Notes under the pieces: generated by a model
Told to the model about the DNA's origin: nothing
Seen by the model: only the letters and a program-made list of their open reading frames with translations
Databases searched by the model: none
Part shown: positions 1-64,000 of the stretch, piece by piece
Layout of the letters: the number at the start of each line of letters is the position of its first letter
Position numbering within the stretch: position 1 is the stretch's first letter
Translations under genes and position numbers: made by a program
NCBI RefSeq assembly: GCF_017565645.3
Contig: NZ_CP086136.1
Span: forward strand, 3,145,501 to 3,209,500
Direction: 5' to 3'
DNA length: 64,000 bases
From: Bradyrhizobium barranii subsp. barranii
Lineage (GTDB): Bacteria > Pseudomonadota > Alphaproteobacteria > Rhizobiales > Xanthobacteraceae

Positions 1-138
1 GATCGGCTGCTGGTCGAGACCAAGATTGCCGCGGCCGGCGGTAAGCGCAAAGCGAAATCACGACTGGCTGGTCTCCTTTACAGTTCGATTCTTGCACCGC
101 ACGGCGGCTACCGACACATATCGCCGGACGCCCATTGA
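1..138 (+). CDS. 3' end of an unidentified gene
   Basis: A reading frame is open from the first base and ends in TGA at 136-138, giving a 45-residue C-terminal tail with a basic stretch (GGKRKAKSRLAG). The start lies outside the window and I do not recognise the family. From 139 to 303 I see no gene. This could be a chance open frame. Confidence 0.3.
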   Translation, partial: DRLLVETKIAAAGGKRKAKSRLAGLLYSSILAPHGGYRHISPDAH

Positions 139-303
139 TCGGCCATGCAGTCACGCTATGCATGCCAACTCGGTGGGCTCCGAAGGGGGGTGACCACCGT
201 GGTGGCTTGCCAACGACGATCCAACTGAGCAAATTGGGTTCGGGGAAGAGAGCTGTCCGCAAATGGTGCTCTCGGCGACGGAACAGATGATGCGACGATC
301 CGC

Positions 304-2505
304 ATGAAACCGCAGCCGGAACCATCAAGTCGGGAAGTTCTTGCTGGCCTTGTTGAGCGCGTCACATACCACAACGACGGGAATGGCTACTGCGTTTTGC
401 GGATCAAGGCGCGCGGCCACCGCGAACTGGTCACTGTAGTCGGGCACGCAGCGGTGATCTCCGCTGGCGAGTGGATTACCGCATCGGGCGAATGGGTCAA
501 TGACCGCACCCATGGCCAACAGTACAGAGCGAAGTTCTTAAAGACCTCGGAACCGACATCACTCGATGGCATCGAGAAATACCTCGGCTCCGGGATGATC
601 CGCGGCATCGGGCCAGTCTATGCCAAGAAGCTGGTGCGCGCCTTCGGTGAGAAGGTGTTCGATACCATCGAGGCGGAGCCCGAACGCCTGCGCGAGGTAA
701 CGGGCATCGGCCCGGTTCGGGCCAACCGGATCACGGCCGCCTGGGCCGAACAGAAGATCGTTCGCGAAATCATGGTCTTCCTGCACAGCAATGGCGTCGG
801 CACAGCGCGGGCGGTGCGCATCTATAAGACCTATGGCGCGGACGCCGTACAGGTCATGACCGAGAACCCCTACCGCCTCGCGCGTGACATTCGCGGCATC
901 GGCTTCAAGACTGCCGACGCAATCGCGATGAAACTCGGCATCGAAAAGACCGCAATGATCCGGGTTCGGGCCGGGATCTCCTATGGGCTGACCGAGGCGA
1001 TGGACGAAGGGCACTGCGGTTTGCCGACGGATGAACTGGTGCCGCTTGCCGAGAAGCTGCTTGAGGTCCCGGTGGAACTGGTGCGCATTGCGCTTGATCT
1101 CGAACGGACAGCAGGCACAGTCATCGCGGACAGCGTAGGCGAAACGTCATGCGTATTTCTGGCGGGCCTGCATCGGGCGGAGCGTTCGATTGCCGAGCGA
1201 CTGATCCGGCTTGCGAATGGCACACTGCCCTGGCCATGGATCAATCCAGACAAGGCACTGCCTTGGGTCGAGCAACGGATCGGGCTTACCCTTGCCGAAA
1301 GCCAGGTCGCTGCGATCCGGCTCGCATTGATGTCCAAAGCGTTGGTCATGACCGGCGGTCCTGGTGTCGGCAAGACCACCATCGTCAAAGGTATTCTCCG
1401 CATTCTCGCAGCAAAGGGCGTGAGGCTCCTGCTATGCGCGCCGACCGGCCGCGCCGCCAAGCGCATGACCGAGGCGACCGGTTTTGAGGCTAGGACGATC
1501 CACCGGCTGCTGGAGGTTGACCCCAAGGGCGGCGGCTTCAAGCGCGGCGAAGACAATCCGCTCGACTGCGACCTGCTTGTTGTCGACGAAGCCTCAATGG
1601 TAGACGTCATGCTGATGCAGTCACTCATCAAGGCCGTGCCAGACAAGTCTGCCCTTTTGATCGTCGGCGACATCGACCAGCTTCCTTCGGTTGGGCCAGG
1701 CCAAGTGCTGGCCGACGTCATCTCATCCGGTGCTGTGCCGGTGGTGCGTCTCACCGAGGTGTTCCGGCAGGCCGCGCAAAGCCGCATCATCATCAGCGCA
1801 CATCGCATCAATCAGGGGGCCATCCCCGATCTCAGCCTGCCCGGCACGGATAGCGATTTCTACTTCGTGCAAGCGAGCGATCCAGAAACCGCCGTACAGC
1901 GTATCATCGAGTTGGTGAAGACACGGATCCCCAATCGCTTCGGCCTCGACCCAATTCGGGACATTCAGGTTCTGTGTCCAATGAACCGGGGCGGCGTCGG
2001 TGCGCGCTCGCTAAACATTGAACTGCAGGCGGCTCTGAACCCCGCCGGCGAGCGCAAGGTCGAACGCTTCGGTTGGACGTTCGCGTCCGGCGACAAAGTG
2101 ATGCAGATCGAAAACGATTACGACAAGGAGGTCTATAACGGTGACATCGGTTATATCGACGATGTCAGTTCCGAAGACAGCGAACTCACCGCAAGCTTCG
2201 ACGGCCGCTCGGTCATTTATGAGTTTGGCGAGCTCGACACGCTGGTGCCGGCTTACGCAGCAACTATCCATAAGAGCCAGGGTTCGGAATACCCTGCCGT
2301 AGTGATCCCGGTGATGACGCAGCACTACACCATGCTGCAACGAAACCTGCTCTATACCGGCGTCACCCGGGGCAAACAACTGGTCGTTCTGGTCGGTCAG
2401 AAGAAAGCCGTTGCCATCGCGGTTCGCAACGTTTCGGGGCGGCGAAGGTGGTCGAAATTGAACGAGTGGCTGGCGTCAAGAATAGCATCGATGCCGACAA
2501 GATGA
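304..2505 (+). CDS. recD2: RecD2-type ATP-dependent DNA helicase
   Basis: A 733-aa superfamily 1B helicase that would unwind DNA 5'-3' using ATP, acting in DNA repair or recombination in the cytoplasm. The length fits RecD2 rather than the RecD subunit of RecBCD. The N-terminal region resembles the RecD2 OB-like part, followed by helix-hairpin-helix units (IRGIGPVYAKKL, EVTGIGPVRANRI, about residues 95-145). Walker A is GGPGVGKTT near residue 351 and Walker B is LLVVDEAS near 425. The C-terminal UvrD-type part has ATIHKSQGSEY near 653 and YTGVTRGK near 687. No recB or recC is nearby. It is the first gene of a same-strand series (125-aa unknown, SNF2, SWIM protein). No strong ribosome site precedes the ATG, so the exact start is less certain than the identity. 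Confidence 0.93.
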   Translation: MKPQPEPSSREVLAGLVERVTYHNDGNGYCVLRIKARGHRELVTVVGHAAVISAGEWITASGEWVNDRTHGQQYRAKFLKTSEPTSLDGIEKYLGSGMIRGIGPVYAKKLVRAFGEKVFDTIEAEPERLREVTGIGPVRANRITAAWAEQKIVREIMVFLHSNGVGTARAVRIYKTYGADAVQVMTENPYRLARDIRGIGFKTADAIAMKLGIEKTAMIRVRAGISYGLTEAMDEGHCGLPTDELVPLAEKLLEVPVELVRIALDLERTAGTVIADSVGETSCVFLAGLHRAERSIAERLIRLANGTLPWPWINPDKALPWVEQRIGLTLAESQVAAIRLALMSKALVMTGGPGVGKTTIVKGILRILAAKGVRLLLCAPTGRAAKRMTEATGFEARTIHRLLEVDPKGGGFKRGEDNPLDCDLLVVDEASMVDVMLMQSLIKAVPDKSALLIVGDIDQLPSVGPGQVLADVISSGAVPVVRLTEVFRQAAQSRIIISAHRINQGAIPDLSLPGTDSDFYFVQASDPETAVQRIIELVKTRIPNRFGLDPIRDIQVLCPMNRGGVGARSLNIELQAALNPAGERKVERFGWTFASGDKVMQIENDYDKEVYNGDIGYIDDVSSEDSELTASFDGRSVIYEFGELDTLVPAYAATIHKSQGSEYPAVVIPVMTQHYTMLQRNLLYTGVTRGKQLVVLVGQKKAVAIAVRNVSGRRRWSKLNEWLASRIASMPTR

Positions 2506-2514
2506 GGGCCGACT

Positions 2515-2892
2515 ATGAATGTGCGCAAAGCGCATAAGATTTGGATCGAACAGTGCGAAGCGGCTCAAACGATCAAGGCGCGATTCGGGCTCACGGCGGC
2601 CTTCGACTACCTTGTCGGTGAGAAGTTGATGAGCTTTACCAGTACTGCCTCCAGACATCCCGACTTCGCGCGGGAACTGCCGCGGTTTGTTTCCGAGGTG
2701 AGACGCATGTTCGCGCCGGATGAGATCGGCACACAGTTGGCGCAAATCGAGCGTTCGCAAAACGAAAGGAATGTCGATGTTTTGGAGGAGGATGATCGTC
2801 TCCCGGAGAGTCCGGCCGCAGTCGCGGAGTGCGTTCAGCAGTTCATGCGGGTCAAGGAGTTGCTGACCGCGCCCATGTTCGGTACTTCGTGA
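2515..2892 (+). CDS. Conserved hypothetical protein, 125 aa
   Basis: I do not recognise a named domain. The protein is soluble, largely helical by composition and mildly acidic, with no signal peptide or membrane segment. It starts 9 nt after the recD2-like stop with GAGGGC just upstream, so it is probably co-transcribed and translationally linked. Its place between RecD2 and SNF2 suggests a helper of those helicases, but that is inference. Confidence 0.7.
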   Translation: MNVRKAHKIWIEQCEAAQTIKARFGLTAAFDYLVGEKLMSFTSTASRHPDFARELPRFVSEVRRMFAPDEIGTQLAQIERSQNERNVDVLEEDDRLPESPAAVAECVQQFMRVKELLTAPMFGTS

Positions 2893-2978
2893 CAGAATGG
2901 CGAATTACATCTCGATGTGGCGCGCGGCTCCCCCCAAAATCGCGGACATCCCCGGTGGGATCATAAGGTCTCACCGTC

Positions 2979-3217
2979 ATGATGACGCTGGAACCCGTTC
3001 TTACCCCGCATGGTTTGCTGACACTGCGACAAACGGCGCAAGCTCCTGCGTTGGAGCCCAATCAGGGCTTGCGGCTGGAGAAAGCATTTTTACGTGGCTC
3101 AGGGCACGGATTGTTGTGGCTCGGCGCCGACGAAGTCGCGACGGTTCTCCCACCGGTGTTGTCGTATTGGCGAGCGCTTGGAATGCGCTACATGACTGCG
3201 CTGTGCGCGCTTCCTTG
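2979..3217 (+). pseudogene. SNF2-family helicase, N-terminal piece (gene broken by IS66)
   Basis: First 79 codons of an SNF2 helicase gene, MMTLEPVLTPHG onward. The frame runs into the left end of IS66 at 3218. Joining 3217 to 8348 (dropping one copy of the 8-bp duplication CTTCCTTG) continues the protein as ALCALP-CVGDGRTKPP without a frame change. This N-terminal part lies outside the ATPase core. The other pieces are at 8348-8823 and 11310-13316. Together 239+476+1988 nt give exactly 901 codons. Confidence 0.85.
3210..3217. repeat. Left 8-bp target duplication of the IS66 element
   Basis: CTTCCTTG immediately before the IS66 terminal GTAAGCG. The same 8 bases follow the right end at 8340-8347. 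Eight-base duplications are the norm for IS66. Confidence 0.93.
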
Positions 3218-3315
3218 GTAAGCGGAGCTTTTCTCCCATTTGATTGACTGGTTTCGCTTCGGCTTTCGCTCTGCGATCCTTGGCTTGTCAGAGAGCCGAG
3301 AGGAGACTGAAGGCG

Positions 3316-3714
3316 ATGGAACAATCGGGGGAGGAAGCCGAAGCTGATGGCTTTGTGGGGAAGCTTACGCGCCGGACGCGTTCTGGAGGCCGGTTATGGT
3401 CTGCGGAGATCAAGGGGCGCGCTGTTTTCGAGAGCATGAAGCCCGACGCCCGGGTATGTGATGTCGCACGGCGTTATGGTGTGAAGGCCCAGCAGTTGAC
3501 GACGTGGCGCAGATTGGCGCGTGCTGGCCGGCTCGCATTGGTCACGGACGACGCGGCGGATTTCGTGTCGATCGAGCTGAGCGATCCAGTGGCGTCAGGC
3601 AAGAGCGAGGGGCCCGTCGAGATTACGATTGGCAAGGTTTCGGTCCGCCTGGATGCGGACGTGTCGGCGGTGCGGATCGCGGAGATCGTGACTGCGATCG
3701 AGCGCGGCGCATGA
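3316..3714 (+). CDS. tnpA: IS66 TnpA accessory protein
   Basis: A 132-aa IS66 Orf1 protein with an N-terminal helix-turn-helix like those of IS3 OrfA (AEIKGRAVFESMKPDARVCD and VARRYGVKAQQLTTWRRLAR). It is needed with TnpB for IS66 transposition. I chose the ATG at 3316 because GAGGAG and AAGG lie just upstream and family members start near here. An in-frame TTG at 3244 would add 24 non-conserved residues. The TGA overlaps the tnpB ATG in an ATGA junction, indicating translational coupling. Confidence 0.88.
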   Translation: MEQSGEEAEADGFVGKLTRRTRSGGRLWSAEIKGRAVFESMKPDARVCDVARRYGVKAQQLTTWRRLARAGRLALVTDDAADFVSIELSDPVASGKSEGPVEITIGKVSVRLDADVSAVRIAEIVTAIERGA

Positions 3715-4019
3715 TCATTCCGGCGCAGGGACTGCGGATTGTGCTTGCTGTGCGTCCTGTTGACTTCCGGTGCGGGCACGACGCGCTGGCCGGTCTTGTG
3801 CAAAACACGCTTGGGCTCGATCCGCATTCGGGCCTGATCGTGGTTTTTCGTTCGAAGCGCGCCGACCGGCTGAAGATTTTGCTATGGGACGGCACGGGCC
3901 TCGTTTTGGTCTACAAGCGCCTTGGCCGCGATGGTCGTTTCGAGTGGCCGCAGATCAGCGACGGCGTCATGCATCTGACGCGCGTGCAGTTCGAAGCGCT
4001 GTTCGATCACCCATGTTGA
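3711..4019 (+). pseudogene. tnpB: IS66 TnpB, truncated by nested element
   Basis: The IS66 Orf2 family is recognisable from MIIPAQGLRIVLAVRPVDFR and the run to HLTRVQFEALF. After codon 98 the frame enters foreign DNA and stops at 4019. The missing tail (FEGLNWKRVGERIV...) lies at 6485-6548 on the other side of the recombinase element. Joining 4003 to 6485 gives 119 codons, the normal TnpB size. TnpB is essential for IS66 transposition, so this copy is presumably dead unless the insert excises. Confidence 0.88.
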
Positions 4020-6094
4020 TGCCCCTCCTTGTTAGGCTGACAGATTCTTAGATCAAGTTGCGCGATGACGTGGTTTCGAAGGTCTCCGATGGCGTGAAGA
4101 ACGGATGGTGTATTCGGGAAGAGATAGGCGCCGCTGGGCTGGCGATCAATTAGCAAACGCTTGGTTCGGATCTGAACATAGAGCCAGTTTACTGGAATCT
4201 CGAGCCTTCGGGCCAGTTCGGGCGGGCTGAGGTATGAGTCGTCATGCTCCCATCGGCTGCGCTGGGCAGTTACCTTGATGGCGGCGGCACGACGGAGCCG
4301 CCCAACGGTGATAGGCAGCACCTTATCGGCGCAACGGGGAGAGCGGTGACCTTCCCGAGTAAGGATTGTGGCGATCTTGTCGTCTGGGACGCCGTCGCGA
4401 GCGAGCGTCAGAAGGCGTTCCCGCATCTCTGTGCCTCGCGTCAATCTGGTGACGGAGTTGACGCTCATCTTCACTTCGAGCTCCGTCACGGCGCCTCCCC
4501 GCCAGACGATCCTAGCCAGGGCCAAGTCGCGCTCACCGCGGTCGAGAACGACCTTTTCGATGAGACATCGCAACAACGCCTTGCGATGCGCATCCGAGAT
4601 AGTCTCGTCACCCCATATCTGCGGGAGGCGGCCGGTGAGGCTGATGACCTTGTCGTTGAGCTCCTTGCTTATGGCCACTTGTGTGATGGCTTTGGGCGGC
4701 GTCTGTCGGGCAAGCGCCTCTTCGGCGGCGCGCACGTCGTTTAGCGCCGCTTCCCATCGACGCTCGAGTTCCGAGGCGACCAACCGATTATCTGGATCAG
4801 CTCGGTTGAACTGCCGTTCGGCGAGCGCCGCCGTGTATCGCTTGCGCTCGAGCTCTCGTTCTGCACTGGAGCGTAGCGCATTGTTCGTCTGCTGCTGCAC
4901 CCGGCGGGAGCGCGACAAGGCATCGAGTTCGGCCGGCGCTAGTGCGGTTAGGAATGCGTCGCCAACGGCTGCATCGATATGGGCGGCGCGGATGTGTTGG
5001 CAGGTTGGCTGACCTTCCTGGGTACGCAGGTGATTGCATACATATTCGCCGCCGCCCTTGTAGCGGACGTACATCTTATGGCCACATCGTGCGCACCAGG
5101 CAATGCCGTGGAGCAGGAGCTCGCCATTGCGAGGCGCGCCGCGGGTTTTGATGCGCATGTATTCGGCTCGGTTATCTCTGATGACGGATCGGATTTTTTC
5201 ATAAATTGGCCAGTCGATATAGGCTGGATATCGATCTTTAACGACGATCCGCCACTCCTCCATCGGCCGCGGAGCCTTTTGTGGCAGGGCCCCCTCCCGC
5301 TTCGGCGGCCGGAAGCGGGTTCGTCCATAGACAAAGGCGCCCGCGTATGCGGGGTTCTTCAAGATCGCCGCGACGGCAGCCAGCGTCGCGCGCGTCCAGC
5401 ACAAATCGCCATATCGATCACGACGCGGCAGTTCCAGGTCACGCTCGTTCAACGCTCGCATGACCTTGGCAACGCTGCGCAGCTGCAGGAATAACTGGAA
5501 GACGAGACCGAGCCGCCCTTGCACGGCCATGTCGGGATCCTTAACGACCACACCGCTCGGGTCCCGCATCAGCCCGATTGGCAGCATAACCGCAAGTTCG
5601 CCGCGTTCGGCTTTGGCCAGCAGGCCGGCGGTCAGCCGGCTGCGGATCGTATGTAGCTCAAGCTCGGAGATCGAACCCTTCAGCCCGAGAAGCAACCGTC
5701 CGTTGGGAGTGCCCGGATCATAGACACCATCGCGGTCGGCGATCAGGCAGCCACGTAGACCACAGATATCCAGGAGCGGATACCAGTCGGTACAATTACG
5801 CGCCAAGCGGGTCACGTCGATCGACAGGATGAGTCCCACTTCACTCAGGCCAACACGGCCAACGAGTTCCTTGAAGCCGTTACGCTGTGCTATAGACGCG
5901 CCGCTCAACCCGAGATCGGCATCAATCACGTCGATGGCCGCCTCACGCCATCCGAGTTCGCGGGCGCGCTGGCGAAGCGCGTATTGAAGGCGCAGGCTCT
6001 CCTGATTGCTTACGACCTGATGGGGCGTCGACTGCCGGATGTAGACTACGGCTTTGCGCGCCAAGTGGCTTGGTGTGACCAGCTCGGACTTCAT
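4007..6094 (-). CDS. Large serine recombinase
   Basis: A 695-aa site-specific recombinase of the resolvase/invertase superfamily. The catalytic serine is S22 in VVYIRQSTPHQ. The catalytic domain covers about residues 10-160 with the usual LARNCTDWYPLLD and DGVYDPGTPNGRLLLGLKG stretches. A recombinase domain follows (about 180-300), then a zinc ribbon with paired cysteines (CARCGHKMY and a later VCNH/CQH). After that comes a coiled-coil-like charged region and a long C-terminal extension. The start at 6094 fits MKSELVTPSHLARKAVVYIR, and the two upstream ORFs overlap it. It most likely moved the element it sits in. Confidence 0.88.
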   Translation of the reverse strand: MKSELVTPSHLARKAVVYIRQSTPHQVVSNQESLRLQYALRQRARELGWREAAIDVIDADLGLSGASIAQRNGFKELVGRVGLSEVGLILSIDVTRLARNCTDWYPLLDICGLRGCLIADRDGVYDPGTPNGRLLLGLKGSISELELHTIRSRLTAGLLAKAERGELAVMLPIGLMRDPSGVVVKDPDMAVQGRLGLVFQLFLQLRSVAKVMRALNERDLELPRRDRYGDLCWTRATLAAVAAILKNPAYAGAFVYGRTRFRPPKREGALPQKAPRPMEEWRIVVKDRYPAYIDWPIYEKIRSVIRDNRAEYMRIKTRGAPRNGELLLHGIAWCARCGHKMYVRYKGGGEYVCNHLRTQEGQPTCQHIRAAHIDAAVGDAFLTALAPAELDALSRSRRVQQQTNNALRSSAERELERKRYTAALAERQFNRADPDNRLVASELERRWEAALNDVRAAEEALARQTPPKAITQVAISKELNDKVISLTGRLPQIWGDETISDAHRKALLRCLIEKVVLDRGERDLALARIVWRGGAVTELEVKMSVNSVTRLTRGTEMRERLLTLARDGVPDDKIATILTREGHRSPRCADKVLPITVGRLRRAAAIKVTAQRSRWEHDDSYLSPPELARRLEIPVNWLYVQIRTKRLLIDRQPSGAYLFPNTPSVLHAIGDLRNHVIAQLDLRICQPNKEGHQHG

Positions 6095-6191
6095 GAGGGA
6101 TCTCCGCCAAAATTGCGGCGACGTCTTCGACGATCTGGCGTCGGAGCGCGGGCGTCAGCGTCGACCAAAGATCGGCTGGATCCATGCTCAT
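5943..6191 (-). CDS. Small ORF overlapping the recombinase start (82 aa)
   Basis: An 82-codon frame starting MSMDPADLWSTLTPALRRQIVEDVAAIL. It overlaps the end of the DUF5372-like ORF by about 100 nt and the start of the recombinase by 152 nt in a different frame. The first 40 residues look protein-like (amphipathic helices). The rest is shadow-like, rich in Pro, Arg and Ser. It resembles the short ORFs that often precede recombinases of this kind, but I cannot prove it is translated. Confidence 0.45.
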   Translation of the reverse strand: MSMDPADLWSTLTPALRRQIVEDVAAILAEIPHEVRAGHTKPLGAQSRSLHPAVDAPSGRKQSGEPAPSIRASPARPRTRMA

Positions 6192-6474
6192 GTGCGTCGG
6201 GACAATCCGCTGTCGATAAAAGCTCGAGTAGAGCCTCCATACTCAGCTTAATCTGATTTGCCTCTTGCTCATAATATTCGATTGCGGTTGCTTGAATCAG
6301 AAGACTGCTTCCTGCGCGATACTCAACTTCATACGAAGCGGGAATGCCTCGGCCTCGCTGACCGATCTTCCTAATCACTCGATATGAGCGCCCCCACAAA
6401 GGATGGTGGGGGTCCCCAACCTCGACCACCTCCGGAAATGATTCGTCAGACTCACTATCAGGGACATTCCTCAA
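6091..6474 (-). CDS. DUF5372-like protein of the recombinase element
   Basis: A 127-aa ORF upstream of the recombinase. HPLWGRSYRVIRKIGQRG and the following beta-rich stretch (YEVEYRAGSSLLIQATAIEYY) look like the DUF5372 family, small proteins found beside serine recombinases in rhizobial mobile elements. Its role is unknown. The last 25 residues are an Arg/Pro-rich tail overlapping the next ORF and are probably less constrained. The 3' end overlaps the recombinase ATG by 4 nt, so the set reads as one operon. Confidence 0.6.
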   Translation of the reverse strand: MRNVPDSESDESFPEVVEVGDPHHPLWGRSYRVIRKIGQRGRGIPASYEVEYRAGSSLLIQATAIEYYEQEANQIKLSMEALLELLSTADCPDAHEHGSSRSLVDADARAPTPDRRRRRRNFGGDPS

Positions 6475-6484
6475 TCCCCTCGTT

Positions 6485-6548
6485 TGAAGGGCTGAACTGG
6501 AAGCGAGTGGGCGAACGGATTGTCGCGACGCCAGCTGCGGCGAACTGA
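6485..6548 (+). pseudogene. tnpB: Displaced 3' end of IS66 tnpB
   Basis: TTTGAAGGG onward reads FEGLNWKRVGERIVATPAAAN then TGA, which is the C-terminus missing from the truncated tnpB at 3711-4003. It has no start codon of its own. It lies 53 nt before tnpC, the normal spacing in IS66. Confidence 0.85.
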
Positions 6549-6601
6549 CTCAGACCCGACAACCTGTTTCGCGCGGGGCTTTGGGATGATAGCTTGCGGA
6601 T

Positions 6602-8227
6602 GTGCCGCCGTCCCCCATTGATCCCGCCCGTCTTGCAGCGCTGCCCGCCGATGTGCGCGCGCTCTTCCGCGCGCAGGAAGCGATGATTGAAGCCGAGCGT
6701 CGTCGCGCAGACGATGAATGCTCGGCGCGCCTTCATGTCGAGAGTGAACTGGCTGCGTCCAAAGAGAGCGTCGAACGCCTCGAACTGCTCGTGAAGGAGT
6801 ACGAGCGCGCACGTTTCGGTAAACGCTCGGAGAAGTTCAATCCCGATCAGATGCAACTGGTTCTCGAGGACATCGAGATTGCCATCGCCGAAGTCCAGGA
6901 ACGCCAGGACGATCGTGCGCGCCGCGCCGGCACGGCGCCGTCCAGCCGCCGGACCAGGCGCGCTGCCCGTGCCTTTCCCGCGCACCTGCCGCGCATCGAG
7001 CAGGTGATCGAACCCGAGAACCTCGAGTGTCCCTGCGGCTGCGGCCGGATGGTCCAGATCGGCGAGGATCGCTCCCGCCGTCTCGATGTCATGGCCGCCC
7101 AGTATCGTGTGATCGAGACGGTGCGACCGCGCTACGCCTGCGCAAAGGGCTGCACCGGTGTTGCTCAGGCGCCGGCGCCCGCCCATCTCGTGGAGGGTGG
7201 CATCCCCACCGAGGCGCTGCTGGCGCAGGTGGCGGTCGCCAAGTTCAGCGAGCACATGCCACTCTATCGTCAGTCGCAGGTTCTGGCCCGGCATGGCATC
7301 TTCATCGATCGCGCCGTTCTGGCAGACTGGATGGGAACGGTCGCCTTCCACCTCGCGCCGCTGGTCGAGCGCATGAGCGTCGTGATGAAGCAATCGGGCC
7401 GCTTGTTCATGGACGAGACCAGGGCGCCTGTGCTCGATCCGGGCCGGGGCCGAACGAAGACCGGCTATCTGTGGGCTGTCCTGCGCGACGATCGCGGCCA
7501 CGGCGGCGCTGATCCACCAATCGTGGTCTACCACTACGCGCCAGGACGCGGTGGTGACCATGCTGAGCGCATCCTCGAGGGCTTCGACGGCATCCTTCAG
7601 GTCGACGGATACCAGGGCTATCATCGGCTCGCACGGCCCAAGCGCAAAGGCGGCGTGCCGCTGCGGCTGGCCGCATGTTGGTCCCACTCAAGGCGCAAGA
7701 TCATCGCAGCGACTCCGAAAGCCGGCTCACCCATCGCCGAAGCCGTTCTCGCGCGCATCGCCGCACTCTATGCGATCGAGAAGGAGATCCGTGGCGCCGA
7801 CGCCCCGGCTCGGCAAACGACCCGTAACGAGCGATCACGGCCGCTCGTCGCTGAACTCGAGAGGTTTCTGCGCGAGCAAGCCGCTCGCCTGTCGCCGGGC
7901 AGCGAGATGGGCAAGGCGATCGCCTATCTCCTGAACCATTGGGATGGCCTCACCTTGTTTCTCGACGATGGTTGCGTTGAGATGGACACCAATCCCGTCG
8001 AAAATCAAATCAGGCCGCTGACTCTGACGCGTAAAAATAGTTTATTTGCTGGTCACGACGAAGGTGGTCGTTCATGGGCGCGCATAGCTTCGCTCATCGC
8101 CACCTGCAAAATCAACAGCGTGGAGCCCTACGTCTGGATGAAAGCGACGCTCAAAGCGATCGCAACCGGTCACCCGCAGTCCCGGATCGACGAGCTCCTG
8201 CCCTGGTCGTTCGGCCGCACCTCGTAA
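6602..8227 (+). CDS. tnpC: IS66 TnpC transposase
   Basis: A 541-aa DDE transposase of IS66. In order: an N-terminal leucine-rich coiled coil (RAQEAMIEAERRRADDE), KRSEKFNPDQ, a zinc-finger-like CPCGCGRM, then the catalytic core with aspartates in LFMDETRAP and ILQVDGYQGYH and glutamate in NPVENQIRPL. The start is GTG at 6602. The gene looks complete, so it could still act on other IS66 copies even though tnpB here is broken. Confidence 0.92.
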   Translation: MPPSPIDPARLAALPADVRALFRAQEAMIEAERRRADDECSARLHVESELAASKESVERLELLVKEYERARFGKRSEKFNPDQMQLVLEDIEIAIAEVQERQDDRARRAGTAPSSRRTRRAARAFPAHLPRIEQVIEPENLECPCGCGRMVQIGEDRSRRLDVMAAQYRVIETVRPRYACAKGCTGVAQAPAPAHLVEGGIPTEALLAQVAVAKFSEHMPLYRQSQVLARHGIFIDRAVLADWMGTVAFHLAPLVERMSVVMKQSGRLFMDETRAPVLDPGRGRTKTGYLWAVLRDDRGHGGADPPIVVYHYAPGRGGDHAERILEGFDGILQVDGYQGYHRLARPKRKGGVPLRLAACWSHSRRKIIAATPKAGSPIAEAVLARIAALYAIEKEIRGADAPARQTTRNERSRPLVAELERFLREQAARLSPGSEMGKAIAYLLNHWDGLTLFLDDGCVEMDTNPVENQIRPLTLTRKNSLFAGHDEGGRSWARIASLIATCKINSVEPYVWMKATLKAIATGHPQSRIDELLPWSFGRTS

Positions 8228-8339
8228 TTCTCCGTCGTTGCCGCCTCCATACCCCCCGCCAACGATTTGCAAACACGTTGATCAACAGACTGCAATCCCC
8301 ACGCCAAACCTTTGCGAGTGGGACGCGAACGTCGCTTAC

Positions 8340-8347
8340 CTTCCTTG
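8340..8347. repeat. Right 8-bp target duplication of the IS66 element
   Basis: CTTCCTTG directly follows the terminal CGCTTAC of IS66 and matches 3210-3217 exactly. Confidence 0.93.
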
Positions 8348-8823
8348 TGTTGGAGACGGCCGTACCAAGCCGCCTGTGCCGATCCCCGCCGATGGCGAGT
8401 TGGACACGATGGCAGCGGCTGTTCCGCCGATGACCGGCGCGGAATACCTGACGACGTCTGTCCTGGCCAATCTTTGGCAAGGTATGGATGCGGCCTTTGA
8501 TGCCGAGTTGGTGCAAGCCAAGCTCTCCCTGCAGGAGTTCCTCAAGAGCCGTCATCCGGCTTGGAATTTGGTTGGGCGCGTTCATTTCAACCTCGCGGAG
8601 AACCGGAAGGACGATGAAGCCCCGTTCGCGTTTCTTGCGACCTACACGACCCGACTCTCTGCTGAGGCCAAGGCCCAGCATCTGCCGCTTGGCAAAGCCT
8701 TGCAGGAGTATTCCGGTGCGAGGAACCGCCAACGCCTGCTCTCGCTGCTGATGCCCGTCCAGCGCGCCGCCGAGAGCAGCCCTTGGTTGAAGACGTTGGT
8801 CAATGCCGGCGATATCTTTCACC
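8348..8823 (+). pseudogene. SNF2-family helicase, middle piece
   Basis: Second fragment of the SNF2 helicase gene, between the IS66 right end and the left IS6 copy. It reads VGDGRTKPPVPIPADGELDT through LKTLVNAGDIFH and encodes part of the N-terminal non-ATPase region. The last 8 bases, CTTTCACC (8816-8823), are the IS6 target. Their reverse complement GGTGAAAG at 13298-13305 marks where the gene continues on the opposite strand (IFH-PLRWSPQQ). The open frame runs on into IS6 for a few codons (QVNELERRRG) before stopping. Confidence 0.85.
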
Positions 8824-9648
8824 GGTACCGTCAAGTTAACGAATTGGAACGGCGGAGGGGGTAGACGAGCGGCATGCGGACTGCCAAGGACCCTCTTTAT
8901 CGCCGCCATCGCTTCCCACCGGAAGTGATCAGCTATGCCGTTTGGTTGTATTTCCGGTTTCCCTTAAGCTTGCGCATGGTCGAGGAAATGCTGGCGGCGC
9001 GTGGCATTGGCGTGACCTATGAAACCGTGCGCCAGTGGGGACGGAAATTCGGCAAGCCGTTCTCCGATCGGATCCGCCAGCGTGCACCCGCTCGCGGTGA
9101 CAAATGGCATCTGGACGAAGTCGTTATCTCGATCGCGGGCGAACAACATTGGCTCTGGCGCGCTGTCGACCAGAATGGCTTCGTTCTCGACGTCTTGATC
9201 CAGCGCCGAAGAGACTCGCGCGCTGCCCAGCGGCTCATGAAGAAGCTCTTGAAATCCGCCGGCACGCCGCCGCGCGTGATGATCACGGACAAGCTCCGTT
9301 CGTACGGCGCTGCGAGGGCGAAGATGGGCTTTCACGTCGAACATCGCCAGCACAAAGCTCTCAACAATCGGGCCGAGAATTCTCATCAGCCGACGCGGCG
9401 ACGCGAGCGGATCATGAAGCGTTTCAAATCGTCCCATCAGGCTCAACGGTTTCTGTCAGTTCACGATCAGGTCGCGAACCTTTTCCACATCCCCTATCCC
9501 GGAGCCGCCACCGCCGACTTCCGTCGTGCTTCGCGCGAGCGAGCCTTTGCGACTTGGCGCGAGATCTCCACAACAAGCGCCATCGCGAGCTCTCGAACCT
9601 TTGAGAAGCGCCTCCTTCGGCTCGGCGGTCGATTAAGTTGACGATGCC
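8824..9648 (+). mobile_element. IS6-family element, copy 1
   Basis: An 825-bp element with imperfect terminal inverted repeats (GGTACCGTCAAGTTAA at the left, GGCATCGTCAACTTAA read inward from the right) and one transposase gene. Copy 2 is the same length in inverted orientation at 13306-14130 and encodes an identical protein. The left flank CTTTCACC is the mirror image of the copy 2 left flank. This is the mark of a replicative intramolecular transposition that inverted the DNA between the copies. Confidence 0.93.
8874..9641 (+). CDS. IS6-family transposase, copy 1
   Basis: A 255-aa DDE transposase of the IS6/IS26 group. It has an N-terminal HTH region (MVEEMLAARGIGVTYETVRQW) and catalytic residues in KWHLDEVVI, VMITDKLRSYG and NNRAENSHQPTR. 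The protein is identical to that of copy 2, so the duplication is recent. It is complete and presumably active, since the rearrangement it made is still unscarred. Confidence 0.95.
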   Translation: MRTAKDPLYRRHRFPPEVISYAVWLYFRFPLSLRMVEEMLAARGIGVTYETVRQWGRKFGKPFSDRIRQRAPARGDKWHLDEVVISIAGEQHWLWRAVDQNGFVLDVLIQRRRDSRAAQRLMKKLLKSAGTPPRVMITDKLRSYGAARAKMGFHVEHRQHKALNNRAENSHQPTRRRERIMKRFKSSHQAQRFLSVHDQVANLFHIPYPGAATADFRRASRERAFATWREISTTSAIASSRTFEKRLLRLGGRLS

Positions 9649-9827
9649 ATGGCCACTGATGCTATCTCGGGTTTCTGATGCCCAAGCCTACGGCTGCATA
9701 CAACCTAGACATTTGCAGCAGTCATTTTCTACTCAGGGCGCGACGAAACCGCGCGCTCTCGTAAAGCGGTTGCAAGGCTCGACGCTGACGGAAGACACGG
9801 TGAATCGGCGTGGGATCCGGACGCCGA

Positions 9828-9865
9828 TCGGCGTCCCAAGTGCTTGTCGGCGTCCCAAGTGCTTG
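9828..9865. repeat. 19-bp perfect tandem duplication in a gene-free stretch
   Basis: TCGGCGTCCCAAGTGCTTG occurs twice head to tail. It lies in the roughly 390-bp stretch 9649-10041, between IS6 copy 1 and a small ORF, in which I see no convincing gene. Confidence 0.8.
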
Positions 9866-10041
9866 ATTGACTTCGCGCGTGCGGGGTCAATTCAGCGTCG
9901 ATTCACAAACAGGCAGAGCGCTTGTCGTCTCCCTCACACCTGTGTGCGTGCCGCGCACGATACCACTTGCAGCGGCCGTTCTCGATTATCAGAAGCACCG
10001 AGTGAAGAAGCTCAAGAAGCCGGGCCGGAGGTAGCATAGAA

Positions 10042-10275
10042 ATGGCGCACGCGATTATCCGAGGAAAGAATGGTCGCCGATACGAAGTGGATTTTGACGA
10101 CGCGCCGGTACGCGTCGAAGTTCATGCCAGTGAGGAGACCGTCGAGATTTTTGTGGAGGCAGATTTTGAAACGCACCCGGAAGAACGGCGACGTTTTGCG
10201 ATAATCAGCATCCCCCGCCACCTGTTCAGCGAGGCCACGGGTCGGACTGCGCGACGCGCAGCGAAGGATCGTTAA
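10042..10275 (+). CDS. Hypothetical protein, 77 aa
   Basis: I do not recognise the family. The short soluble protein (MAHAIIRGKNGRRYEVDFDD) is rich in beta-type hydrophobic/charged alternation, with a basic C-terminus. GGAGG at 10026-10030 lies 11 nt before the ATG, a reasonable ribosome site. It lies in the inverted segment and converges on the SWIM gene. Before the inversion it would have followed that gene on the opposite strand. Confidence 0.55.
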   Translation: MAHAIIRGKNGRRYEVDFDDAPVRVEVHASEETVEIFVEADFETHPEERRRFAIISIPRHLFSEATGRTARRAAKDR

Positions 10276-10388
10276 TGCCGCTGCCGCGCACTCTGTGGCG
10301 TCTCCCCCTTCAGGCCGCAGCCATGCGCTCCCTACCGCGGTAGCGGTTTAGTGCAACATTCATTCCGGCAACGTCGGCCCGACATAGT

Positions 10389-11309
10389 TCAACAGCGATC
10401 GGGACATCCCCGAGTGCGCCGTTTGCTGGCACTTGCTCGGGTTGTCTTTTTCGTTCCCGAACTGGCCCGAGTCGCACGATGTAAGGCGACATCTGTCTTC
10501 GCTGCTCGTTTGGTCTTTCTGGCAGATATCTTGCCTTTTTGCGCCTTGGACTGTTGGGGTCTCTTTGAGACTGTGAACGCAGGATTTGGCGTATGGGAAG
10601 TTTCGGCCATCTCCAGCCCGAATAGAGCGGCGACATCGCCTTCATCAAGCACCTTCGCCGCGCCTGGCGCCGTTGTTAGCGGAGAATCCTGTCCAGCGCT
10701 GGCGAGCATTTCAGTTTCATCCACATCACGCAGCACAAAAAGAAGCTGAGGCTTTTCATCTAGCCGGGCGCCGACACCATACAGTGCTGCCGCAACGTGC
10801 TTGCACATGTCCGCCCAGTCCGGACAGCTGCAGGACAGCTTGATTTCCGTCGGCGACGGAAACAGGCCGTCACCCTCTCGACAGACCCGGTCCATCACGC
10901 CTTTCGCCAAGCGGCCCTGCAGGAGCTCAACTAGCGAATCGACGGTCCCGGCGCAGTCCCGACAGATGGATTTCCAGCGTGCCCGCGTAACCGGTGCAAT
11001 GACAATCTTGATTTGGTAGAGCTCAGACCCGGCGACCATTGCCGAGATCTCGCCCTTGGCAATTTGCAGGTCGATAACGGAGCCGTTTCGAACATAGGTC
11101 CGGCCGCGCGGCAAGCGGTTCTCATAGTCGCTGTAGCGTTCAAGGTTGACGCACCAAGATCTGCCCCAGAAGCTCTTGGTAATTGTGCGGCCCTCGATCC
11201 TCACGGGCGCAACCGATCGTCCCTGCTTCTTGAGCTTGGCCAACTTGCGTTCTGCCTGTCGCCGCTTCTCAGCTACTGGCACGTAAGCATGCCACCCGTA
11301 GTAGCTCAT
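10389..11309 (-). CDS. SWIM zinc-finger protein
   Basis: A 306-aa protein with a SWIM zinc finger, CSCPDWADMCKH near residue 160 (pattern CxCx6CxH), a fold that binds DNA or protein partners. The N-terminal part (MSYYGWHAYVPVAEKRRQAE, FWGRSWCVNLERYSDYENRL) is typical of bacterial SWIM proteins paired with SNF2 helicases. The C-terminal 60 residues are a Lys/Arg/Ala/Ser-rich tail likely to touch nucleic acid. Its ATG directly abuts the SNF2 stop (TGA-ATG), so the two are translationally coupled. The role of the pair is unknown, with chromatin or DNA remodelling, repair or defence being plausible. Confidence 0.85.
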   Translation of the reverse strand: MSYYGWHAYVPVAEKRRQAERKLAKLKKQGRSVAPVRIEGRTITKSFWGRSWCVNLERYSDYENRLPRGRTYVRNGSVIDLQIAKGEISAMVAGSELYQIKIVIAPVTRARWKSICRDCAGTVDSLVELLQGRLAKGVMDRVCREGDGLFPSPTEIKLSCSCPDWADMCKHVAAALYGVGARLDEKPQLLFVLRDVDETEMLASAGQDSPLTTAPGAAKVLDEGDVAALFGLEMAETSHTPNPAFTVSKRPQQSKAQKGKISARKTKRAAKTDVALHRATRASSGTKKTTRASASKRRTRGCPDRC

Positions 11310-13316
11310 TCATCCCACTTCCTTCATCGCCGCGCCCAAATCGAGAGTCACGAGTCTAAGCAACTCCTCATCTTTCATCTCAGTCAACAGGATGTCAGCT
11401 CCGCCGCTAAGAAAATCCCCAGCCAATTGTTTCTTCGACTCAATCATATGGTCGATCTTTTCCTCCACGGTGCCGCGACAAACGAACTTGTGCACAAGCA
11501 CGTTCTTGGTCTGTCCGATCCGGAAGGCACGGTCGGTGGCTTGGTTTTCGACGGCCGGATTCCACCACCTGTCGAAATGAATGACATGCGAGGCCGCTGT
11601 GAGATTGAGCCCGGTGCCGCCTGCTTTGACCGAGAGCACGAAGAACGGGACGTCTTCGTCTTCCTGAAATTGGCGCACCAGGCCCTTGCGCTTCTTAACC
11701 TCTGTCTCACCATGCAGGACGAGGCCGGGCCTTCCGAATACGGAGCCCAGGAACGCCACTAGTGGCGCCGTTGTCTCCTTGAACTGGGTGAAGATAAGTG
11801 CCTTCTCCTGCCGGGCGGCAACCACTTCCGCGATGTCGCGCAGACGCACAAGCTTACCGCTATCCTCCTCATTCCACGCACCGTCGCCGAGCCACTGTGA
11901 TGGATGGTTGCAGATCTGCTTCAAACGCATGAGAAAAGCTAGGACGATGCCTCTCCGCTTTATTCCATCGACATCTTCGAGATGGCCGGCCAGTTCCGCC
12001 ACTGCTTGCTGATAAAGCGCCGCCTGCTTGCGGCTCAAGGGGCAGAAGGTTTTCACCTCGGTCTTGTCGGGCAGGTCGGCAATGATGCTCTTGTCGGTCT
12101 TCAGCCGTCGCAGGACATAGGGGCGCACCAGTTCGCGGAGCGGACCGTAAGGGTTATGTGGCCGGTCGGAGAGGCGTTTGACGAATGCCGAAAACTCCTT
12201 CGACGATCCCAACAGGCCAGGATTGATGAAGTCGAAGATCGACCATAGGTCGCCGAGCCGATTCTCGATGGGCGTGCCGGTCAGCGCAATGCGCATTTCT
12301 GCCTTGAGCCTCTTGACCGATTTTGTCTGCTTAGCGCCCGGGTTCTTGATGGCCTGTGCTTCATCGAGCACCACAAACCGCCATGATGTAGTTTCTAGCC
12401 AAGGCGTACGCGTCAGAAAGCCGTAGCTCGTGATTACGAGATCGACATCTGCGCATCTGTCCGCACTGTAAGTGTTCAGTTTCTCGGACGGCGCAGCCGA
12501 TGGATGGACCACGACTGTTTTCAAGCTTGGCGCAAATCGGGAAATCTCGGCGGCCCAATTGGCTAACAACGAGGCGGGGGCTACGAGCAGGCACGGTTTC
12601 CGTGCCATGTCCTCATTCTTGATCACCAGCAGCAGCGACAACACCTGGATGGTTTTGCCGAGCCCCATATCGTCGGCAAGGCAAGCCCCAAGCTTGAGCT
12701 GCGTTAGCAGATAGAGCCATTGCACACCCGACTGCTGATAGGGTCGCAGCGTACCCTGAAAATATTGACCGGGGTCGACCCGCATGAGCCAATCGGGATG
12801 GCGCAAGGTCGCCAGCGTCTCCGCCAGCCAGGGGCCGGCAACGGTCTGGCTCCAATCGATGTCGGCTGGTGCGGCAGTTTTATCTCCGGCAATGCCAGCC
12901 CCAGCCAGCAGACGCATCGCCTCACCGAACGAAAGACCATCGGCGGCGGCGCGGCGCTCGATGGCCTCAAATTGCTCGAGTGTGCGATGCAGTCGTTCAT
13001 GATCGACCTCGGCCCACTTGCCACGGATTAAGGTCAATCCATCGGAATGCGCCAGGAGTCGCTTGATCTCGGCCTTCGAGAGGCTTTCGCCCTCGAGCGT
13101 CACCTCCATTCGGAAGTCGAGCAGCGCGTCCATCCCCAGCTGTGATGGCGCATTGCCCCCGACCGTTGCTTTCACTTGCGGGCGTGCGGGGTGGTTCATG
13201 CGCCAACTCGCTGGCATTCGCACGACCACCCCGGCGCTTTCGATTGCGGGAACATCCTTCAGGAATTGCAGCGCCTGTTGTGGGCTCCAGCGCAGCGGGT
13301 GAAAGGGCATCGTCAA
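11310..13316 (-). CDS. SNF2-family helicase, C-terminal ATPase portion (5' end replaced by IS6)
   Basis: The complete SNF2/Rad54-type ATPase core: LADDMGLGKTIQVLSLL (motif I), VVLDEAQAIKN (motif II), IALTGTPIENRLGDLWS (motif III), LNLTAASHVIHFDRWWNPAVE (motif V) and QATDRAFRIGQTK (motif VI). Upstream is part of a bacterial SNF2-associated domain (MDALLDFRMEVTLEGESLS). The real gene begins at 2979. Here the frame enters from IS6 copy 2, whose end donates in-frame ATGs (MTMP-FHPLRW). A 668-aa protein lacking about 235 N-terminal residues could therefore still be made. It is coupled to the SWIM gene directly downstream. Confidence 0.9.
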   Translation of the reverse strand: MTMPFHPLRWSPQQALQFLKDVPAIESAGVVVRMPASWRMNHPARPQVKATVGGNAPSQLGMDALLDFRMEVTLEGESLSKAEIKRLLAHSDGLTLIRGKWAEVDHERLHRTLEQFEAIERRAAADGLSFGEAMRLLAGAGIAGDKTAAPADIDWSQTVAGPWLAETLATLRHPDWLMRVDPGQYFQGTLRPYQQSGVQWLYLLTQLKLGACLADDMGLGKTIQVLSLLLVIKNEDMARKPCLLVAPASLLANWAAEISRFAPSLKTVVVHPSAAPSEKLNTYSADRCADVDLVITSYGFLTRTPWLETTSWRFVVLDEAQAIKNPGAKQTKSVKRLKAEMRIALTGTPIENRLGDLWSIFDFINPGLLGSSKEFSAFVKRLSDRPHNPYGPLRELVRPYVLRRLKTDKSIIADLPDKTEVKTFCPLSRKQAALYQQAVAELAGHLEDVDGIKRRGIVLAFLMRLKQICNHPSQWLGDGAWNEEDSGKLVRLRDIAEVVAARQEKALIFTQFKETTAPLVAFLGSVFGRPGLVLHGETEVKKRKGLVRQFQEDEDVPFFVLSVKAGGTGLNLTAASHVIHFDRWWNPAVENQATDRAFRIGQTKNVLVHKFVCRGTVEEKIDHMIESKKQLAGDFLSGGADILLTEMKDEELLRLVTLDLGAAMKEVG
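13298..13305. repeat. Mirror copy of the IS6 target site
   Basis: GGTGAAAG is the exact reverse complement of CTTTCACC at 8816-8823, and each abuts an IS6 copy. Inverted rather than direct duplication shows that the segment 9649-13305 was flipped by intramolecular IS6 transposition. The other flanks (ATGGCCAC at 9649, CTTCCGAC at 14131) do not match, so the donor site had no intact duplication. Confidence 0.9.
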
Positions 13317-14130
13317 CTTAATCGACCGCCGAGCCGAAGGAGGCGCTTCTCAAAGGTTCGAGAGCTCGCGATGGCGCTTGTTGTGGAGATCTCGCGCCAA
13401 GTCGCAAAGGCTCGCTCGCGCGAAGCACGACGGAAGTCGGCGGTGGCGGCTCCGGGATAGGGGATGTGGAAAAGGTTCGCGACCTGATCGTGAACTGACA
13501 GAAACCGTTGAGCCTGATGGGACGATTTGAAACGCTTCATGATCCGCTCGCGTCGCCGCGTCGGCTGATGAGAATTCTCGGCCCGATTGTTGAGAGCTTT
13601 GTGCTGGCGATGTTCGACGTGAAAGCCCATCTTCGCCCTCGCAGCGCCGTACGAACGGAGCTTGTCCGTGATCATCACGCGCGGCGGCGTGCCGGCGGAT
13701 TTCAAGAGCTTCTTCATGAGCCGCTGGGCAGCGCGCGAGTCTCTTCGGCGCTGGATCAAGACGTCGAGAACGAAGCCATTCTGGTCGACAGCGCGCCAGA
13801 GCCAATGTTGTTCGCCCGCGATCGAGATAACGACTTCGTCCAGATGCCATTTGTCACCGCGAGCGGGTGCACGCTGGCGGATCCGATCGGAGAACGGCTT
13901 GCCGAATTTCCGTCCCCACTGGCGCACGGTTTCATAGGTCACGCCAATGCCACGCGCCGCCAGCATTTCCTCGACCATGCGCAAGCTTAAGGGAAACCGG
14001 AAATACAACCAAACGGCATAGCTGATCACTTCCGGTGGGAAGCGATGGCGGCGATAAAGAGGGTCCTTGGCAGTCCGCATGCCGCTCGTCTACCCCCTCC
14101 GCCGTTCCAATTCGTTAACTTGACGGTACC
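13306..14130 (-). mobile_element. IS6-family element, copy 2 (inverted)
   Basis: An 825-bp copy with the same ends as copy 1 but in the opposite orientation. It bounds the inverted segment on its right. Together the copies leave a pair of long, protein-identical inverted repeats about 3.7 kb apart, through which RecA could flip the segment back and forth. Confidence 0.93.
13313..14080 (-). CDS. IS6-family transposase, copy 2
   Basis: A 255-aa transposase with the same sequence as copy 1: DDE residues in WHLDEVVI, MITDKLRSY and NRAENSHQ. It is complete. Its stop lies 8 bp inside the element end that abuts the SNF2 fragment. Confidence 0.95.
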   Translation of the reverse strand: MRTAKDPLYRRHRFPPEVISYAVWLYFRFPLSLRMVEEMLAARGIGVTYETVRQWGRKFGKPFSDRIRQRAPARGDKWHLDEVVISIAGEQHWLWRAVDQNGFVLDVLIQRRRDSRAAQRLMKKLLKSAGTPPRVMITDKLRSYGAARAKMGFHVEHRQHKALNNRAENSHQPTRRRERIMKRFKSSHQAQRFLSVHDQVANLFHIPYPGAATADFRRASRERAFATWREISTTSAIASSRTFEKRLLRLGGRLS

Positions 14131-14250
14131 CTTCCGACCGGTGGGCCATCCTCGATCAAGTAGTAGGGACAGCGCTTCCCTGTGTATGCGTGGGGCCTTT
14201 CAAGCGCCGAGTCTCGCCCGCACTGCCTGCGATCTGGCACTCATAATTCC

Positions 14251-14535
14251 TCACGGACACTCAGGGAGGGAGAGGAGGTTGTTCGGTTGAATTCCGTCCA
14301 CTGTTGTCTTGATGTACTTGTGTCCGCCGTGCGTGGCCACGATGACCTCGACAGTGACGCCTGATTCTTCGACGTAGTACTCCCACTCGCGGCTTTCGAG
14401 GTCTCGGATAGTCTTCTTAACGGATAGCTTCCATCGCGTTCCGTCTGAATTTACCCCGCCGACATTTTTGATTCTCTCGTGTGCGTTTCGCCTGTCAGTC
14501 TTGTTTATGCAACGGATGCGCACGCGTTTGGGCAT
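14251..14535 (-). CDS. DUF3892 domain protein
   Basis: A 94-aa protein matching DUF3892 along its whole length: RIRCINKTDR, HERIKNVGG, GTRWKLSVKKTIRDLE, EYYVEESGVTVEVIVA, GGHKYIKTTVDG. These are small single-domain proteins of unknown function, frequent in accessory regions. I chose the ATG at 14535, with GGGAGA 9 nt upstream, over one 5 codons earlier. The 120 bp between it and IS6 copy 2 hold nothing I recognise. Confidence 0.8.
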   Translation of the reverse strand: MPKRVRIRCINKTDRRNAHERIKNVGGVNSDGTRWKLSVKKTIRDLESREWEYYVEESGVTVEVIVATHGGHKYIKTTVDGIQPNNLLSLPECP

Positions 14536-14770
14536 GCGGGTGTCTCCCATCTGGGCAAGCTGTCGGACCAGATTAACGAGTGCCTGACGGACGTGGGGCC
14601 GACCGATTCTGGTAGTTGTGCCACGGCTTTTTGCGGTGGATGTATCCTACGTCAGCCTCTTTCGCCGCGAGGCTGGCCATGTTGGAGTTAGCGACGCGCT
14701 GATAGGGACAGCGCTCGTCTGCAATAGGGCGCCGAGTCACGTGGCCGCTAACTTCCCACCGTGGGGTCCA

Positions 14771-15073
14771 ATGGACAAGCCTTCGCCCGCAGAGCTGAGA
14801 CGTTCGGAGCGGATACTACGCGCCGATCAGATCGCGCCTCGGGGCCTCACTAAGGCCGACGCGGCCGCCTATTGTGGCTGCTCCAAGGTCGCGTTCAACA
14901 CGTGGGTTAAGAAGGGCTTGGTGCCGGAGGCTATCCCCGGCACTCAGCGTTGGGATCGCAAGGCGATTGACTGGTATCTGGACCGGGCGTCTGGCTTGCC
15001 TCAGGAGACGGCGAGCGCGGCAGACGATGCGTTGGCAGAATGGCTGGCTTCAGAACGGAAGGCTGGCAGATAG
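14771..15073 (+). CDS. AlpA/MerR-like helix-turn-helix protein
   Basis: A 100-aa protein with one winged HTH domain (GLTKADAAAYCGCSKVAFNTWVKKGLVPEA, then RWDRKAIDWYLDRASG), like the excisionase/AlpA regulators of integrated elements. The frame is open upstream to 14618, but the ATG at 14771 (MDKPSPAEL) precedes the domain at normal distance and GTGGGG lies just before it. A paralogue-like gene sits at 18614, beside the integrase, so each may be a control gene of a now scrambled element. Confidence 0.65.
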   Translation: MDKPSPAELRRSERILRADQIAPRGLTKADAAAYCGCSKVAFNTWVKKGLVPEAIPGTQRWDRKAIDWYLDRASGLPQETASAADDALAEWLASERKAGR

Positions 15074-15219
15074 GATTGTACGGTGCGCGTGCATGCTGAG
15101 CCGACACGCCCGCGCTATTGTCGCATCTCACCCCAATCGATTCGCCCGGTTAGAAAACCGGAACTCAACCAGTATTAGGCGGTCTAACCCTGATGGTGCT
15201 CTCCCCCTTTTTTTAGAAT

Positions 15220-15272
15220 CGTATCGGTTCTTGATACGTTCGGTATTGCGGAACGTATCTGACATTGATACG
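15220..15272 (+). promoter_or_regulatory. Twin palindromic operators of higBA
   Basis: Two copies of CGTATC-N7-GATACG, at 15220-15238 and 15254-15272, with different spacers and centres 34 bp apart. The second ends 14 nt before the higB ATG. In HigBA systems the antitoxin represses its own promoter through such palindromes, so these are the probable HigA sites. Confidence 0.8.
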
Positions 15273-15286
15273 TTGTGGAGTGCCTG

Positions 15287-15571
15287 ATGGCTATTCGGTC
15301 GTTTAGGGACACGGACGCCCGGGCGGTTTTTGATGGTTCTTGCCCCCGAGGGTTCCCCGCGAGCATCGTTCGCGTTGCCCGTCGTAAGCTTAGGATGATC
15401 GATGCCGCCAAGGAACTTGTGGACCTAAAAGCTCCGCCCAACAACAAACTTCACGAATTAGACAGAGATCGGAAAGGTCAGCACGCCATTTGGATCAACA
15501 GACAATATAGGGTCTGTTTCGTCTGGAAGGACGGCGACGCTTCCAAAGTAGAGATCACAGACTATCACTGA
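15287..15571 (+). CDS. higB: HigB-type toxin, RelE/ParE superfamily
   Basis: A 94-aa ribosome-dependent mRNA interferase type toxin: IRSFRDTDARAVFDG, RKLRMIDAAKELVDLKAPP, GQHAIWINRQYRVCFVWKDG, VEITDYH. This is the HigB (plasmid maintenance killer) pattern. I chose the ATG at 15287 (MAIRSF), since an upstream in-frame codon at 15275 overlaps the operator. The toxin-first order, with the antitoxin 14 nt downstream, is typical of HigBA. It looks complete. Confidence 0.88.
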   Translation: MAIRSFRDTDARAVFDGSCPRGFPASIVRVARRKLRMIDAAKELVDLKAPPNNKLHELDRDRKGQHAIWINRQYRVCFVWKDGDASKVEITDYH

Positions 15572-15585
15572 GTAGGATGTAAATC

Positions 15586-15885
15586 ATGGCAAAGTTGAAG
15601 CCGCTGCACCCTGGCGAAGTGCTTCGCGAAGAGTTTATGGGGCCATATCACCTCACGCCCTATGCTCTCGCGAATCTGTGTCACATCCCACGCACGCGCA
15701 TTGAGCGCATTGTCCGAGAGGAGTCGGGAATTACTGCCGATACGGCGCTGCGTCTTGCACGCGTATTCGGCACTACTCCCGACTTTTGGCTCACGCTTCA
15801 GTCGCGGTACGAGGTGGAAAAGACCGAGGCCGAAATCTCCAGAGAGCTAAAAGACATCAAGCCGCGCGAACCAGTGGCGGCCTGA
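15586..15885 (+). CDS. higA: HigA-type antitoxin
   Basis: A 99-aa XRE-family antitoxin: LHPGEVLREEFMGP, LTPYALANLCHIPRTRIERIVRE (HTH), GITADTALRLARVFGTTPDFWLTLQ. It neutralises HigB and should bind the twin palindromes upstream. It is co-transcribed with higB and followed at once by an intrinsic terminator. Confidence 0.9.
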   Translation: MAKLKPLHPGEVLREEFMGPYHLTPYALANLCHIPRTRIERIVREESGITADTALRLARVFGTTPDFWLTLQSRYEVEKTEAEISRELKDIKPREPVAA

Positions 15886-15890
15886 GAGAA

Positions 15891-15918
15891 AGCCCGGCAA
15901 AACGAGGCCGGGCTTTTT
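15891..15918 (+). terminator. Rho-independent terminator of higBA
   Basis: A stem AGCCCGGC / GCCGGGCT with an 8-nt loop, followed by a T-run (TTTT), starts 6 nt after the higA stop. Confidence 0.85.
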
Positions 15919-15921
15919 ACT

Positions 15922-16107
15922 TTGCGGTCGACGCAGCCCACTGCTGGTCAGTCTTTGAGTCTGGCAGATCGCCAAGTCGCGACGTTTGATGCCGAGGAGG
16001 CTCAGGCAGTGTTAGGCATACTCGATAGCGTGAAGCCCAATCTTAGGCCGAGGGAGGCGCGGAGGATCGCTGCACGCATACGCGATCTTGTAGAGGGTGA
16101 GGGGTGA
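15922..16107 (+). CDS. Possible small ORF, 61 aa
   Basis: MRSTQPTAGQSLSLADRQVA through IAARIRDLVEGEG. The second half looks like an amphipathic helical segment. It directly follows the higBA terminator and no ribosome site is evident. I do not recognise it and cannot exclude a chance frame. Confidence 0.25.
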   Translation: MRSTQPTAGQSLSLADRQVATFDAEEAQAVLGILDSVKPNLRPREARRIAARIRDLVEGEG

Positions 16108-16137
16108 GTGCCACCCGACTCTCTCGCGGGTAGAGGC

Positions 16138-16169
16138 GGCCAGCCCCAGTCTTCGAGCACGGGCTGGCC
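16138..16169. other. Strong hairpin between convergent genes
   Basis: GGCCAGCCC pairs with GGGCTGGCC around a 14-nt loop, with no T-run. It lies between a plus-strand small ORF and the minus-strand antitoxin gene ending at 16220, so it may serve as a two-way transcription barrier. Confidence 0.5.
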
Positions 16170-16219
16170 ACCATCGCTTCCGACGCCGTTTGGGCGAACC
16201 CGCACCCGGGCTCGTGGGC

Positions 16220-16528
16220 CTAAGCCGGTTCGAGCGTCTTTATCTCGCTGACATCCACCTCGCGTTCGGCGTGCCACGCATCGTGGGCGGCCTGCAAACG
16301 AAGCCAGATGGCCGGGCCGTTGCCGACCAGCTTCCCAATCCGGGCCGCCACGTTCGGACTGACCGACTTCTTCTCCGCGAGGATATCGTGCAGATGCTGC
16401 CTGGAAATGCCCAGCGCTTCTGCAATCTCGGTCTTGGATTTCCTGATGTCCTGTAGAATGTCATCAAGGACGGCGCCCGGATGAGACGGGCAGCGGTTAG
16501 GGGCGCGCTTAGCTTTCTGCTGTGCCAT
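16220..16528 (-). CDS. higA: HigA-type antitoxin of a second, damaged HigBA pair
   Basis: A 102-aa XRE-family antitoxin: PSHPGAVLDDILQD, SKTEIAEALGISRQHLHDILAEKKSVSP (HTH), NGPAIWLRLQAAHDAWHAE. It is intact. Its partner toxin just upstream on the same strand is split by foreign DNA, so this is now an orphan antitoxin, although the promoter upstream of higB could still read through to it. Confidence 0.88.
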   Translation of the reverse strand: MAQQKAKRAPNRCPSHPGAVLDDILQDIRKSKTEIAEALGISRQHLHDILAEKKSVSPNVAARIGKLVGNGPAIWLRLQAAHDAWHAEREVDVSEIKTLEPA

Positions 16529-16590
16529 TGATGCTCTCCAGCATGTCGGAGCCCTCGTGGCTCCATATTCGCTTATTCGGCATTCTGCAT

Positions 16591-17098
16591 TCAGTGGTAC
16601 TGTTCATAGTCAACGTTTGATGCGTCGTCTCCCTCAAATTCGAATGTGATGCACCACGGGCCGTTGGTATGCATCGTGTAGCGCACGGGCTTTCCGGCCA
16701 GCTTGTGGAAATCGTAGCCCGGCAAGTTCAATTCGGAAGTTTCGACGGCTTCGTTGAGCGTATCGAGACGGACTAGAATGCGCTTGTGCATTCTCTTGTC
16801 TTCGGGATCAGCCGTATGGCTCTCCCAGCATGGGATCAGTAGAACCGAGACAGAGAAGCACGGCCCCGCGAGCGGTACCGAACCCAAGGAGGCACCCAAT
16901 CAAGCCCTTGACTAAATCCGGCCGAATAGAGAAGGGCCCGAAGGGGCTACACCGGAATTGGCTGCGCAGCCGCCAAGAACCAACGTACACGCAAGCGTTA
17001 ACGCAATCCGCATGTGCTTCCCCCAGGCCCCATCCGATCTTGGACGCTCCGGTGGACCAGAGTTTGTCAAGGTCTTTGTTCCGGAACGACTTGATCAT
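16591..17098 (-). pseudogene. higB: HigB toxin split by a 226-bp insertion
   Basis: The N-terminal 21 codons (MIKSFRNKDLDKLWSTGAS-KI) lie at 17098-17036 and the remaining 73 codons including the stop (DPEDKRMHKRILVRL to VDYEQYH) at 16809-16591. Joined, they give 93 aa, the usual HigB length. The 226 bp between them do not belong to the family and change the frame. GATC occurs at both junctions (GATC at the left, GATCCC at the right). The inserted DNA carries a 33-codon lipoprotein-like ORF on the same strand. The toxin should be inactive. Confidence 0.8.
16912..17013 (-). CDS. Lipoprotein-like mini-ORF in the DNA that splits higB
   Basis: A 33-aa frame too short for most gene finders: MRIALTLACTLVLGGCAANS then GVAPSGPSLFGRI. 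It has a short positive N-terminus, a hydrophobic core and a lipobox LGGC at Cys16, the pattern of an outer-membrane lipoprotein signal. It resembles the start of the small Bradyrhizobium lipoproteins whose body looks like the orphan fragment at 18149-18436. It may therefore be the displaced 5' end of such a gene rather than a complete gene. Confidence 0.4.
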   Translation of the reverse strand: MRIALTLACTLVLGGCAANSGVAPSGPSLFGRI

Positions 17099-17105
17099 GG
17101 GTTTC

Positions 17106-17148
17106 TATGTAAGCGGTCCAGCGACACCTGTCAACAGTTTGTTGACAG
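17106..17148 (-). promoter_or_regulatory. Promoter and operator of the second higBA
   Basis: On the minus strand TTGACA (17134-17129), a 17-nt spacer and TACATA (17111-17106) form a near-ideal sigma-70 promoter 8 nt before the higB ATG at 17098. The -35 is embedded in a perfect inverted repeat CTGTCAACA-AAC-TGTTGACAG (17128-17148), the probable HigA operator. The regulatory region is intact even though the toxin is broken. Confidence 0.8.
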
Positions 17149-18023
17149 AATGGTTCCGCGAAGATACACGAGAGGCTCTGCAAGTTTGGCTGATATGTGC
17201 ATGGCTTCATCACCGCACAGCGAAATCCGGCCGATGCGGTGGCTTTCGCCGGACTGGTTGAGAACTGGCGTCAATCCAAGGGACGGCCCGACGGCTTTCG
17301 AACTCTTGAAGCGGGCGGGAACGTCGATCGTGCTGATAAAGGCCAGCGACGTGACGGGGCCGACACCAGGGATCGTCATCAACCGACGACAGACCTCGCT
17401 TTCCCGGGCAAGTAGAAGCACTTTGCGATGCAGTTGTGTGAACTGTTCGCGTAAAACGCGTCGGGCGACGAGAAGCGGTTCCATGAGTTCGGCCAGCTCC
17501 GGCTGACCGCCGACGAGTTCGTGGATACGTTGTTCAAAGCCGATCACCCCCACAATTCCGACCTTCAAGCCGAAGTTGCGTAACAGCCCACGAATGTCAT
17601 TCTCGATGGCAATGGCCTTCTCCTGAAGCAGCTTGCGACCGGCAAGCAGGACCCGTCGCTTTTGGCTGATCAGGGTCTTGACGTGGACAGGCCGGAACAA
17701 GCCGACGCGCATCATCTGCGCAATGCCACGCGCATCATTGCGGTCGCTCTTGTTCACCTGCGCCTTGAGGAACGCCTTGGCATGTCGCGTCTCGATGCAG
17801 ATTACCGGCAGGCCAGCCTCCGCCAGCCCGCTGAACAGCCATTGCGACAGCGGTCAGCCTCGAGCCCAATCCGATCAAACCGCCAAATCGGATCGTTGAG
17901 TGCAGCAAGAAGATCGTCCGGGTGACTCACCAACTTCGCTTCCCGGCAAATGCGGCCCGTTTCGTCGACAATGCACAGGGACGTCTCTTTGACCGACACG
18001 TCCAGTCCAGCGTAATGTTTCAT
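17131..18023 (-). pseudogene. IS110-family transposase, frameshifted and truncated
   Basis: The N-terminus, MKHYAGLDVSVKETSLCIVDETG, with the first catalytic Asp, starts at 18023. The frame breaks near 17854, where GAGGCTGACCGCTGTCG appears to have lost one base. It then resumes in another frame as SQWLFSGLAEAG and MNKSDRNDARGIAQMMRVGL (DEDD-type catalytic pair), through VCRRLMTIPGVGPVTSLAFI. The last part (SLCGDEAMHISAKLAEP...) diverges from the family and ends at the higB promoter, so the 3' end is also lost. No intact element ends are visible. Confidence 0.82.
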
Positions 18024-18148
18024 GCTGCGCTTCTCCGTCTGATGCTTGTGGCTGTTCGAAAACAGACCACGTTTATCATCAACCTGAAGCGCAGCACCCT
18101 GCTAACGCGGGGCTCAGCAACAGGCCGAATACCCCATCTGACTCGTTC

Positions 18149-18436
18149 GTGGTTTCACGGCAAGCTGCGTCCGGATTTTCCGGATCGGGGACACTGAAGG
18201 CCGAAGCGCTGACAGAGGCGGGGCAATTCTGCGCCTCTCGAAACAAGACCTTGCTCGTGACGGATTCGAAAGAGGCTGCATCGCCCTATGTTATGGGTAA
18301 TTTTCCGAAAGCCGAAGTTAGTTTTATGTGCCTTGCCGCCGACGATCCCCGTCTGGCCGCGCCGCAACGTCAGACGACCTCCGTGACTGCGTTTCAGGGT
18401 GTCGTGGTGCAAACCACAAACTCGCGACAACGATAG
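18149..18436 (+). pseudogene. Body of a small lipoprotein lacking its signal sequence
   Basis: The frame reads DSFVVSRQAASGFSGSGTLK, EALTEAGQFCASRNKTLLVT, SPYVMGNFPKAEVSFMCLA. This is the conserved body of small Bradyrhizobium lipoproteins as I recall the family. The frame continues upstream of the nominal GTG at 18149 into IS110-flanking sequence without a signal peptide. A matching signal-plus-lipobox ORF lies at 16912-17013 on the other strand, beyond IS110. I infer one gene broken by rearrangement around IS110. Confidence 0.5.
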
Positions 18437-18613
18437 TCGGGCGGCAACTCTATCCCCTGCAACTTGTACGCCGTCTCTCCCCCGGGAGGCTTGCCCCAAG
18501 GCGAGTGAAGAGAGCAGCGCGCTTCGCGGCGAACGCAGAGGCTATTTAATAGACAGCTTCCGAAAATCCGTGCGACTACAGGGCTGATGCTTGTCGCCCC
18601 TGAAGGTCTGCCG

Positions 18614-18874
18614 ATGGTCAGAACGGAAAGCCCCAATCAATCGGCGTTCACGCGCCCTCGCAGGGGATTGCGTCGTGAAGACGCGGCGTTCTACGCCGGG
18701 GTGTCTCCGTCCACATTCGACAAGTGGGTTGAGGACGGCACGATGCCGAGGCCCATCAGGCGCGGCGGCGTGGTCTTGTGGGACATGCGACTGATTGACC
18801 GCGCCTTCGAAGTCCTCTCGGGCGATGCGGAAGATGCGAACCCGTGGGCTAGTGTGAGCCTAACGCGGCAATAG
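18614..18874 (+). CDS. AlpA/MerR-like helix-turn-helix protein
   Basis: An 86-aa protein with a single winged HTH (GLRREDAAFYAGVSPSTFDKWVEDGTMPRP, VLWDMRLIDRAFEVL). I chose the ATG at 18614 (MVRTES), with GAAGG 7 nt upstream, over one 9 codons earlier. The last 26 bp overlap the 3' end of the convergent integrase gene. Position and fold suggest an excisionase or control protein of the same element. It is similar in layout to 14771-15073. Confidence 0.65.
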   Translation: MVRTESPNQSAFTRPRRGLRREDAAFYAGVSPSTFDKWVEDGTMPRPIRRGGVVLWDMRLIDRAFEVLSGDAEDANPWASVSLTRQ

Positions 18875-19812
18875 CCTGCTTCGCGAGCAGCCTTTGCTCC
18901 GCAGCCTTCGTGTACCGTTCCAGTTCTTTCAAGCTGTCGTGCCCCGTGATGCTGGCAATCACCTTCAGTGACAACCCTAGCTCGGCAAGTCGACGGGCTG
19001 CCGCGAAGCGCAATGTGTGGGGACTGCATTGCGTCGTGATCCCGGCCGCTTTGCCCCAGGCTGAAAACTTGCCGGTGAACGACTTATCGCTGTAAGGCTT
19101 TCCGCGTTCAGTAAGGATGAATGCGGGCGCATCGGCTGCGATCTTGCAGGCTTTCAGTGCGGCTGCGAGTTGTGAAGCTAGCGGGATTTCCAGTTCTTTG
19201 CCGGTCTTGTTTTGCCGGACTTCGATGCCGCTATCGTTCAGGTTATCGAGATCGAACTTACCGCCGACCACGCTGTGAGGGCCAAGCCTGACCGCATCGC
19301 CGCGCCGCTGGCCGGTGTAGAGCAGTACGGTCATAGCGAGATGTTGCCGAGTACCGAGGGGCCACCGCTCGAAAAACTTGGCTATGTTGGTCTCCGATAG
19401 CGTGTCCCAGCCTTTCTTCGCGCCTTTCGGCCGACGCTTCTTTTTGATGTCCTTGGCTGGATTGTCCTTCCGGTACTTGTGATCCTTGGCGAACGCCATG
19501 AGTAGCCGGAAGATTCGCCGCGTACTGTTCCCGGCTTCTATGCCGCCTTCAGCAGCCCGTTCGTCGACCATGCGCTGAATGTCATCCTCCGTGATCTTGG
19601 CGACGGGCAGGCTTCCAGCGGCCTCTTCGAGCCGGGCAAATAGGCGGGTGTAGTTGTCCTGAGTGACTTGGCCAAGCTCGGGGAACTTGGACTTTTTGTA
19701 ATGCCGGATAAGGGCCGCCACACTGCCAGCGGGAACGGTTTTGACGGGCGTGCGCTGCTTGCCAGCTTCAGGCGCGCTTGTCGCCTGTACAGCCTTGGTG
19801 CCCGCCTCCAGG
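18849..19812 (-). pseudogene. Tyrosine integrase, main body; 5' end cut off by IS256
   Basis: Phage-type tyrosine recombinase. The N-terminal core-binding domain starts around SVAALIRHYKKSKFPELG. The catalytic domain has Arg in LLYTGQRRGDAVRL, HTLR in SPHTLRFAAARRLAE, His in ITGHDSLKE and Tyr in LERYTKAAEQ. The ATG at 19721 gives 290 aa. The frame runs open past it to the IS256 junction at 19812 and continues beyond the element from 21221 to about 21348 (possible GTG). Joined this gives 364 codons, a normal integrase size. A shortened protein from 19721 might still fold. Confidence 0.82.
19804..19812. repeat. Left 9-bp target duplication of IS256 copy A
   Basis: GCCTCCAGG precedes the terminal GAGCTATGGC and is repeated at 21212-21220. 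Confidence 0.9.
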
Positions 19813-21211
19813 GAGCTATGGCGGAATCTGGGTGATGACGGTGTGAGGAAGGCGGCGTATCGAGGCGGGTGACGAGCCTGCCAGAACCTCTCGAGGAGAG
19901 CGATACGCCATGACCGAGACTACCAATGTTCTTGCTTTCCGTCAGCCGTCCGCGGTTGATGATCCACTGACCGATATCGTTCGTGCCGGCGCGCGGGACC
20001 TGCTTGCCAGGGCGATCGAGATCGAGGTTGGCGCGTTTCTGGCCAGCACGGCCAATCTGACGCTGCCCGACGGTCGAGCGCGCCTGGTCCGACATGGGCA
20101 CGGTCCGGTGCGCGAGATTGCGACCGGCATCGGTCCGGTGGAGGTCGCTCGTCCCAAGGTCCGCGACCGCGGAGCGAGCGGGCCAGGCGACCGCCTCCGC
20201 TTCAGTTCGGCAATCCTGCCGCTATGGGCGCGGCGGACGAAGAGCCTGGATGCCTTGATCCCGGTCCTCTATTTGCGCGGCATCTCGACCGGCGACTTCC
20301 AGGAGGCGCTCTCGGCGCTGCTCGGCAAGGATGCGCCGAACCTGTCGCCTTCGGTGATCGCCGGCCTGAAGGCCGATTGGCAGGTCGAGTACGAACGCTG
20401 GCAGAGACGCGATCTGTCGGCGCGTCGCTATGTCTACATCTGGGCCGATGGCGTGTACCTGCAGGCCCGCATGGAAGATCACAGCGAATGCATGCTGGTG
20501 CTGATTGGCACCACGCCGGAAGGCAAGAAGGAGCTGATCGGCTTCCAGGTCGGCGTGCGCGAGAGCGCGCAGAGCTGGCGCGAACTCCTGATCGACCTGC
20601 GGCAACGCGGGTTACGGATTGCCCCGCAACTCGCCATCGGCGACGGCGCCCTCGGCTTCTGGAAGGCACTGGACGAGGCCTTTCCCGGCACGCGGCACCA
20701 ACGATGCTGGTGCCATAAAGTGAGCAACGTACTCGACAAGGTCGCCAAATCCGTGCAGGGCCCCATGAAGAACGACCTGCGGAACATCTATCTGGCCCCA
20801 CACCGGGCCGAAGCTGAAACCGCGATCGACGTCTTCGTCGAGAAATACCACGTCAAATACGGACGTGCGGTGGAGTGCCTGATCAAGGATCGCCATGCGC
20901 TGCTCGCCTTCTTCGACTTCCCTGCTGAGCACTGGATCCACCTACGCAGCTCGAACCCGATCGAGAGCGTCTTCGCCACGGTGCGCCACCGAACGGTGCG
21001 GACCAAGGGATCGCTGTCGCAACAAACTGCGAAGCTGATGGTGTTCAAGCTCATCGACGCCGCATCGAAGACCTGGCGGCGATTGAAGAGCACGAACCAG
21101 TTGCCGAAAGTCATCGCCGGTGTAAAGTTCATCGACGGAATCGAAGTCATTCCGAACACTGAAAGCCACGCCGCCTGATCAGGCCGCGTCACCCAAAATC
21201 AGCCATAGCTC
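19813..21211 (+). mobile_element. IS256-family element, copy A
   Basis: A 1399-bp element with terminal inverted repeats GAGCTATGGC / GCCATAGCTC and a 9-bp duplication GCCTCCAGG, carrying one complete transposase. It is inserted in the 5' part of the tyrosine integrase gene. It is related to but clearly different from copy B at 24154-25548, so the two arrived independently. Confidence 0.92.
19910..21178 (+). CDS. IS256-family (Mutator-like) transposase, copy A
   Basis: A 422-aa DDE transposase: first Asp in VYIWADGVYLQAR, second in AIGDGALGFWKALDE, Glu in SSNPIESVFATVRHR. A conserved RCWCHKVSNVLDKV lies between them. The ATG at 19910 has CTCGAGGAGAG upstream. The protein is full length for the family (about 400-425 aa) and looks active. 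Confidence 0.95.
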   Translation: MTETTNVLAFRQPSAVDDPLTDIVRAGARDLLARAIEIEVGAFLASTANLTLPDGRARLVRHGHGPVREIATGIGPVEVARPKVRDRGASGPGDRLRFSSAILPLWARRTKSLDALIPVLYLRGISTGDFQEALSALLGKDAPNLSPSVIAGLKADWQVEYERWQRRDLSARRYVYIWADGVYLQARMEDHSECMLVLIGTTPEGKKELIGFQVGVRESAQSWRELLIDLRQRGLRIAPQLAIGDGALGFWKALDEAFPGTRHQRCWCHKVSNVLDKVAKSVQGPMKNDLRNIYLAPHRAEAETAIDVFVEKYHVKYGRAVECLIKDRHALLAFFDFPAEHWIHLRSSNPIESVFATVRHRTVRTKGSLSQQTAKLMVFKLIDAASKTWRRLKSTNQLPKVIAGVKFIDGIEVIPNTESHAA

Positions 21212-21220
21212 GCCTCCAGG
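21212..21220. repeat. Right 9-bp target duplication of IS256 copy A
   Basis: GCCTCCAGG follows the terminal GCCATAGCTC. Excision of the element plus one copy rejoins the integrase frame. Confidence 0.9.
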
Positions 21221-21348
21221 GTACATCCCACCAGATTTTTGTAAGTCGTGCCGACGTCCGGGCTCTCGCGCACGTATTCGAAGGCCCGGCGCGAGAAATG
21301 CCACGGGTGACGGACTTGGAGGGTGCGTTGGTCGGATACCCACCGCAC
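21221..21348 (-). pseudogene. Displaced 5' end of the tyrosine integrase gene
   Basis: On the minus strand this frame reads VRWVSDQRTLQVRHPW, FSRRAFEYVRESPDVGTTYK, NLVGCTLEAG and joins the integrase body (TKAVQATSAPEAG) when IS256 is removed. It is open back to a TGA at 21372-21370. The only plausible start I see is GTG at 21348. The piece itself is not clearly integrase-like, so the fusion could also be with another gene. From 21349 to 21681 I see no gene. Confidence 0.5.
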
Positions 21349-21681
21349 TGAAATGGCTTTGCAATGTGGTCATTGGCCTAGTCCCTGTCGCGAAATCGGC
21401 TCGTGACTACGGGACGGTGCGCGGCGGCGATCAGGGTGAGACTCGCGCTCTCATCCTGATTGTCGCGCTATAGGACGGCTATCGGTGCCAACTCCTTCGC
21501 GCGCAAAGGAGGTTAGGATTTTGGATCGTGCCCGGGCACCGGTCTTCGTGGCCTTGAGCAGACTGTCGTGGACATGGGACGCCGTCGGACCATTAAGTGC
21601 GCACTGTTGCCCGACAATCCCTTTCCTGGGCACCAGTTCTCGAAGTTTGATCAGAAGTTCCATAACAACCGGCGGGCGAAT

Positions 21682-23181
21682 TCATCCGATGGCTCGGTGC
21701 TGTTGCCACCAGGACAAGGGCAGGAGTTTTGGGATCTGCTTTAGCTCAAACATTGCGTCGCCTTCCAGGATAGCCCGCGTCAGGTGTGGCGGTAGAAACG
21801 CCAGCCGCAGTCCCTGGCGGATTACTTTTGGATGCAGGTCTGCGGCGGAGGAGAGATCTTCGATGGAGGCGTGGCGCCCGGCAGACAGGTCGTCGAGCCA
21901 AGCGTGGGCCCTGATAATCGATTTCACAAGCTTTTGGTCGGGCTTCGGCCCTGACGTCGCGACCACTTGAGCATCGCCTTTGGGTTTGGGTGTCCAGGGA
22001 ATCTCGATTGAACGTTGTTTCCCTTTTAGCTGCTTCAGCGTCACACGAATACGGCCGTTCGATACGGTAATCGTATCGATCCTTTCGATAACCTCTTCGT
22101 TTGGTGCCTGCAGCTTCTCGCTGAGGGCGGCCTTGACGAGACCTTCGATCTCCGGAGCCGATATTCGGCTAACAGAGCCGGCCTCGTGCTTCCGCCCGCG
22201 CAACGCCGTGCTGACATAGAAGCGGTAGCGCACGCCACTCTTGCTGGAAAAGCTCGGACCCATGCGATTACCCTTGTCGTCGAAGAGCTTGCCTTCGAGC
22301 AGGGCGCCGCTTTCAGAAAACTTAACCTTCCGCTTTACGGTGTTAAACTTAAGTAGATCCTGTGCGCGATCGAATGTTGGCCGGTCGAGGATTGCGGTAT
22401 GCTCTCCTTTGAACCATTTGCCGCCGTAATGGGTTTCCCCAATGTAGATCCTGTTCTTGAGGAAATAGGCGAGGGGACCGTAGGTGAAAGGTATGCCGCC
22501 GCGATATTTTGCGACCTTTGAGTTGCGACGCTTGGTGACGATAGCCCGTCGATCAAGTTCGGCCACCAGCTTGCTGAACGAGCCCACCTCCAGATAAAGC
22601 CCGAAGATCGTCCGAACCGTCTCGGCCTCGGCTTTGTTGATGACGAGCTTCTTATTCTTGGCATCGTAGCCGAGCGGCACGCTACCCCCCGTCCATTTGC
22701 CCTTGCGCCGGCTGGCAGCGACCTTATCGCGGACTCGCTCGGCCGACAGCTCCCGTTCAAACTGAGCAAAGGACAAGAGGATATTGAGGGTCAACCGACC
22801 CATGGACGTGGTGGTGTTGAACTGTTGTGTCACCGCAACGAATGAGACTGATTTGTCGTCAAAGGCGTCGACCAGCTTTGCGAAGTCGGCGAGCGAACGG
22901 GTCAGACGATCGATCTTGTAGACCACCACCACATCGACCTTGCCTGCCTCAACGTCCACCATGAGTCTTTTGAGGGCGGGGCGATCTAGGTTGCCTCCGG
23001 AGTAAGCCGGGTCGTTGTACTGCTGAGGCACGACCTTCCAGCCTGCAAATGCCTGGCTCTTGATGTAGGCTTCGCAGGCCTCCCGCTGAGCGTCCAACGA
23101 GTTGAACTCCTGCTCGAGGCCATGCTCGGTGGATTTGCGGGTATAGATGGCGCAGCGAAGGGGCTTGGTGTCACTTGCCAT
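21682..23181 (-). CDS. Large serine recombinase of the DUF3489-DUF2924 module
   Basis: A 499-aa resolvase-superfamily recombinase. The catalytic Ser is S17 in RCAIYTRKSTEHGL. Other catalytic-domain landmarks are YSGGNLDRPALKRL, VVYKIDRLTRSLADF and LLSFAQFERELSAERVRDK. The recombinase domain follows (GGSVPLGYDAKNKKLVINKA, YGPLAYFLKNRIYIGET). There is no cysteine-rich zinc ribbon like that of the 695-aa recombinase. I chose the ATG at 23181 (MASDTKPL), which overlaps the DUF2924 stop by 11 nt. An earlier in-frame start at 23307 would run far into DUF2924. Confidence 0.9.
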   Translation of the reverse strand: MASDTKPLRCAIYTRKSTEHGLEQEFNSLDAQREACEAYIKSQAFAGWKVVPQQYNDPAYSGGNLDRPALKRLMVDVEAGKVDVVVVYKIDRLTRSLADFAKLVDAFDDKSVSFVAVTQQFNTTTSMGRLTLNILLSFAQFERELSAERVRDKVAASRRKGKWTGGSVPLGYDAKNKKLVINKAEAETVRTIFGLYLEVGSFSKLVAELDRRAIVTKRRNSKVAKYRGGIPFTYGPLAYFLKNRIYIGETHYGGKWFKGEHTAILDRPTFDRAQDLLKFNTVKRKVKFSESGALLEGKLFDDKGNRMGPSFSSKSGVRYRFYVSTALRGRKHEAGSVSRISAPEIEGLVKAALSEKLQAPNEEVIERIDTITVSNGRIRVTLKQLKGKQRSIEIPWTPKPKGDAQVVATSGPKPDQKLVKSIIRAHAWLDDLSAGRHASIEDLSSAADLHPKVIRQGLRLAFLPPHLTRAILEGDAMFELKQIPKLLPLSWWQQHRAIG

Positions 23182-23656
23182 CGGTGCCCTCCCGTCCGGC
23201 TGCCTCGCGCAGACCGAAGAACCGGGGTCCGTTCCATCGGGTGCCGGTGATGGCGGTGGCGATCTCGGAAAGGCTGGCAAACGTCTTGCCTTCGAAGGTA
23301 AAGCCATCGGCCATCACCGTCACACGGTAGATCCGTCGATTCCAGGTCCGCACCAGCTCAGAGCCCGGCTTGATCCGGCGCGGCAACTCCAGGCGGCCGT
23401 TGGGCCTCGCTAAGGCAGTCTTTACCAGCTGGTCGAGTAACCGCCGCGTCAGCGGGGGAAGGCCGCCATACGACTTCTCCTGGATCGTGTGGGCAATGCT
23501 GCGGCGCAGGAGGTCCGGACCGAAGGCCTTTGGCGGCTGGGTCCGGAGCAGTTCGCAGTAGCGCTTTCGGAGTTCGATAATGGGCATTGTCGGCAGCCGA
23601 TCCAGTTCTGCCTCAACGGCTGGATCGGCTTCAATTGAACTGAACTGGGATTTCAC
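23171..23656 (-). CDS. DUF2924 family protein
   Basis: A 161-aa protein with the DUF2924 pattern: [85 protein letters not shown]. It likely binds DNA and always travels with this recombinase type, but its function is not established. It starts with GTG in a GTGA overlap with the DUF3489 stop and overlaps the recombinase start, so the three are tightly coupled. Confidence 0.88.
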
Positions 23657-24015
23657 GAGGCTGCACCCGCCTTGGCGATCCGATAGAGACGGGTGCCATC
23701 TACCTTCTCCGAGGCCAGATTCAGCTTAAGCTTCTTCTTGACCACCCCGGCGAAGAAGCCTCGGACGGAGTGCTGCTGCCAATCCGTGGCCTTCATGATT
23801 GCAGTAATGGTTGTGCCCCTGGGTTGGCGCAGCAGGCCCAGGACGGTCTCTTGTTTGGAGGGACGGACAGGCGCGCCCGTTGGCTTCGACGCCGTCTTCT
23901 TGGGCGGAGAGGGCGCCTTAGCGGGCTTGCCAGTCGTGGGAGGAGGCAGGCTTGTTCGTGCCTTCGGGAATTTCAATTTCGGCTTCGCTTTGCGTGTGGT
24001 CATCTGGCTCTCCAT
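23653..24015 (-). CDS. DUF3489 family protein
   Basis: A 120-aa protein. It begins with a basic, Pro/Lys-rich disordered half ([20 protein letters not shown]). A compact winged-helix-like C-terminus typical of DUF3489 follows ([52 protein letters not shown]). It is first in the three-gene recombinase module and probably a DNA-binding accessory. Confidence 0.85.
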
Positions 24016-24047
24016 CGTATCAGCGACGTGCTGCTACTGACAGAAGC

Positions 24048-24068
24048 CCGGCGTTAAGGGCCGGGCGG
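24048..24068. other. Hairpin upstream of the DUF3489 module
   Basis: GCCCGG-CGTTAAGG-GCCGGGC sits about 30 nt before the DUF3489 start. No T-run follows in either direction. It could be the remains of a terminator of a preceding gene. Confidence 0.4.
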
Positions 24069-24111
24069 GAGCGACCGAACCTAGCTTCGGTCTTGCGAAA
24101 GCCTGATTCTA

Positions 24112-24153
24112 ATGGAGGCGATGGGCGCGAACGGCATCGTTGAAAACGAGGTC
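24112..24153 (+). pseudogene. 5' part of a small ORF broken by IS256 copy B
   Basis: ATG GAG GCG ATG onward encodes 14 residues, MEAMGANGIVENEV. Removing IS256 and one duplication continues in frame from 25558 (WPYVVLLTSGDSDALLASEV...) to TGA at 25771-25773, 86 codons in all. I do not recognise the protein. That the frame survives the join supports a real interrupted gene but does not prove it. Confidence 0.35.
24145..24153. repeat. Left 9-bp target duplication of IS256 copy B
   Basis: AACGAGGTC precedes the terminal GAGCTATGCGGG and recurs at 25549-25557. Confidence 0.9.
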
Positions 24154-25548
24154 GAGCTATGCGGGATTTTGGGTGACGAGGCGATCAGGCGGCGTGGTTT
24201 TCCGGCACTTGGATGACCTCGATGCCGTTTTCGAATCTGACACCTGCGATGACCTTCGGCAACTGATTTGTGCCTTTCAGCCGCCGCCAGGTCTTTGATG
24301 CGGCGCAGAGCAGCTTGAACACCATCAACTTGGCAGTCGTTGACGATAACGAACCTTTCGTGCGCACCGTTCTGTGCCGGACCGTCGCGAACACGCTTTC
24401 GATGGGATTCGTCGTCCGCAAGTGGTCCCAATGCTCGGCGGGGAATTCGTAGAACGCAAGCATTGCGTCGCGATCTTTCGTCAGGCACTCGACCGCCTTG
24501 TCGTACTTCGCTCCGTATTTCTCGGCAAAGACATCGATCGCCACTTCGGCCGAAGCTCGGTTGGACGCCAAATAGACCTCGCGCAGATCCTTCTTCATGC
24601 TGGCCTGTACCGACACTGCGACTTTGTTCAAGATATTCGCGGTTTTGTGCACCCAGCACCGCTGATGTCGCGTGGCGGGAAAGACCTCGTCGAGCGCCTT
24701 CCAGAAGCCGAGCGCGCCGTCACCGACGGCGATTTCCGGGGCGATCTTCAGCCCACGGGTTTTCGCCTCGACGAGCAGTTCGTGCCAGCTCTGCGTGCTC
24801 TCGCGCACGCCGACCTGGAAGCCGATGAGTTCCTTCTTGCCTTCCGGCGTCGCGCCGATCAGCACCAGCATGCATTCGCTGTGGTCTTCCATGCGAGCCT
24901 GCAGGAAGACGCCGTCCGCCCACACGTATACGTACCGGCGCGCCGACAGATCGCGCTTCTGCCAACGCTCGTACTCGAGCTGCCACTCCGTCGTCAGTCT
25001 GGAAACCACCGCCGGAGAAAGATTCGGCGCATCCTTGCCCAAGAGCGCCGCCAGCGCCTCCTGGAAGTCGCCCGTCGAGATGCCTCGCAGGTACAGAACC
25101 GGCAAAAGTGCATCCAAGCTCTTCGTGCGCCGTGCCCACAACGGCAGGATCGCCGAGGTGAAGCGGATCCGCTCGCCATCGCGGGTCACCGCGCGATCGC
25201 GAATCTTTACCCGGGCGACTTCGACGGCGCCGATCCCCGTCTGGATCGTCCGCACTGGACCATGGCCGTGTCGCACGAGGCGGTCGCGGCCATCGGGAAG
25301 CTTCAAGCCCTTCATCGCGGCGAGAAACGCCTCGGCTTCCATCTCGACAGCCTGCGCAAGCAGCTGCCGAGCTCCAGATCGCAAAATATTCGTCAGTGGA
25401 TCGTCGATCTCATCGGGCTGACGCAGTGGGACAATGTTGCTATGCTCGTTCATGGCGTATCGCTCTCCTTGAGGTTCTGGCAGGCTCGACACCCGCCTCG
25501 ATACGCCGCCTATCTCATTCCGTCATCACCCAGTTTCCCGCATAGCTC
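24154..25548 (-). mobile_element. IS256-family element, copy B
   Basis: A 1395-bp element with inverted ends GAGCTATGCGGG / CCCGCATAGCTC and a 9-bp duplication AACGAGGTC, carrying one complete transposase on the minus strand. The ends are close to those of copy A, but the transposase differs at many positions. Confidence 0.92.
24185..25453 (-). CDS. IS256-family (Mutator-like) transposase, copy B
   Basis: A 422-aa DDE transposase: YVYVWADGVFLQAR, AVGDGALGFWKALDEVFP, HLRTTNPIESVFATVRHR, with RCWVHKTANILNKV between. I chose the ATG at 25453 (MNEHSN), preceded by AAGGAG. An upstream in-frame start 13 codons earlier lacks conservation with copy A. It is full length and likely active. Confidence 0.95.
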   Translation of the reverse strand: MNEHSNIVPLRQPDEIDDPLTNILRSGARQLLAQAVEMEAEAFLAAMKGLKLPDGRDRLVRHGHGPVRTIQTGIGAVEVARVKIRDRAVTRDGERIRFTSAILPLWARRTKSLDALLPVLYLRGISTGDFQEALAALLGKDAPNLSPAVVSRLTTEWQLEYERWQKRDLSARRYVYVWADGVFLQARMEDHSECMLVLIGATPEGKKELIGFQVGVRESTQSWHELLVEAKTRGLKIAPEIAVGDGALGFWKALDEVFPATRHQRCWVHKTANILNKVAVSVQASMKKDLREVYLASNRASAEVAIDVFAEKYGAKYDKAVECLTKDRDAMLAFYEFPAEHWDHLRTTNPIESVFATVRHRTVRTKGSLSSTTAKLMVFKLLCAASKTWRRLKGTNQLPKVIAGVRFENGIEVIQVPENHAA

Positions 25549-25557
25549 AACGAGGTC
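25549..25557. repeat. Right 9-bp target duplication of IS256 copy B
   Basis: AACGAGGTC follows the terminal CCCGCATAGCTC. Confidence 0.9.
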
Positions 25558-25773
25558 TGGCCCTATGTTGTCCTCCTAACTTCAGGGGACAGTGACGCTC
25601 TGCTGGCTTCTGAAGTCGAGCGAATTCGGAGCAATCTTGTGGCTCTTATTGCGCCGTTACGGTCACGAACGTGCTGGCGTAAAGGCTCAGTTTTTTTAGT
25701 GACGGTCAGCCTTCGCCACGGAGGCCGACATGCACAACTGGTGCGGGGTAGGGGGCAAGTCAGTGCTGAATGA
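25558..25773 (+). pseudogene. 3' part of the small ORF broken by IS256 copy B
   Basis: Reads WPYVVLLTSGDSDALLASEV, ERIRSNLVALIAPLRSR and further to TGA at 25771-25773. It is in frame with 24112-24153 once the element is removed. It is unidentified. Confidence 0.35.
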
Positions 25774-25819
25774 CTAGATTATTCCGTAGGAGTTTCCAGC
25801 AGCGGTTTCACCAACGTCG

Positions 25820-27238
25820 CTAGCGAGAACCGAATGCGACCCCAATTCCATGCTCACGTGGTGGCTGCATGGGAATTATGGGCTTCTCATCCATAAAATC
25901 GAAATATTGAGTCATGGCGTCGATCTGATCGTCGAATTCTCCTGGAAATCCGACGATCTCGTCGATGAATGGCTCGCGCCAAACTGCGTCCCCGGGAAGA
26001 CAAATTTTCTTGGTGCGTATTTTGGGATAATGCCTGGCGAGGCGGTTAGCCTTCGGGCCGCGAGGGATGATCAGCCTAATCTTGAAGCGAACTATATGCC
26101 GAATCGCGGAGTAGAGGGCAGGGCCGTTTGCCGTTTGCTCGATGAGGGCGACGCTCGGATTATTGCGTTTCACGAAACGCCAGAACTCGTTTTTCAGTTG
26201 CATAAAATAGCAATGATCACAGAACTGATCGAGAAGGTAATAGCGCCCGCCGCCGTATTTCCAAGCTTGTATTACGCTGCGACTCGCGTTGCTGCCGCCG
26301 CTCTGACCAGGGTCAATGCTGAGGACAACCGGAGCGATCGGAGCCTCGCGCTGTTCAAAGAGGGCAAAGTGCTCCGCGCACGGAGCAAATGATGCTCGCG
26401 GGTCGAGATCCTGCTGATGGAATAAACCAAATGGCGGCGCGAGCTGTGTCCGTTTCAGCCGTTCTATTTCCGCTTGAGAATAAGCACTCGGTTGAAGGAT
26501 GTCGCCCTTCTCGCGCACCCACTGGTCATGACCGAGATCATATTTGCGCCTTTTGGGAGCGACGAGCGGTAAACGAAGGTAAGTCCAGCCACTCTCTTGC
26601 AGAAGATCAGCGGACAGGTCATTGGCGCTGATGCGGTGGGCAATGACCAGTACTGGGCCGTCGATCTTGTTGTTGAGGCGTGAGAGGATGGTGTTGAAGT
26701 TGTTACGAACTAAATTCAACTTTCGTTCGTTGTTCCAGTCGCTGATTTCGTGCGGGTCGTCGTAAATAATGAAGTCGGCGGTCCGGCCTGTCACAGCGCC
26801 GGTGGCGGCGATCGCAAATATACCGCCCCCTTCCGTCGTCTGGAAATCGTTCGCTCGGGAATGGCCTTCCTTAATGCGCGTCGCAAACATCGCGCGATAC
26901 CAGCTGGTCCGCATCATGTCGCGGATCTTGTCGCATAGTGCGGACGCAAAGTCGTCATTGTACGCGACCAGCAGAATTCGTAGCTGCGGGTTCGTGCCCA
27001 GACGATAGGCCGCTAGGCAGATTGTTCCCACGAAACTTTTCAGATGTTGCGGGGGGAGGTTAATCAGCAGGCGCTTTTCATAGCCAGAAATCAGCTCCTC
27101 GATGACGTGACACATGTGCATGACGTAAGGTTGATCGCCCAACTTTTTGTCATGCACTTTTTTAAAGGCATACGGGACGAACCGACGAAATTGAGAGCGA
27201 GCAAGTTCAATCGTGATGGATTCCATGTGGTTCGGCAT
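25820..27238 (-). CDS. Phage-type terminase large subunit
   Basis: A 472-aa DNA-packaging ATPase/nuclease. The ATPase part has a Walker A variant LPPQHLKSF (residues 61-69), where family members often have PPRHGKS, and Walker B FIIYDDPHE (D160, D161). The nuclease part has LSIDPGQSGG near 300 and DDQIDAMTQYF near 440, supplying the acidic metal ligands. AAGGAG lies 6 nt before the ATG and the gene starts 3 nt after the DUF5681 stop. No portal, capsid or tail genes follow, so packaging of a complete phage from here is unlikely. It may serve a satellite element or be a remnant. Confidence 0.88.
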   Translation of the reverse strand: MPNHMESITIELARSQFRRFVPYAFKKVHDKKLGDQPYVMHMCHVIEELISGYEKRLLINLPPQHLKSFVGTICLAAYRLGTNPQLRILLVAYNDDFASALCDKIRDMMRTSWYRAMFATRIKEGHSRANDFQTTEGGGIFAIAATGAVTGRTADFIIYDDPHEISDWNNERKLNLVRNNFNTILSRLNNKIDGPVLVIAHRISANDLSADLLQESGWTYLRLPLVAPKRRKYDLGHDQWVREKGDILQPSAYSQAEIERLKRTQLAPPFGLFHQQDLDPRASFAPCAEHFALFEQREAPIAPVVLSIDPGQSGGSNASRSVIQAWKYGGGRYYLLDQFCDHCYFMQLKNEFWRFVKRNNPSVALIEQTANGPALYSAIRHIVRFKIRLIIPRGPKANRLARHYPKIRTKKICLPGDAVWREPFIDEIVGFPGEFDDQIDAMTQYFDFMDEKPIIPMQPPREHGIGVAFGSR

Positions 27239-27241
27239 GTA

Positions 27242-27685
27242 CTACTCCTTCGCTCTCGAGGAGCGGCCACCCTTTGAAGATTTCTTTTCCATGGTGCCTG
27301 CCCCCTGTTGTTTGCGTTGTTGCGTGACGTAGGTCTCGAGCAGCTCAAGGTCATCGAGGTCGACCCGTTCGGAAGCGGGCGATGCGTCCTCATCAACGCC
27401 GAATAGCCGCATGCATGCCAGCAGAGCGTTGACGGCGCGAATGTCCTTCTTGATGGCCGCGGCCGTCAGGGTCTTGATGAAAGCACGCTGTTTGGTAATG
27501 CTGCGTTCCTTGCCGTTCTCGGTGAGGACCAGCTTTTCCCGTAATTCCGCAGCGAGGTCCGACTTGAAGCTGGTCCTGGACTTGGGACGGCCTCGCGGAT
27601 TACCGCTCTGTCCCTTTTGGAACCGGGTGCGCTTGGGCGGCCGCCGGTAGCCGACGTCCTCGTGGTCTTGATCACGTGCCATCAT
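27242..27685 (-). CDS. DUF5681 protein, possible small-terminase-like partner
   Basis: A 147-aa basic protein with the DUF5681 signature RFQKGQSGNPRGRPKSRTSF (about residues 22-41), then a helical part (LRLFGVDEDASP region, LDDLELLETYVTQQ). DUF5681 proteins are usually found next to large terminases and may act as the DNA-recognising partner. That role is inference from context. The start overlaps the methyltransferase stop by 14 nt, so the genes form one operon. Confidence 0.82.
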   Translation of the reverse strand: MMARDQDHEDVGYRRPPKRTRFQKGQSGNPRGRPKSRTSFKSDLAAELREKLVLTENGKERSITKQRAFIKTLTAAAIKKDIRAVNALLACMRLFGVDEDASPASERVDLDDLELLETYVTQQRKQQGAGTMEKKSSKGGRSSRAKE

Positions 27686-29045
27686 TGGACTCCGACGGCG
27701 CGGCTAGCCGCCGGCGGCGGACGGTCACATTAAAGGTTTCCCCCGTTTCGACCGAGACGGCGTCACGACCGGTGGCATTCTGCCAGCGGCGGACGGCGAC
27801 ATCGACATAAAGGGGGTCTAACTCGACCCCGCAGCAGATACGGCCGGTTTCGTGTGCAGCCATCAGCGTTGAACCCGATCCAAGGAATGTGTCCAGCACC
27901 AGGCCGCCGCGTTTTGTGACATCTCGCAAAGCGTCCCCGATCATCGCGACGGGCTTGACCGTCGGGTGCGAGCCCAACAGTTCGTCACGGTCCTTGCCGA
28001 ACGACGACATGCCGCCATACGATGACCAAACATTGGTCCGGTTACGCCCATGCCGGCCAAGTTCAACATTGTCTAGCGGACGTTCGGCGCCGGCGAGGTA
28101 CACACAGACAAATTCATGGGCATTACGATAAATTCCACCCATCCCGCCGTTGGGCTTGACCCAAACGCAGATGTTGTAGAGCGGCATGCCGCACAAACGT
28201 GCAGCCACGTTCATCTCCGTAACATGTCGCCAGTCGATGCAGGAATAGATCAGTGCCTCCGGTCTACTGGACGTACGCAGCACCTCAAGTGACTGGCGCA
28301 AGAAGTCGAAGAACGCGTCGTCGGTGAGTTCGCCCGCGCCCTGCACGAATTCACGATGCCGGTGTTTGCCTTTCCCCGAAATGAAGCCGTTGACTTTCAG
28401 GTTATAGGGTGCGTCGATGAAGCACACGTCGGCCAAGCGATCTTCAAGAACTCTGTTGACGAAGATTGGATCCGTTGCGTCGCCGCAACCGATCCTGTGT
28501 TTCCCAAGCGCCCAGATAGTCCCTCGCTCTGAGATCGCGAGCTCCTCCACGGACGGGTTGTCGCCGCCGTTTTCTTCGACATTAGCTTGCGGTAGATCGA
28601 GGTTTAATCTTTGGTCAATCTCCGGCGCGGCAAAGCCCGTGAGATCGAGATCGAAGTCGATAGAAATCAATTCTTCAAGAACGGTTCGGAGATTTTCGTC
28701 ATCCCACACGGGGTCCTGCGCGGTTCGATTGAGAGCTAAACGGAGCGCCTTGATCTCTGCCGGTGACCTGTTGTGCACTAAGGTAACGTCGACATGGCTG
28801 GCGCCATTCGCTTTGAGGGCCCGCCAGACCAACTCCAAATCGATGATCTGACTATCAGGCGTAACTGGGATCGGGATAATTTGGCCAAATCGCTCCAACC
28901 CGCGCTGCAAAACTTCCATCTGCTTTTTGGGGTGGCGCCGTAGGACCGGCTCTATTGGTTTCAACGAGTCAATCGGGACGCGGTGGACGCTGAGGTGATT
29001 GCTACGAGGGATAGGCAGCGGACCTGTGATTGTTTCAAAACACAT
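27672..29045 (-). CDS. Site-specific DNA methyltransferase with ParB-like N-terminus
   Basis: A 457-aa protein. Residues 1-150 look like a ParB/Srx-type domain (VHRVPIDSLKPIEPVLRRHP, LERFGQIIPIPVTPDSQIID). The C-terminal part is an amino-methyltransferase. The catalytic motif DAPYN (variant of DPPY, near residue 209) comes first and the AdoMet-binding DTFLGSGSTLMAA (near 384) last, the order of beta-class N6-adenine or N4-cytosine enzymes. HPTVKPVAMIGDAL is also typical. No restriction enzyme gene is adjacent, so it is probably an orphan phage-type methylase that marks element DNA. Confidence 0.9.
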   Translation of the reverse strand: MCFETITGPLPIPRSNHLSVHRVPIDSLKPIEPVLRRHPKKQMEVLQRGLERFGQIIPIPVTPDSQIIDLELVWRALKANGASHVDVTLVHNRSPAEIKALRLALNRTAQDPVWDDENLRTVLEELISIDFDLDLTGFAAPEIDQRLNLDLPQANVEENGGDNPSVEELAISERGTIWALGKHRIGCGDATDPIFVNRVLEDRLADVCFIDAPYNLKVNGFISGKGKHRHREFVQGAGELTDDAFFDFLRQSLEVLRTSSRPEALIYSCIDWRHVTEMNVAARLCGMPLYNICVWVKPNGGMGGIYRNAHEFVCVYLAGAERPLDNVELGRHGRNRTNVWSSYGGMSSFGKDRDELLGSHPTVKPVAMIGDALRDVTKRGGLVLDTFLGSGSTLMAAHETGRICCGVELDPLYVDVAVRRWQNATGRDAVSVETGETFNVTVRRRRLAAPSESNDGT

Positions 29046-29056
29046 TGTTGGCTCGC

Positions 29057-29422
29057 TTAATTCAGAGTACGAAATAAATTATCGACGAAGATCTCGTTGC
29101 CGGCACCGGGGATCGAGCAATAAAGTTGATATGCTGTACCGTCTTCAATCGCTTTGCGCACGATCGTAGGATCATCAGTATCGACGCCCAACAACTGAAC
29201 CCATTGAATCGCGACTAAGTTTTGGTCCACGTCAAAGAATTTTTCGCCTGCTACACTGCCATAGGCCAATTTGAAGTAGAGATTCTCGGCCAAGATGAGC
29301 TTCTTCAAAGGGTAAAAATCTTTGCGGCCTTTATGATCTGCGAAAAACACTACATAATTAGAGAAACGTCGGTGAGCGCTTCGGGTATCTGGAAGCCGCC
29401 AGTTCAGGGACTTGGTTGCCAC
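29057..29422 (-). CDS. Hypothetical protein of the terminase cluster, 121 aa
   Basis: Unrecognised soluble protein, VATKSLNWRLPDTRSAHRRF through SIPGAGNEIFVDNLFRTLN. I chose the GTG at 29422 because GGAGGAA lies 7 nt upstream, while the ATG at 29464 adds a non-protein-like leader. It ends 11 nt before the methyltransferase, so it is likely the first gene of that operon. The stretch 29465-29861 shows nothing I recognise. Confidence 0.55.
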   Translation of the reverse strand: MATKSLNWRLPDTRSAHRRFSNYVVFFADHKGRKDFYPLKKLILAENLYFKLAYGSVAGEKFFDVDQNLVAIQWVQLLGVDTDDPTIVRKAIEDGTAYQLYCSIPGAGNEIFVDNLFRTLN

Positions 29423-29861
29423 TGCTCTTCCTCCGGTCGGTCCAAGGAGCCATAGCGCGGTCATCGGAGCTGCAGACGCAACGGCGTATCCGCGGCAACG
29501 CTCCTGGCGTTGTCATCATTCGGAGTCGAACTCACGCTGCCGCCCGCGAAAGCGATGGCATGCATTGATCGACCTGTAATGTTACGGGATACGCTTCTGG
29601 GGCTTAAATCTTCGACTCCGAGCCCTGCGGGATAGTCGAAGACAACTAAACAACTTCAGCGCGGAAGATACCGCACTAATATTTACGAATAGCGAATGAC
29701 TAGGATCCCAGCAAGCGGGAGCTACATCACAAAACCGTGGTCGCAGGGGGCGGGCTGCCTTGAGGATTCGCGTAATGAGCCGATATGGAATGTCTGCTGT
29801 TTGGGGGTACAGCGGACTCGGCCCGGGAGATCCGACATGTGCCCGTTTGGCACTTAGCGGA

Positions 29862-30195
29862 CTAGGTGTTCAGTCCCGAGGTCAAGTGGATGGGATCGAG
29901 CCGAAAGCGGTCTGGCTCGTTTGCCCAAGCTGTACAGATGGCTTCGTAGGGTGTGAGGCCGCGTAGCGTCTTCAGCCGCTTGGCGAAGTTGTAGCCGTCC
30001 AGGAAGGCGCCGAGGTGATCTTCCAGTTGGCGCTTGGTCTCATAGTGATACCGCCGGACGGCTGCCTCCTTCAGTGTTCGGTTCATCCTCTCAACCTGAC
30101 CGTTGGTCCAGGGATGGTTGGGCTTGGTGAGACGATGCTCGATGCCATGTCCCCTGCAGGCCCGGTCGAAAGGATGGCCGCGCCACATGGCGGTT
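29862..30195 (-). pseudogene. IS481-family transposase, C-terminal piece
   Basis: Reads LTAMWRGHPFDRACRGHGIE, HRLTKPNHPWTNGQVERMNR and so on, carrying the catalytic Glu of the rve integrase core (NGQVERMN). The gene is interrupted by an IS3 element. Joining to 31563 restores NRLGP-TAMWRGHPFD in frame, 323 codons in total. The TAG stop lies almost at the IS481 left end (GGTGTTCAGTCCC, from about 29865). Confidence 0.87.
30193..30195. repeat. Left 3-bp target duplication (GTT) of the IS3 element
   Basis: GTT precedes the terminal AGAGCTGGCCCCG and recurs at 31560-31562. Three-base duplications are usual for IS3. Confidence 0.75.
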
Positions 30196-30283
30196 AGAGC
30201 TGGCCCCGCAAATTCGGACAGTAGCTTGAGTGGATTTTCTGCCTGACAGCGGCGAGGATTCTTGCTGCGAATCAGGAGCGAAG

Positions 30284-30589
30284 ATGACGAAGAAGAGCCG
30301 CCGGACGCATTCTCCGGCATTCAAGGCGAAGGTTGCTTTGGCTGCGGTCAAAGGCGACAAGACACTGGCGGAGCTGGCGCAGCTGTTTGATGTTCATCCG
30401 AACCAGATCACGATCTGGAAAAACCAGCTCCTGGAAGGCGCCGCCGGCGTGTTTGGGCATGACAAGACATCGGCCGAGACGCCGGTCGATTTGAAGGCGT
30501 TACATGCCAAGATCGGCGAGCTGGCGTTGGAAAACGATTTTTTGTCCGGCGCGCTCACCAAGGCGGGCCTGCTGAGCGCAAAGCGATGA
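30284..30589 (+). CDS. IS3 transposase OrfA
   Basis: A 101-aa HTH protein (HSPAFKAKVALAAVKGDKTL, AELAQLFDVHPNQITIWKNQ) followed by a leucine-zipper-like helix (HAKIGELALENDFLSGALTK). AGGAG lies 5 nt before the ATG at 30284. The stop overlaps the orfB ATG in an ATGA junction. In some IS3 elements a frameshift instead fuses the two products. Confidence 0.92.
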   Translation: MTKKSRRTHSPAFKAKVALAAVKGDKTLAELAQLFDVHPNQITIWKNQLLEGAAGVFGHDKTSAETPVDLKALHAKIGELALENDFLSGALTKAGLLSAKR

Positions 30590-31413
30590 TCGACCGCGAT
30601 CATGATCTTTCTATCGTGCGCCAGGCGAAGGTCCTGAAGCTGGCTCGCAGCACGGTCTACTATGAACCTCGGCCAGTTTCGGCCGAGGACCTTGCCTTGA
30701 TGCGTCGGCTCGATGAGCTGCATCTCGATTATCCCTTCGCGGGAGCGCGTATGCTGCGATCGTTGCTGCGGCGGGAGGGCGTATACGCCGGTCGCCGCCA
30801 CATCGCGACGCTGATGAAGCGCATGCGGATCGAGGCGGTCTATCGTCGCCCGAACACGAGCAAGCCGGCTCCGGGTCACAAGATCTACCCGTACCTGTTG
30901 CGCGGATTGAAGATCGAGCGGCCCGACCATGCGTGGGCAATGGACATCACCTACATTCCGATGCGGCGTGGCTTCGTCTATCTCGCGGCGGTCGTCGATG
31001 TGTTCAGCCGACGGGTCCTGGCCCATCGCGTCTCGATCACAATGGAGGCGGCCTTCTGCGTCGAAGCGGTCCAGGAGGCGTTGGCGAAGCACGGCAGGCC
31101 CGAGATTTTCAACACGGATCAGGGCAGCCAGTTCACCAGCCTCGAGTTCACCGATGTGCTGCTGGACGCGAAGATCGCCATCAGCATGGACGGCAAGGGC
31201 GCCTGGCGCGACAACGTGTTTGTCGAGCGGCTCTGGCGCACGGTCAAATACGAAGAAGTTTATCTCCGCGCCTACGACAGCGTGTCCGAGGCGCTAGCGT
31301 CAATTGCCAAGTATCTGGCCTTCTACAATCAGGGACGCCCTCACTCGAGCCTTGACGGGCGCACGCCCGACGAGGCTTACTTCGGCACGCAAGCTATGGT
31401 GATGGCCGCATGA
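30586..31413 (+). CDS. IS3 transposase OrfB
   Basis: A 275-aa rve-type transposase: Asp in HAWAMDITYIPMRRGF, Asp in IFNTDQGSQFTS, Glu in WRDNVFVERLWRTVKYEEVY. The N-terminal HTH_21-like region is LRRLDELHLDYPFAGARMLR-like (MRRLDELHLDYPF). Full length and apparently intact. Confidence 0.94.
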   Translation: MIDRDHDLSIVRQAKVLKLARSTVYYEPRPVSAEDLALMRRLDELHLDYPFAGARMLRSLLRREGVYAGRRHIATLMKRMRIEAVYRRPNTSKPAPGHKIYPYLLRGLKIERPDHAWAMDITYIPMRRGFVYLAAVVDVFSRRVLAHRVSITMEAAFCVEAVQEALAKHGRPEIFNTDQGSQFTSLEFTDVLLDAKIAISMDGKGAWRDNVFVERLWRTVKYEEVYLRAYDSVSEALASIAKYLAFYNQGRPHSSLDGRTPDEAYFGTQAMVMAA

Positions 31414-31559
31414 CCGTCGCCGACGGTTTTGTCGTCGCTCTGGTCGGGCTACGCCCTCCCGACGCAACGACAAAACCGTAAAGCCCCGCGTTCAGCATAA
31501 CCCGGCAGGAATCCACTTAAATCCAGCGGGGCGCTGTCCAAACAACCGGGGCCAGCTCT

Positions 31560-31562
31560 GTT
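31560..31562. repeat. Right 3-bp target duplication (GTT) of the IS3 element
   Basis: GTT follows the terminal CAGCTCT and matches 30193-30195. Confidence 0.75.
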
Positions 31563-32197
31563 GGACCCAATCGATTCTTGGGCAGGTCGGCGAATTGGAT
31601 GCCGTTGTCCGTGAGCACGGTGTGGATTTTGTAGGGGACAGCCTTGACCTGGTCGTTGAGGAAAGCCCCGGCGGTGGCAACCGTCGCCTTCTGCATCAGC
31701 CGAGCGAAGGCGTACTTCGAGGTACGGTCCACAGCTACGAAGAGGTAGAGCTTACCCTCCACCGTGCGGACCTCGGCGATGTCGATGTGGAAGTAGCCGA
31801 TCGGATAGGCCTTGAAAGGCTGCTTGGCAGGCTTGTCACCGGCGACTTCGGGCAGGCGGCTGATCCCATGGCGTTGCAGGCAACGGCGCAAGGATGACCG
31901 CGTCAGATGGGGGATGGTCGTCTGCAGAGCGTAGAGGCAGTCATCGAGAGGCAGCAGCGTGTGCTTGCGGAACGCAACGACCATCGCCTCCTCCTCAGCC
32001 GTCAGAACTGTCGAACGCACGATCTTCGGGCCCATCGGCGCATCGTGAACAAAGGTCCGCTTGCGCCAATTGGAGACTGTCTTCCGATTAAGGCCGTGCT
32101 GCGCGGCTAGATCCTTGAGCGGAGCCTTCGATCGCTGTATCGCCGCTCGGATGGCGTGCGTGGTCGTGGCGCTGCCGTGAAGTATCTGTCCCATCAC
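31563..32197 (-). pseudogene. IS481-family transposase, N-terminal piece
   Basis: MMGQILHGSATTTHAIRAAI, an HTH (LKDLAAQHGLNRKTVSNWRK) and the start of the rve core with the two Asp in GYFHIDIAEVRT and HTVLTDNGIQFADL. The frame then hits the IS3 element. With the C-terminal piece the enzyme would be 322 aa, a usual IS481 size. The element's right end is probably near 32255 (GGGACCAGACACC). I see no target duplication around the IS481 copy. Confidence 0.87.
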
Positions 32198-32255
32198 TCC
32201 TCCCGGAATGAGGGATCAGCTTGGCTGATTCCCCCACACTCCGGGACCAGACACC

Positions 32256-33455
32256 TTTGGTAGTTCGACCTATCAAGGGGTTCGGAGCCAAACGGAAATG
32301 GCGAAGCAATATCGGTTTGCAGGGAAGGAGAGGGACGAGGAGAGTGGGCTCTATTACCACGGGGCACGATACTACTGTGCGTGAATCGGGGCGTGGACCG
32401 CAACGGATCCCGCCGAGATGTCGAGCGGTGAGAACTTATATCGGTACGCTTTGAGCAATCCGGTCCGTCTCGTCGATTCCGACGGGCAGTTGCCCGCGCC
32501 ATACGAGATCGCGGAAGCATGGGAACAACGCGCCGCGAACGCGCGGCCGCGCGGACTGATAACAGGTGCCCGCACCGGCGAGGAGATCGGCGCGTGGTGG
32601 AACAGGCTCGGCGAGCGAGTCGGCGGAGCGATGGTGGACTCCCAACCGGGCGACGTCGGAGTCATGGCTTTGGCTGCGGTCGTGAGCACCGCGTTCACGG
32701 TCGTCGGGAGTGTGCATGCCTTTGTGGACGATCCCGACTCTGCGATCCGCGGCGTCATGCGCTTCGGATCAGGGTTCGCCCAGGGAGCGGACGACATCGC
32801 TGCCGGGAACATAGCTCTCGGCGTATCGCGGATCGTGGGTGAGGGCGCGCAGGGTTTATCGTTAGCGTTGGGTGGTGTGGCATCCGCAAGGGCATTTGGT
32901 GTTCGCGGTACATATCAACCTCCGCCGGTACAACCAGTCGCATCCCCACCAGCCGCTACTCCAGCATCGCCTGTTTCGGCTTCCGCTCCGACACCACCTG
33001 CACCAGCTTCTGCCCCGGTACCACCTGAACCAGTTTCTGCTCCGGCGCCAGCTGCACCAGCTTCCGCGCCAGCTACACTGGCTCCTTCTTCAGCGCCGGC
33101 TGTGCACGGAAATAGTCTGGACAGTACCAGGCTGCACCATGTGTACGAGATTCACGATACAGCTACGCCGGGCATTCCACACAAGACGGGAGTCAGCGGC
33201 CAGCCTCTACAGAAGAGCGGTTTGTCGCCGCGCGCGGCCAAGCAAGTAAATGCGTTGAACAAGGCGAACCCGGTTCCTAGCGGCCAGCCCCCGAGATTCT
33301 CCCAAAGAGTGATTGGACAGGGCCTCCCGAATCGCCGTGCGGCATTCGCGTTCGAGCAATACGGCGTCAATGTACAGACAAACACACTTGGCAAACCTGG
33401 GGTCGGAAACAGCTTGCCCAAACCGAATCAAATGTATGGGCCCGGGGCGCGCTAG
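32256..33455 (+). pseudogene. C-terminal end of an RHS polymorphic toxin gene
   Basis: The frame opens directly at the IS481 end with FGSSTYQGVRS. It shows the last RHS core motif YRFAGKERDEESGLYYHGARYY, an in-frame TGA at 32382-32384, and then WTATDPAEMSSGENLYRYAL, NPVRLVDSDG, the RHS core end. Downstream come a Gly/Ala-rich segment, a Pro/Ala/Ser repeat linker (about 32925-33105) and a C-terminal domain (VYEIHDTATPGIPHKTGVSG, ALNKANPVPS, AAFAFEQYGVNVQTNT) that resembles GIY-YIG/URI-like toxin tips. The part from ATG 32418 gives 345 aa. The large RHS cage is missing, so it is an orphan tip or relic. No immunity gene is recognisable downstream. Confidence 0.72.
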
Positions 33456-34492
33456 CGCATCACCGGCCTTTCTGTTCGAGAGCTTTCGCTTCGGCCAACC
33501 GATCGCACCGACGCAGAGAATGAACGTACGGCCAAGGTTCAGATCTGCCGTCCTGGCTTGCGCCATCCATGCCTTCCTAGGCGGAGGTGACAAGCAGCCG
33601 GTCGAATTGCTGGCCGACGAGGACCGGACTACCCCGGCAGCTTCGCCGACGCGCAGATGGACGGAAAGACCGCTTCTGCCGCGCAAAGCCGACATTCGAA
33701 CTCTCAACGGAAATCTGGTGCCTAAAGAAGTATCCGACCGCGAGACGGGTTGGGGATGTTCGACCCCAATTCGGTGTTACCTGACGAAAATTCGCTGTTT
33801 CGCGAATTGTTTTCCCTGATCAGTTGAGTAGGGAAATGCTTGAAAAGTAGCTGCGACACCGCGATTTACGGCTCAGCGGTTGCCTCTCTGCGCCTAAAAA
33901 TGCAGTTTTCCCTGTAAAATTCCCTGTTAGCAGGGAATTAGTCCGGAGACGGGCGCGATCAGCACTGCGTCGCCAGCCAATTGATATTGCTTACCAAATC
34001 GACATCATCGTTGCCCCATTTGGAGAGCGGATGGCGCTGTCCGCTGGAGACGTTGCTGTTTTTGTTCGCCACCATTCACTCAGAACATCTTCCAGAAACT
34101 CGAGATCAGTTACCCGGACGGTGTTCGCGAATTTCGCACAACGATCGCGCGGGTCGCTGAAGGACAAGCTGACCACCTGTAGGACTGAGCGCAGTACGAG
34201 TGACGGTCGTACCTTGTGAAAGGATCGCATCAACTGCCGCCGCGCTGAGCTCGTGAGTCATAGCGGAGCCAACTAGCTGTTGGCTTGAGCCGATAGCGCG
34301 GGTGAGCCGAGATGACTACCACTGAAAATTTATTGCAGCGACGATCAACAGCCCGAAGAAGATCACGAGGCTGGTCGCACTTAATTTTCGTGGGCAGTTG
34401 TAATCCGATTCCAGAGTAGCCATTTATGGTTTAGCGCAGCCGGATCGCTCTTAGAACCTATTCCCGTTGCGCAAACTTGATCGGACCCAACC
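33456..34492. other. Gene-poor stretch with a 9-bp-arm hairpin
   Basis: About 1 kb with no convincing gene on either strand. It contains AATTCCCTG-TTAG-CAGGGAATT (33918-33939), with a further TTCCCTG just upstream. An immunity gene for the RHS tip would be expected here, but I cannot find one. Confidence 0.5.
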
Positions 34493-34756
34493 ATGATCGA
34501 GTTTCCGAATTTCAGTCGTTCATATAACCGAACGCGGCACGCCGTGCGTTTTTGGGGATACGATAGCGCGTTAGAGGCATCGTTCTTCATAGAGGAAGAC
34601 GCGCTGAGGCGACTTGAACCGGGCGCTCACTCCAACAATGAATCGGATTTCCTGAGCGCATTCGATTCCAATCGTGATGTGATATGTGCCGCCGCTGCCA
34701 GGGTGTACGTCCGCGGCAGCAGGGGCTCTTACGATCTGGTCGCCGCCAATTTTTGA
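34493..34756 (+). CDS. DUF1488 family protein
   Basis: An 87-aa protein with the DUF1488 pattern: [51 protein letters not shown]. Function unknown. It lies 103 nt upstream of groES on the same strand, and such genes are often near chaperone loci in rhizobia. Confidence 0.8.
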
Positions 34757-34859
34757 GACGAAGCCTCACGTCTTGATGGAAGCGGAAGACTTCGTTTACG
34801 GCACGTGCTTCATTACGACTGCCAATCCAGAAATAATCACAAAAGCCAGGGAGGATCGC

Positions 34860-35177
34860 ATGAAATTCCGTCCGCTCCATGACCGCGTCGTGGTCAAGCG
34901 CATAGAGGCCGAAGACAAGACAGCCGGTGGCATCATCATTCCGGACACCGCCAAGGAGAAGCCCTCCCAGGGCGAAGTCATCGCCGTCGGCCCCGGTGGC
35001 CGCGACGAAGCCGGCAAGCTGATCCCGATCGACCTGAAGGTCGGCGACCGCGTGCTGTTCGGCAAGTGGTCCGGCACTGAAGTCAAGATCGACGGCGTCG
35101 ACCTGCTGATCATGAAGGAAAGCGACATCATGGGCGTCCTCACGGATCTGCCGGCCACCAAGAAGAAGGCCGCGTAA
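34860..35177 (+). CDS. groES: Co-chaperonin GroES
   Basis: A 105-aa GroES. It forms the heptameric lid of Gro[22 protein letters not shown], the mobile loop around [20 protein letters not shown] and [19 protein letters not shown] are all typical. AGGGAGG at 34848-34854 is a strong ribosome site 5 nt before the ATG. I see no CIRCE element and no convincing sigma-32 or NifA site upstream. Confidence 0.97.
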
Positions 35178-35216
35178 GCGCCAGCCGGTTTTCCTTACCC
35201 TGAGGATTCGGCGTAG

Positions 35217-36977
<1,761 letters not shown>

Positions 36978-37197
36978 GTCAACCCGCTCATGGCCGAACG
37001 GCAGACAAGGGAAGGGATGGCCGATTTCCAGGAGGCAGAAGCGACGATCTGCTCACAGGAAAGGGGCAGTTCAGAACCGCATGCGCACTCCGCAGTCCGG
37101 CAAACCCTTCCAGGGAAGCTTCTCCTCGTTTGCCGAGACGCCGAGGTGAGACTGCTGTTCTATCGGCCTCGACTGCGAACGGCCTTCCCAAGTGAAA

Positions 37198-37220
37198 AGC
37201 CCGGCCGCGAGGGCCGGGCT
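37198..37220 (+). terminator. Hairpin downstream of groEL
   Basis: AGCCCGGCC-GCGA-GGGCCGGGCT (with one looped base) lies 220 bp after groEL in an otherwise gene-free stretch (36978-37560). No U-run follows on the plus strand, but AAAA precedes it, so it would also work leftward. Confidence 0.45.
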
Positions 37221-37560
37221 GATCGGTAATATATTCAAGTCAGGCAATGCAGGAATAAAGCGGGGAGAGGCGTCGCCGTCTGTTCGAAAAGGAACACCTG
37301 AACCGATTATTGGTACCGCCCGCGCTCAACTGCGAAAGGCGGAGAATCTCACAAAGGCCCTGCATTTCCAGCAGCATCAAGGGTGCAGATACTCGCCGTG
37401 GCGCGCTGGCATCAGACTGCAGCGAGCCGGCGCATCAAGCCATCCCGAAGGTATCCCTACGCGAGTGCAGTGAGCAATTTGGTACAGACGCCGATCCCTC
37501 GACGTGTCTAGCCTCCTTAACCGGTGAAGCTCAACATACCTCTAAATCAAGGCGAAGATC

Positions 37561-37944
37561 ATGGAAATCTCCAGGGAGACGAAAGCTGCCGTGCGGCCGG
37601 CACTGTGGGGAGCCGTGGCCGGAGCAATTGCTCTGGCAATCGTGGGTTTCAGCTGGGGCGGCTGGGTGACGGGTGGGGCCGCCGAGACGCTCGCGAGGAA
37701 TAGTGCTGCGACGGCTGTCGTCACAGCTCTCACACCCATCTGCGTTGAGAAGTTTCGACAAGCCGCTGATGCGTCGGAAAACCTGGTCGCAATGAAGAAG
37801 ACGACCTATGCGTGGGATCAGAGCAAGTTCGTCGAAAAAGGCGGTTGGGCCACGATGCCGGGAAGCACTGAGCCAAATTCAGCCGTTGCGAAAGCTTGTG
37901 CCGAATCGCTTGGTAGCAAGAAAGCTGTGGAGCTGCGCGGATAG
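37561..37944 (+). CDS. Hypothetical protein with one N-terminal membrane segment
   Basis: A 127-aa protein: short cytoplasmic start (MEISRETKAAVRP), one strong membrane helix (ALWGAVAGAIALAIVGFSWG, about residues 14-33), then a periplasmic or membrane-proximal domain with two cysteines (TPICVEKFRQ, AKACAESLG). I recall similar unknown proteins in Bradyrhizobium but no function. Confidence 0.7.
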   Translation: MEISRETKAAVRPALWGAVAGAIALAIVGFSWGGWVTGGAAETLARNSAATAVVTALTPICVEKFRQAADASENLVAMKKTTYAWDQSKFVEKGGWATMPGSTEPNSAVAKACAESLGSKKAVELRG

Positions 37945-38229
37945 TCAGGCAAGTCGCGCGGCGGAAATCTGCGCATAGACGCGCCGGCCCCTAGACACGT
38001 CTGCATCTTGCGCAGTGGAAGGGGGCTCCTGCAAAGCAGACCAGGCAGTCGTCGCCAGATGGTCAAGCATCAAATTCGTCGTATCTACTTTGAACGGAGA
38101 ACTCGATGGGACGAAATCCCTGAAGCCCAGGTCGAGCCGAGCGCTTCCCCTCGTCATTTCAGTTCCCGATTTGCCGCACGCCACGCGGCCTTCCAACGGG
38201 TGAACATCCTTTCAATTGTGGTAGTATGA

Positions 38230-38940
38230 TTGCGTGTTAATGGTCCAGCGAACGAGAGTCCTGCCTTGGTGAAAGCGGCGAAGGACTTTGATCCCAGAGC
38301 ATTCCTTGCCAAGGTCGGGGCCGGGAAATCGATCTCGAAAGTTGGCAAAGGTCGGAGCGTGTTCGTGCAGGGAGATGCCGCGGACGCGGTATTCTACATT
38401 CAAGAGGGAAAGATCAAGCTCACGGTCGTTTCGGACCAAGGCAAGGAAGCCGTCGTTGGGATTTTGGAGCCCGGACAATTCTTTGGCGAGGGCTGCCTCA
38501 ATGGTCATCCATTGCGTCTTGCCACGACTACGGCAATGGAGTCCTGTGTCATCACGAGAATATCGAAGACGGCGATGACTACAGCGCTCGAAGGCAAGCC
38601 GAAGTTCTCTCAATTGTTCATGGCGTATTTGCTCGCGCGCAATAGCCGGATTGAAGAAGACCTGATCGACCAACTCTTCAATTCGAGCGAGAAACGCTTG
38701 GCGCGCCTGCTGCTTCTGCTGGCGAACTTCGGCAAGGAAGCCAGCTCGCAGCCCATTGGCGTCAATATCAGCCAGGAAACGCTGGCCGAAATGATCGGTA
38801 CGACCCGATCACGGGTCAGCTTCTTCATGAACAAGTTCCGGAAGCTTGGCTTCATCAGCTACAATGGAAAGATCGAGGTCCATAGCTCGCTTCTGAACGC
38901 GGTTCTGCGCGACAAACCCGAGATAGACCGGAAGAACTGA
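38230..38940 (+). CDS. Crp/Fnr-family transcriptional regulator
   Basis: A cyclic-nucleotide-binding fold (FVQGDAADAVFYIQEGKIKL, GILEPGQFFGEGCLNG) plus a C-terminal winged HTH (VNISQETLAEMIGTTRSRVS, FFMNKFRKLGFISYNG). It lacks the N-terminal cysteine cluster of oxygen-sensing Fnr, so it is not an Fe-S sensor. The frame opens at TTG 38230. GTG at 38269 (VKAAKDFDPRAFLAK) matches family starts better. No adjacent gene tells its targets. Confidence 0.88.
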   Translation: MRVNGPANESPALVKAAKDFDPRAFLAKVGAGKSISKVGKGRSVFVQGDAADAVFYIQEGKIKLTVVSDQGKEAVVGILEPGQFFGEGCLNGHPLRLATTTAMESCVITRISKTAMTTALEGKPKFSQLFMAYLLARNSRIEEDLIDQLFNSSEKRLARLLLLLANFGKEASSQPIGVNISQETLAEMIGTTRSRVSFFMNKFRKLGFISYNGKIEVHSSLLNAVLRDKPEIDRKN

Positions 38941-39783
38941 CCGCCGCGCGGCCAAACCGAGCGCCGGGCCAAACGCGGGACATTAGCCCACTCGAATAGC
39001 GGATCAGGGCGGCAGTTCGTCGCGGACCGAGCCTCCCTCGTTCTCCCATCGTGACAGAGCGGTTGCGCTCGATCTCGCATCGCCAGGCGTGTCCTTTTTC
39101 AAAGGCAGCTTGTTGCGACCGATTTCATTGTTGCGCCTGTGATCCGTCAAAAAGACGAAGCCGGCCCGCCAGGTGTTGAATTTACGCCTTCCTCAGCGCT
39201 GGCCGAAACCTTAACGAGCTCGCCGGACGCGGTCGCTCTTGCGCGATGCTGCTGAGATTTGGACATATGCAGAGCCCTTTCGTTGGAAGTCTCCGCGCAC
39301 TCCGGCCAATCTCGACGGTTGACCAAGGTGGACTTAAATGTGGGGATCGAAGCGATGAATAGCGAGCCCTCGGCATAAATAAGATTGCCAGAGGAGCGCA
39401 CGGATCGCTTTGCCGTGCGTCCAATCGTGCCGCGCGGCAAAAGAGCTGCTGTAGCGGATTGTAGTGAGAAACAATTCACTGCCATCTTCGACGACATCGT
39501 AGTTGCGAGCGATGGAGTCGGCAGCAATTGGCGGCGAGGAGCACGCGCCCGGCAGCGTCCGACCAATCCCTCAGGCGCGGCAATGATGCTGACAGACAGA
39601 GACACCGTAATCGCGTCCCGGCGCTGGTTCGCACCCAAGCTTCTGATCTATCGACCAGTGGGATTCGCTGCCGGATGGTAAGACAAGCTGTCCTTGCTTC
39701 ATTTGGAAATGGCGCAGTCCGCTGCCCGTTGAAGAGAGATCGGGCAGCGACGGCGGCACGGTGGGGCCGTTGGCGATTGATGA
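38941..39783. other. 843-bp stretch without a clear gene
   Basis: Several overlapping open frames exist (for example 39147-39638 on the minus strand) but none has a ribosome site, recognisable domain or protein-like composition. I see no RNA gene or repeat. Confidence 0.5.
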
Positions 39784-40740
39784 TCAACTCGGCGTTCGCG
39801 GCTTGCTGCTGTTTGATGATGGGCCGCCTGATGCTTGCCGTTCCTTCGCTTCGTAATATTCGGCTGAGAATTTGATGGACCATCGCGCGAAGAACGAACG
39901 CAATTCCTGAGTGGGCTTCTCGACGCCGAAATGCTCTGCGACATGCGCCTCGCGCAACCACCTCACCGCCGACGTGAGGCCGGCAATGCGCTCGAGCCTC
40001 TCAACCGCTGCGGTCCCGGCGATCTCTGCCTGCCGATAGCGAAGGCCGACCTTTCTGATCACATGCACGCGCTTGATGATGTCGTAGCCCTTGAAGACGA
40101 GCTGAACGAGTGGATGCTTTCTGGCCTGCGGCCAGGCTGCCGGATAGACCGGTAGCACCAGAAGCTTGCTCTTCGCGATGACCGTTGCGAGCGGATGCAG
40201 GAGTTGCATCCAGGCTGGCCAGGACGTGACCTTGGCAAACAATACCGCGTGCATCGCCGTCGCCGCACCGAAAGAGATCGGCAGCCAAAGGACCGCGCAC
40301 AGGATCACGAGCAATGCGGCGTTCGGCGTGAGATGCCGGCATGTTCTGAACACCCATGCCATGCCGCCTTCAAAGGCATCATGTATGGCTTGTTCGAACG
40401 CCCGATAGCTGATCTTCCGCCGGAACCACAACCAGTTTCGGCGAATCGATCTACCCCACTGTCGACGCTTCGCCGCGGACAGGGGAAGGAAGCGCACCGC
40501 TCCATCGATGACGGCAACGATGACATCGCCGACAAGCCTGGCTGCGAAGAGCGGAAGCCAGACAATCTGCATTGCAAAGGGGAAGGCGTAGTCGAGCATC
40601 CGCATCAAGATCGAAAGAACGAAACGCAGGATCTTGTTCGTGACGAGCGCGACAACAACAAGTGGGATGATAATCACATCGTCGAGCGCACCGCGAAAGC
40701 GGTTTTCCTCGGTCCATGCCGGGTGACGACCATCGGTCAC
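39784..40740 (-). CDS. Hypothetical membrane protein, 318 aa
   Basis: Several hydrophobic segments: DDVIIIPLVVVALVTNKILR (about 20-39), YAFPFAMQIVWLPLFAARLV (51-70), LLVILCAVLWLPISFGAATA (145-165), with a re-entrant or fourth segment near 180-200. The C-terminal 100 residues are cytoplasm-like and end in a Ser/Pro-rich tail. Similar proteins occur in rhizobia, without known function. It is monocistronic. Confidence 0.7.
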   Translation of the reverse strand: MTDGRHPAWTEENRFRGALDDVIIIPLVVVALVTNKILRFVLSILMRMLDYAFPFAMQIVWLPLFAARLVGDVIVAVIDGAVRFLPLSAAKRRQWGRSIRRNWLWFRRKISYRAFEQAIHDAFEGGMAWVFRTCRHLTPNAALLVILCAVLWLPISFGAATAMHAVLFAKVTSWPAWMQLLHPLATVIAKSKLLVLPVYPAAWPQARKHPLVQLVFKGYDIIKRVHVIRKVGLRYRQAEIAGTAAVERLERIAGLTSAVRWLREAHVAEHFGVEKPTQELRSFFARWSIKFSAEYYEAKERQASGGPSSNSSKPRTPS

Positions 40741-41022
40741 GGTGCACCGTCCGGGCTGAGTGCCGGCTCAGACTAGCACATTGCGCGCTCGAGGGGGGCC
40801 TCAGGTGCCGGTCGTCAGGCGACAGCGAGCACTCCGCATAAGGGACCAGTTCGCATGACCCGCGTTAACCCTGTCTCTGATCTTGTCCGGTCGCCGCGCC
40901 GGCTGGTTCGGTTCTGCCGCCAAGCCGCCTTATTGGATGTCTGCAATTGGTCTCCGATTTACGGGAGCTTATTTTTCGGCAGGCTTTGAACGAGGCGTCG
41001 CGTTCGGGAAGCGTGAAATCAG

Positions 41023-41490
41023 ATGAAGGCGGCTCTCATCCTCGTTGGCTTCAGTACACTCGCGGTGATGGAGCTTGAGACGGCGCCGCGCATGACCAAG
41101 CCCGTGAACGCGCCACCTGTTCAGGCGACCGTCGGGTTGCGCGTCTCAGCCGATACGCTGACGACGGCAGACCGGCTCGGGACCCCGCACATGCACATGC
41201 AATTTGAGGCGCCTCCGCAGCCGGTCTCCTTGAGCGAACCGATGCCTCCGCCGGATCAAACAGCGAATGTTGCGCCAGAGCCTTTGAAGATCATCGCGCC
41301 ACACCAGCGCACCGCAAGCGGGAGAAAATTCGCGGTCATGCTGCCCAGACCTCGGCCCGTGCAGGGAACGTCCAAGGCATTTGCGAATGCCAAGCGCGCC
41401 AAGCCAGTCGCGGAGGTCAAGCCCTGCCGGTCAGGTGTCTTCGATGGCCTGTTCAAGGCATTGAACCTGTCAACGGGATGTCAGAGCTAG
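41023..41490 (+). CDS. Hypothetical exported protein, 155 aa
   Basis: A short hydrophobic N-terminus (MKAALILVGFSTLAVME) suggests a signal or anchor. The rest is Pro/Ala-rich and low in secondary structure (PPPDQTANVAPEPLKI), with two Cys near the C-terminus (KPCRSG, STGCQS). The family is unknown. The 282 bp upstream hold nothing I can name. Confidence 0.55.
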   Translation: MKAALILVGFSTLAVMELETAPRMTKPVNAPPVQATVGLRVSADTLTTADRLGTPHMHMQFEAPPQPVSLSEPMPPPDQTANVAPEPLKIIAPHQRTASGRKFAVMLPRPRPVQGTSKAFANAKRAKPVAEVKPCRSGVFDGLFKALNLSTGCQS

Positions 41491-41537
41491 CCCCAAGATA
41501 CCTCTCCATCGGCGATATCGTTTCCGCCACGCCGGGT

Positions 41538-42530
41538 TCACGCGGCCACGGTATCAATCGAGCGGCGTATCACCTGGCGCACCTCCGCATTCGACAGGAA
41601 CAGGTCGTGGTTGATAACGCCCCAGCCTGCCTCGGACGCATCGACCACGCGCACCCCGAGCCCTTCGATGGCGGTCTTCTCGGCAGCGCCGACCCGTGTC
41701 ATCCCACCAGCGAGTTGCCCCGACAACGCCAGCGCGCGGTCGTTCGTTGCGGCGATGACGGTGATCTTGCGCGAAAGCGGACCGATGCGGTTGATCGACG
41801 ACGAGAATACGTCCATGTCGATGTCCGGCGCGGCGAACACCACGGCCCCGATCCTGCCCGCAACGGCGTCACCGGATCGCGCATAGAGCTGGCGCAGGCT
41901 TTCGAGCGTCAGCATGGTTCCCATGCTGTGAGCGACGATGTGGACGCGGCCGGCGTTTGAACTCGTCACGACAGATTGCAGCACGCGTTCGAAGCCATCG
42001 CGGGACCACATTGCGCTGTCGCGGTCATAGGCGTAGTCGAACAGTCCTGCCTTCGAGGGCCAGGAGAATACCATCGTCTGGCCGCGGAACCTGATGCCAT
42101 CGGAGAGATGCGCAGCATCGAGCGCCGCTGTCTCGAACGTCTGCTTGAAGCCGTGCACGTAGATCAGGACGTCTGGTCCGCCGCCGGCCTGCGCGACAAG
42201 ACTGCCGACATCGCCCGATACCGGCTCGACCCCATCAAGACGCCAATCGTCAAGTCCCGCTGCAGCCAGAGAAAAACGGCTGTCACCAGGCGCCACAAGC
42301 TTCGCTCGTGCGACGGTCATCGTAGAAGCCCGCTCCGGCCCGAACCACGGCTTCGACCGGCCGCCGTTCACTGGCTTACGCGTGGTTACGACGAGCAACG
42401 TAGGGTCGACCGAGAGCGATGAAGCGTCGTAGCGTGCGCCGGTAGCACCCAAGCTGGCGCATCCGCCCAGCGCGACAACGCAGGCTGAGGACGCAAGCCC
42501 GCCAAAGAGCGCACGGCGGGACGCAATCAC
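41538..42530 (-). CDS. DUF900-like alpha/beta hydrolase lipoprotein
   Basis: A 330-aa protein. The N-terminus ASRRALFGGLASSACVVALGGC combines an Arg pair with a lipobox (LGGC), so export and lipid anchoring are likely. The hydrolase core has DVLIYVHGFKQTFE, the nucleophile elbow VHIVAHSMGT (Ser in HSMG), VFAAPDIDMDVF and a late His in WGVINHDLFLS. This matches the DUF900 family of uncharacterised esterase-like proteins. I chose GTG at 42530; an ORF extension to 42695 has no signal-like start. Confidence 0.75.
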   Translation of the reverse strand: MIASRRALFGGLASSACVVALGGCASLGATGARYDASSLSVDPTLLVVTTRKPVNGGRSKPWFGPERASTMTVARAKLVAPGDSRFSLAAAGLDDWRLDGVEPVSGDVGSLVAQAGGGPDVLIYVHGFKQTFETAALDAAHLSDGIRFRGQTMVFSWPSKAGLFDYAYDRDSAMWSRDGFERVLQSVVTSSNAGRVHIVAHSMGTMLTLESLRQLYARSGDAVAGRIGAVVFAAPDIDMDVFSSSINRIGPLSRKITVIAATNDRALALSGQLAGGMTRVGAAEKTAIEGLGVRVVDASEAGWGVINHDLFLSNAEVRQVIRRSIDTVAA

Positions 42531-42794
42531 TTCGTGTTGCACTAAACGTCGGATGATCACGCAGAACCTTTGGGAACTGCCCCCTGAAGGAGCCCGCCCC
42601 TGCGCGCGTTCCTGAATGATGATGGCGGCGAGAATAAGGGCGGGGCGCGCCACGCCGCTTGTTCCAAATGCGGATTGAAATCGTCGAATAATCAAACAGG
42701 TTTTGGTTCCGCCATGCGGAGGTTCGATCCCTCACTGGCCTAGTCAGGTCGCAACCCGACGGATGCGCCGGGCTGCCAGCTGGATTCGGCCAAC

Positions 42795-44045
42795 TCAGGA
42801 CTTCGTGGGGCTGCGGACCGCCACGCCGGGATCGATCGTCTGCGACGGTAGGCGGCGTTCGGCGGGGCGCGCGACCAGCAGATAGAGAACCAGAGCGAGC
42901 AGCGACGTTGCCGCCATCACCGCCGTCATCGACAACGCGGTCCGCCCGTCGAAGCGAAGTGCGACCAGCCCGCTCGATATTGCGCCGGCGGTCAGCTGAA
43001 TGCTTCCGGCGGCAGCGCTGACGGCGCCCGCGATCTCCGGGAGACGCTGCATCGTCGCGCTCATCACGTTCGGCACGCTGAACCCGAAGCCGAGTGCGAC
43101 CGCCATCAGCAGCGCGACCACGAGTGACGTGGGCATCCAGCCGGCCAATGTCATCGCGAGCAGGGCGGTGCTGGCGGCGGCCGACAGCGTCAGCCCGGTT
43201 GTGAGCATGCGCGCCGACTCTACGCCGCGCCGGCCGAGCTGGCCGTCGAGAAAGGCGCCGACCATGACGGCCCCCGAGCATGCGCTGAAGATCAGCCCAT
43301 ATTGCTCGGGGCGCAGTCCGATGGCGCCGACGAAGAACAGCGAGGCGCCGGTGACGTAGGCAAACACGGTCGCGCCGCCCGCGGCGCCGACCAGGATGAA
43401 AGGCAACGACACCGGATGCATCAGCACCTGGCGGTAGCTGTCGATGACAGCTGAAAGCCCCAGGCGGCCGGCGCGGTCGGTCGTCGCAGTCTCCGCGAAG
43501 CGAAACATCACCACGACCAGCAGCATGAGACCGATCCCCGCCTGGACGGCATAGATCGATCGCCAGCCGGCGATCGCCAGCAGGGCGGCGCCGGCCGTCG
43601 GTGCGATCACGGTCGCGACATTGACCGTGACCATGACGTTGGCGATCTTGCCTCGCGCGGCGTTGCCGTCGAAGAGATCGCGAATGATGGCAAAGGTCGT
43701 TGCGGTGGCGGCGGCGCCGATGCCCTGGACGAAGCGGCCCAGCAACAGAACCGGCAGCGAGGACGCTTTCGCACAGGCAAGGCTTGCGGCGACGAACAAT
43801 ACGAGGCCGAATGCCAGAATCGGCTTGCGGCCCAGGCGGTCGGAGATAGGTCCGTAGATCAGCGGCGCGGTGGCGAGGCTGAGCATGAAGGCGCTCATGG
43901 TCAGCCCGACATCCGACGCGCTCGCGTCGAGCGTCGCGCCGGTCGCGGCCAGCGCCGGCAGATTGATGTCGATGCCGGAATAGGGCACGGCCGCCAGAAA
44001 ACCGAGCAGCAGCGTGAAGGCGAAGGATGCGGGGTCGATTTGCAT
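42795..44045 (-). CDS. MFS transporter, Bcr/CflA drug-export type
   Basis: A 416-aa transporter with 12 predicted membrane helices. Motif A between helices 2 and 3 is GPISDRLGRKPILAFGL, and SGIDINLPALAATGATLD is typical of the Bcr/CflA branch. It would expel a small molecule in exchange for protons. I chose the ATG at 44045 (MQIDPASF), with upstream ATGs also possible. It is 84 nt downstream of a glycosyltransferase on the same strand, so the two may modify and export one compound. Confidence 0.88.
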   Translation of the reverse strand: MQIDPASFAFTLLLGFLAAVPYSGIDINLPALAATGATLDASASDVGLTMSAFMLSLATAPLIYGPISDRLGRKPILAFGLVLFVAASLACAKASSLPVLLLGRFVQGIGAAATATTFAIIRDLFDGNAARGKIANVMVTVNVATVIAPTAGAALLAIAGWRSIYAVQAGIGLMLLVVVMFRFAETATTDRAGRLGLSAVIDSYRQVLMHPVSLPFILVGAAGGATVFAYVTGASLFFVGAIGLRPEQYGLIFSACSGAVMVGAFLDGQLGRRGVESARMLTTGLTLSAAASTALLAMTLAGWMPTSLVVALLMAVALGFGFSVPNVMSATMQRLPEIAGAVSAAAGSIQLTAGAISSGLVALRFDGRTALSMTAVMAATSLLALVLYLLVARPAERRLPSQTIDPGVAVRSPTKS

Positions 44046-44129
44046 GGACAGATTTCCGGTTCCGGCTTGATCGATGTGCATGAGGTGATGGAGGTGCGGT
44101 CGCCCGCCCTCCATCGCCGCGTTCGGCGA

Positions 44130-45476
44130 TTACGCGCGCCGTTCGGCGCGCCGCCCCCGGGTTGCCGCCATCGCTCCGGTGTGCGAGCTCTCTTCGGCCA
44201 CGAGCTCGCCGATGACCCGGAGGATTTCGGCCCGCGTGTCGATCCCGGCAAATTCGTCCGCGATCTGCGAGGCTCGCGACTGGAAGCGGGATTGATCGAG
44301 CACTGTCCGCACCGCGTCGCGCAACGCCTTCGGTGTCGGCTCGTTGGTCGCGAGGTTGATGCCGACCCCGGACCATGCGACCCGCGCGTTGACGTCGGCC
44401 TTGTCTTCGGTCAGCCCCGCGGTGACCAGCGGGATGCCGAAGCTCATGGCCTGGTTGACGCTGCCATAACCGCCATTGGTGACGAGCACGTCGACGTTCG
44501 GCAGCAGCCATTCGAACGGCAGATAGCTGGCGATGCGCGCGTTCGACGGAATCTTGCCGGGGATGGCGTCAACCGGGCGGCCGCCTGCCGTCGCGATCAC
44601 CAGGATGTCTTTCTCGTCCGCGAGGGCCGCCAGCGTCGGGGCAACCAGCAGATTGAAATTGTGATTGGCCACCGTTCCCTGCGTCACCAGAACGATCTTG
44701 CGCGATCCGTCGAGCTCTTCGGCCCAGGGCGGCGGCGGGACCTGGTTGGCGATGATCGGCGGGGTGCCGACGAAATGCACTGAGGGCGGAATCTCGCGAG
44801 GAAATTCGAAGCTTGGCACCGACAATTGCAGATAGGCATCCCCGAGAGCGACCACAGAATGGAACATCGGCATCGCGATCGGCCCGACCCCGAGGGACTT
44901 CAACGCCCGGTTCAGGCGCAGTGACACCGGCTGATCGACTGCCGCATCAAATTCCCGCGCCATGGCCGCATAGCGATCGCGCTCCTCGTCGCTCTTTGCC
45001 GGCGGCAGACCGAGGAAATTGGGCGCGCCGTCCTCGCGCGCCCAATGCAGAAAGGAGGTCCCGCAGAGCGCGATGGGAGGCCGCTGCGAGCGCGGTCCGA
45101 GCAGCATCGGCAGCACACCGAACAGCATGTCGTCGGCGACAATGATGTCGGCGGGGAATTGCCGCAAGATTTGCAGCAGCCCCTGGTGCTGGGCCGGAAT
45201 GGCGTCGACGAAGATGCGCTCGCAAGCAACACGGAACCACTCCAATCCCGGCGGGATGGTCTTGAGTTCGGGGAACCGCGAGAAGACGTCGTTCGGATCA
45301 AAGTCCGCGTCCTCGGGAAGGGGAAAGAATTTGACGCCGCTGGCTTCGACGCGGGCACGAAAGGCGGTGCCCGTCAGGAAAGCGATCTCGTGGCCATCGC
45401 CACGCAGGATTTGCGTGATCGCCAGCATCGGATTGAGATGACCCGTCGCCGGTGTCGAAGCGATAAGAATCTTCAT
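44130..45476 (-). CDS. GT1-family glycosyltransferase (macrolide/zeaxanthin type)
   Basis: A 448-aa GT-B fold enzyme that would move a sugar from a UDP-sugar to a small lipophilic acceptor. The N-terminus is MKILIASTPATGHLNPMLAI with the acceptor-side His in TGHLNP. The C-terminal donor signature is DVLVTNGGYGSVNQAMSFGI, PLVTAGLTEDKADVN. An AGAGGT ribosome site precedes the ATG. The substrate cannot be told from sequence. The upstream intergenic region, shared with the divergent cytochrome gene, contains a perfect vir-box-like site. Confidence 0.88.
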   Translation of the reverse strand: MKILIASTPATGHLNPMLAITQILRGDGHEIAFLTGTAFRARVEASGVKFFPLPEDADFDPNDVFSRFPELKTIPPGLEWFRVACERIFVDAIPAQHQGLLQILRQFPADIIVADDMLFGVLPMLLGPRSQRPPIALCGTSFLHWAREDGAPNFLGLPPAKSDEERDRYAAMAREFDAAVDQPVSLRLNRALKSLGVGPIAMPMFHSVVALGDAYLQLSVPSFEFPREIPPSVHFVGTPPIIANQVPPPPWAEELDGSRKIVLVTQGTVANHNFNLLVAPTLAALADEKDILVIATAGGRPVDAIPGKIPSNARIASYLPFEWLLPNVDVLVTNGGYGSVNQAMSFGIPLVTAGLTEDKADVNARVAWSGVGINLATNEPTPKALRDAVRTVLDQSRFQSRASQIADEFAGIDTRAEILRVIGELVAEESSHTGAMAATRGRRAERRA

Positions 45477-45685
45477 GTGAGTTGACCTCTTGATGATCGA
45501 TGCGCGGTCGCCCCAGAGCGTCCGGTCGAGTGAGAGGCAATTGAAGCGATCGCCGTTACGCCAAGACTTCCGGCGGCAGCGAAAATGGTTACGGCGGCAA
45601 CGCATCGTGGCGCTGCCAAGGCCGGGCAAAAAAGTTCGGTGCGAAACCGGTGACATCCTGCCAGCAGCGATGATGCTGGCACAGG

Positions 45686-45699
45686 ATTACAATTGTAAC
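45686..45699. promoter_or_regulatory. Vir-box-like site between glycosyltransferase and cytochrome c genes
   Basis: ATTACAATTGTAAC matches every fixed position of the Agrobacterium vir box as I recall it (RYTNCAATTGNAAY). It sits in the 390-bp divergent region 45477-45866, with another CAATTG core at 45538-45543. A VirG-like regulator is encoded 1.5 kb away. Confidence 0.55.
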
Positions 45700-45866
45700 G
45701 CGAGCGGCGGGCGATGAAACGGCACGGAAACACCGCGCTGTTAATCCGGCAGACCTCCGCATGGCACACCTTCGCAGATATTGGCGCGTTGGCGTCGGCC
45801 GAAATTCATTTTTGACGATCCGGATGTCGCGCGGCATCGGTCGCGCCCAATTCATTGAGGACTGGC

Positions 45867-46817
45867 ATGGAAAATATTGTCGCCCTGATTGCGATGGTTG
45901 CGTTCATCGCGTTTCTGGCCTGGCTGGGCGTTCGCGCCTCCCGGACGAAATCTGCTCTGGCGAAGTGGAGCGGCATGGTGCTGACGGCCGTGCTGGCCGT
46001 CTCAGTGTTCGGCGTCGCCGCTTTGACCGCGGTCGGTATCGTCCGGCAACACGCCCGCTCCGCACCGGTCCCGGATGTGAAAATCGAGGCGACACCGGAC
46101 CAGATTGCCCGAGGCATGGCCGTGGCCGACGGCTTTTGCGCCGCATGTCACTCGCAGACCGGGACGCTGACCGGCGGCGGCGATGTGGCCAAGGATCTCC
46201 CGATTCCCATCGGCTCGTTCGTGCCGGCCAATCTCACGCCCGCCGGCGTCTTGAAGAATTGGTCCGATGGCGAGATCTTTCGTGCCATTCGCAACGGGAT
46301 CGACGTGAGGGGGCGCTGGCTGGCGATCATGTCCTTCACCAATGCCGGCCGGCTCAGTGACGACGACACCAAGGCCGTGATCGCCTACATCCGCAGCCTG
46401 CCCGCGAGCGGTGCGCAGACCCCGGATCCGCCGGATCGCTTCAGCCTGCTGGGCATCGTGATGCTGGGCGCCGGACTGTTGCCGGATGCGAAGCCCGTCT
46501 TCACCGGCGTGATCACCGCGCCGCCGAAGGCGCCGACGGCGCTGTATGGCAAGTACCTGCTGTCCTATCAGGATTGCCGCGAATGCCACGGCAGGGATCT
46601 CGGCGGCGGCGTGCCGGGACAATTGCCGCCGCTCGGACCGGACCTCGGTATCGTCAAGAACTGGAGCCTTGCGCAATTCGTCGACACCATGCGCACAGGC
46701 GTTGATCCGAACGGGCATCGGCTCGGCGAGCAGATGCCGTGGCGGCCGATCGGGCGGATGGATGACGACGATCTCGCCGCGATCTACCAGTACCTGTTGG
46801 CTCTGCCGGGCTCCTGA
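45867..46817 (+). CDS. Di-haem cytochrome c, membrane-anchored
   Basis: A 316-aa protein with two hydrophobic segments at the N-terminus (about residues 4-20 and 35-57) and two cytochrome c domains. The haem sites are CAACH near 91-95 and CRECH near 236-240, each followed by a candidate Met ligand. It resembles the gluconate/alcohol dehydrogenase type of electron-accepting cytochrome. GAGG lies 8 nt before the ATG at 45867. Redox partners are not adjacent, but the di-haem peroxidase at 48670 may be in the same regulon. Confidence 0.88.
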   Translation: MENIVALIAMVAFIAFLAWLGVRASRTKSALAKWSGMVLTAVLAVSVFGVAALTAVGIVRQHARSAPVPDVKIEATPDQIARGMAVADGFCAACHSQTGTLTGGGDVAKDLPIPIGSFVPANLTPAGVLKNWSDGEIFRAIRNGIDVRGRWLAIMSFTNAGRLSDDDTKAVIAYIRSLPASGAQTPDPPDRFSLLGIVMLGAGLLPDAKPVFTGVITAPPKAPTALYGKYLLSYQDCRECHGRDLGGGVPGQLPPLGPDLGIVKNWSLAQFVDTMRTGVDPNGHRLGEQMPWRPIGRMDDDDLAAIYQYLLALPGS

Positions 46818-47182
46818 TGATTCCGTGACGCCCGCAAACGGTCGCGCCCTGCGGGGGCGGGCAACAGCCTGCGCAGCACATCGCAGTCGCTGAACGACAG
46901 CGCAGGCCGCAGGCTTCCTATCGCCCCAAAGTAGTAAGCGTTGGGATCACAATTATTCACGTATGCGACATCCGGCGGAATTAGCCGCAGAATTACCCTG
47001 TTGCGACGTCATCACGGCATCATAGATAGACTCAGTGTGTGCCGATGGCCTCGGATATCCCATTCTATTTTGAGCGATTCCAATTCGGACGACATCAATA
47101 TCATTTCACCACAGCCGGACGTTGACGTTCGCAATTCTTAAGTACAGCTCACTCGGCGGACGGCGAATTTTGAGAGTATGGA
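46818..47182. other. Intergenic region before the response regulator
   Basis: 365 bp without a gene. CACAATTATT at about 46953 and CGCAATTC at 47130 are weak partial matches to the CAATTG core. I see no clear sigma-70 promoter. Confidence 0.4.
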
Positions 47183-47908
47183 ATGCTTGCAGATATTGGC
47201 CACATCGTCGTCGTCGATGACGATCCGACGTTAAGGCAAATGGTGATCAAATATCTCGAGGAGCACAATATCCCGACAAGGGCGGCCTCCAACAGATCGG
47301 AATTGAACCACTATCTCGATGGCAGCCAGCCGAGCCTGATTATCCTCGACCTTCGGCTTGGTCAGGATGACGGTCTGGACCTGTTGAGGGAAATCCGGTC
47401 GCATTCCGACGTGCCGGTCATCATCACGACGGGCCATCGTCCCGACGAGATCGATCGCATCGTCGGGCTCGAGCTCGGCGCCGACGACTACATCATCAAG
47501 CCGTTCTCGTTGCGCGAGCTGCTGGCGCGCGTCCGCGCGGTGTTGCGGCGGCAGGAGATGGGACGGGCCGCGCGCGCCCGCGATCCCGAGCGCGGGGGCT
47601 ATCGCTTCAGCGGCTGGAAGCTCGAACGCCGCAGCCGAAAGCTGACCGATCCCGACGAAGCGCCGGTGCCGTTGAGCAAGGGAGAATATGCGCTGCTGCT
47701 GGCCTTTCTGGAGGCGCCGCAGCGTCCCCTGACCCGCGAGCATCTGCTGCAGGCGACCCGCATCCATGAGGATATTTTCGATCGCAGCATCGACGTCCAG
47801 GTGCTGCGGCTGCGACGCAAGCTGGAGACCGATCCGAGCGCGCCGCGCGTCATTCAGACCGAACGCGGCGTCGGCTATGTCTTCGCGGTGCCGGTCGATC
47901 CGTTCTAG
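47183..47908 (+). CDS. VirG-like response regulator, OmpR family
   Basis: A 241-aa protein. Receiver: acidic pocket VVVDDDPT (D12-D14), phosphoacceptor D56 in LIILDLRLGQDDGLDLL, switch Thr in VIITTGHR and Lys in DYIIKPFSLRELLARV. The C-terminal OmpR winged helix has PLSKGEYALLLAFLEAPQRP, LTREHLLQATR, DRSIDVQVLRLRRKLETDPS and RGVGYVF. The layout and wording track Agrobacterium VirG (RSIDVLILRLRRKLEADPSS as I recall). The partner kinase is encoded at 49743. Confidence 0.9.
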   Translation: MLADIGHIVVVDDDPTLRQMVIKYLEEHNIPTRAASNRSELNHYLDGSQPSLIILDLRLGQDDGLDLLREIRSHSDVPVIITTGHRPDEIDRIVGLELGADDYIIKPFSLRELLARVRAVLRRQEMGRAARARDPERGGYRFSGWKLERRSRKLTDPDEAPVPLSKGEYALLLAFLEAPQRPLTREHLLQATRIHEDIFDRSIDVQVLRLRRKLETDPSAPRVIQTERGVGYVFAVPVDPF

Positions 47909-47911
47909 AAG

Positions 47912-47941
47912 CAATTGGCGGATTGCAATTGTAGCCAATTT
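47912..47941. promoter_or_regulatory. Cluster of vir-box-like cores before the DUF1127 gene
   Basis: CAATTG cores at 47912 and 47926 and CAATTT at 47936, spaced 14 and 10 bp. The 14-mer ATTGCAATTGTAGC (47922-47935) has one mismatch to the vir box pattern. It lies just after the response regulator stop and about 75 bp before the DUF1127 gene, suggesting feedback on the downstream operon. Confidence 0.5.
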
Positions 47942-48015
47942 GCCGACGGCGGTGACCTTGGCGTAACAGCGGGCCGTCAGATTGCCTCCCACCAACAGCG
48001 TGTGGGAGATTTACG

Positions 48016-48651
48016 ATGGAGAAGTATTCTCACAGTGTGAGCCGCGTTGCCTTGCCGGGTCACATGGAACTCGACAGGGCGAACTGGGTCGCACGATCTG
48101 ACGGTCGCGGCATGGTCCGTCTCGGTGCGGTTGCCGCGAGGCATCGCGCGCCGGACATCGCTTCGCCTCCGGACGTACCGCCTACCGGGCAGGATCAGCC
48201 CGTCACCACATTCTGGTGGGCGGTCTTCGCCTCCCTGATGGAGGGCTTTGCCCTCTACGGTGCAGCCTTGCATCCGACCGCAGCCGCGCCGGTTCAGGCG
48301 ATGCTGGAGGCCACGAGAGATTGCCGATCGCCCTTGGTGGGTCGCGAGCCCGCGGAGAAGAGCGGCAACGATGGAGCCGACAACAATGGGAATGACAATA
48401 ATGGGAATATCGTCAGGCTCGATCGCGCCGCGCCGCGCGATGCGCGACTGGAGCGCAGCTGGAATCGGCTGGGGTCGCTCGGCGCGACCCTGGGGACTCT
48501 GATGGACCTGCCTGCATACTGGCGTCGGGAACGTGAGATCAGGAAGGCCGTCGCTGCGTTGATGGAGTTCGATGACCGGACCTTGCGGGACCTCGGGATT
48601 TCCGGCAGGTCGGACATCGAGCGGGTGGTGAGGTACTGCCGTGATTGCTGA
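48016..48651 (+). CDS. DUF1127 domain protein with long N-terminal extension
   Basis: A 211-aa protein. The C-terminal 45 residues are a DUF1127 domain (YWRREREIRKAVAALMEFDD, RTLRDLGISGRSDIERVVRY), an Arg-rich helical motif sometimes linked to RNA-binding regulators. The long N-terminal part is unrelated: a hydrophobic patch (WWAVFASLMEGFALYGAAL) and an Asn/Gly-rich linker (GNDGADNNGNDNNGN). DUF1127 proteins are usually only 45-90 aa, so this is oversize. GGGAGA lies 8 nt before the ATG. It is probably first in the operon with the peroxidase and kinase. Confidence 0.75.
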   Translation: MEKYSHSVSRVALPGHMELDRANWVARSDGRGMVRLGAVAARHRAPDIASPPDVPPTGQDQPVTTFWWAVFASLMEGFALYGAALHPTAAAPVQAMLEATRDCRSPLVGREPAEKSGNDGADNNGNDNNGNIVRLDRAAPRDARLERSWNRLGSLGATLGTLMDLPAYWRREREIRKAVAALMEFDDRTLRDLGISGRSDIERVVRYCRDC

Positions 48652-48669
48652 CACCATCGCCCGGAGCAT

Positions 48670-49746
48670 GTGGCGGCCACCTTCGCGAAATCATCCAGCT
48701 TCGATCAAAATTCCTTGAGCAGCCGCGACAATTCTCGCTTCACCCCCACATTGCTGGGCGTGCAGCAGTTCGCCAGATTTCTCGGGGCCGGACGAGGTGC
48801 CGGCCTTCGACGTTGCGCGATCGTGATTTGCGCACTGGTGCCGTGCTCTCTGAAGGTCTCTCCGGCGCCGTCGCAGTCGCCGTCTGCCTTCGTGTCGGTC
48901 CGCAAGGATGAGCCCATCACGCCCATTCCGGCACCGCCGGCAATCAATCCGCTGAAGGTCAAGCTCGGCGAACGACTGTTCTCCGATCGCAGGCTGTCGC
49001 ACGACAATTCACGCAGTTGCGCATCGTGTCACGATATCGCGACGAACGGCGCGAGCCCGAGGCAGCACGATGTCGGCCCCGACGGGGCGGCGATCGCGCT
49101 CAACACGCTCACCGTCTTCAATGCGGCGCTCAGCTTTCGCTTCGGCTGGGAAGGAAAATTACGCAACATCGAAGCCGATACCAGGGCGTCGCTGGAAAGT
49201 CCGCGCACCATGGCGAGCAGCTCGGTCGAAATCGCAGAGAAGCTCAATGCCGATCCCGACATGCGCGAGAGCTTCTTCGCGGCTTACGGCCACCGCCCGG
49301 AGCGCGGCGATGTCGTCGACGCGCTCGCGAACTTCCAGCGCACGCTGGTCACGCCGGGCGGCAAGTTCGATCGCTGGCTGGCGGGTGACGCCGCGGCGCT
49401 GTCGGAGGACGAGCTGGGCGGCTACCAATTGTTCAAATCGCTGGGCTGCGCGTCCTGCCATCAGGGCGTCAATGTCGGCGGCAATCTGTTCCAGCGCCAC
49501 GGCATATTCCACCCGCTCGCATCGCCCGAGCCGAAAATTCTGCGCGTGCCGAGCCTGCGCAACGTCGCGACCACGCCGCCGTATTTCCATGACGGCAGCG
49601 CGCCGACGCTCGATGACGCGGTTCGCAAGATGGCCTTTGCCCAATTGAACGCCACGTTGACGGAGAAGCAGGTCAAGGCGCTCGTCGCCTTTCTGAACAG
49701 TCTGACCGGCACCTATCGCGGCGCGACTGTCGGAGGCTCCCCATGA
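48670..49746 (+). CDS. Di-haem cytochrome c peroxidase / MauG-family protein
   Basis: A 358-aa exported protein with two haem c sites: CASCH near 117-121 in SRSCASCHDIATNGAS and CASCH near 261-265 in LGCASCHQGVNVGG. It also has LGERLFSDRRLSHDNSRSC, TPPYFHDGSAPTLDDAVRKM and LVAFLNSLTG, the CcpA/MauG pattern. It would reduce peroxide or oxidise a partner in the periplasm. The GTG at 48670 is the nominal start; a hydrophobic segment at 48-60 (CAIVICALVPCSL) suggests a later true start near 48760. The stop overlaps the kinase ATG by 4 nt. Confidence 0.85.
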   Translation: MAATFAKSSSFDQNSLSSRDNSRFTPTLLGVQQFARFLGAGRGAGLRRCAIVICALVPCSLKVSPAPSQSPSAFVSVRKDEPITPIPAPPAINPLKVKLGERLFSDRRLSHDNSRSCASCHDIATNGASPRQHDVGPDGAAIALNTLTVFNAALSFRFGWEGKLRNIEADTRASLESPRTMASSSVEIAEKLNADPDMRESFFAAYGHRPERGDVVDALANFQRTLVTPGGKFDRWLAGDAAALSEDELGGYQLFKSLGCASCHQGVNVGGNLFQRHGIFHPLASPEPKILRVPSLRNVATTPPYFHDGSAPTLDDAVRKMAFAQLNATLTEKQVKALVAFLNSLTGTYRGATVGGSP

Positions 49747-52244
49747 AATTTGCCCCCGCCGTGATCGGCGTAACCTGCGTGCTGGCCCTGCTGACCTGGC
49801 TCTTGTTGAACGGGCCGAACTTCAATTCGGTGCGTTACGACCGTCAGCTCCAGGCGCTTGGCGACTTCACCCGGTTCGAACGCGCGATGACCAGGGAAGT
49901 GCTGACCGCGCGCGTCGGCCTGTCGCGCAACTATGACAAGCTGGTGCAGATGACCGATGCCTATGACGACGCCCTGACGCGGCTGCGCGAAACGCCGGGT
50001 CTCAATGCCGAAGAGACCAGGGCCATCGATGTGCTGTCGGCACGCGCCCTCCGGCAGGAGGACCTGGTCGAACGGTTCAAGAGCCGCAACGCGCTGCTCC
50101 AGAACTCCTTTGCCTATTTCGGTCTGTTCAGCGACAAGCTGGCCGACTCCGATCAGCGGGCGCTGGTCACGGCCGCCTCCGCATTGGCGGCAGCGATGCT
50201 GCGCCTGACGCTCGATACGTCGGACGTCGTGGCGCGTCAGGTCCAGGGTCGATTGGAAGAGCTGGCGCTCGTGCAAACGCCGCCGCAGGACATGGATTCG
50301 GTCCGCGCGTTGTTGATGCACGGGGAGATGCTGCATGACCTTCTGCCCGACATCGACACGATCGTGAAGACGCTCGTCGCCGAATCGAACAACCGCGAGC
50401 AGGATGCCGTATTGGCATTGATCACCAGGCGTCAGCTCGCCTCGCGGGCGTCGGCGCGCCGGGTACGCCTGTTGCAGTTCATGACGTCGCTGCTGCTGCT
50501 CTGCGGCGTGGTCTATTTCGGATTGCTATTGCACCGGCGCGCGGTCACGCTGCGCCGCCGTGCGGCGTTCGAGCACGTCATGGCCGGCATCTCGATGCGG
50601 TTCATCGATTCGAGCCGCGAGAGGATCACCGCTGACGTCGAGACCGCGCTGCAACAGCTCGCCGGATGCATCGGTGCGGATCGCGCCTATTTCGTCGGCG
50701 CGACCGGGACGACGACAAGCACCTATCGGTGGTCCCGCGACGGGATCGCATTCGAGCCGGGTTGGCCGGATCGCGCGCTGAGCCTCGCGCCACGCTTCGA
50801 CAGTGGCGAAGGCGGTATCGTTTATATTCCCAAGGTCAAGGCCGCCCATCCCGACGATACGATGAACCTGCTCGAGGACGCCGGCGTCGGCGGCTGGCTG
50901 TGCGTGACGGCGGTCAGGGGACATCGCGATGAAATCCTCGGCTTCGATACCGTGCCGGCGGGCGCGCTCGCATACTGGTCCGAAGTCTCGTTGTTTCGCA
51001 TGGCGTTCGACGCGATCGGCAACGCGATCCGCCGGGTGCGGCTCGAAGGCGAGAAGGAGCGCTTGCAGGCGAGCCTGCAACAGGCACGCCGCATGGAAAC
51101 CCTCGGCACCTTTGCCAGCGGTATCGCCCACAACTTCAACAATATCGTCGGCGCGATCCTCGGCTATGCCGAGATCGCCGAGGCGCGAATCCGGTCGGGA
51201 GGTCGGCCGGCCGGCAGCCTTGCGGAGATCCGCCGTGCCGGGGAGCGGGCGCGCGAACTGGTCGAACAGATTCTCGGCTTCGGCCGCCGCGGCGAGGGCA
51301 GGCGGGAGCGTGTCTGCGTCAGGACCCTGATCGACGAGACCAGATCGCTGCTGGCGGCTTCGTTGCCTTCGCACGTCCAGTTCGAGGTGAACGAGTCGGC
51401 AGAGGAGGCCACCGTGATGGGCGAGCCCGCCCAATTGCAGCAGGTGATCCTGAATCTTTGCAACAATGCGGCTCAGGCGATGACGGAGCCGGGTTGTATT
51501 GAACTCGGCATCAAGGTGCGCGACCTTCAACAGCCATTGTCGATCGGACGCAGTGAGGTCGGCCCCGGCCGCTTCACCATCATTTCGGTCACCGATCCGG
51601 GGCCGGGAATGGACGAGGCGACGCTGGAACGGATCTTCGAGCCCTTCTTCACGACGCGTCCGGACGGCAACGGCATCGGGCTCGCAACCGTTCGCGAGAT
51701 CGCGGAGCAATATGGCGGCGCCGTCGCCGTGCAGAGCGAGCCGGATGCGGGCACGCGCTTCGACGTCTGGCTGCCATCCGGCGATCCCGACGAGGCGGTG
51801 CCGGTTCAGCACAGCCCCGATCTTGCGTTCCGTGGCGCAGGCGAGACGGTGCTGGTGCTCGACACCGACCGCCGTCGCCTGTTGCGCCATGAGGAAATCC
51901 TCGCGGCGCTGGGTTATGAGCCGGTTGGGTTCACCAGGCTGGCGGAGGCGATCACTGCCTGCCGCACCGCGCAAACGCGCTTCGATGCGGCGCTGGTGTG
52001 TCACCTGCCCGGAGGCTCTTCGATCGAGCTGGCGGCGGCATTGCACGCGGCGGCGCCGGCCTTGCCGATGATTCTGGCGAGCCCATCGACGCGCGAGCTG
52101 GCGGTGCCGTCGCTGGAGACGTCCGGGATCACCGAGCTCGTTCATCACCCGCTGATATCGGCGGAGCTCGCCGGCGTCCTGGCGCGGAGCGTCGCCTCGT
52201 CGGCCGCGCGACGACGCGTGAGGCGGGCCGCCGTGGCGCGGTAG
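49743..52244 (+). CDS. VirA-like hybrid sensor histidine kinase
   Basis: An 833-aa kinase. TM1 is about residues 7-23, followed by a helical periplasmic domain of about 220 residues, TM2 about 245-265 and a GAF-like cytoplasmic domain (about 285-440). The kinase core has H462 in TFASGIAHNFNNIVGAILGY, the N-box LNLCNNAAQAM near 570, DPGPGMDEAT near 618 and GNGIGLATV near 641. The C-terminal 130 residues resemble a receiver (TVLVLDTDRRRLLRHEEILA), but the phosphoacceptor Asp is replaced (FDAALVCHLPGGSS), so it is a pseudo-receiver. The architecture and H-box are VirA-like. The signal is unknown. Confidence 0.88.
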   Translation: MKFAPAVIGVTCVLALLTWLLLNGPNFNSVRYDRQLQALGDFTRFERAMTREVLTARVGLSRNYDKLVQMTDAYDDALTRLRETPGLNAEETRAIDVLSARALRQEDLVERFKSRNALLQNSFAYFGLFSDKLADSDQRALVTAASALAAAMLRLTLDTSDVVARQVQGRLEELALVQTPPQDMDSVRALLMHGEMLHDLLPDIDTIVKTLVAESNNREQDAVLALITRRQLASRASARRVRLLQFMTSLLLLCGVVYFGLLLHRRAVTLRRRAAFEHVMAGISMRFIDSSRERITADVETALQQLAGCIGADRAYFVGATGTTTSTYRWSRDGIAFEPGWPDRALSLAPRFDSGEGGIVYIPKVKAAHPDDTMNLLEDAGVGGWLCVTAVRGHRDEILGFDTVPAGALAYWSEVSLFRMAFDAIGNAIRRVRLEGEKERLQASLQQARRMETLGTFASGIAHNFNNIVGAILGYAEIAEARIRSGGRPAGSLAEIRRAGERARELVEQILGFGRRGEGRRERVCVRTLIDETRSLLAASLPSHVQFEVNESAEEATVMGEPAQLQQVILNLCNNAAQAMTEPGCIELGIKVRDLQQPLSIGRSEVGPGRFTIISVTDPGPGMDEATLERIFEPFFTTRPDGNGIGLATVREIAEQYGGAVAVQSEPDAGTRFDVWLPSGDPDEAVPVQHSPDLAFRGAGETVLVLDTDRRRLLRHEEILAALGYEPVGFTRLAEAITACRTAQTRFDAALVCHLPGGSSIELAAALHAAAPALPMILASPSTRELAVPSLETSGITELVHHPLISAELAGVLARSVASSAARRRVRRAAVAR

Positions 52245-52310
52245 AGCGTTTTCGAGCGAAGCGGAAACCGGCTCGCGCGAAGGAAGCGCGTCAAGACAGG
52301 AATCCAGAGC
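52243..52310. repeat. Dispersed repeat, copy 1 (AGAGCGTTTTC type)
   Basis: AGAGCGTTTTCGAGCGAAGC through CCAGAGC, about 68 bp with internal inverted symmetry (AAGCGAAGCGGAAACCGG... type). It begins inside the stop codon of the kinase gene. A diverged copy is at 53704-53770. I recall this repeat as frequent in Bradyrhizobium genomes. Confidence 0.65.
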
Positions 52311-52335
52311 TGGCGCACGACAATCGGCGATCGCG

Positions 52336-52349
52336 GTTGCAATGGTAAC
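52336..52349. promoter_or_regulatory. Vir-box-like site before the small secreted-protein gene
   Basis: GTTGCAATGGTAAC has one mismatch to the vir box pattern. It lies about 95 bp before the ATG of the small exported protein at 52443. Confidence 0.45.
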
Positions 52350-52442
52350 GCGATGTCGCCGCGGGGGAAATGGTCGAGTAGCCGGGACCTCCTATCCATC
52401 GTGTGCGCATCGTCGCAACGTCACCGCGATAGGAGAATGATG

Positions 52443-52727
52443 ATGTCAATCAGACTTGGCGTGACCGTCGTCGCAGCTACGTTTCTGTTCGGATCGGTTT
52501 CCAGCCTCAGGGCTGCCGGAGGCGCAAGCGCGCCTGTGACCATGTCCTCGCCTGGCAGTGTGGACGCAATGAAGTTCGCGGACCTGTCCCGGCAGGCTCC
52601 CATCGGTCACCGGCAGCCGCGACGCAGCGACGTGCCCGGGTCGACGCAAGCCTCGCCCCAGGACGCGGAGCTGCAGCGGCTCGACAGGGAGATCGACCGC
52701 CGGCTGATCATCTGCCGTGGCTGCTGA
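52443..52727 (+). CDS. Small exported protein of unknown function, 94 aa
   Basis: The signal peptide is MSIRLGVTVVAATFLFGSVS with a likely cut after SLRAA. The mature part is short and polar, rich in Gln/Pro/Arg (APIGHRQPRRSDVPGSTQAS), ending in a helix and CRGC. Three in-frame ATGs stand in a row (52437, 52440, 52443). The last is at the best distance from AGGAG (52431-52435). A vir-box-like site upstream ties it to the VirA/VirG-like system. Confidence 0.65.
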   Translation: MSIRLGVTVVAATFLFGSVSSLRAAGGASAPVTMSSPGSVDAMKFADLSRQAPIGHRQPRRSDVPGSTQASPQDAELQRLDREIDRRLIICRGC

Positions 52728-52780
52728 TGGCCGGCCGAGGTCATGGATCGCGCGCGCCGCAAGGCGCGCGTTCGCCGCCC

Positions 52781-53668
52781 CTATCCCTCGTATTGATCCG
52801 GCCCCATCGCCCAGAGCGACTGATCGTGGCCGAATGCGTAATTGCGGTTGTTGATCGCCGGATTGCGATTGACCATCGGTCGCATGAACATCGGATGGGT
52901 CGCGCTGCGGACCTCGTGCTCGACCGTGAAGAGATGCCTGCCGCTGTCGAGATCGACGATGTCGCAGAAGCGGTACTGGTATTGATTGTCCTCGCGCGAG
53001 ATCAGGTCGCGCGCCAGGAGTTTGCGGTAAGGGCCGGAGAAGTCGGTGATGTACATCTGCACGTGGTGGCCGTCGTAGTCGCCCTGCGGCCGATCGGTCT
53101 CGCGGAACAACAGATGCTGGTCGCGGCCGGTCTTCACGGCGGCGACCTGGCCGTCGCCGTTTCGCAAGTTTGCGGGCATGCGCATGATCTCGGGGTAGAA
53201 GGCGCAAATCGCCTTCGCGGTGCCTTCCGGCACGTCGAACTCGACATAGGGAATGCCGAGCGCGATGCGCCCGAAGCGCGCGGCGTCCGGCTCGTAGCAG
53301 CGCAGTCGGTTGCCCCACGGACAGGTCGCCTCGACATGATCGTTGTGCTCGGCGAATGCAAACGCCGTGCCCTCGAGCTTCTTCGCGACTGACGCGAGCC
53401 GCGCCAGCAGCGCCTCGCGGCCCTCGATAACCAGCCCGACATGGCCGCGCAGCACCTGCGGCCTGCCGCTCGGCAAGTGAAACTGGCTCCGTCCGGCATT
53501 GATCCACATGTTGGTGTCGGACACCATCAGGTAGGGATCGCGGGTCAGTCCAAGCCCGGTCACGTAGAACAGCGTGGCGAGGCGCTGGTCGGGGACCTGG
53601 ATGTTGACGTGCTCGAAATGGATCGCGTTGCCGAGATCTTCTGCGGATCGATCGAATTGTTGCGGCAT
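52781..53668 (-). CDS. VOC-superfamily protein (dioxygenase/glyoxalase fold)
   Basis: A 295-aa protein with two vicinal-oxygen-chelate modules (AIHFEHVNIQVPDQRLATLF, YVTGLGLTRDPYLMV and later GIPYVEFDVPEGTAKAICAF, LISREDNQYQYRFCDIVD). The His/Glu pattern could bind a metal (FEHVNI, DGHHVQMY), but I cannot assign a substrate. I chose ATG 53668 (MPQQFDRSAED). It is divergent from a CoA transferase, and a catabolic pairing is possible. Confidence 0.72.
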   Translation of the reverse strand: MPQQFDRSAEDLGNAIHFEHVNIQVPDQRLATLFYVTGLGLTRDPYLMVSDTNMWINAGRSQFHLPSGRPQVLRGHVGLVIEGREALLARLASVAKKLEGTAFAFAEHNDHVEATCPWGNRLRCYEPDAARFGRIALGIPYVEFDVPEGTAKAICAFYPEIMRMPANLRNGDGQVAAVKTGRDQHLLFRETDRPQGDYDGHHVQMYITDFSGPYRKLLARDLISREDNQYQYRFCDIVDLDSGRHLFTVEHEVRSATHPMFMRPMVNRNPAINNRNYAFGHDQSLWAMGPDQYEG

Positions 53669-53703
53669 GGATGTGCTCTGGCTGGGGGACGGACGGGGCA
53701 ATA

Positions 53704-53770
53704 CTAGAGCGTTTTCAAGCGAAGTGGACACCGCTTCGCGTAAAGAAAACGCGTCAGAATAAGACTCTAG
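53704..53770. repeat. Dispersed repeat, copy 2 (AGAGCGTTTTC type)
   Basis: CTAGAGCGTTTTCAAGCGAA through GACTCTAG, 67 bp with CTAG at both ends. It is a diverged copy of 52243-52310. It lies between the divergent VOC and CoA transferase genes. Confidence 0.7.
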
Positions 53771-53902
53771 CGCAGAATTTCCGCCGGCCGAAACTGTTCG
53801 CCGATCACATCTTGGGGGCAGGGGCATGATGTCCTCTGCCTCCTTGCCGTGGCAGCCAGTCCCTGTAATCTGGCCAGAACATATGAATATGGGAAGGGAT
53901 CG

Positions 53903-55090
53903 ATGGGAGGAGTTTTGGAGGGCGTGCGCGTCCTCGATTTCGGGCGCTATATCGCAGGGCCCTATTGCGCGACCTTGCTGGCCGAATTCGGCGCCGAGGT
54001 CATCCGCGTGGAAAAGCGCGACGGCAGCGAGGACCGCTTCGTGGCGCCGGTCGGCGAGGGCGGCGAAGGCGCGCTGTTTCTTCAGGTCAACCGCAACAAG
54101 AAGTGCATCACGCTCGATCCGATGAAGCCGGAGGGGCAGGAGGTGATGCGCCGCCTGATCGCGACCGCGGACGTCGTCGTCGCCAATCTGCCGCCGCAGA
54201 CCCTGCGCGCGATGAAGCTCGACTACGACTCGCTGAAGGCGATCAAGCCCGACATCATCCTGACGACCGCAACCGCGTTCGGCGGGCCGGGGCCCTGGTC
54301 CGACCGCGTCGGCTTCGACGGTGTCGGCCAAGTCATGTCGGGCTCGGTGTACATGACCGGTGCCGGCGACCCACCATATCGGGCCGCGGTGAACTGGGTC
54401 GATTTCGGCACGGCGCTGCATTGCGCGTTCGGGACGCTCGCAGCCCTGATCGAGCGCGGCAAATCCGGGCGCGGGCAGATCGTCGAGGGCGCGCTGCTCG
54501 CCACCGCGCTGTCCTTCACCAATGCCACGCTGATCGAGCAGGCGGTCATCAACGTCAACCGTGTTCCGACCGGCAATCTCGGCCAGACCGCAGCGCCGGC
54601 CGACATCTACCGCACCAGGGACGGCTGGGTGCTGTGCCAGGTCACGGGGCATCCGCTGTTCAAACGCTGGGCGAAGCTGATGGGTGAGGAGGATCAGTGG
54701 CTGAACGATCCGCGCTTTGCCGACGACATCAGCCGCGGCAACAACGGCCCCGTCATCAGCGCGCGGATGGCGCGCTGGTGCGCCGAGCGCACCACGCAGG
54801 AGGCTGTCGACACGCTGGGCAAGGCCATGATTCCGACCGGGCCCGTGCTGAGCCCACAACAGGCGCTGGACCATCCGCATATTCGCGCCGCCGGCTTCAT
54901 GCAGGATGTTGAGTATCCCGGCCTGCCGAAACGCGCACCCGTCGCCCGCGCTGCCGTCCGGCTGTCGGAAACGCCAGGCGAGATCGCATCGCGTCCGCCG
55001 ACGCTCGGCGAGCATACCGACCTCGTCCTGACTGAGCTTGGCTACGATGTGGCTGCGATCGCGGCACTTCGGCAGGGCGGGATCGTCTAG
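53903..55090 (+). CDS. Class III CoA transferase (CaiB/BaiF family)
   Basis: A 395-aa enzyme that would move CoA between carboxylic acids. GVRVLDFGRYIAGPYCATLL, AEFGAEVIRVEKRDG with the family Asp region downstream (VNRNKKCITLDPMKPEGQE), GFDGVGQVMSGSVYMTGAGD and NLGQTAAPADIYRTRDGWVL are typical. I chose ATG 53903 (MGGVLEG), preceded by AAGGGA. The acids handled are unknown, and no acyl-CoA dehydrogenase or ligase is adjacent. Confidence 0.9.
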   Translation: MGGVLEGVRVLDFGRYIAGPYCATLLAEFGAEVIRVEKRDGSEDRFVAPVGEGGEGALFLQVNRNKKCITLDPMKPEGQEVMRRLIATADVVVANLPPQTLRAMKLDYDSLKAIKPDIILTTATAFGGPGPWSDRVGFDGVGQVMSGSVYMTGAGDPPYRAAVNWVDFGTALHCAFGTLAALIERGKSGRGQIVEGALLATALSFTNATLIEQAVINVNRVPTGNLGQTAAPADIYRTRDGWVLCQVTGHPLFKRWAKLMGEEDQWLNDPRFADDISRGNNGPVISARMARWCAERTTQEAVDTLGKAMIPTGPVLSPQQALDHPHIRAAGFMQDVEYPGLPKRAPVARAAVRLSETPGEIASRPPTLGEHTDLVLTELGYDVAAIAALRQGGIV

Positions 55091-55183
55091 GAAGCGCGCG
55101 CTCACGCCGGGAGATTTTCGTTGAGGACTCCGGCGGTCGTCAATACCATGGCAAGGTATTGATCGATCAGGCGTTCGACCGAC

Positions 55184-56248
55184 GTGGCGGGGATGGTGGC
55201 AGGTTCAAAGAGAGCGCGTGGAGGCCGCGGCCGCGTCAAGCTCGAGGAGGTCGCCCGCAAGGCCAATGTCTCGACCGCGACCGTCTCGCGTGCCTTCAAC
55301 GAACCCGACAAGGTCTCCGAAGAGGTCAGGCAGCGGGTCAAGGACGCGGCACGCGCGCTGAACTGGATTCCCAATGCTGCCGGACGGGCGCTGGCCTCGC
55401 GCCGGACGCATATCGCCGGCGCCATCATCCCGACCCTGGACGACGAAATCTTCGCCCACCAGATCGGCGGCATGCAGACCGTCTTCAGCGAACGCGGCTT
55501 CACGCTGTTCCTGGGCTGCTCGAACTATGATCCGGACGAGGGCCTGCGGCAGGCCGAAGCGATGCTTGCGCGCGGTGTGGAAGCAATTGCCGTGGTCGGT
55601 GAAAATCATCCCCCCGAGCTTTTTGACGCGCTCAACTCGCGCGGCATTCCCTATGTGGTGACGTACTCCTACAACAAGCTGTCACCGCATCCGTGCATCG
55701 GCTTTGATAATCGCGCCGCGTTCAGCCGCATGACGGAGCATCTGCTGTCGCTCGGCCATCGCCGGTTTGCCGCCATCTTCCAGCCCGACACCAACAACGA
55801 CCGCGTGAAGGACAGGCTTCGCGGCGTCAGCGAAGCGCTCGCGGCCGCGGGTTTGGAAATCGCGGCACAGGATCTGATGATGGGTCCCTCGACACTGGAG
55901 TTCGGCGCGGCCAGCTTTGCCGGATTGATGACGCAAGCCGTCGACGTCCGGCCGACCGCGATCGTTTGCGGCAACGACAATCTGGCGCTCGGTGCGTTGA
56001 TGGCCGCGCGGGAATGCGGCCTGGACGCGCCCGGGGATTTTTCGATCACCGGCTTCGATGATCTTGCGATTTCATCGCGCTTTTCTCCGGGGCTTACGAC
56101 GATGAAGGTCGACAATCAGGAGATCGGCGTCCTGGCGGCCAACGAGCTCCTCGCCGTGATCGCGGGCCGGCAAGCGCAGGCGCAGTCCCGCGAAGTCGTG
56201 CCCGTTCTGAAAATCCGCGACAGCGCAGGTCACGCCAGGGGCGCCTGA
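55184..56248 (+). CDS. LacI-family transcriptional regulator
   Basis: A 354-aa regulator. The N-terminal HTH (VKLEEVARKANVSTATVSRA, FNEPDKVSEEVRQRVKDA) includes a hinge helix with ALASRRT, then a periplasmic-binding-protein-like effector domain (IAGAIIPTLDDEIFAHQIGG, LSLGHRRFAAIFQPDTNNDR, PTAIVCGNDNLALGALMAAR, FSITGFDDLAISSRFSPGLT). Start choices are GTG 55184, ATG 55193 and GTG 55196. It sits directly before the solute-binding protein gene and a LacI-type operator, so it most likely controls that operon in response to a sugar. Confidence 0.92.
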   Translation: MAGMVAGSKRARGGRGRVKLEEVARKANVSTATVSRAFNEPDKVSEEVRQRVKDAARALNWIPNAAGRALASRRTHIAGAIIPTLDDEIFAHQIGGMQTVFSERGFTLFLGCSNYDPDEGLRQAEAMLARGVEAIAVVGENHPPELFDALNSRGIPYVVTYSYNKLSPHPCIGFDNRAAFSRMTEHLLSLGHRRFAAIFQPDTNNDRVKDRLRGVSEALAAAGLEIAAQDLMMGPSTLEFGAASFAGLMTQAVDVRPTAIVCGNDNLALGALMAARECGLDAPGDFSITGFDDLAISSRFSPGLTTMKVDNQEIGVLAANELLAVIAGRQAQAQSREVVPVLKIRDSAGHARGA

Positions 56249-56324
56249 TCCCGCAGAGAGCGGTCGTCTCTTCGATAGCGCGCCTGGTCCCGCCAGAAGG
56301 GCTGCTTCCCTCTCAAAGGGCCGC

Positions 56325-56353
56325 TTGACTCCTCATATGTAAGCGCTTACATG
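56325..56353 (+). promoter_or_regulatory. Promoter with a perfect LacI-type operator
   Basis: ATGTAAGCGCTTACAT (56337-56352) is a perfect 16-bp palindrome with the central CG of LacI/GalR sites. It lies between a possible -35 TTGACT (56325-56330) and -10 TACATG (56348-56353), 17 nt apart. A repressor bound here would block transcription of the solute-binding protein gene starting at 56423. Confidence 0.8.
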
Positions 56354-56422
56354 AGCGCGTTTTTAAACGCCATGAGAGCAACCGGCGGGCCCCTCGCCGG
56401 ATGAGACGGAGAGGAAACGACA

Positions 56423-57820
56423 ATGCGGAATAGCGTTTTGCGGTGGGCCAGAAACTGTTCGATGGCGGTTTCGCTGCTCTTGCCGATGATGGGAACGGCG
56501 AGCCCGGCGGCCGCCGAGGAGAAGCTCGTCGTCTGGTGGAACAAGGGCTACTACAAGGCCGAGGAAGACGCGCTGCTCGCCGTCATCAAGAAGTTCGAGG
56601 CCAAGACCGGGGTCAAGGTCGAGCTGTCGCAATATGCGACGCAGGACATGATGCCGAAGCTGGTGGCGGCGCTCGATGCCGGCAGTCCGCCCGACGTGAC
56701 CTATGCGGACACCTACCATTTCCAAGGCGCCGGCAAGTGGGCCTCCGAAGGCAAGCTGGTCGATCTCGGCTCCGTGCTCGCACCGATCAAGGGCGAGTTC
56801 TCCCCGCAGTCGCTCGAAACGGTCATGCTGTACAACGACAAGACCAAGGCGAAGGCCTACTACGCCTTCCCGCTGAAGCAGGCGACGCTGCATCTGCATT
56901 ATTGGAAGGACATGCTGGAGGAGGGAGGTCTCAAGGAGACCGACATCCCGAAGGACTGGAAGGGCTATTGGTCGTTCTGGTGTGACAAGGCGCAACCGGC
57001 CGTGCGCAAGGCGTCCGGCAAGCGCATCTACGGCGTCGGCCATCCGATGGGCGTCGACGCCACCGACAGCTTCATCTCGTTCCTGGTGTTCATGGACGCC
57101 TACAACGTCGTGCTCGTCGACGACAACGGCAAGCTCCTGGTCGACGATCCCAAGGTGAAGGCGGGTCTCGTCGCCGCCATGACGGACTATGTCGAGATCG
57201 CCGCGAAAGGCTGCACGCCGCAATCGGCGACGAGCTGGAAGGATCCCGACAACAACGTCGCCTTCCACAACAAGACGACGATCATGACGCACAACTCGAC
57301 GGTTTCGCTCCCCGGCAAATGGCTCGACGACGCCGGCAACGAGACGCTCACCGCCGAGCAGCGCGACGAAGCCAAGAAAAACTATAATGACCGCATCCGC
57401 ACCATGGTCTGGCCAAACAAGCCGGATGGTACGCCGGTCCACACCCGCGCCTCCGTGGTGGTCGGCTTGATCTTCGAGCAGGCGAAGAACAAGGACCGGG
57501 CCAAGGAGTTCGTCTCGTTCCTGCTGCGCGACGAGAATCTCCAGCCCTATGTCGAAGGTGCGCTCGGTCGCTGGTTCCCGGTCAAGACGGCCGCGCAGAA
57601 GTCCGCCTTCTGGGACGGCGACGTTCATCGCCGCGCCGTGCGCGACCAGTTCTTCGCCGGCGTCGGCGGCTACGAGATGAGCAAGAACTACAAGTTCACC
57701 ACCCTCAACAACGAGAACGTCTGGATGAAGGCCGTGAACGCCATCGTCACCAACAAGGTGCCGGTCGACAAGGCCGTCGACGACATGATCGCGCGCATCA
57801 AGGAAGTGGCCGGCAACTGA
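56423..57820 (+). CDS. ABC transporter sugar-binding protein (family 1)
   Basis: A 465-aa periplasmic protein. Signal peptide about residues 1-31 (WARNCSMAVSLLLPMMGTAS, cut near PAAAE). The mature part has EEKLVVWWNKGYYKAEEDAL, FEAKTGVKVELSQYATQDMM, AGSPPDVTYADTYHF and later TTIMTHNSTVSLPGKW, typical of carbohydrate-binding proteins of the MalE/UgpB type. GAGAGGAAA precedes the ATG. No permease or ATPase genes are in the window, so its transporter is elsewhere or it serves as a soluble sensor. Confidence 0.9.
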   Translation: MRNSVLRWARNCSMAVSLLLPMMGTASPAAAEEKLVVWWNKGYYKAEEDALLAVIKKFEAKTGVKVELSQYATQDMMPKLVAALDAGSPPDVTYADTYHFQGAGKWASEGKLVDLGSVLAPIKGEFSPQSLETVMLYNDKTKAKAYYAFPLKQATLHLHYWKDMLEEGGLKETDIPKDWKGYWSFWCDKAQPAVRKASGKRIYGVGHPMGVDATDSFISFLVFMDAYNVVLVDDNGKLLVDDPKVKAGLVAAMTDYVEIAAKGCTPQSATSWKDPDNNVAFHNKTTIMTHNSTVSLPGKWLDDAGNETLTAEQRDEAKKNYNDRIRTMVWPNKPDGTPVHTRASVVVGLIFEQAKNKDRAKEFVSFLLRDENLQPYVEGALGRWFPVKTAAQKSAFWDGDVHRRAVRDQFFAGVGGYEMSKNYKFTTLNNENVWMKAVNAIVTNKVPVDKAVDDMIARIKEVAGN

Positions 57821-57840
57821 TCGCCAGCCCGAACAGCTAC

Positions 57841-57880
57841 GCTCACGCGTTGCAAGACGCGTGAGCGGCAGGCTCCTGCC
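57841..57880 (+). other. Two adjacent hairpins between binding-protein and aldolase genes
   Basis: GCTCACGCGT-TGCAAG-ACGCGTGAGC (57841-57866) is a perfect 10-bp stem, followed by GGCAGG-CT-CCTGCC (57867-57880). There is no T-run. Such structures after a binding-protein gene often stabilise the upstream message and lower expression of the next gene. Confidence 0.65.
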
Positions 57881-57913
57881 TGTCACCGATTTCAACGTCT
57901 TGGGAGCCGATTT

Positions 57914-58846
57914 GTGACCGCAACCATCAAGGGCATCATTCCGGTGATGCTGACGCCGTTCACCGAAGCCGACGCGATCGACTATGCGGGCCTCGAAAAC
58001 CTCATCGAATGGTACATCGCCAATGGCGCGGATGCGCTGTTCGCCGTGGCCCAGTCGAGCGAGATGCAGTTTTTGAGCCTCGAGGAGCGCGTCGCACTGG
58101 CGCGCTTCGTCGTGCGGCAGGCGGCGGGCCGGGTGCCTGTCATCGCGTCAGGCCACGTCAGTGAATCCCGCGACGATCAAGTGACCGAGCTGACCTCCAT
58201 CGCCGCGACCGGCGTGGACGGACTGGTGCTGGTGACGAACCGGTTCGATCCGAAGCGGCAGGGCGGCACGGTCTTCATGGATAATCTGCGCCATCTGCTC
58301 GATGCGCTGCCCGCCGATCTTCCGCTCGGCCTCTACGAATGTCCCGCGCCGTTCCGGCGGCTCATGTCCGACGACGAGCTGGCGTTCTGCGCCGAGAGCG
58401 GGCGCTTCGCGATCCTCAAGGACGTGTCCTGCGACCTCGAGACCGTGAAGCGTCGCGTGGCGCTGACGAAAAACTCCTCGCTCGCCATCGTCAATGCCAA
58501 TGCGGCGATCGCCTTCGACGCCATCAGAAGCGGATCCGCCGGCTTCACCGGCGTGTTCACGAACTTCCATCCCGATCTCTACAAATGGCTGTTGACCGAC
58601 AGCGCGCGGCATCCGGCGCTGGCGGACGATCTCTCGGTCTATCTCGCGCTCGCGGCGATGGCCGAGCCGATGGGATATCCCAAGCTGGCCAAGCTGTACC
58701 ATCAGAGGCTCGGCACGTTCGCCTGCGCCCGCAGCCGGACCATCGATTTCGACATCCGTGAGCGCTTCTGGGCGCTCGATGCACTGCTCGACAAGATCAT
58801 GCAGGGGCAGGCGAGCTTCCGCGCAAGGATCGCGGCCACGCGCTGA
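57914..58846 (+). CDS. DHDPS / N-acetylneuraminate lyase family aldolase
   Basis: A 310-aa TIM-barrel class I aldolase. The Schiff-base Lys is near K169 in FAILKDVSCD and the catalytic Tyr near Y141 in LGLYECPAPF. PVMLTPFTEADAIDYAGLEN and NLIEWYIANGADALFAVAQS are typical. The usual GTTGE box is replaced by VAQSSEM, which argues against lysine biosynthesis and for cleavage of a keto-sugar acid. The start is GTG 57914, with CTTGGGAG upstream. Likely co-transcribed with the solute-binding protein and convergent with the dehydrogenase-sialidase-symporter operon. Confidence 0.88.
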   Translation: MTATIKGIIPVMLTPFTEADAIDYAGLENLIEWYIANGADALFAVAQSSEMQFLSLEERVALARFVVRQAAGRVPVIASGHVSESRDDQVTELTSIAATGVDGLVLVTNRFDPKRQGGTVFMDNLRHLLDALPADLPLGLYECPAPFRRLMSDDELAFCAESGRFAILKDVSCDLETVKRRVALTKNSSLAIVNANAAIAFDAIRSGSAGFTGVFTNFHPDLYKWLLTDSARHPALADDLSVYLALAAMAEPMGYPKLAKLYHQRLGTFACARSRTIDFDIRERFWALDALLDKIMQGQASFRARIAATR

Positions 58847-58942
58847 TCGCCGTAATTGCCAATCTCGATGATGTGAGGGCAACCGCCGCGCGAGGGCTGT
58901 CCCTCGAGCAATCGCGGGCCGACCGCGATTGCGGCGGTGCGC

Positions 58943-59623
58943 CTAGAGCGAGCTGCCGCCGCAGACGACGAGCTGCTGCCCGGTGATGGCGGCTGCTTCC
59001 GTCGAGAGCAGGAAGGCCACGGCGGCTGCGACTTCCTCCGGGCGGATGAAGCGGCCGATCGGCGGCAGCTTTGGCGTGACATTGGCGCGCGAGGGATCCT
59101 TCAGCATCGGCGTCTCGGTTGCGGCGGGGGCAACGACGTTGACGGTGATGCCGCGAGGTGCGAGCTCGAGCGCCCAAGACCGCGCCAGCGCGACCAGCGC
59201 CGCCTTGGTCGCGGCATATTGCCCGCGGCCCGCGGCGCCCGATGCGGTGCGGCTGCCTATGAAGACGATGCGTCCGCCGTTCGGCAGGCGCGGCGCCAGC
59301 GCATTGGCGAGGCGCCCGGCGACGTCGACATGCAGCCGCCACATCGCCGCGCCGTCGTCATGGTCGAGCGATCCGAGCGCACCGACCTTGAGCAGGCCCG
59401 CGGCATGAACCAGCGCGGTCGGCGTGAAGCCTGCCAAGGCGTCGGCAATGCTGTCGACATCATCCAGGTCGAGCGACAAATGATCGAACGCCGGATGGTC
59501 GAACGTCGCAAGGCGGCGGCTGATCCCGGTGACGCGCCAGCCGTCGCGCAGCAGCTGCTCGACGATCGCCGCACCAATCCCCGAGCTTGCGCCCGTCACC
59601 AGCGCGTGAGGCCTCTGGTCCAT
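58943..59623 (-). CDS. Short-chain dehydrogenase/reductase
   Basis: A 226-aa SDR. Cofactor motif TGASSGIG (residues 10-17), catalytic Tyr136 and Lys140 in GRGQYAATKAAL with Ser in IGSRTASG, and a C-terminal PEEVAAAVAFLLSTEAAAIT and VCGGSSL. RR near residues 36-37 after the second strand suggests NADP. It follows the sialidase-like gene by 4 nt and is last in that operon. It would oxidise or reduce a sugar-derived intermediate. Confidence 0.9.
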   Translation of the reverse strand: MDQRPHALVTGASSGIGAAIVEQLLRDGWRVTGISRRLATFDHPAFDHLSLDLDDVDSIADALAGFTPTALVHAAGLLKVGALGSLDHDDGAAMWRLHVDVAGRLANALAPRLPNGGRIVFIGSRTASGAAGRGQYAATKAALVALARSWALELAPRGITVNVVAPAATETPMLKDPSRANVTPKLPPIGRFIRPEEVAAAVAFLLSTEAAAITGQQLVVCGGSSL

Positions 59624-59627
59624 GACC

Positions 59628-60842
59628 TCAGCCCCGCGTGGCGCGCTTCACCCATGGCTCGGTCACGCGCACATATTTGATCGCGCGGCGATGGAAGGTG
59701 AAGGCCATGTGGATCGCCCCGTCGGCGGTCTCCTTGACCGAAGGATAGGACAGTTCGCGATTGGTCTGATCGCGTGAATTGTTGGTCATGCAAAAGCCGC
59801 CACCGGTCTCGACGTTGCGTTTGCTCCACGTCCGCCCGCCGTCGGCGGAGACGGCCAGCGTCATCGGCGCCCGCGGCGCGCCCCAGAACGCGGTGCGTTC
59901 GTCCGTCGTCTTGCCGTCGCCGGCGAGCACGGGCGGCAAATCGTCCTCGATCTCGTCATAGAGCGAGAGGCGGCGCCCGGTCGCATCCCTGGCGCTGGAG
60001 TCGTTGAAGACCAGCGCGAGATGACCGTTGCCAAGCCGCGTGACCTGGATCGAGGAGTTGTTGTTGGGCAGCACGGTCTGGACCGGCGCCGACCAGGTGC
60101 GGCCGTGATCGGTGGACCGGCTCTGATAGATGTTGTCCGCCCAGCGGCTGCGGTAAAGGGCAATCAGCGAGCCGTCGTCGAGGCGCGCGATGCACATATG
60201 CACGCAGCCGCGGCTGCCGGGGACGTCGACGTCGCGCCAGGTCGCGCCGGAATCGGACGAGATCTTCACCGCGCTGGTGTCCTCGTCGCCGTTCCATTTC
60301 TGTCCCGGCGTGCTGTGGCAATAGAACATGGGCAGCAGCCAGTCGCCATTGTCGAGCACGACGATCGGCTGCCGGATGAAGGTGCCGCGGCCGCGCTGCT
60401 CGGGAAACAGCGTCTCGATCGGGCCCCAGCTCCTGCCGTTGTCGCGGGAGAGGCGGCGGCGGATCAGCGCGGTGTCCTGGTTTCCGGCCAGCTGCGCCGT
60501 CCACATCAGCCACAGCGTGCCGTCAGGTGCGGGAAACAGTACCGGGTTCTGCTCCGAACGTCCCTTGTCGTCGGACAGCTTTTCGGCGGGAGACCATTGC
60601 GTCGCGCCGCGGGGCAGGCGCGAAAAATAGACCGAGATGTCCGACATGCCCTCCTGCGTGCCGCCGAACCAGACGCAAGCCAGATCGCCGTTCGCGAGCG
60701 GCATCAGATTGGCGGCGTGGTTCTGCACGCAAGGCGAGGGAATGAAAGCGTCGGACCGGTCGGGATCGCCGGCGGCCGGGCGAACGACGCCATCGGCGGC
60801 GATCCCGATGTCGGTGGTCACGATCCCGGTAGCGATGATCAT
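59628..60842 (-). CDS. Sialidase-like BNR-repeat protein
   Basis: A 404-aa six-bladed beta-propeller with four Asp boxes (SRDNGRSW, SSDSGATW, STDHGRTW, SADGGRTW), RQPIVVLDNGDWLLPMFY and QNPVLFPAPDGTLWLMW. It belongs to the exo-sialidase superfamily. No signal peptide is evident, so it is probably cytoplasmic, acting on imported oligosaccharides or another acidic sugar. Its ATG overlaps the symporter stop (ATGA). True sialidase activity is not assured; members of this group from soil bacteria may cleave other linkages. Confidence 0.82.
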   Translation of the reverse strand: MIIATGIVTTDIGIAADGVVRPAAGDPDRSDAFIPSPCVQNHAANLMPLANGDLACVWFGGTQEGMSDISVYFSRLPRGATQWSPAEKLSDDKGRSEQNPVLFPAPDGTLWLMWTAQLAGNQDTALIRRRLSRDNGRSWGPIETLFPEQRGRGTFIRQPIVVLDNGDWLLPMFYCHSTPGQKWNGDEDTSAVKISSDSGATWRDVDVPGSRGCVHMCIARLDDGSLIALYRSRWADNIYQSRSTDHGRTWSAPVQTVLPNNNSSIQVTRLGNGHLALVFNDSSARDATGRRLSLYDEIEDDLPPVLAGDGKTTDERTAFWGAPRAPMTLAVSADGGRTWSKRNVETGGGFCMTNNSRDQTNRELSYPSVKETADGAIHMAFTFHRRAIKYVRVTEPWVKRATRG

Positions 60843-62266
60843 GTCGAAGTCCTTTCCATCAATGCATTTGGCTGCGGCGTCGTGGCGGCGGCCGGAGCGC
60901 GGCCCATCACCAGGCGCTCGACCGCCATCACCACCAGCGGCGTCGCGGCCGCGACATACATGTTGTCGATGCCGAAGGGGTTTCCGAGCATGTACCAGGC
61001 CGTCGTCGAGATCGCCGCGCCGATCAGGCCCGCGGTGGCGCCGCGGTTGCTGGCAAACAGCGGCAAATAGAACCCCATCATCGCGATGATGGTGATCGAC
61101 AGGCGCAGCGCGCGCGTGAAGAACGACAGCTTGAGGATTTCAGGAATGAAGAAGACGAAGACCAGCGGTGCAATGCCGATCGCCACCGAGAACAGGCGGG
61201 TCATCTTCAGCTCCCGCTCCGGCGTTGGCTTCCAGTAGGGGACGTAGAAGTCGCGGACCACCAGCGAGTCGATCGCGAGCGCCACCGTGCAGACGCTGAC
61301 GAAGATCGAGGCGACGAGCGAGGTCGTCACGAAAGCCGAGGCCAGCGGCGGCATCTTCTCCAAAAACACCGGCAGCGCGTAGAGGCTGTTCATGTCGGGA
61401 TAGAGGAATTTCGCGGCGACGCCGATCAAGGCGAGCAGGAATCCGAGCGGCAGGCAGAACGCCGCCGCATAGAAGGTGGCCCTGCGCGCGTCATCGGCGC
61501 TCGGCGTCGATGAGATCGCCTGCACGATGAACTGGGTCGAGAAGATCGCGCCGACGGTGCCAAAGGTCCAGGCGAAGATGGTCGCAAAGCCGATCTTGCC
61601 GTCCCAGCTGAAGTAATAGGCGGGCAGCTTGGCCTGGATCGGCGCGATGCCGCCGGTCAGCGACATCGCAACCGAGAATATGATGACGATACCGACGACC
61701 TTGATGGCGCTGTGCAGGATCGTCACCCAGGCGACGCCCTTCAGCCCGCCGAACACGTAGTAGAAGGTGCTGACCACGGCGATGATGCACATCGCAACGG
61801 GCATGCTGACATGCAGTGCGGTGGCGATTGCGGCCGCGCCGCTCACATAGTTGCCGACGTTCACGAGCAGCAGCGCGTAGATCATGATCACCGACACCGT
61901 GAGCATGGTGGACTTGCCGTATTTCTGCGCGATCGCCGCCGAGATGGTGTATTCGCCGGAACTGTAGAGCTTCTTCACCATCAGGAACCCGAACAGCAGG
62001 AAGCCGATCGAGGCGCCGAGCACGGCCCACCCCGCCGCTATGCCCGACTGAAACGCTTCCTGCGCCGTGCCGACGGCCGATTTGGCGCCGACGAATTCAG
62101 ACATCATCAGCACGCCGACGACCACCGCCGGCATCGCGCGTGCGCCCGTCATGAACTGATCGCTGGTCCTGCTGCGCAGCCTGAACGTGAGCCAGGACGT
62201 GAAGGCGATGTAGGCGACGATCATCGCGACGATGAGCGTGCTGTCGCCATTGAGGATGGCTTGCAT
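60839..62266 (-). CDS. Sodium:solute symporter (SSS family)
   Basis: A 475-aa membrane protein with about 13 membrane helices. SDQFMTGARAMPAVVVGVLM, SEFVGAKSAVGTAQEAFQSG, SSGEYTISAAIAQKYGKSTM and YYVFGGLKGVAWVTILHSAI are typical of the family that takes up sugars, sialic acids or carboxylates with sodium. I chose ATG 62266 (MQAILNGD) with AGAGGAAA upstream. It is first in the operon with the sialidase-like and SDR genes, so it probably imports their substrate. Confidence 0.9.
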   Translation of the reverse strand: MQAILNGDSTLIVAMIVAYIAFTSWLTFRLRSRTSDQFMTGARAMPAVVVGVLMMSEFVGAKSAVGTAQEAFQSGIAAGWAVLGASIGFLLFGFLMVKKLYSSGEYTISAAIAQKYGKSTMLTVSVIMIYALLLVNVGNYVSGAAAIATALHVSMPVAMCIIAVVSTFYYVFGGLKGVAWVTILHSAIKVVGIVIIFSVAMSLTGGIAPIQAKLPAYYFSWDGKIGFATIFAWTFGTVGAIFSTQFIVQAISSTPSADDARRATFYAAAFCLPLGFLLALIGVAAKFLYPDMNSLYALPVFLEKMPPLASAFVTTSLVASIFVSVCTVALAIDSLVVRDFYVPYWKPTPERELKMTRLFSVAIGIAPLVFVFFIPEILKLSFFTRALRLSITIIAMMGFYLPLFASNRGATAGLIGAAISTTAWYMLGNPFGIDNMYVAAATPLVVMAVERLVMGRAPAAATTPQPNALMERTST

Positions 62267-62328
62267 CGATGACGTTTCCTCTGGTGGCGCGGATGCGGTG
62301 TTGTGAGCCCGCTTGGTCCCGCTGCAGT

Positions 62329-62347
62329 TTGTTCGGAATGCGAACAA
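62329..62347. promoter_or_regulatory. Palindromic operator candidate before the symporter operon
   Basis: TTGTTCG-GAATG-CGAACAA, perfect 7-bp arms, 63 bp before the symporter start. GTTCG-N5-CGAAC resembles IclR-type sites, but no IclR gene is in the window. It differs from the LacI operator at 56337, so the two convergent operons may answer to different regulators. Confidence 0.55.
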
Positions 62348-62559
62348 TTGTTCTTTAATTTCATTATTCCTGCCCGCACGTCCCGCGTCAAGCGCGCGCA
62401 GCGGTGCGGTGCTGCAACGCACCCGGTCGGGCAGTCATCGCCGCTGCATGTTCAAAGGGTTGCAGGCCAAAGAAAAAGTGTCGGTGGGACAGTGCGGCGG
62501 GACGGTCGGCGCACGGCCGACGTCATGCGCAGGGAATCCGAGGTCCTGCCGTTCCGGGG

Positions 62560-63708
62560 TCAGTTCGACTTCAGCGCCACCTTGGCGACCTCGGCCATCC
62601 AGCTCGAGGCGACCGGCAAAATCGCGTCGTTGAAATCGTAGCGCGGGCCGTGCAGCTCGGCGCCGTCGCGCAATTCACCGTTGCCGATCCAGGCGAAGGC
62701 GCCGGGGCACTGCTTGAGGAAGAAGGCGAAATCCTCGCCGGCCATGCTCGGCGCGAGATCGCGTCGCACCTCGGTCTGCACCCTCTCCGCGGCAAGGCGC
62801 GCCAGGCCCGCCTCGGCAGGCGTGTTGACCACCACGCCGACGCCCATGACGATTTCGGGCGTGACCTTGACGCCGAAGGTCGTTGCAATGCCTGCGCAGA
62901 CCTCTCCGATCCGCGCCAGGATGACGTCCTTCACCGCGTCGCGATGATACCGCAGCGTGCCGCCGATGGTGACGCGTCCTGCGATCTGGTTGCGCGCCGT
63001 GCCGCCTTCGAGCGTGCACAGCGAGAGCACGGCGGTGTCGAGCGGATCGATGCTGCGCGACACGACCGATTGCAGCGCCACGATCAGGTGTCCCGCCGCC
63101 ATGACGGGATCGCGGGTCAGATGCGGCATGCCGGCATGTCCGGCATGGCCGTCGATGGTGATGCTGACGCGTCCGCCGGAGGCCATCACGACGCCGTCGT
63201 GGACCGCAATGGTGCCGGCTGCGAGCCCGGGCCAGTTGTGGAAGCCGAACACCCGCGTCATCGGAAAGCGGTCGAACAGGCCGGCGCCGACCATCGCGCG
63301 CGCGCCGCCAAGTCCTTCCTCGGCCGGCTGGAAGATGAAGTCGACGGTGCCGCTCCAGCCGGTGTCGGCCACCAGCAGCGCGGCCGCGCCGAGCAGCGAG
63401 GCGGTGTGCCCGTCATGACCGCAGGCATGCATCACGCCTGATGTCGTCGAGGCGTAGGGCAGGCCGGTGTCCTCGGTGATCGGCAGCGCATCCATGTCGG
63501 CGCGCAGGCCGACGCGGCCCTGCGCCGCCCCTCGCGTCAGCGTCGCAACGACGCCGTGGCCGCCGATGCCCGCTTCGAAGGGAATGCCGAGCTCGGTGAG
63601 CTTCTCCTGCACGAAGGCCGAGGTGGCCTTCTCGTGGAGGCCCAGTTCCGGGTGCGCATGCAGATGCCGGCGCCACTGGGTCAGTTTCTGGTGCAGCTCG
63701 GGGGGCAA
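62560..63708 (-). CDS. M20-family amidohydrolase
   Basis: A 382-aa metal-dependent aminoacylase/carboxypeptidase-like enzyme. WRRHLHAHPELGLHEKATSA, the metal ligands in GLRADMDALPI and MHACGHDGHTASLLGAA, catalytic EE in FIFQPAEEGLGG, and the His in SMAGEDFAFFLKQCPGAFAW. A dimerisation lid domain sits between (SGGRVSITIDGHAGHAGMPH). It hydrolyses N-acyl amino acids or similar amides. If the neighbouring operon handles N-acetylated sugars it could deacylate a product, but nothing proves the link. It is 293 bp from the symporter, so probably its own transcript. Confidence 0.9.
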   Translation of the reverse strand: MPPELHQKLTQWRRHLHAHPELGLHEKATSAFVQEKLTELGIPFEAGIGGHGVVATLTRGAAQGRVGLRADMDALPITEDTGLPYASTTSGVMHACGHDGHTASLLGAAALLVADTGWSGTVDFIFQPAEEGLGGARAMVGAGLFDRFPMTRVFGFHNWPGLAAGTIAVHDGVVMASGGRVSITIDGHAGHAGMPHLTRDPVMAAGHLIVALQSVVSRSIDPLDTAVLSLCTLEGGTARNQIAGRVTIGGTLRYHRDAVKDVILARIGEVCAGIATTFGVKVTPEIVMGVGVVVNTPAEAGLARLAAERVQTEVRRDLAPSMAGEDFAFFLKQCPGAFAWIGNGELRDGAELHGPRYDFNDAILPVASSWMAEVAKVALKSN

Positions 63709-63810
63709 AGCGGGGATCTTTCGTAAGGAGGGCCGGCTAATGCCAGCATAGCCGAATATTGAGCCGACCCGTCAAGCGCCTGCGAGTGTCTCGCGTGCAG
63801 CAACATCGTC

Positions 63811-63977
63811 ATGGCCGGGCATAGCCGTCCGAAGGACGGCGTCGCTTCCGCTCGCCATAGCCGTCCGAAGGACGGCGTCGCTTCCGCTCGCCATAGCCGT
63901 CCGAAGGACGGCGTCGCTTCCGCTCGCCATAGCCGTCCGAAGGACGGCGTCGCTTCCGCTCGCCTATGACCCGGCCA
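63811..63977. repeat. Nested palindromic repeat with a four-fold 36-bp tandem core
   Basis: Four identical 36-bp units begin at 63820, 63856, 63892 and 63928. Each holds the palindrome GCCGTCC-GAA-GGACGGC followed by GTCGCTTCCGCTCGC. The array is enclosed by outer arms ATGGCCGGG (63811-63819) and CCCGGCCAT (about 63968-63976). The outer part resembles REP-like palindromes common in Bradyrhizobium. There are no spacers, so it is not CRISPR. Confidence 0.9.
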
Positions 63978-64000
63978 TCCACGTCTTGCTTCGGCCATGA

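Follow-up and report, generated by a model that had tools for sequence, protein, structure and literature searches.

Site-specific elements built around a large serine recombinase are inserted by that enzyme into a conserved part of a target gene (PMC10083194), and the element described here, nested in an IS66-family transposon, resembles them in this respect. It departs from the known elements, as presented in the sections of that study drawn on here, in being only about 2.5 kb long with hardly any cargo, and in having a target gene that belongs to a mobile element, which then acts as its vehicle; the same sections of Durrant et al. (2022) (PMC10083194) make no mention of IS genes as targets. 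Serine-integrase ICEs that occupy the traG gene of a second ICE likewise have an integrase directed at a gene of a different mobile element (PMC4701971). According to the part of that paper used here, these are streptococcal conjugative elements with integrase triplets and their host is an ICE, whereas the host of the present element is an IS that transposes together with its passenger. In the open-licence PubMed Central literature we found no description of a nested element of this kind. The host shares tnpA, tnpB, tnpC and 8-bp target duplications with the IS66 family, but unlike other members it has a tnpB cut by the nested element, and yet the composite still moves.

The element lies within an SNF2 helicase gene that is also disrupted by a pair of IS6-family copies. 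Our main reading, to which we assign a probability of roughly 0.87, is that this gene was broken twice in recent time and that one of the two insertions is an IS66 with a recombinase element that integrates in tnpB, is carried along by its host and can switch between IS66 lineages.

A broken SNF2 gene with intact sister copies

The window, i.e., the whole stretch of DNA that was analysed (64,000 nucleotides of Bradyrhizobium barranii subsp. barranii), contains the SNF2 gene in three pieces together with its neighbors:

304..2505, + strand: recD2-type helicase gene, same cassette as SNF2 (TIGR01448, 884.7 bits against a cut-off of 500; same order on plasmid pUSDA123-3)
2515..2892, + strand: 125-aa open frame of the cassette, a hypothetical protein in the annotation of pUSDA123-3, with no match in Pfam, PADLOC or NCBIfam
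2979..3217, + strand: SNF2 piece 1, codons 1-79 plus 2 nt, including one target-duplication copy
8340..8823, + strand: SNF2 piece 2, with new sequence at 8348-8823; holds both duplications
10389..11309, - strand: SWIM zinc-finger gene, partner of SNF2 (PF04434, 22.5 against 19.6)
11310..13305, - strand: SNF2 piece 3 (DUF3670, PF12419; SNF2, PF00176; Helicase_C, PF00271)

An earlier note on this DNA had proposed that the pieces, although on two strands, can be rejoined into one gene, and the join indeed yields 239+476+1988 nt, i.e., 2703 nt or 901 codons with a single, terminal stop. Two further copies in this genome, on contigs C2 and C4, read straight across both joins at ∼99% identity and display the uninterrupted order; the C2 copy matches window positions 1-3215, 8340-8823 and 13305..9907 as a single unbroken run. 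Their coding sequences comprise 900 (C2) and 901 codons (C4), and since the latter equals the length of the join, no base has been lost from the broken gene relative to C4, as the note had also suggested. Its remaining claim, that the breaks are recent and the gene was intact shortly before, is borne out by the nine aligned SNF2 copies, in which the broken copy has just two private codons, like its intact sister C2 (two; C4 has none). The data support a single SNF2 gene that suffered two IS events and was intact until recently. The coordinates given in the note hold in general, except that its end at 13316 falls within the IS6 end, the gene sequence proper beginning at 13305.

Homologous loci were also considered with regard to a natural gene end at 3217 or a natural start at 13316, either of which the note had named as speaking against its proposal. 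The N-terminal sequence was matched in 78 of 80 such loci and the other two run off contig ends, which leaves no locus among the 80 with a natural start at 13316, and both possibilities are ruled out. The same comparison bears on the 668-aa frame that remains of piece 3, which lacks the N-terminal 235 residues and starts in the IS6 end. This frame retains DUF3670, SNF2 and Helicase_C, its TTG start overlaps the stop codon of the IS6 transposase gene, and the SWIM gene follows directly downstream, but such a short form is without example among the 80 loci and it is unlikely that it is still expressed and functional. Loss of the last working SNF2 copy is ruled out by the two intact copies, and their presence on other contigs suggests that loss of the broken one is tolerable.

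The cassette (recD2, the small open frame, SNF2 and SWIM) is otherwise found on plasmids and sits here in the largest contig of the genome, which is probably the Bradyrhizobium chromosome. As in the SNF2 (DUF3670) and SWIM pairs of other loci, the two genes occur in the same order, with the three SNF2-gene domains present and the SWIM gene directly downstream, although the copy in the window is broken; in 76 of the 80 homologous loci, which represent several phyla, SNF2 is followed by a SWIM gene of equal orientation. An assignment to the Zorya, Dpd or DISARM defence helicases was rejected, as the NCBIfam scores stayed below the family cut-offs (ZorD 294.8 against 1500, DpdE 46.4 against 500, DrmD 106.7 against 950); in PADLOC, which has no cut-offs, SNF2 produced extended but incomplete matches with ZorD and DpdE. 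The damage to SNF2 is ordinary IS damage to a redundant, plasmid-type gene.

The IS6 pair and the inverted segment

The second break is bounded by two IS6-family copies:

8824..9648, + strand: IS6-family copy 1 (transposase at 8874-9641; NF033587, 235.9 bits against 125)
9649..13305, - strand: inverted segment with SNF2 piece 3, the SWIM gene and the remainder of the cassette, collinear with C2 once flipped
13306..14130, - strand: IS6-family copy 2, whose end gives an in-frame TTG/ATG for SNF2 piece 3

The two copies measure 825 bp each, are 100% identical and stand in inverted orientation. The sequence CTTTCACC flanks copy 1 externally at 8816-8823 and recurs as its reverse complement at the inner flank of copy 2 (13298-13305); such opposite orientation of the two 8-bp copies is what an inversion predicts. 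Target duplications, inverted IS copies and collinearity with C2 and C4 agree with the cuts proposed in the earlier note, by an IS66 and by an IS6-bounded inversion; within the inverted segment, 9649-9906 are more diverged from C2. Direct 8-bp duplications were absent from all 13 full-length IS6 copies listed in the genome (40 of 83 candidates scored), but the family placement stands on the IS6-type transposase and on the terminal inverted repeats, the 825-bp copies having matching ends.

The arrangement shares with IS26-like intramolecular replicative transposition the IS6 transposase, the 8-bp target duplication and an inversion that has an IS copy at either end, each with one target flank, and nothing of note distinguishes it from that scheme as laid out in the part of the IS6-family review used here (PMC7986276). 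A donor-side duplication was not found by eye among the flanks of the listed full-length copies, an absence for which the same part of the review allows after intramolecular transposition (PMC7986276). One replicative step, later recombination between inverted IS6 copies and a flip during assembly would all lead to an identical end product. IS6 could have inserted twice independently, once into SNF2 with direct duplications, before homologous recombination between the inverted copies flipped the segment, as it may still do. The identity and inverted orientation of the copies fit such a history, as does the fact that flipping 9649-13305 back places CTTTCACC directly on both sides of copy 1. However, no matching duplication is formed by the outer flanks that a donor copy should have (9649-9656 and 14131-14138), so that this copy is no simple recent insertion with intact duplications; recombination is still conceivable under this constraint, and we hold it to be a sizeable possibility at somewhat less than even odds. 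An assembly flip at the 825-bp repeats, which would reduce the locus to IS66 and a plain IS6 insertion with all pieces on one strand, could arise because inverted repeats exceeding short-read length cannot be oriented by short reads. The assembly in four contigs, the largest of 10.69 Mb, suggests long reads, though nothing in this is specific to the repeat, and we judge a flip to be quite improbable.

The IS66 composite and its passenger

The first break had been ascribed in the earlier note to an IS66, and this insertion is real, but it is not a plain IS66, the element nested inside having been overlooked:

3210..3217 and 8340-8347: 8-bp target duplication CTTCCTTG of the IS66 composite
3218..8339, + strand: IS66-family composite of 5,122 bp (IS66 with a serine-recombinase element in tnpB)
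3244..3714, + strand: IS66 tnpA (NF047595, 69.4 bits, slightly below the cut-off of 74)
3711..4019, + strand: IS66 tnpB with replaced 3' end, native to 4003, then codons of the nested element and a stop
4002-4003 and 6483-6484: 2-bp core TT of the nested element (2,481 bp counting one core)
4004..6482, - strand: body of the nested element, delimited by empty sites in relatives and by the same ends in other hosts
4007..6094, - strand: large serine recombinase, 695 aa (PF00239, PF07508, PF13408)
6091..6474, - strand: open frame of 127 aa that overlaps the start of the recombinase gene, present in many relatives of the element
6483..6548, + strand: 3' remnant of tnpB, cut off from the rest of the gene (motif F-E-G-L-N-W)
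6602..8227, + strand: IS66 tnpC transposase, intact (PF03050, 342.6 bits, 2.4e-102; NF033517, 444.6 against 180)

An IS66-type TnpC and an 8-bp target duplication are present, but tnpB is cut at 4003 and hence not intact, and we therefore name the unit an IS66 composite. It transposes as one unit: among the 13 full-length composites listed for this genome, where 40 of 201 candidates were scored, 11 are flanked by perfect and mutually different 8-bp duplications and are 99.8-100% identical to that of the window, while the other two have no matching duplications. The cut TnpB still spans positions 1-89 of the 90 of its model (NF033819, 103.9 bits). TnpB could also come in trans from another IS66, although a search of the same genome allowing up to three mismatches found no exact empty tnpB site. 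For the deletion derivatives L139-L143 we make no claim of a tnpB still in frame: L139 shows a frame change, L140 has no tnpB start, and L141-L143 gave no match to the search string used.

Within the composite, the 2,481-bp large-serine-recombinase element splits the IS66 tnpB close to the 3' end of that gene. The recombinase has the Resolvase, Recombinase and zinc-ribbon domains of its family, and the element is bordered by attL and attR with a common short core, the empty attB being known as well. A multi-targeting, TndX-like type was rejected for this enzyme, as DUF4368 is absent from its Pfam matches. The 127-aa frame has no Pfam match and is 92-100% identical across loci L165-L171.

The recombinase stretch is present in every full-length copy listed for this IS66 in the genome, so one might ask if the stretch is simply an accessory gene inherited with this IS66 lineage and no separate mobile element. 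Against this, empty copies of the same IS66 exist: of 195 genomes of the genus, seven contain the empty tnpB site, at 21 places in total, and in six of these seven genomes the left 786 bp of the IS66 were compared and proved 99-100% identical in five and 96% in one. Near-identical elements moreover reside in IS66 with TnpB merely 37-54% identical, and the element is found in both orientations (L174, L175, L178, L215, L219, L228). Inheritance as an accessory gene is accordingly highly improbable.

Proposed integration at a conserved motif of tnpB

At an identity of at least 60% for the recombinase, all 28 loci examined have the element next to an IS66 tnpB; this cut-off is the choice of the present analysis and excludes L182 and L227. 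Some of the 28 are non-independent (L174 and L175 have the same junctions), and the tally leaves aside at least six further listed matches at or above 60% for which there was no locus and draws on 11 fetched plasmid records out of 53 with such a recombinase. Both excluded loci lie inside a recombinase gene and not in tnpB (L182, 61% over residues 1-413, or 58%; L227, 66% over residues 1-229, 49.8% overall); counted by their best piece they bring the tally to 28 of 30. Read at the codon level, the junctions fall at the codons of the conserved TnpB motif G-(I/L/M)-x-W, the right-hand motif being unmatched by our pattern in 6 of 27 loci (L183, L216, L217, L218, L220, L221). In L166-L169 the recombinases are 94-96% identical to that of the window while the host TnpBs are only 37-54% identical to its TnpB. 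Outside the genus the close family looks rare, as just 3 of 385 sampled genomes of the class, our own included, have a match at E ≤ 1e-130.

Judging from these junctions, the recombinase would integrate its circle at the DNA encoding the motif near the end of TnpB (here F-E-G-L-N-W), with strand exchange predicted at the 2-bp core. Since TnpB retains almost its entire domain after the cut, the host IS would keep transposing with the element carried along, and the recombinase may in turn let the element switch between IS66 lineages.

Recombinase relatives in other targets

In a recombinase tree of 26 rows, which does not contain L182 and L227, the tnpB label requires a single change, and the tnpB rows form one side of a branch with modest support (90/59). 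A single change also accounts for a five-row group labelled as inserted in recombinase genes, a result that includes one mislabelled row: such flanks were confirmed in four (L179, L224, L225, L229) and not found at L232, whose neighbour is an InsA-like zinc-ribbon frame with a weak score (19.7 bits, the cut-off being 26.1). A sister lineage sits at a Y-D codon pair in the part of other large serine recombinase genes that encodes the catalytic domain, as read at the codon level in 5 of 6 loci. More distant relatives occur, as judged by adjacency only, beside or in istB, an IS3-type orfB, an IS91-type transposase gene and an integrase gene, L226 being an exception in which the relative lies in a transporter gene. 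We lean slightly towards regarding these elements as an Alphaproteobacterial clade of minimal (∼2.5 kb) elements that live off mobile elements, each lineage on a conserved gene motif and with its host as vehicle.

Implications

Together with its intact sisters, the broken SNF2 gene cleanly illustrates how a redundant gene has recently decayed through IS activity. This breakage is ordinary, and the nested element matters more. If our reading is true, a transposon gene offers, through the conservation of what it encodes, a landing site that travels with it, and a single recombinase can colonise transposon lineages as far apart as their TnpBs indicate. The host would spread its passenger rather than be silenced by it, which would fit the presence of the passenger in every listed full-length IS66 copy of the genome. 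The finding would also point to recombinases with ready-made sites across many genomes.

The broken SNF2 gene and its intact copies

The earlier note had proposed that an SNF2 gene, cut by IS66 and by an IS6-bounded inversion, lies in three joinable pieces, and this is true:

2979-3217 (+), first SNF2 piece
3218-8339, IS66-family insert, 8-bp duplication CTTCCTTG at each side
8340-8823 (+), second SNF2 piece
8824-9648 and 13306-14130, IS6-family copies, inverted, 825 bp, identical to each other
13305-11310 (-), third SNF2 piece

Joined (239+476+1988 nt), the pieces give 901 codons with a single stop, at the end. CTTTCACC is found at 8816-8823, outside the first IS6 copy, and its reverse complement at 13298-13305, inside the second, as an inversion that targeted the SNF2 gene would leave them. 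Both IS6 ends also carry an outward-pointing TTGACG resembling a -35 box (8824-8840, 9630-9648, 13306-13316), and a TTG at 13316, overlapping the stop codon of the transposase gene, starts the truncated SNF2 frame.

The window (C1:3145501-3209500) belongs to an 11.4-Mb genome of four contigs, of which C4 (140 kb) and C2 (318 kb) carry intact copies (open frames of 904 and 903 aa), both 99% identical to the 668-aa part of the broken gene. The C2 copy aligns uninterrupted across both joins, which independently confirms the original order. Together with the few private codons of the broken copy, this supports the claim that the gene was intact shortly before. Homologues do not end naturally at the breaks either: the N-terminal part is kept in 78 of the best 80 loci (of 586 confirmed), and the other two end at contig ends.

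The breaks appear recent, as had been claimed, and this is well supported. Among nine aligned copies, the broken one has two private codons, both nonsynonymous, compared with two in the C2 copy and none in that of C4. One of the two private bases is situated in both copies of the 8-bp IS66 target duplication (3216 and 8346; codon 80 after joining) and thus predates the insertion or arose with it. The insert itself differs from the 12 other listed full-length copies by 2-7 mismatches and at most two gap positions over 5,122 bp.

We infer that C2 and C4 are probably plasmids, because a 12-kb stretch that includes the C2 copy has matches in 62 plasmid records, 51 of them from Bradyrhizobium; the annotated order on pUSDA123-3 (B. 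japonicum USDA 123) is recD2-like gene, hypothetical gene, DEAD/DEAH helicase, SWIM zinc-finger gene. The match between C1 and C2 begins 246 bp before the left end of the window and extends to 9649, the edge of an IS6 copy, and 9649-9906 is more diverged. A stretch of ~105 bp, 96% identical between window 25445-25548 and 9649-9754 of locus L087, coincides exactly with the left edge of the plasmid-like block and recurs at 25 kb. The SNF2 gene is accessory, since it was found in 11/195 sampled genomes of the genus (E ≤ 1e-100, at most four candidates scored per genome). Another genome of the genus, G017, carries one full-length relative plus a further copy that is broken into two overlapping frames (G017:C1:8688506-8690973; L161, L163).

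The 668-aa frame contains DUF3670, SNF2 and Helicase_C domains. A SWIM gene follows downstream on the same strand in 76 of the best 80 loci; L034, L042, L059 and L075 gave no SWIM match, and L034 is not obviously cut off. NCBIfam defence-family models all scored under their cut-offs against SNF2, and the long partial PADLOC matches to ZorD and DpdE are what an SNF2 ATPase would be expected to give. Our guess is that the pair represents a putative DNA translocase and a DNA-binding partner acting in plasmid or genome maintenance.

A nested element in the IS66 tnpB gene

The tnpB gene of the IS66 insert, a feature that escaped the first reading, is split by a nested element, whose ends are fixed because empty tnpB sites are known in relatives (21 places, 7/195 genomes of the genus):

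4004-6482, body of the nested element
4002-4003 and 6483-6484, 2-bp core TT (basis: empty sites)

The element encodes a large serine recombinase of 695 aa (Resolvase, Recombinase and zinc ribbon domains) and a 127-aa frame overlapping the recombinase start. The truncated TnpB still spans positions 1-89 of the 90 in its model.

The IS66 moves together with its nested element, as a composite. With 40 of 201 candidates scored, the listing for this genome has 13 full-length copies of 5,122 bp. Perfect 8-bp duplications, each different from the rest, border 11 of them, whereas L126 and L128 have no perfect one. No exact empty site was found in the same genome with up to three mismatches allowed. 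The composite is also present on B. japonicum plasmids (H48-H52) at 99.7-99.9% identity.

Five shortened IS66 copies in the same genome have neither the nested element nor a stretch of variable extent to its left:

L139, C1:5406943-5409512
L140, C1:2513550-2515424
L141, C1:4259236-4261850
L142, C3:82148-84762
L143, C3:57587-60031

All five have their right breakpoint just outside the right end of the element, within ~15 bp (query 3272-3282), and L141 and L142 have one deletion in common with differing 8-bp flank repeats. These deletions possibly reflect aberrant excision of the nested element.

Site specificity and change of host

These loci suggest that the nested element is site-specific and changes IS66 hosts. 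In L166, L167, L168 and L169, the host TnpB is only 47, 54, 45 and 37% identical to that of the window, whereas the recombinases are 94-96% identical. tnpB adjoins the element in all 28 loci with a recombinase at least 60% identical (17 from the homologue listing, 11 plasmid loci of the 53 plasmid records at this identity), a count that leaves out at least six equally close listed matches that had no locus and is partly non-independent (L174 and L175 have the same junctions). The plasmid loci come from Bradyrhizobium, Rhizobium, Sinorhizobium, Pararhizobium, Microvirga, Niveispirillum and Roseovarius. The 60% threshold leaves out two loci inside a recombinase gene and not tnpB: L182, with 61% over part of its length in one comparison and 58% in another, and L227, which reaches 66% over residues 1-229 but 49.8% overall.

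Read at codon level in 27 of the 28 loci (L180 left out), the left cut lies directly after tnpB codon 96 or 97 in 24; L170 has the same cut in a separate junction comparison, and in L216 and L217 the cut agrees once the alignment runs two codons further. The right side opens with x-x-G-(I/L/M)-x-W in 21/27 loci, mostly as L-E-G-I-D-W or L-S-G-I-D-W, and the pattern has no match in the other six. The element occurs in both orientations, and its core reads TT, AT or CT in the window's closest relatives (L165-L170), with no clean fit in L171.

Five loci of a sister lineage (~50-58% overall; L179, L182, L224, L227, L229) split another large serine recombinase gene, where the cut directly follows a catalytic-domain Y-D codon pair, and L225 lies, less clearly, at nearly the same place. 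L226 (54%; 2264-5774) has an annotated part of a dctP-type TRAP transporter gene on either side, so the targets of these relatives are not always mobile genes. At ~37-41% identity, recombinases present in several copies per genome adjoin IS21 istB (L236), an IS3-type orfB as we read it from its rve and HTH_21 domains (L239), an IS91-type transposase (L242) and a phage-integrase-type gene (L245). As leads from adjacency, these may also target mobile genes.

The serine recombinase would integrate the element where the DNA encodes a conserved motif of TnpB, and the host IS would act as its vehicle, with TnpB working either in its truncated form or in trans. The nested element looks like a new form of the known site-specific serine-recombinase elements, one whose standard target is a gene of another mobile element. 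While the broken SNF2 gene on its own is ordinary, the nested element is the part that adds interest.
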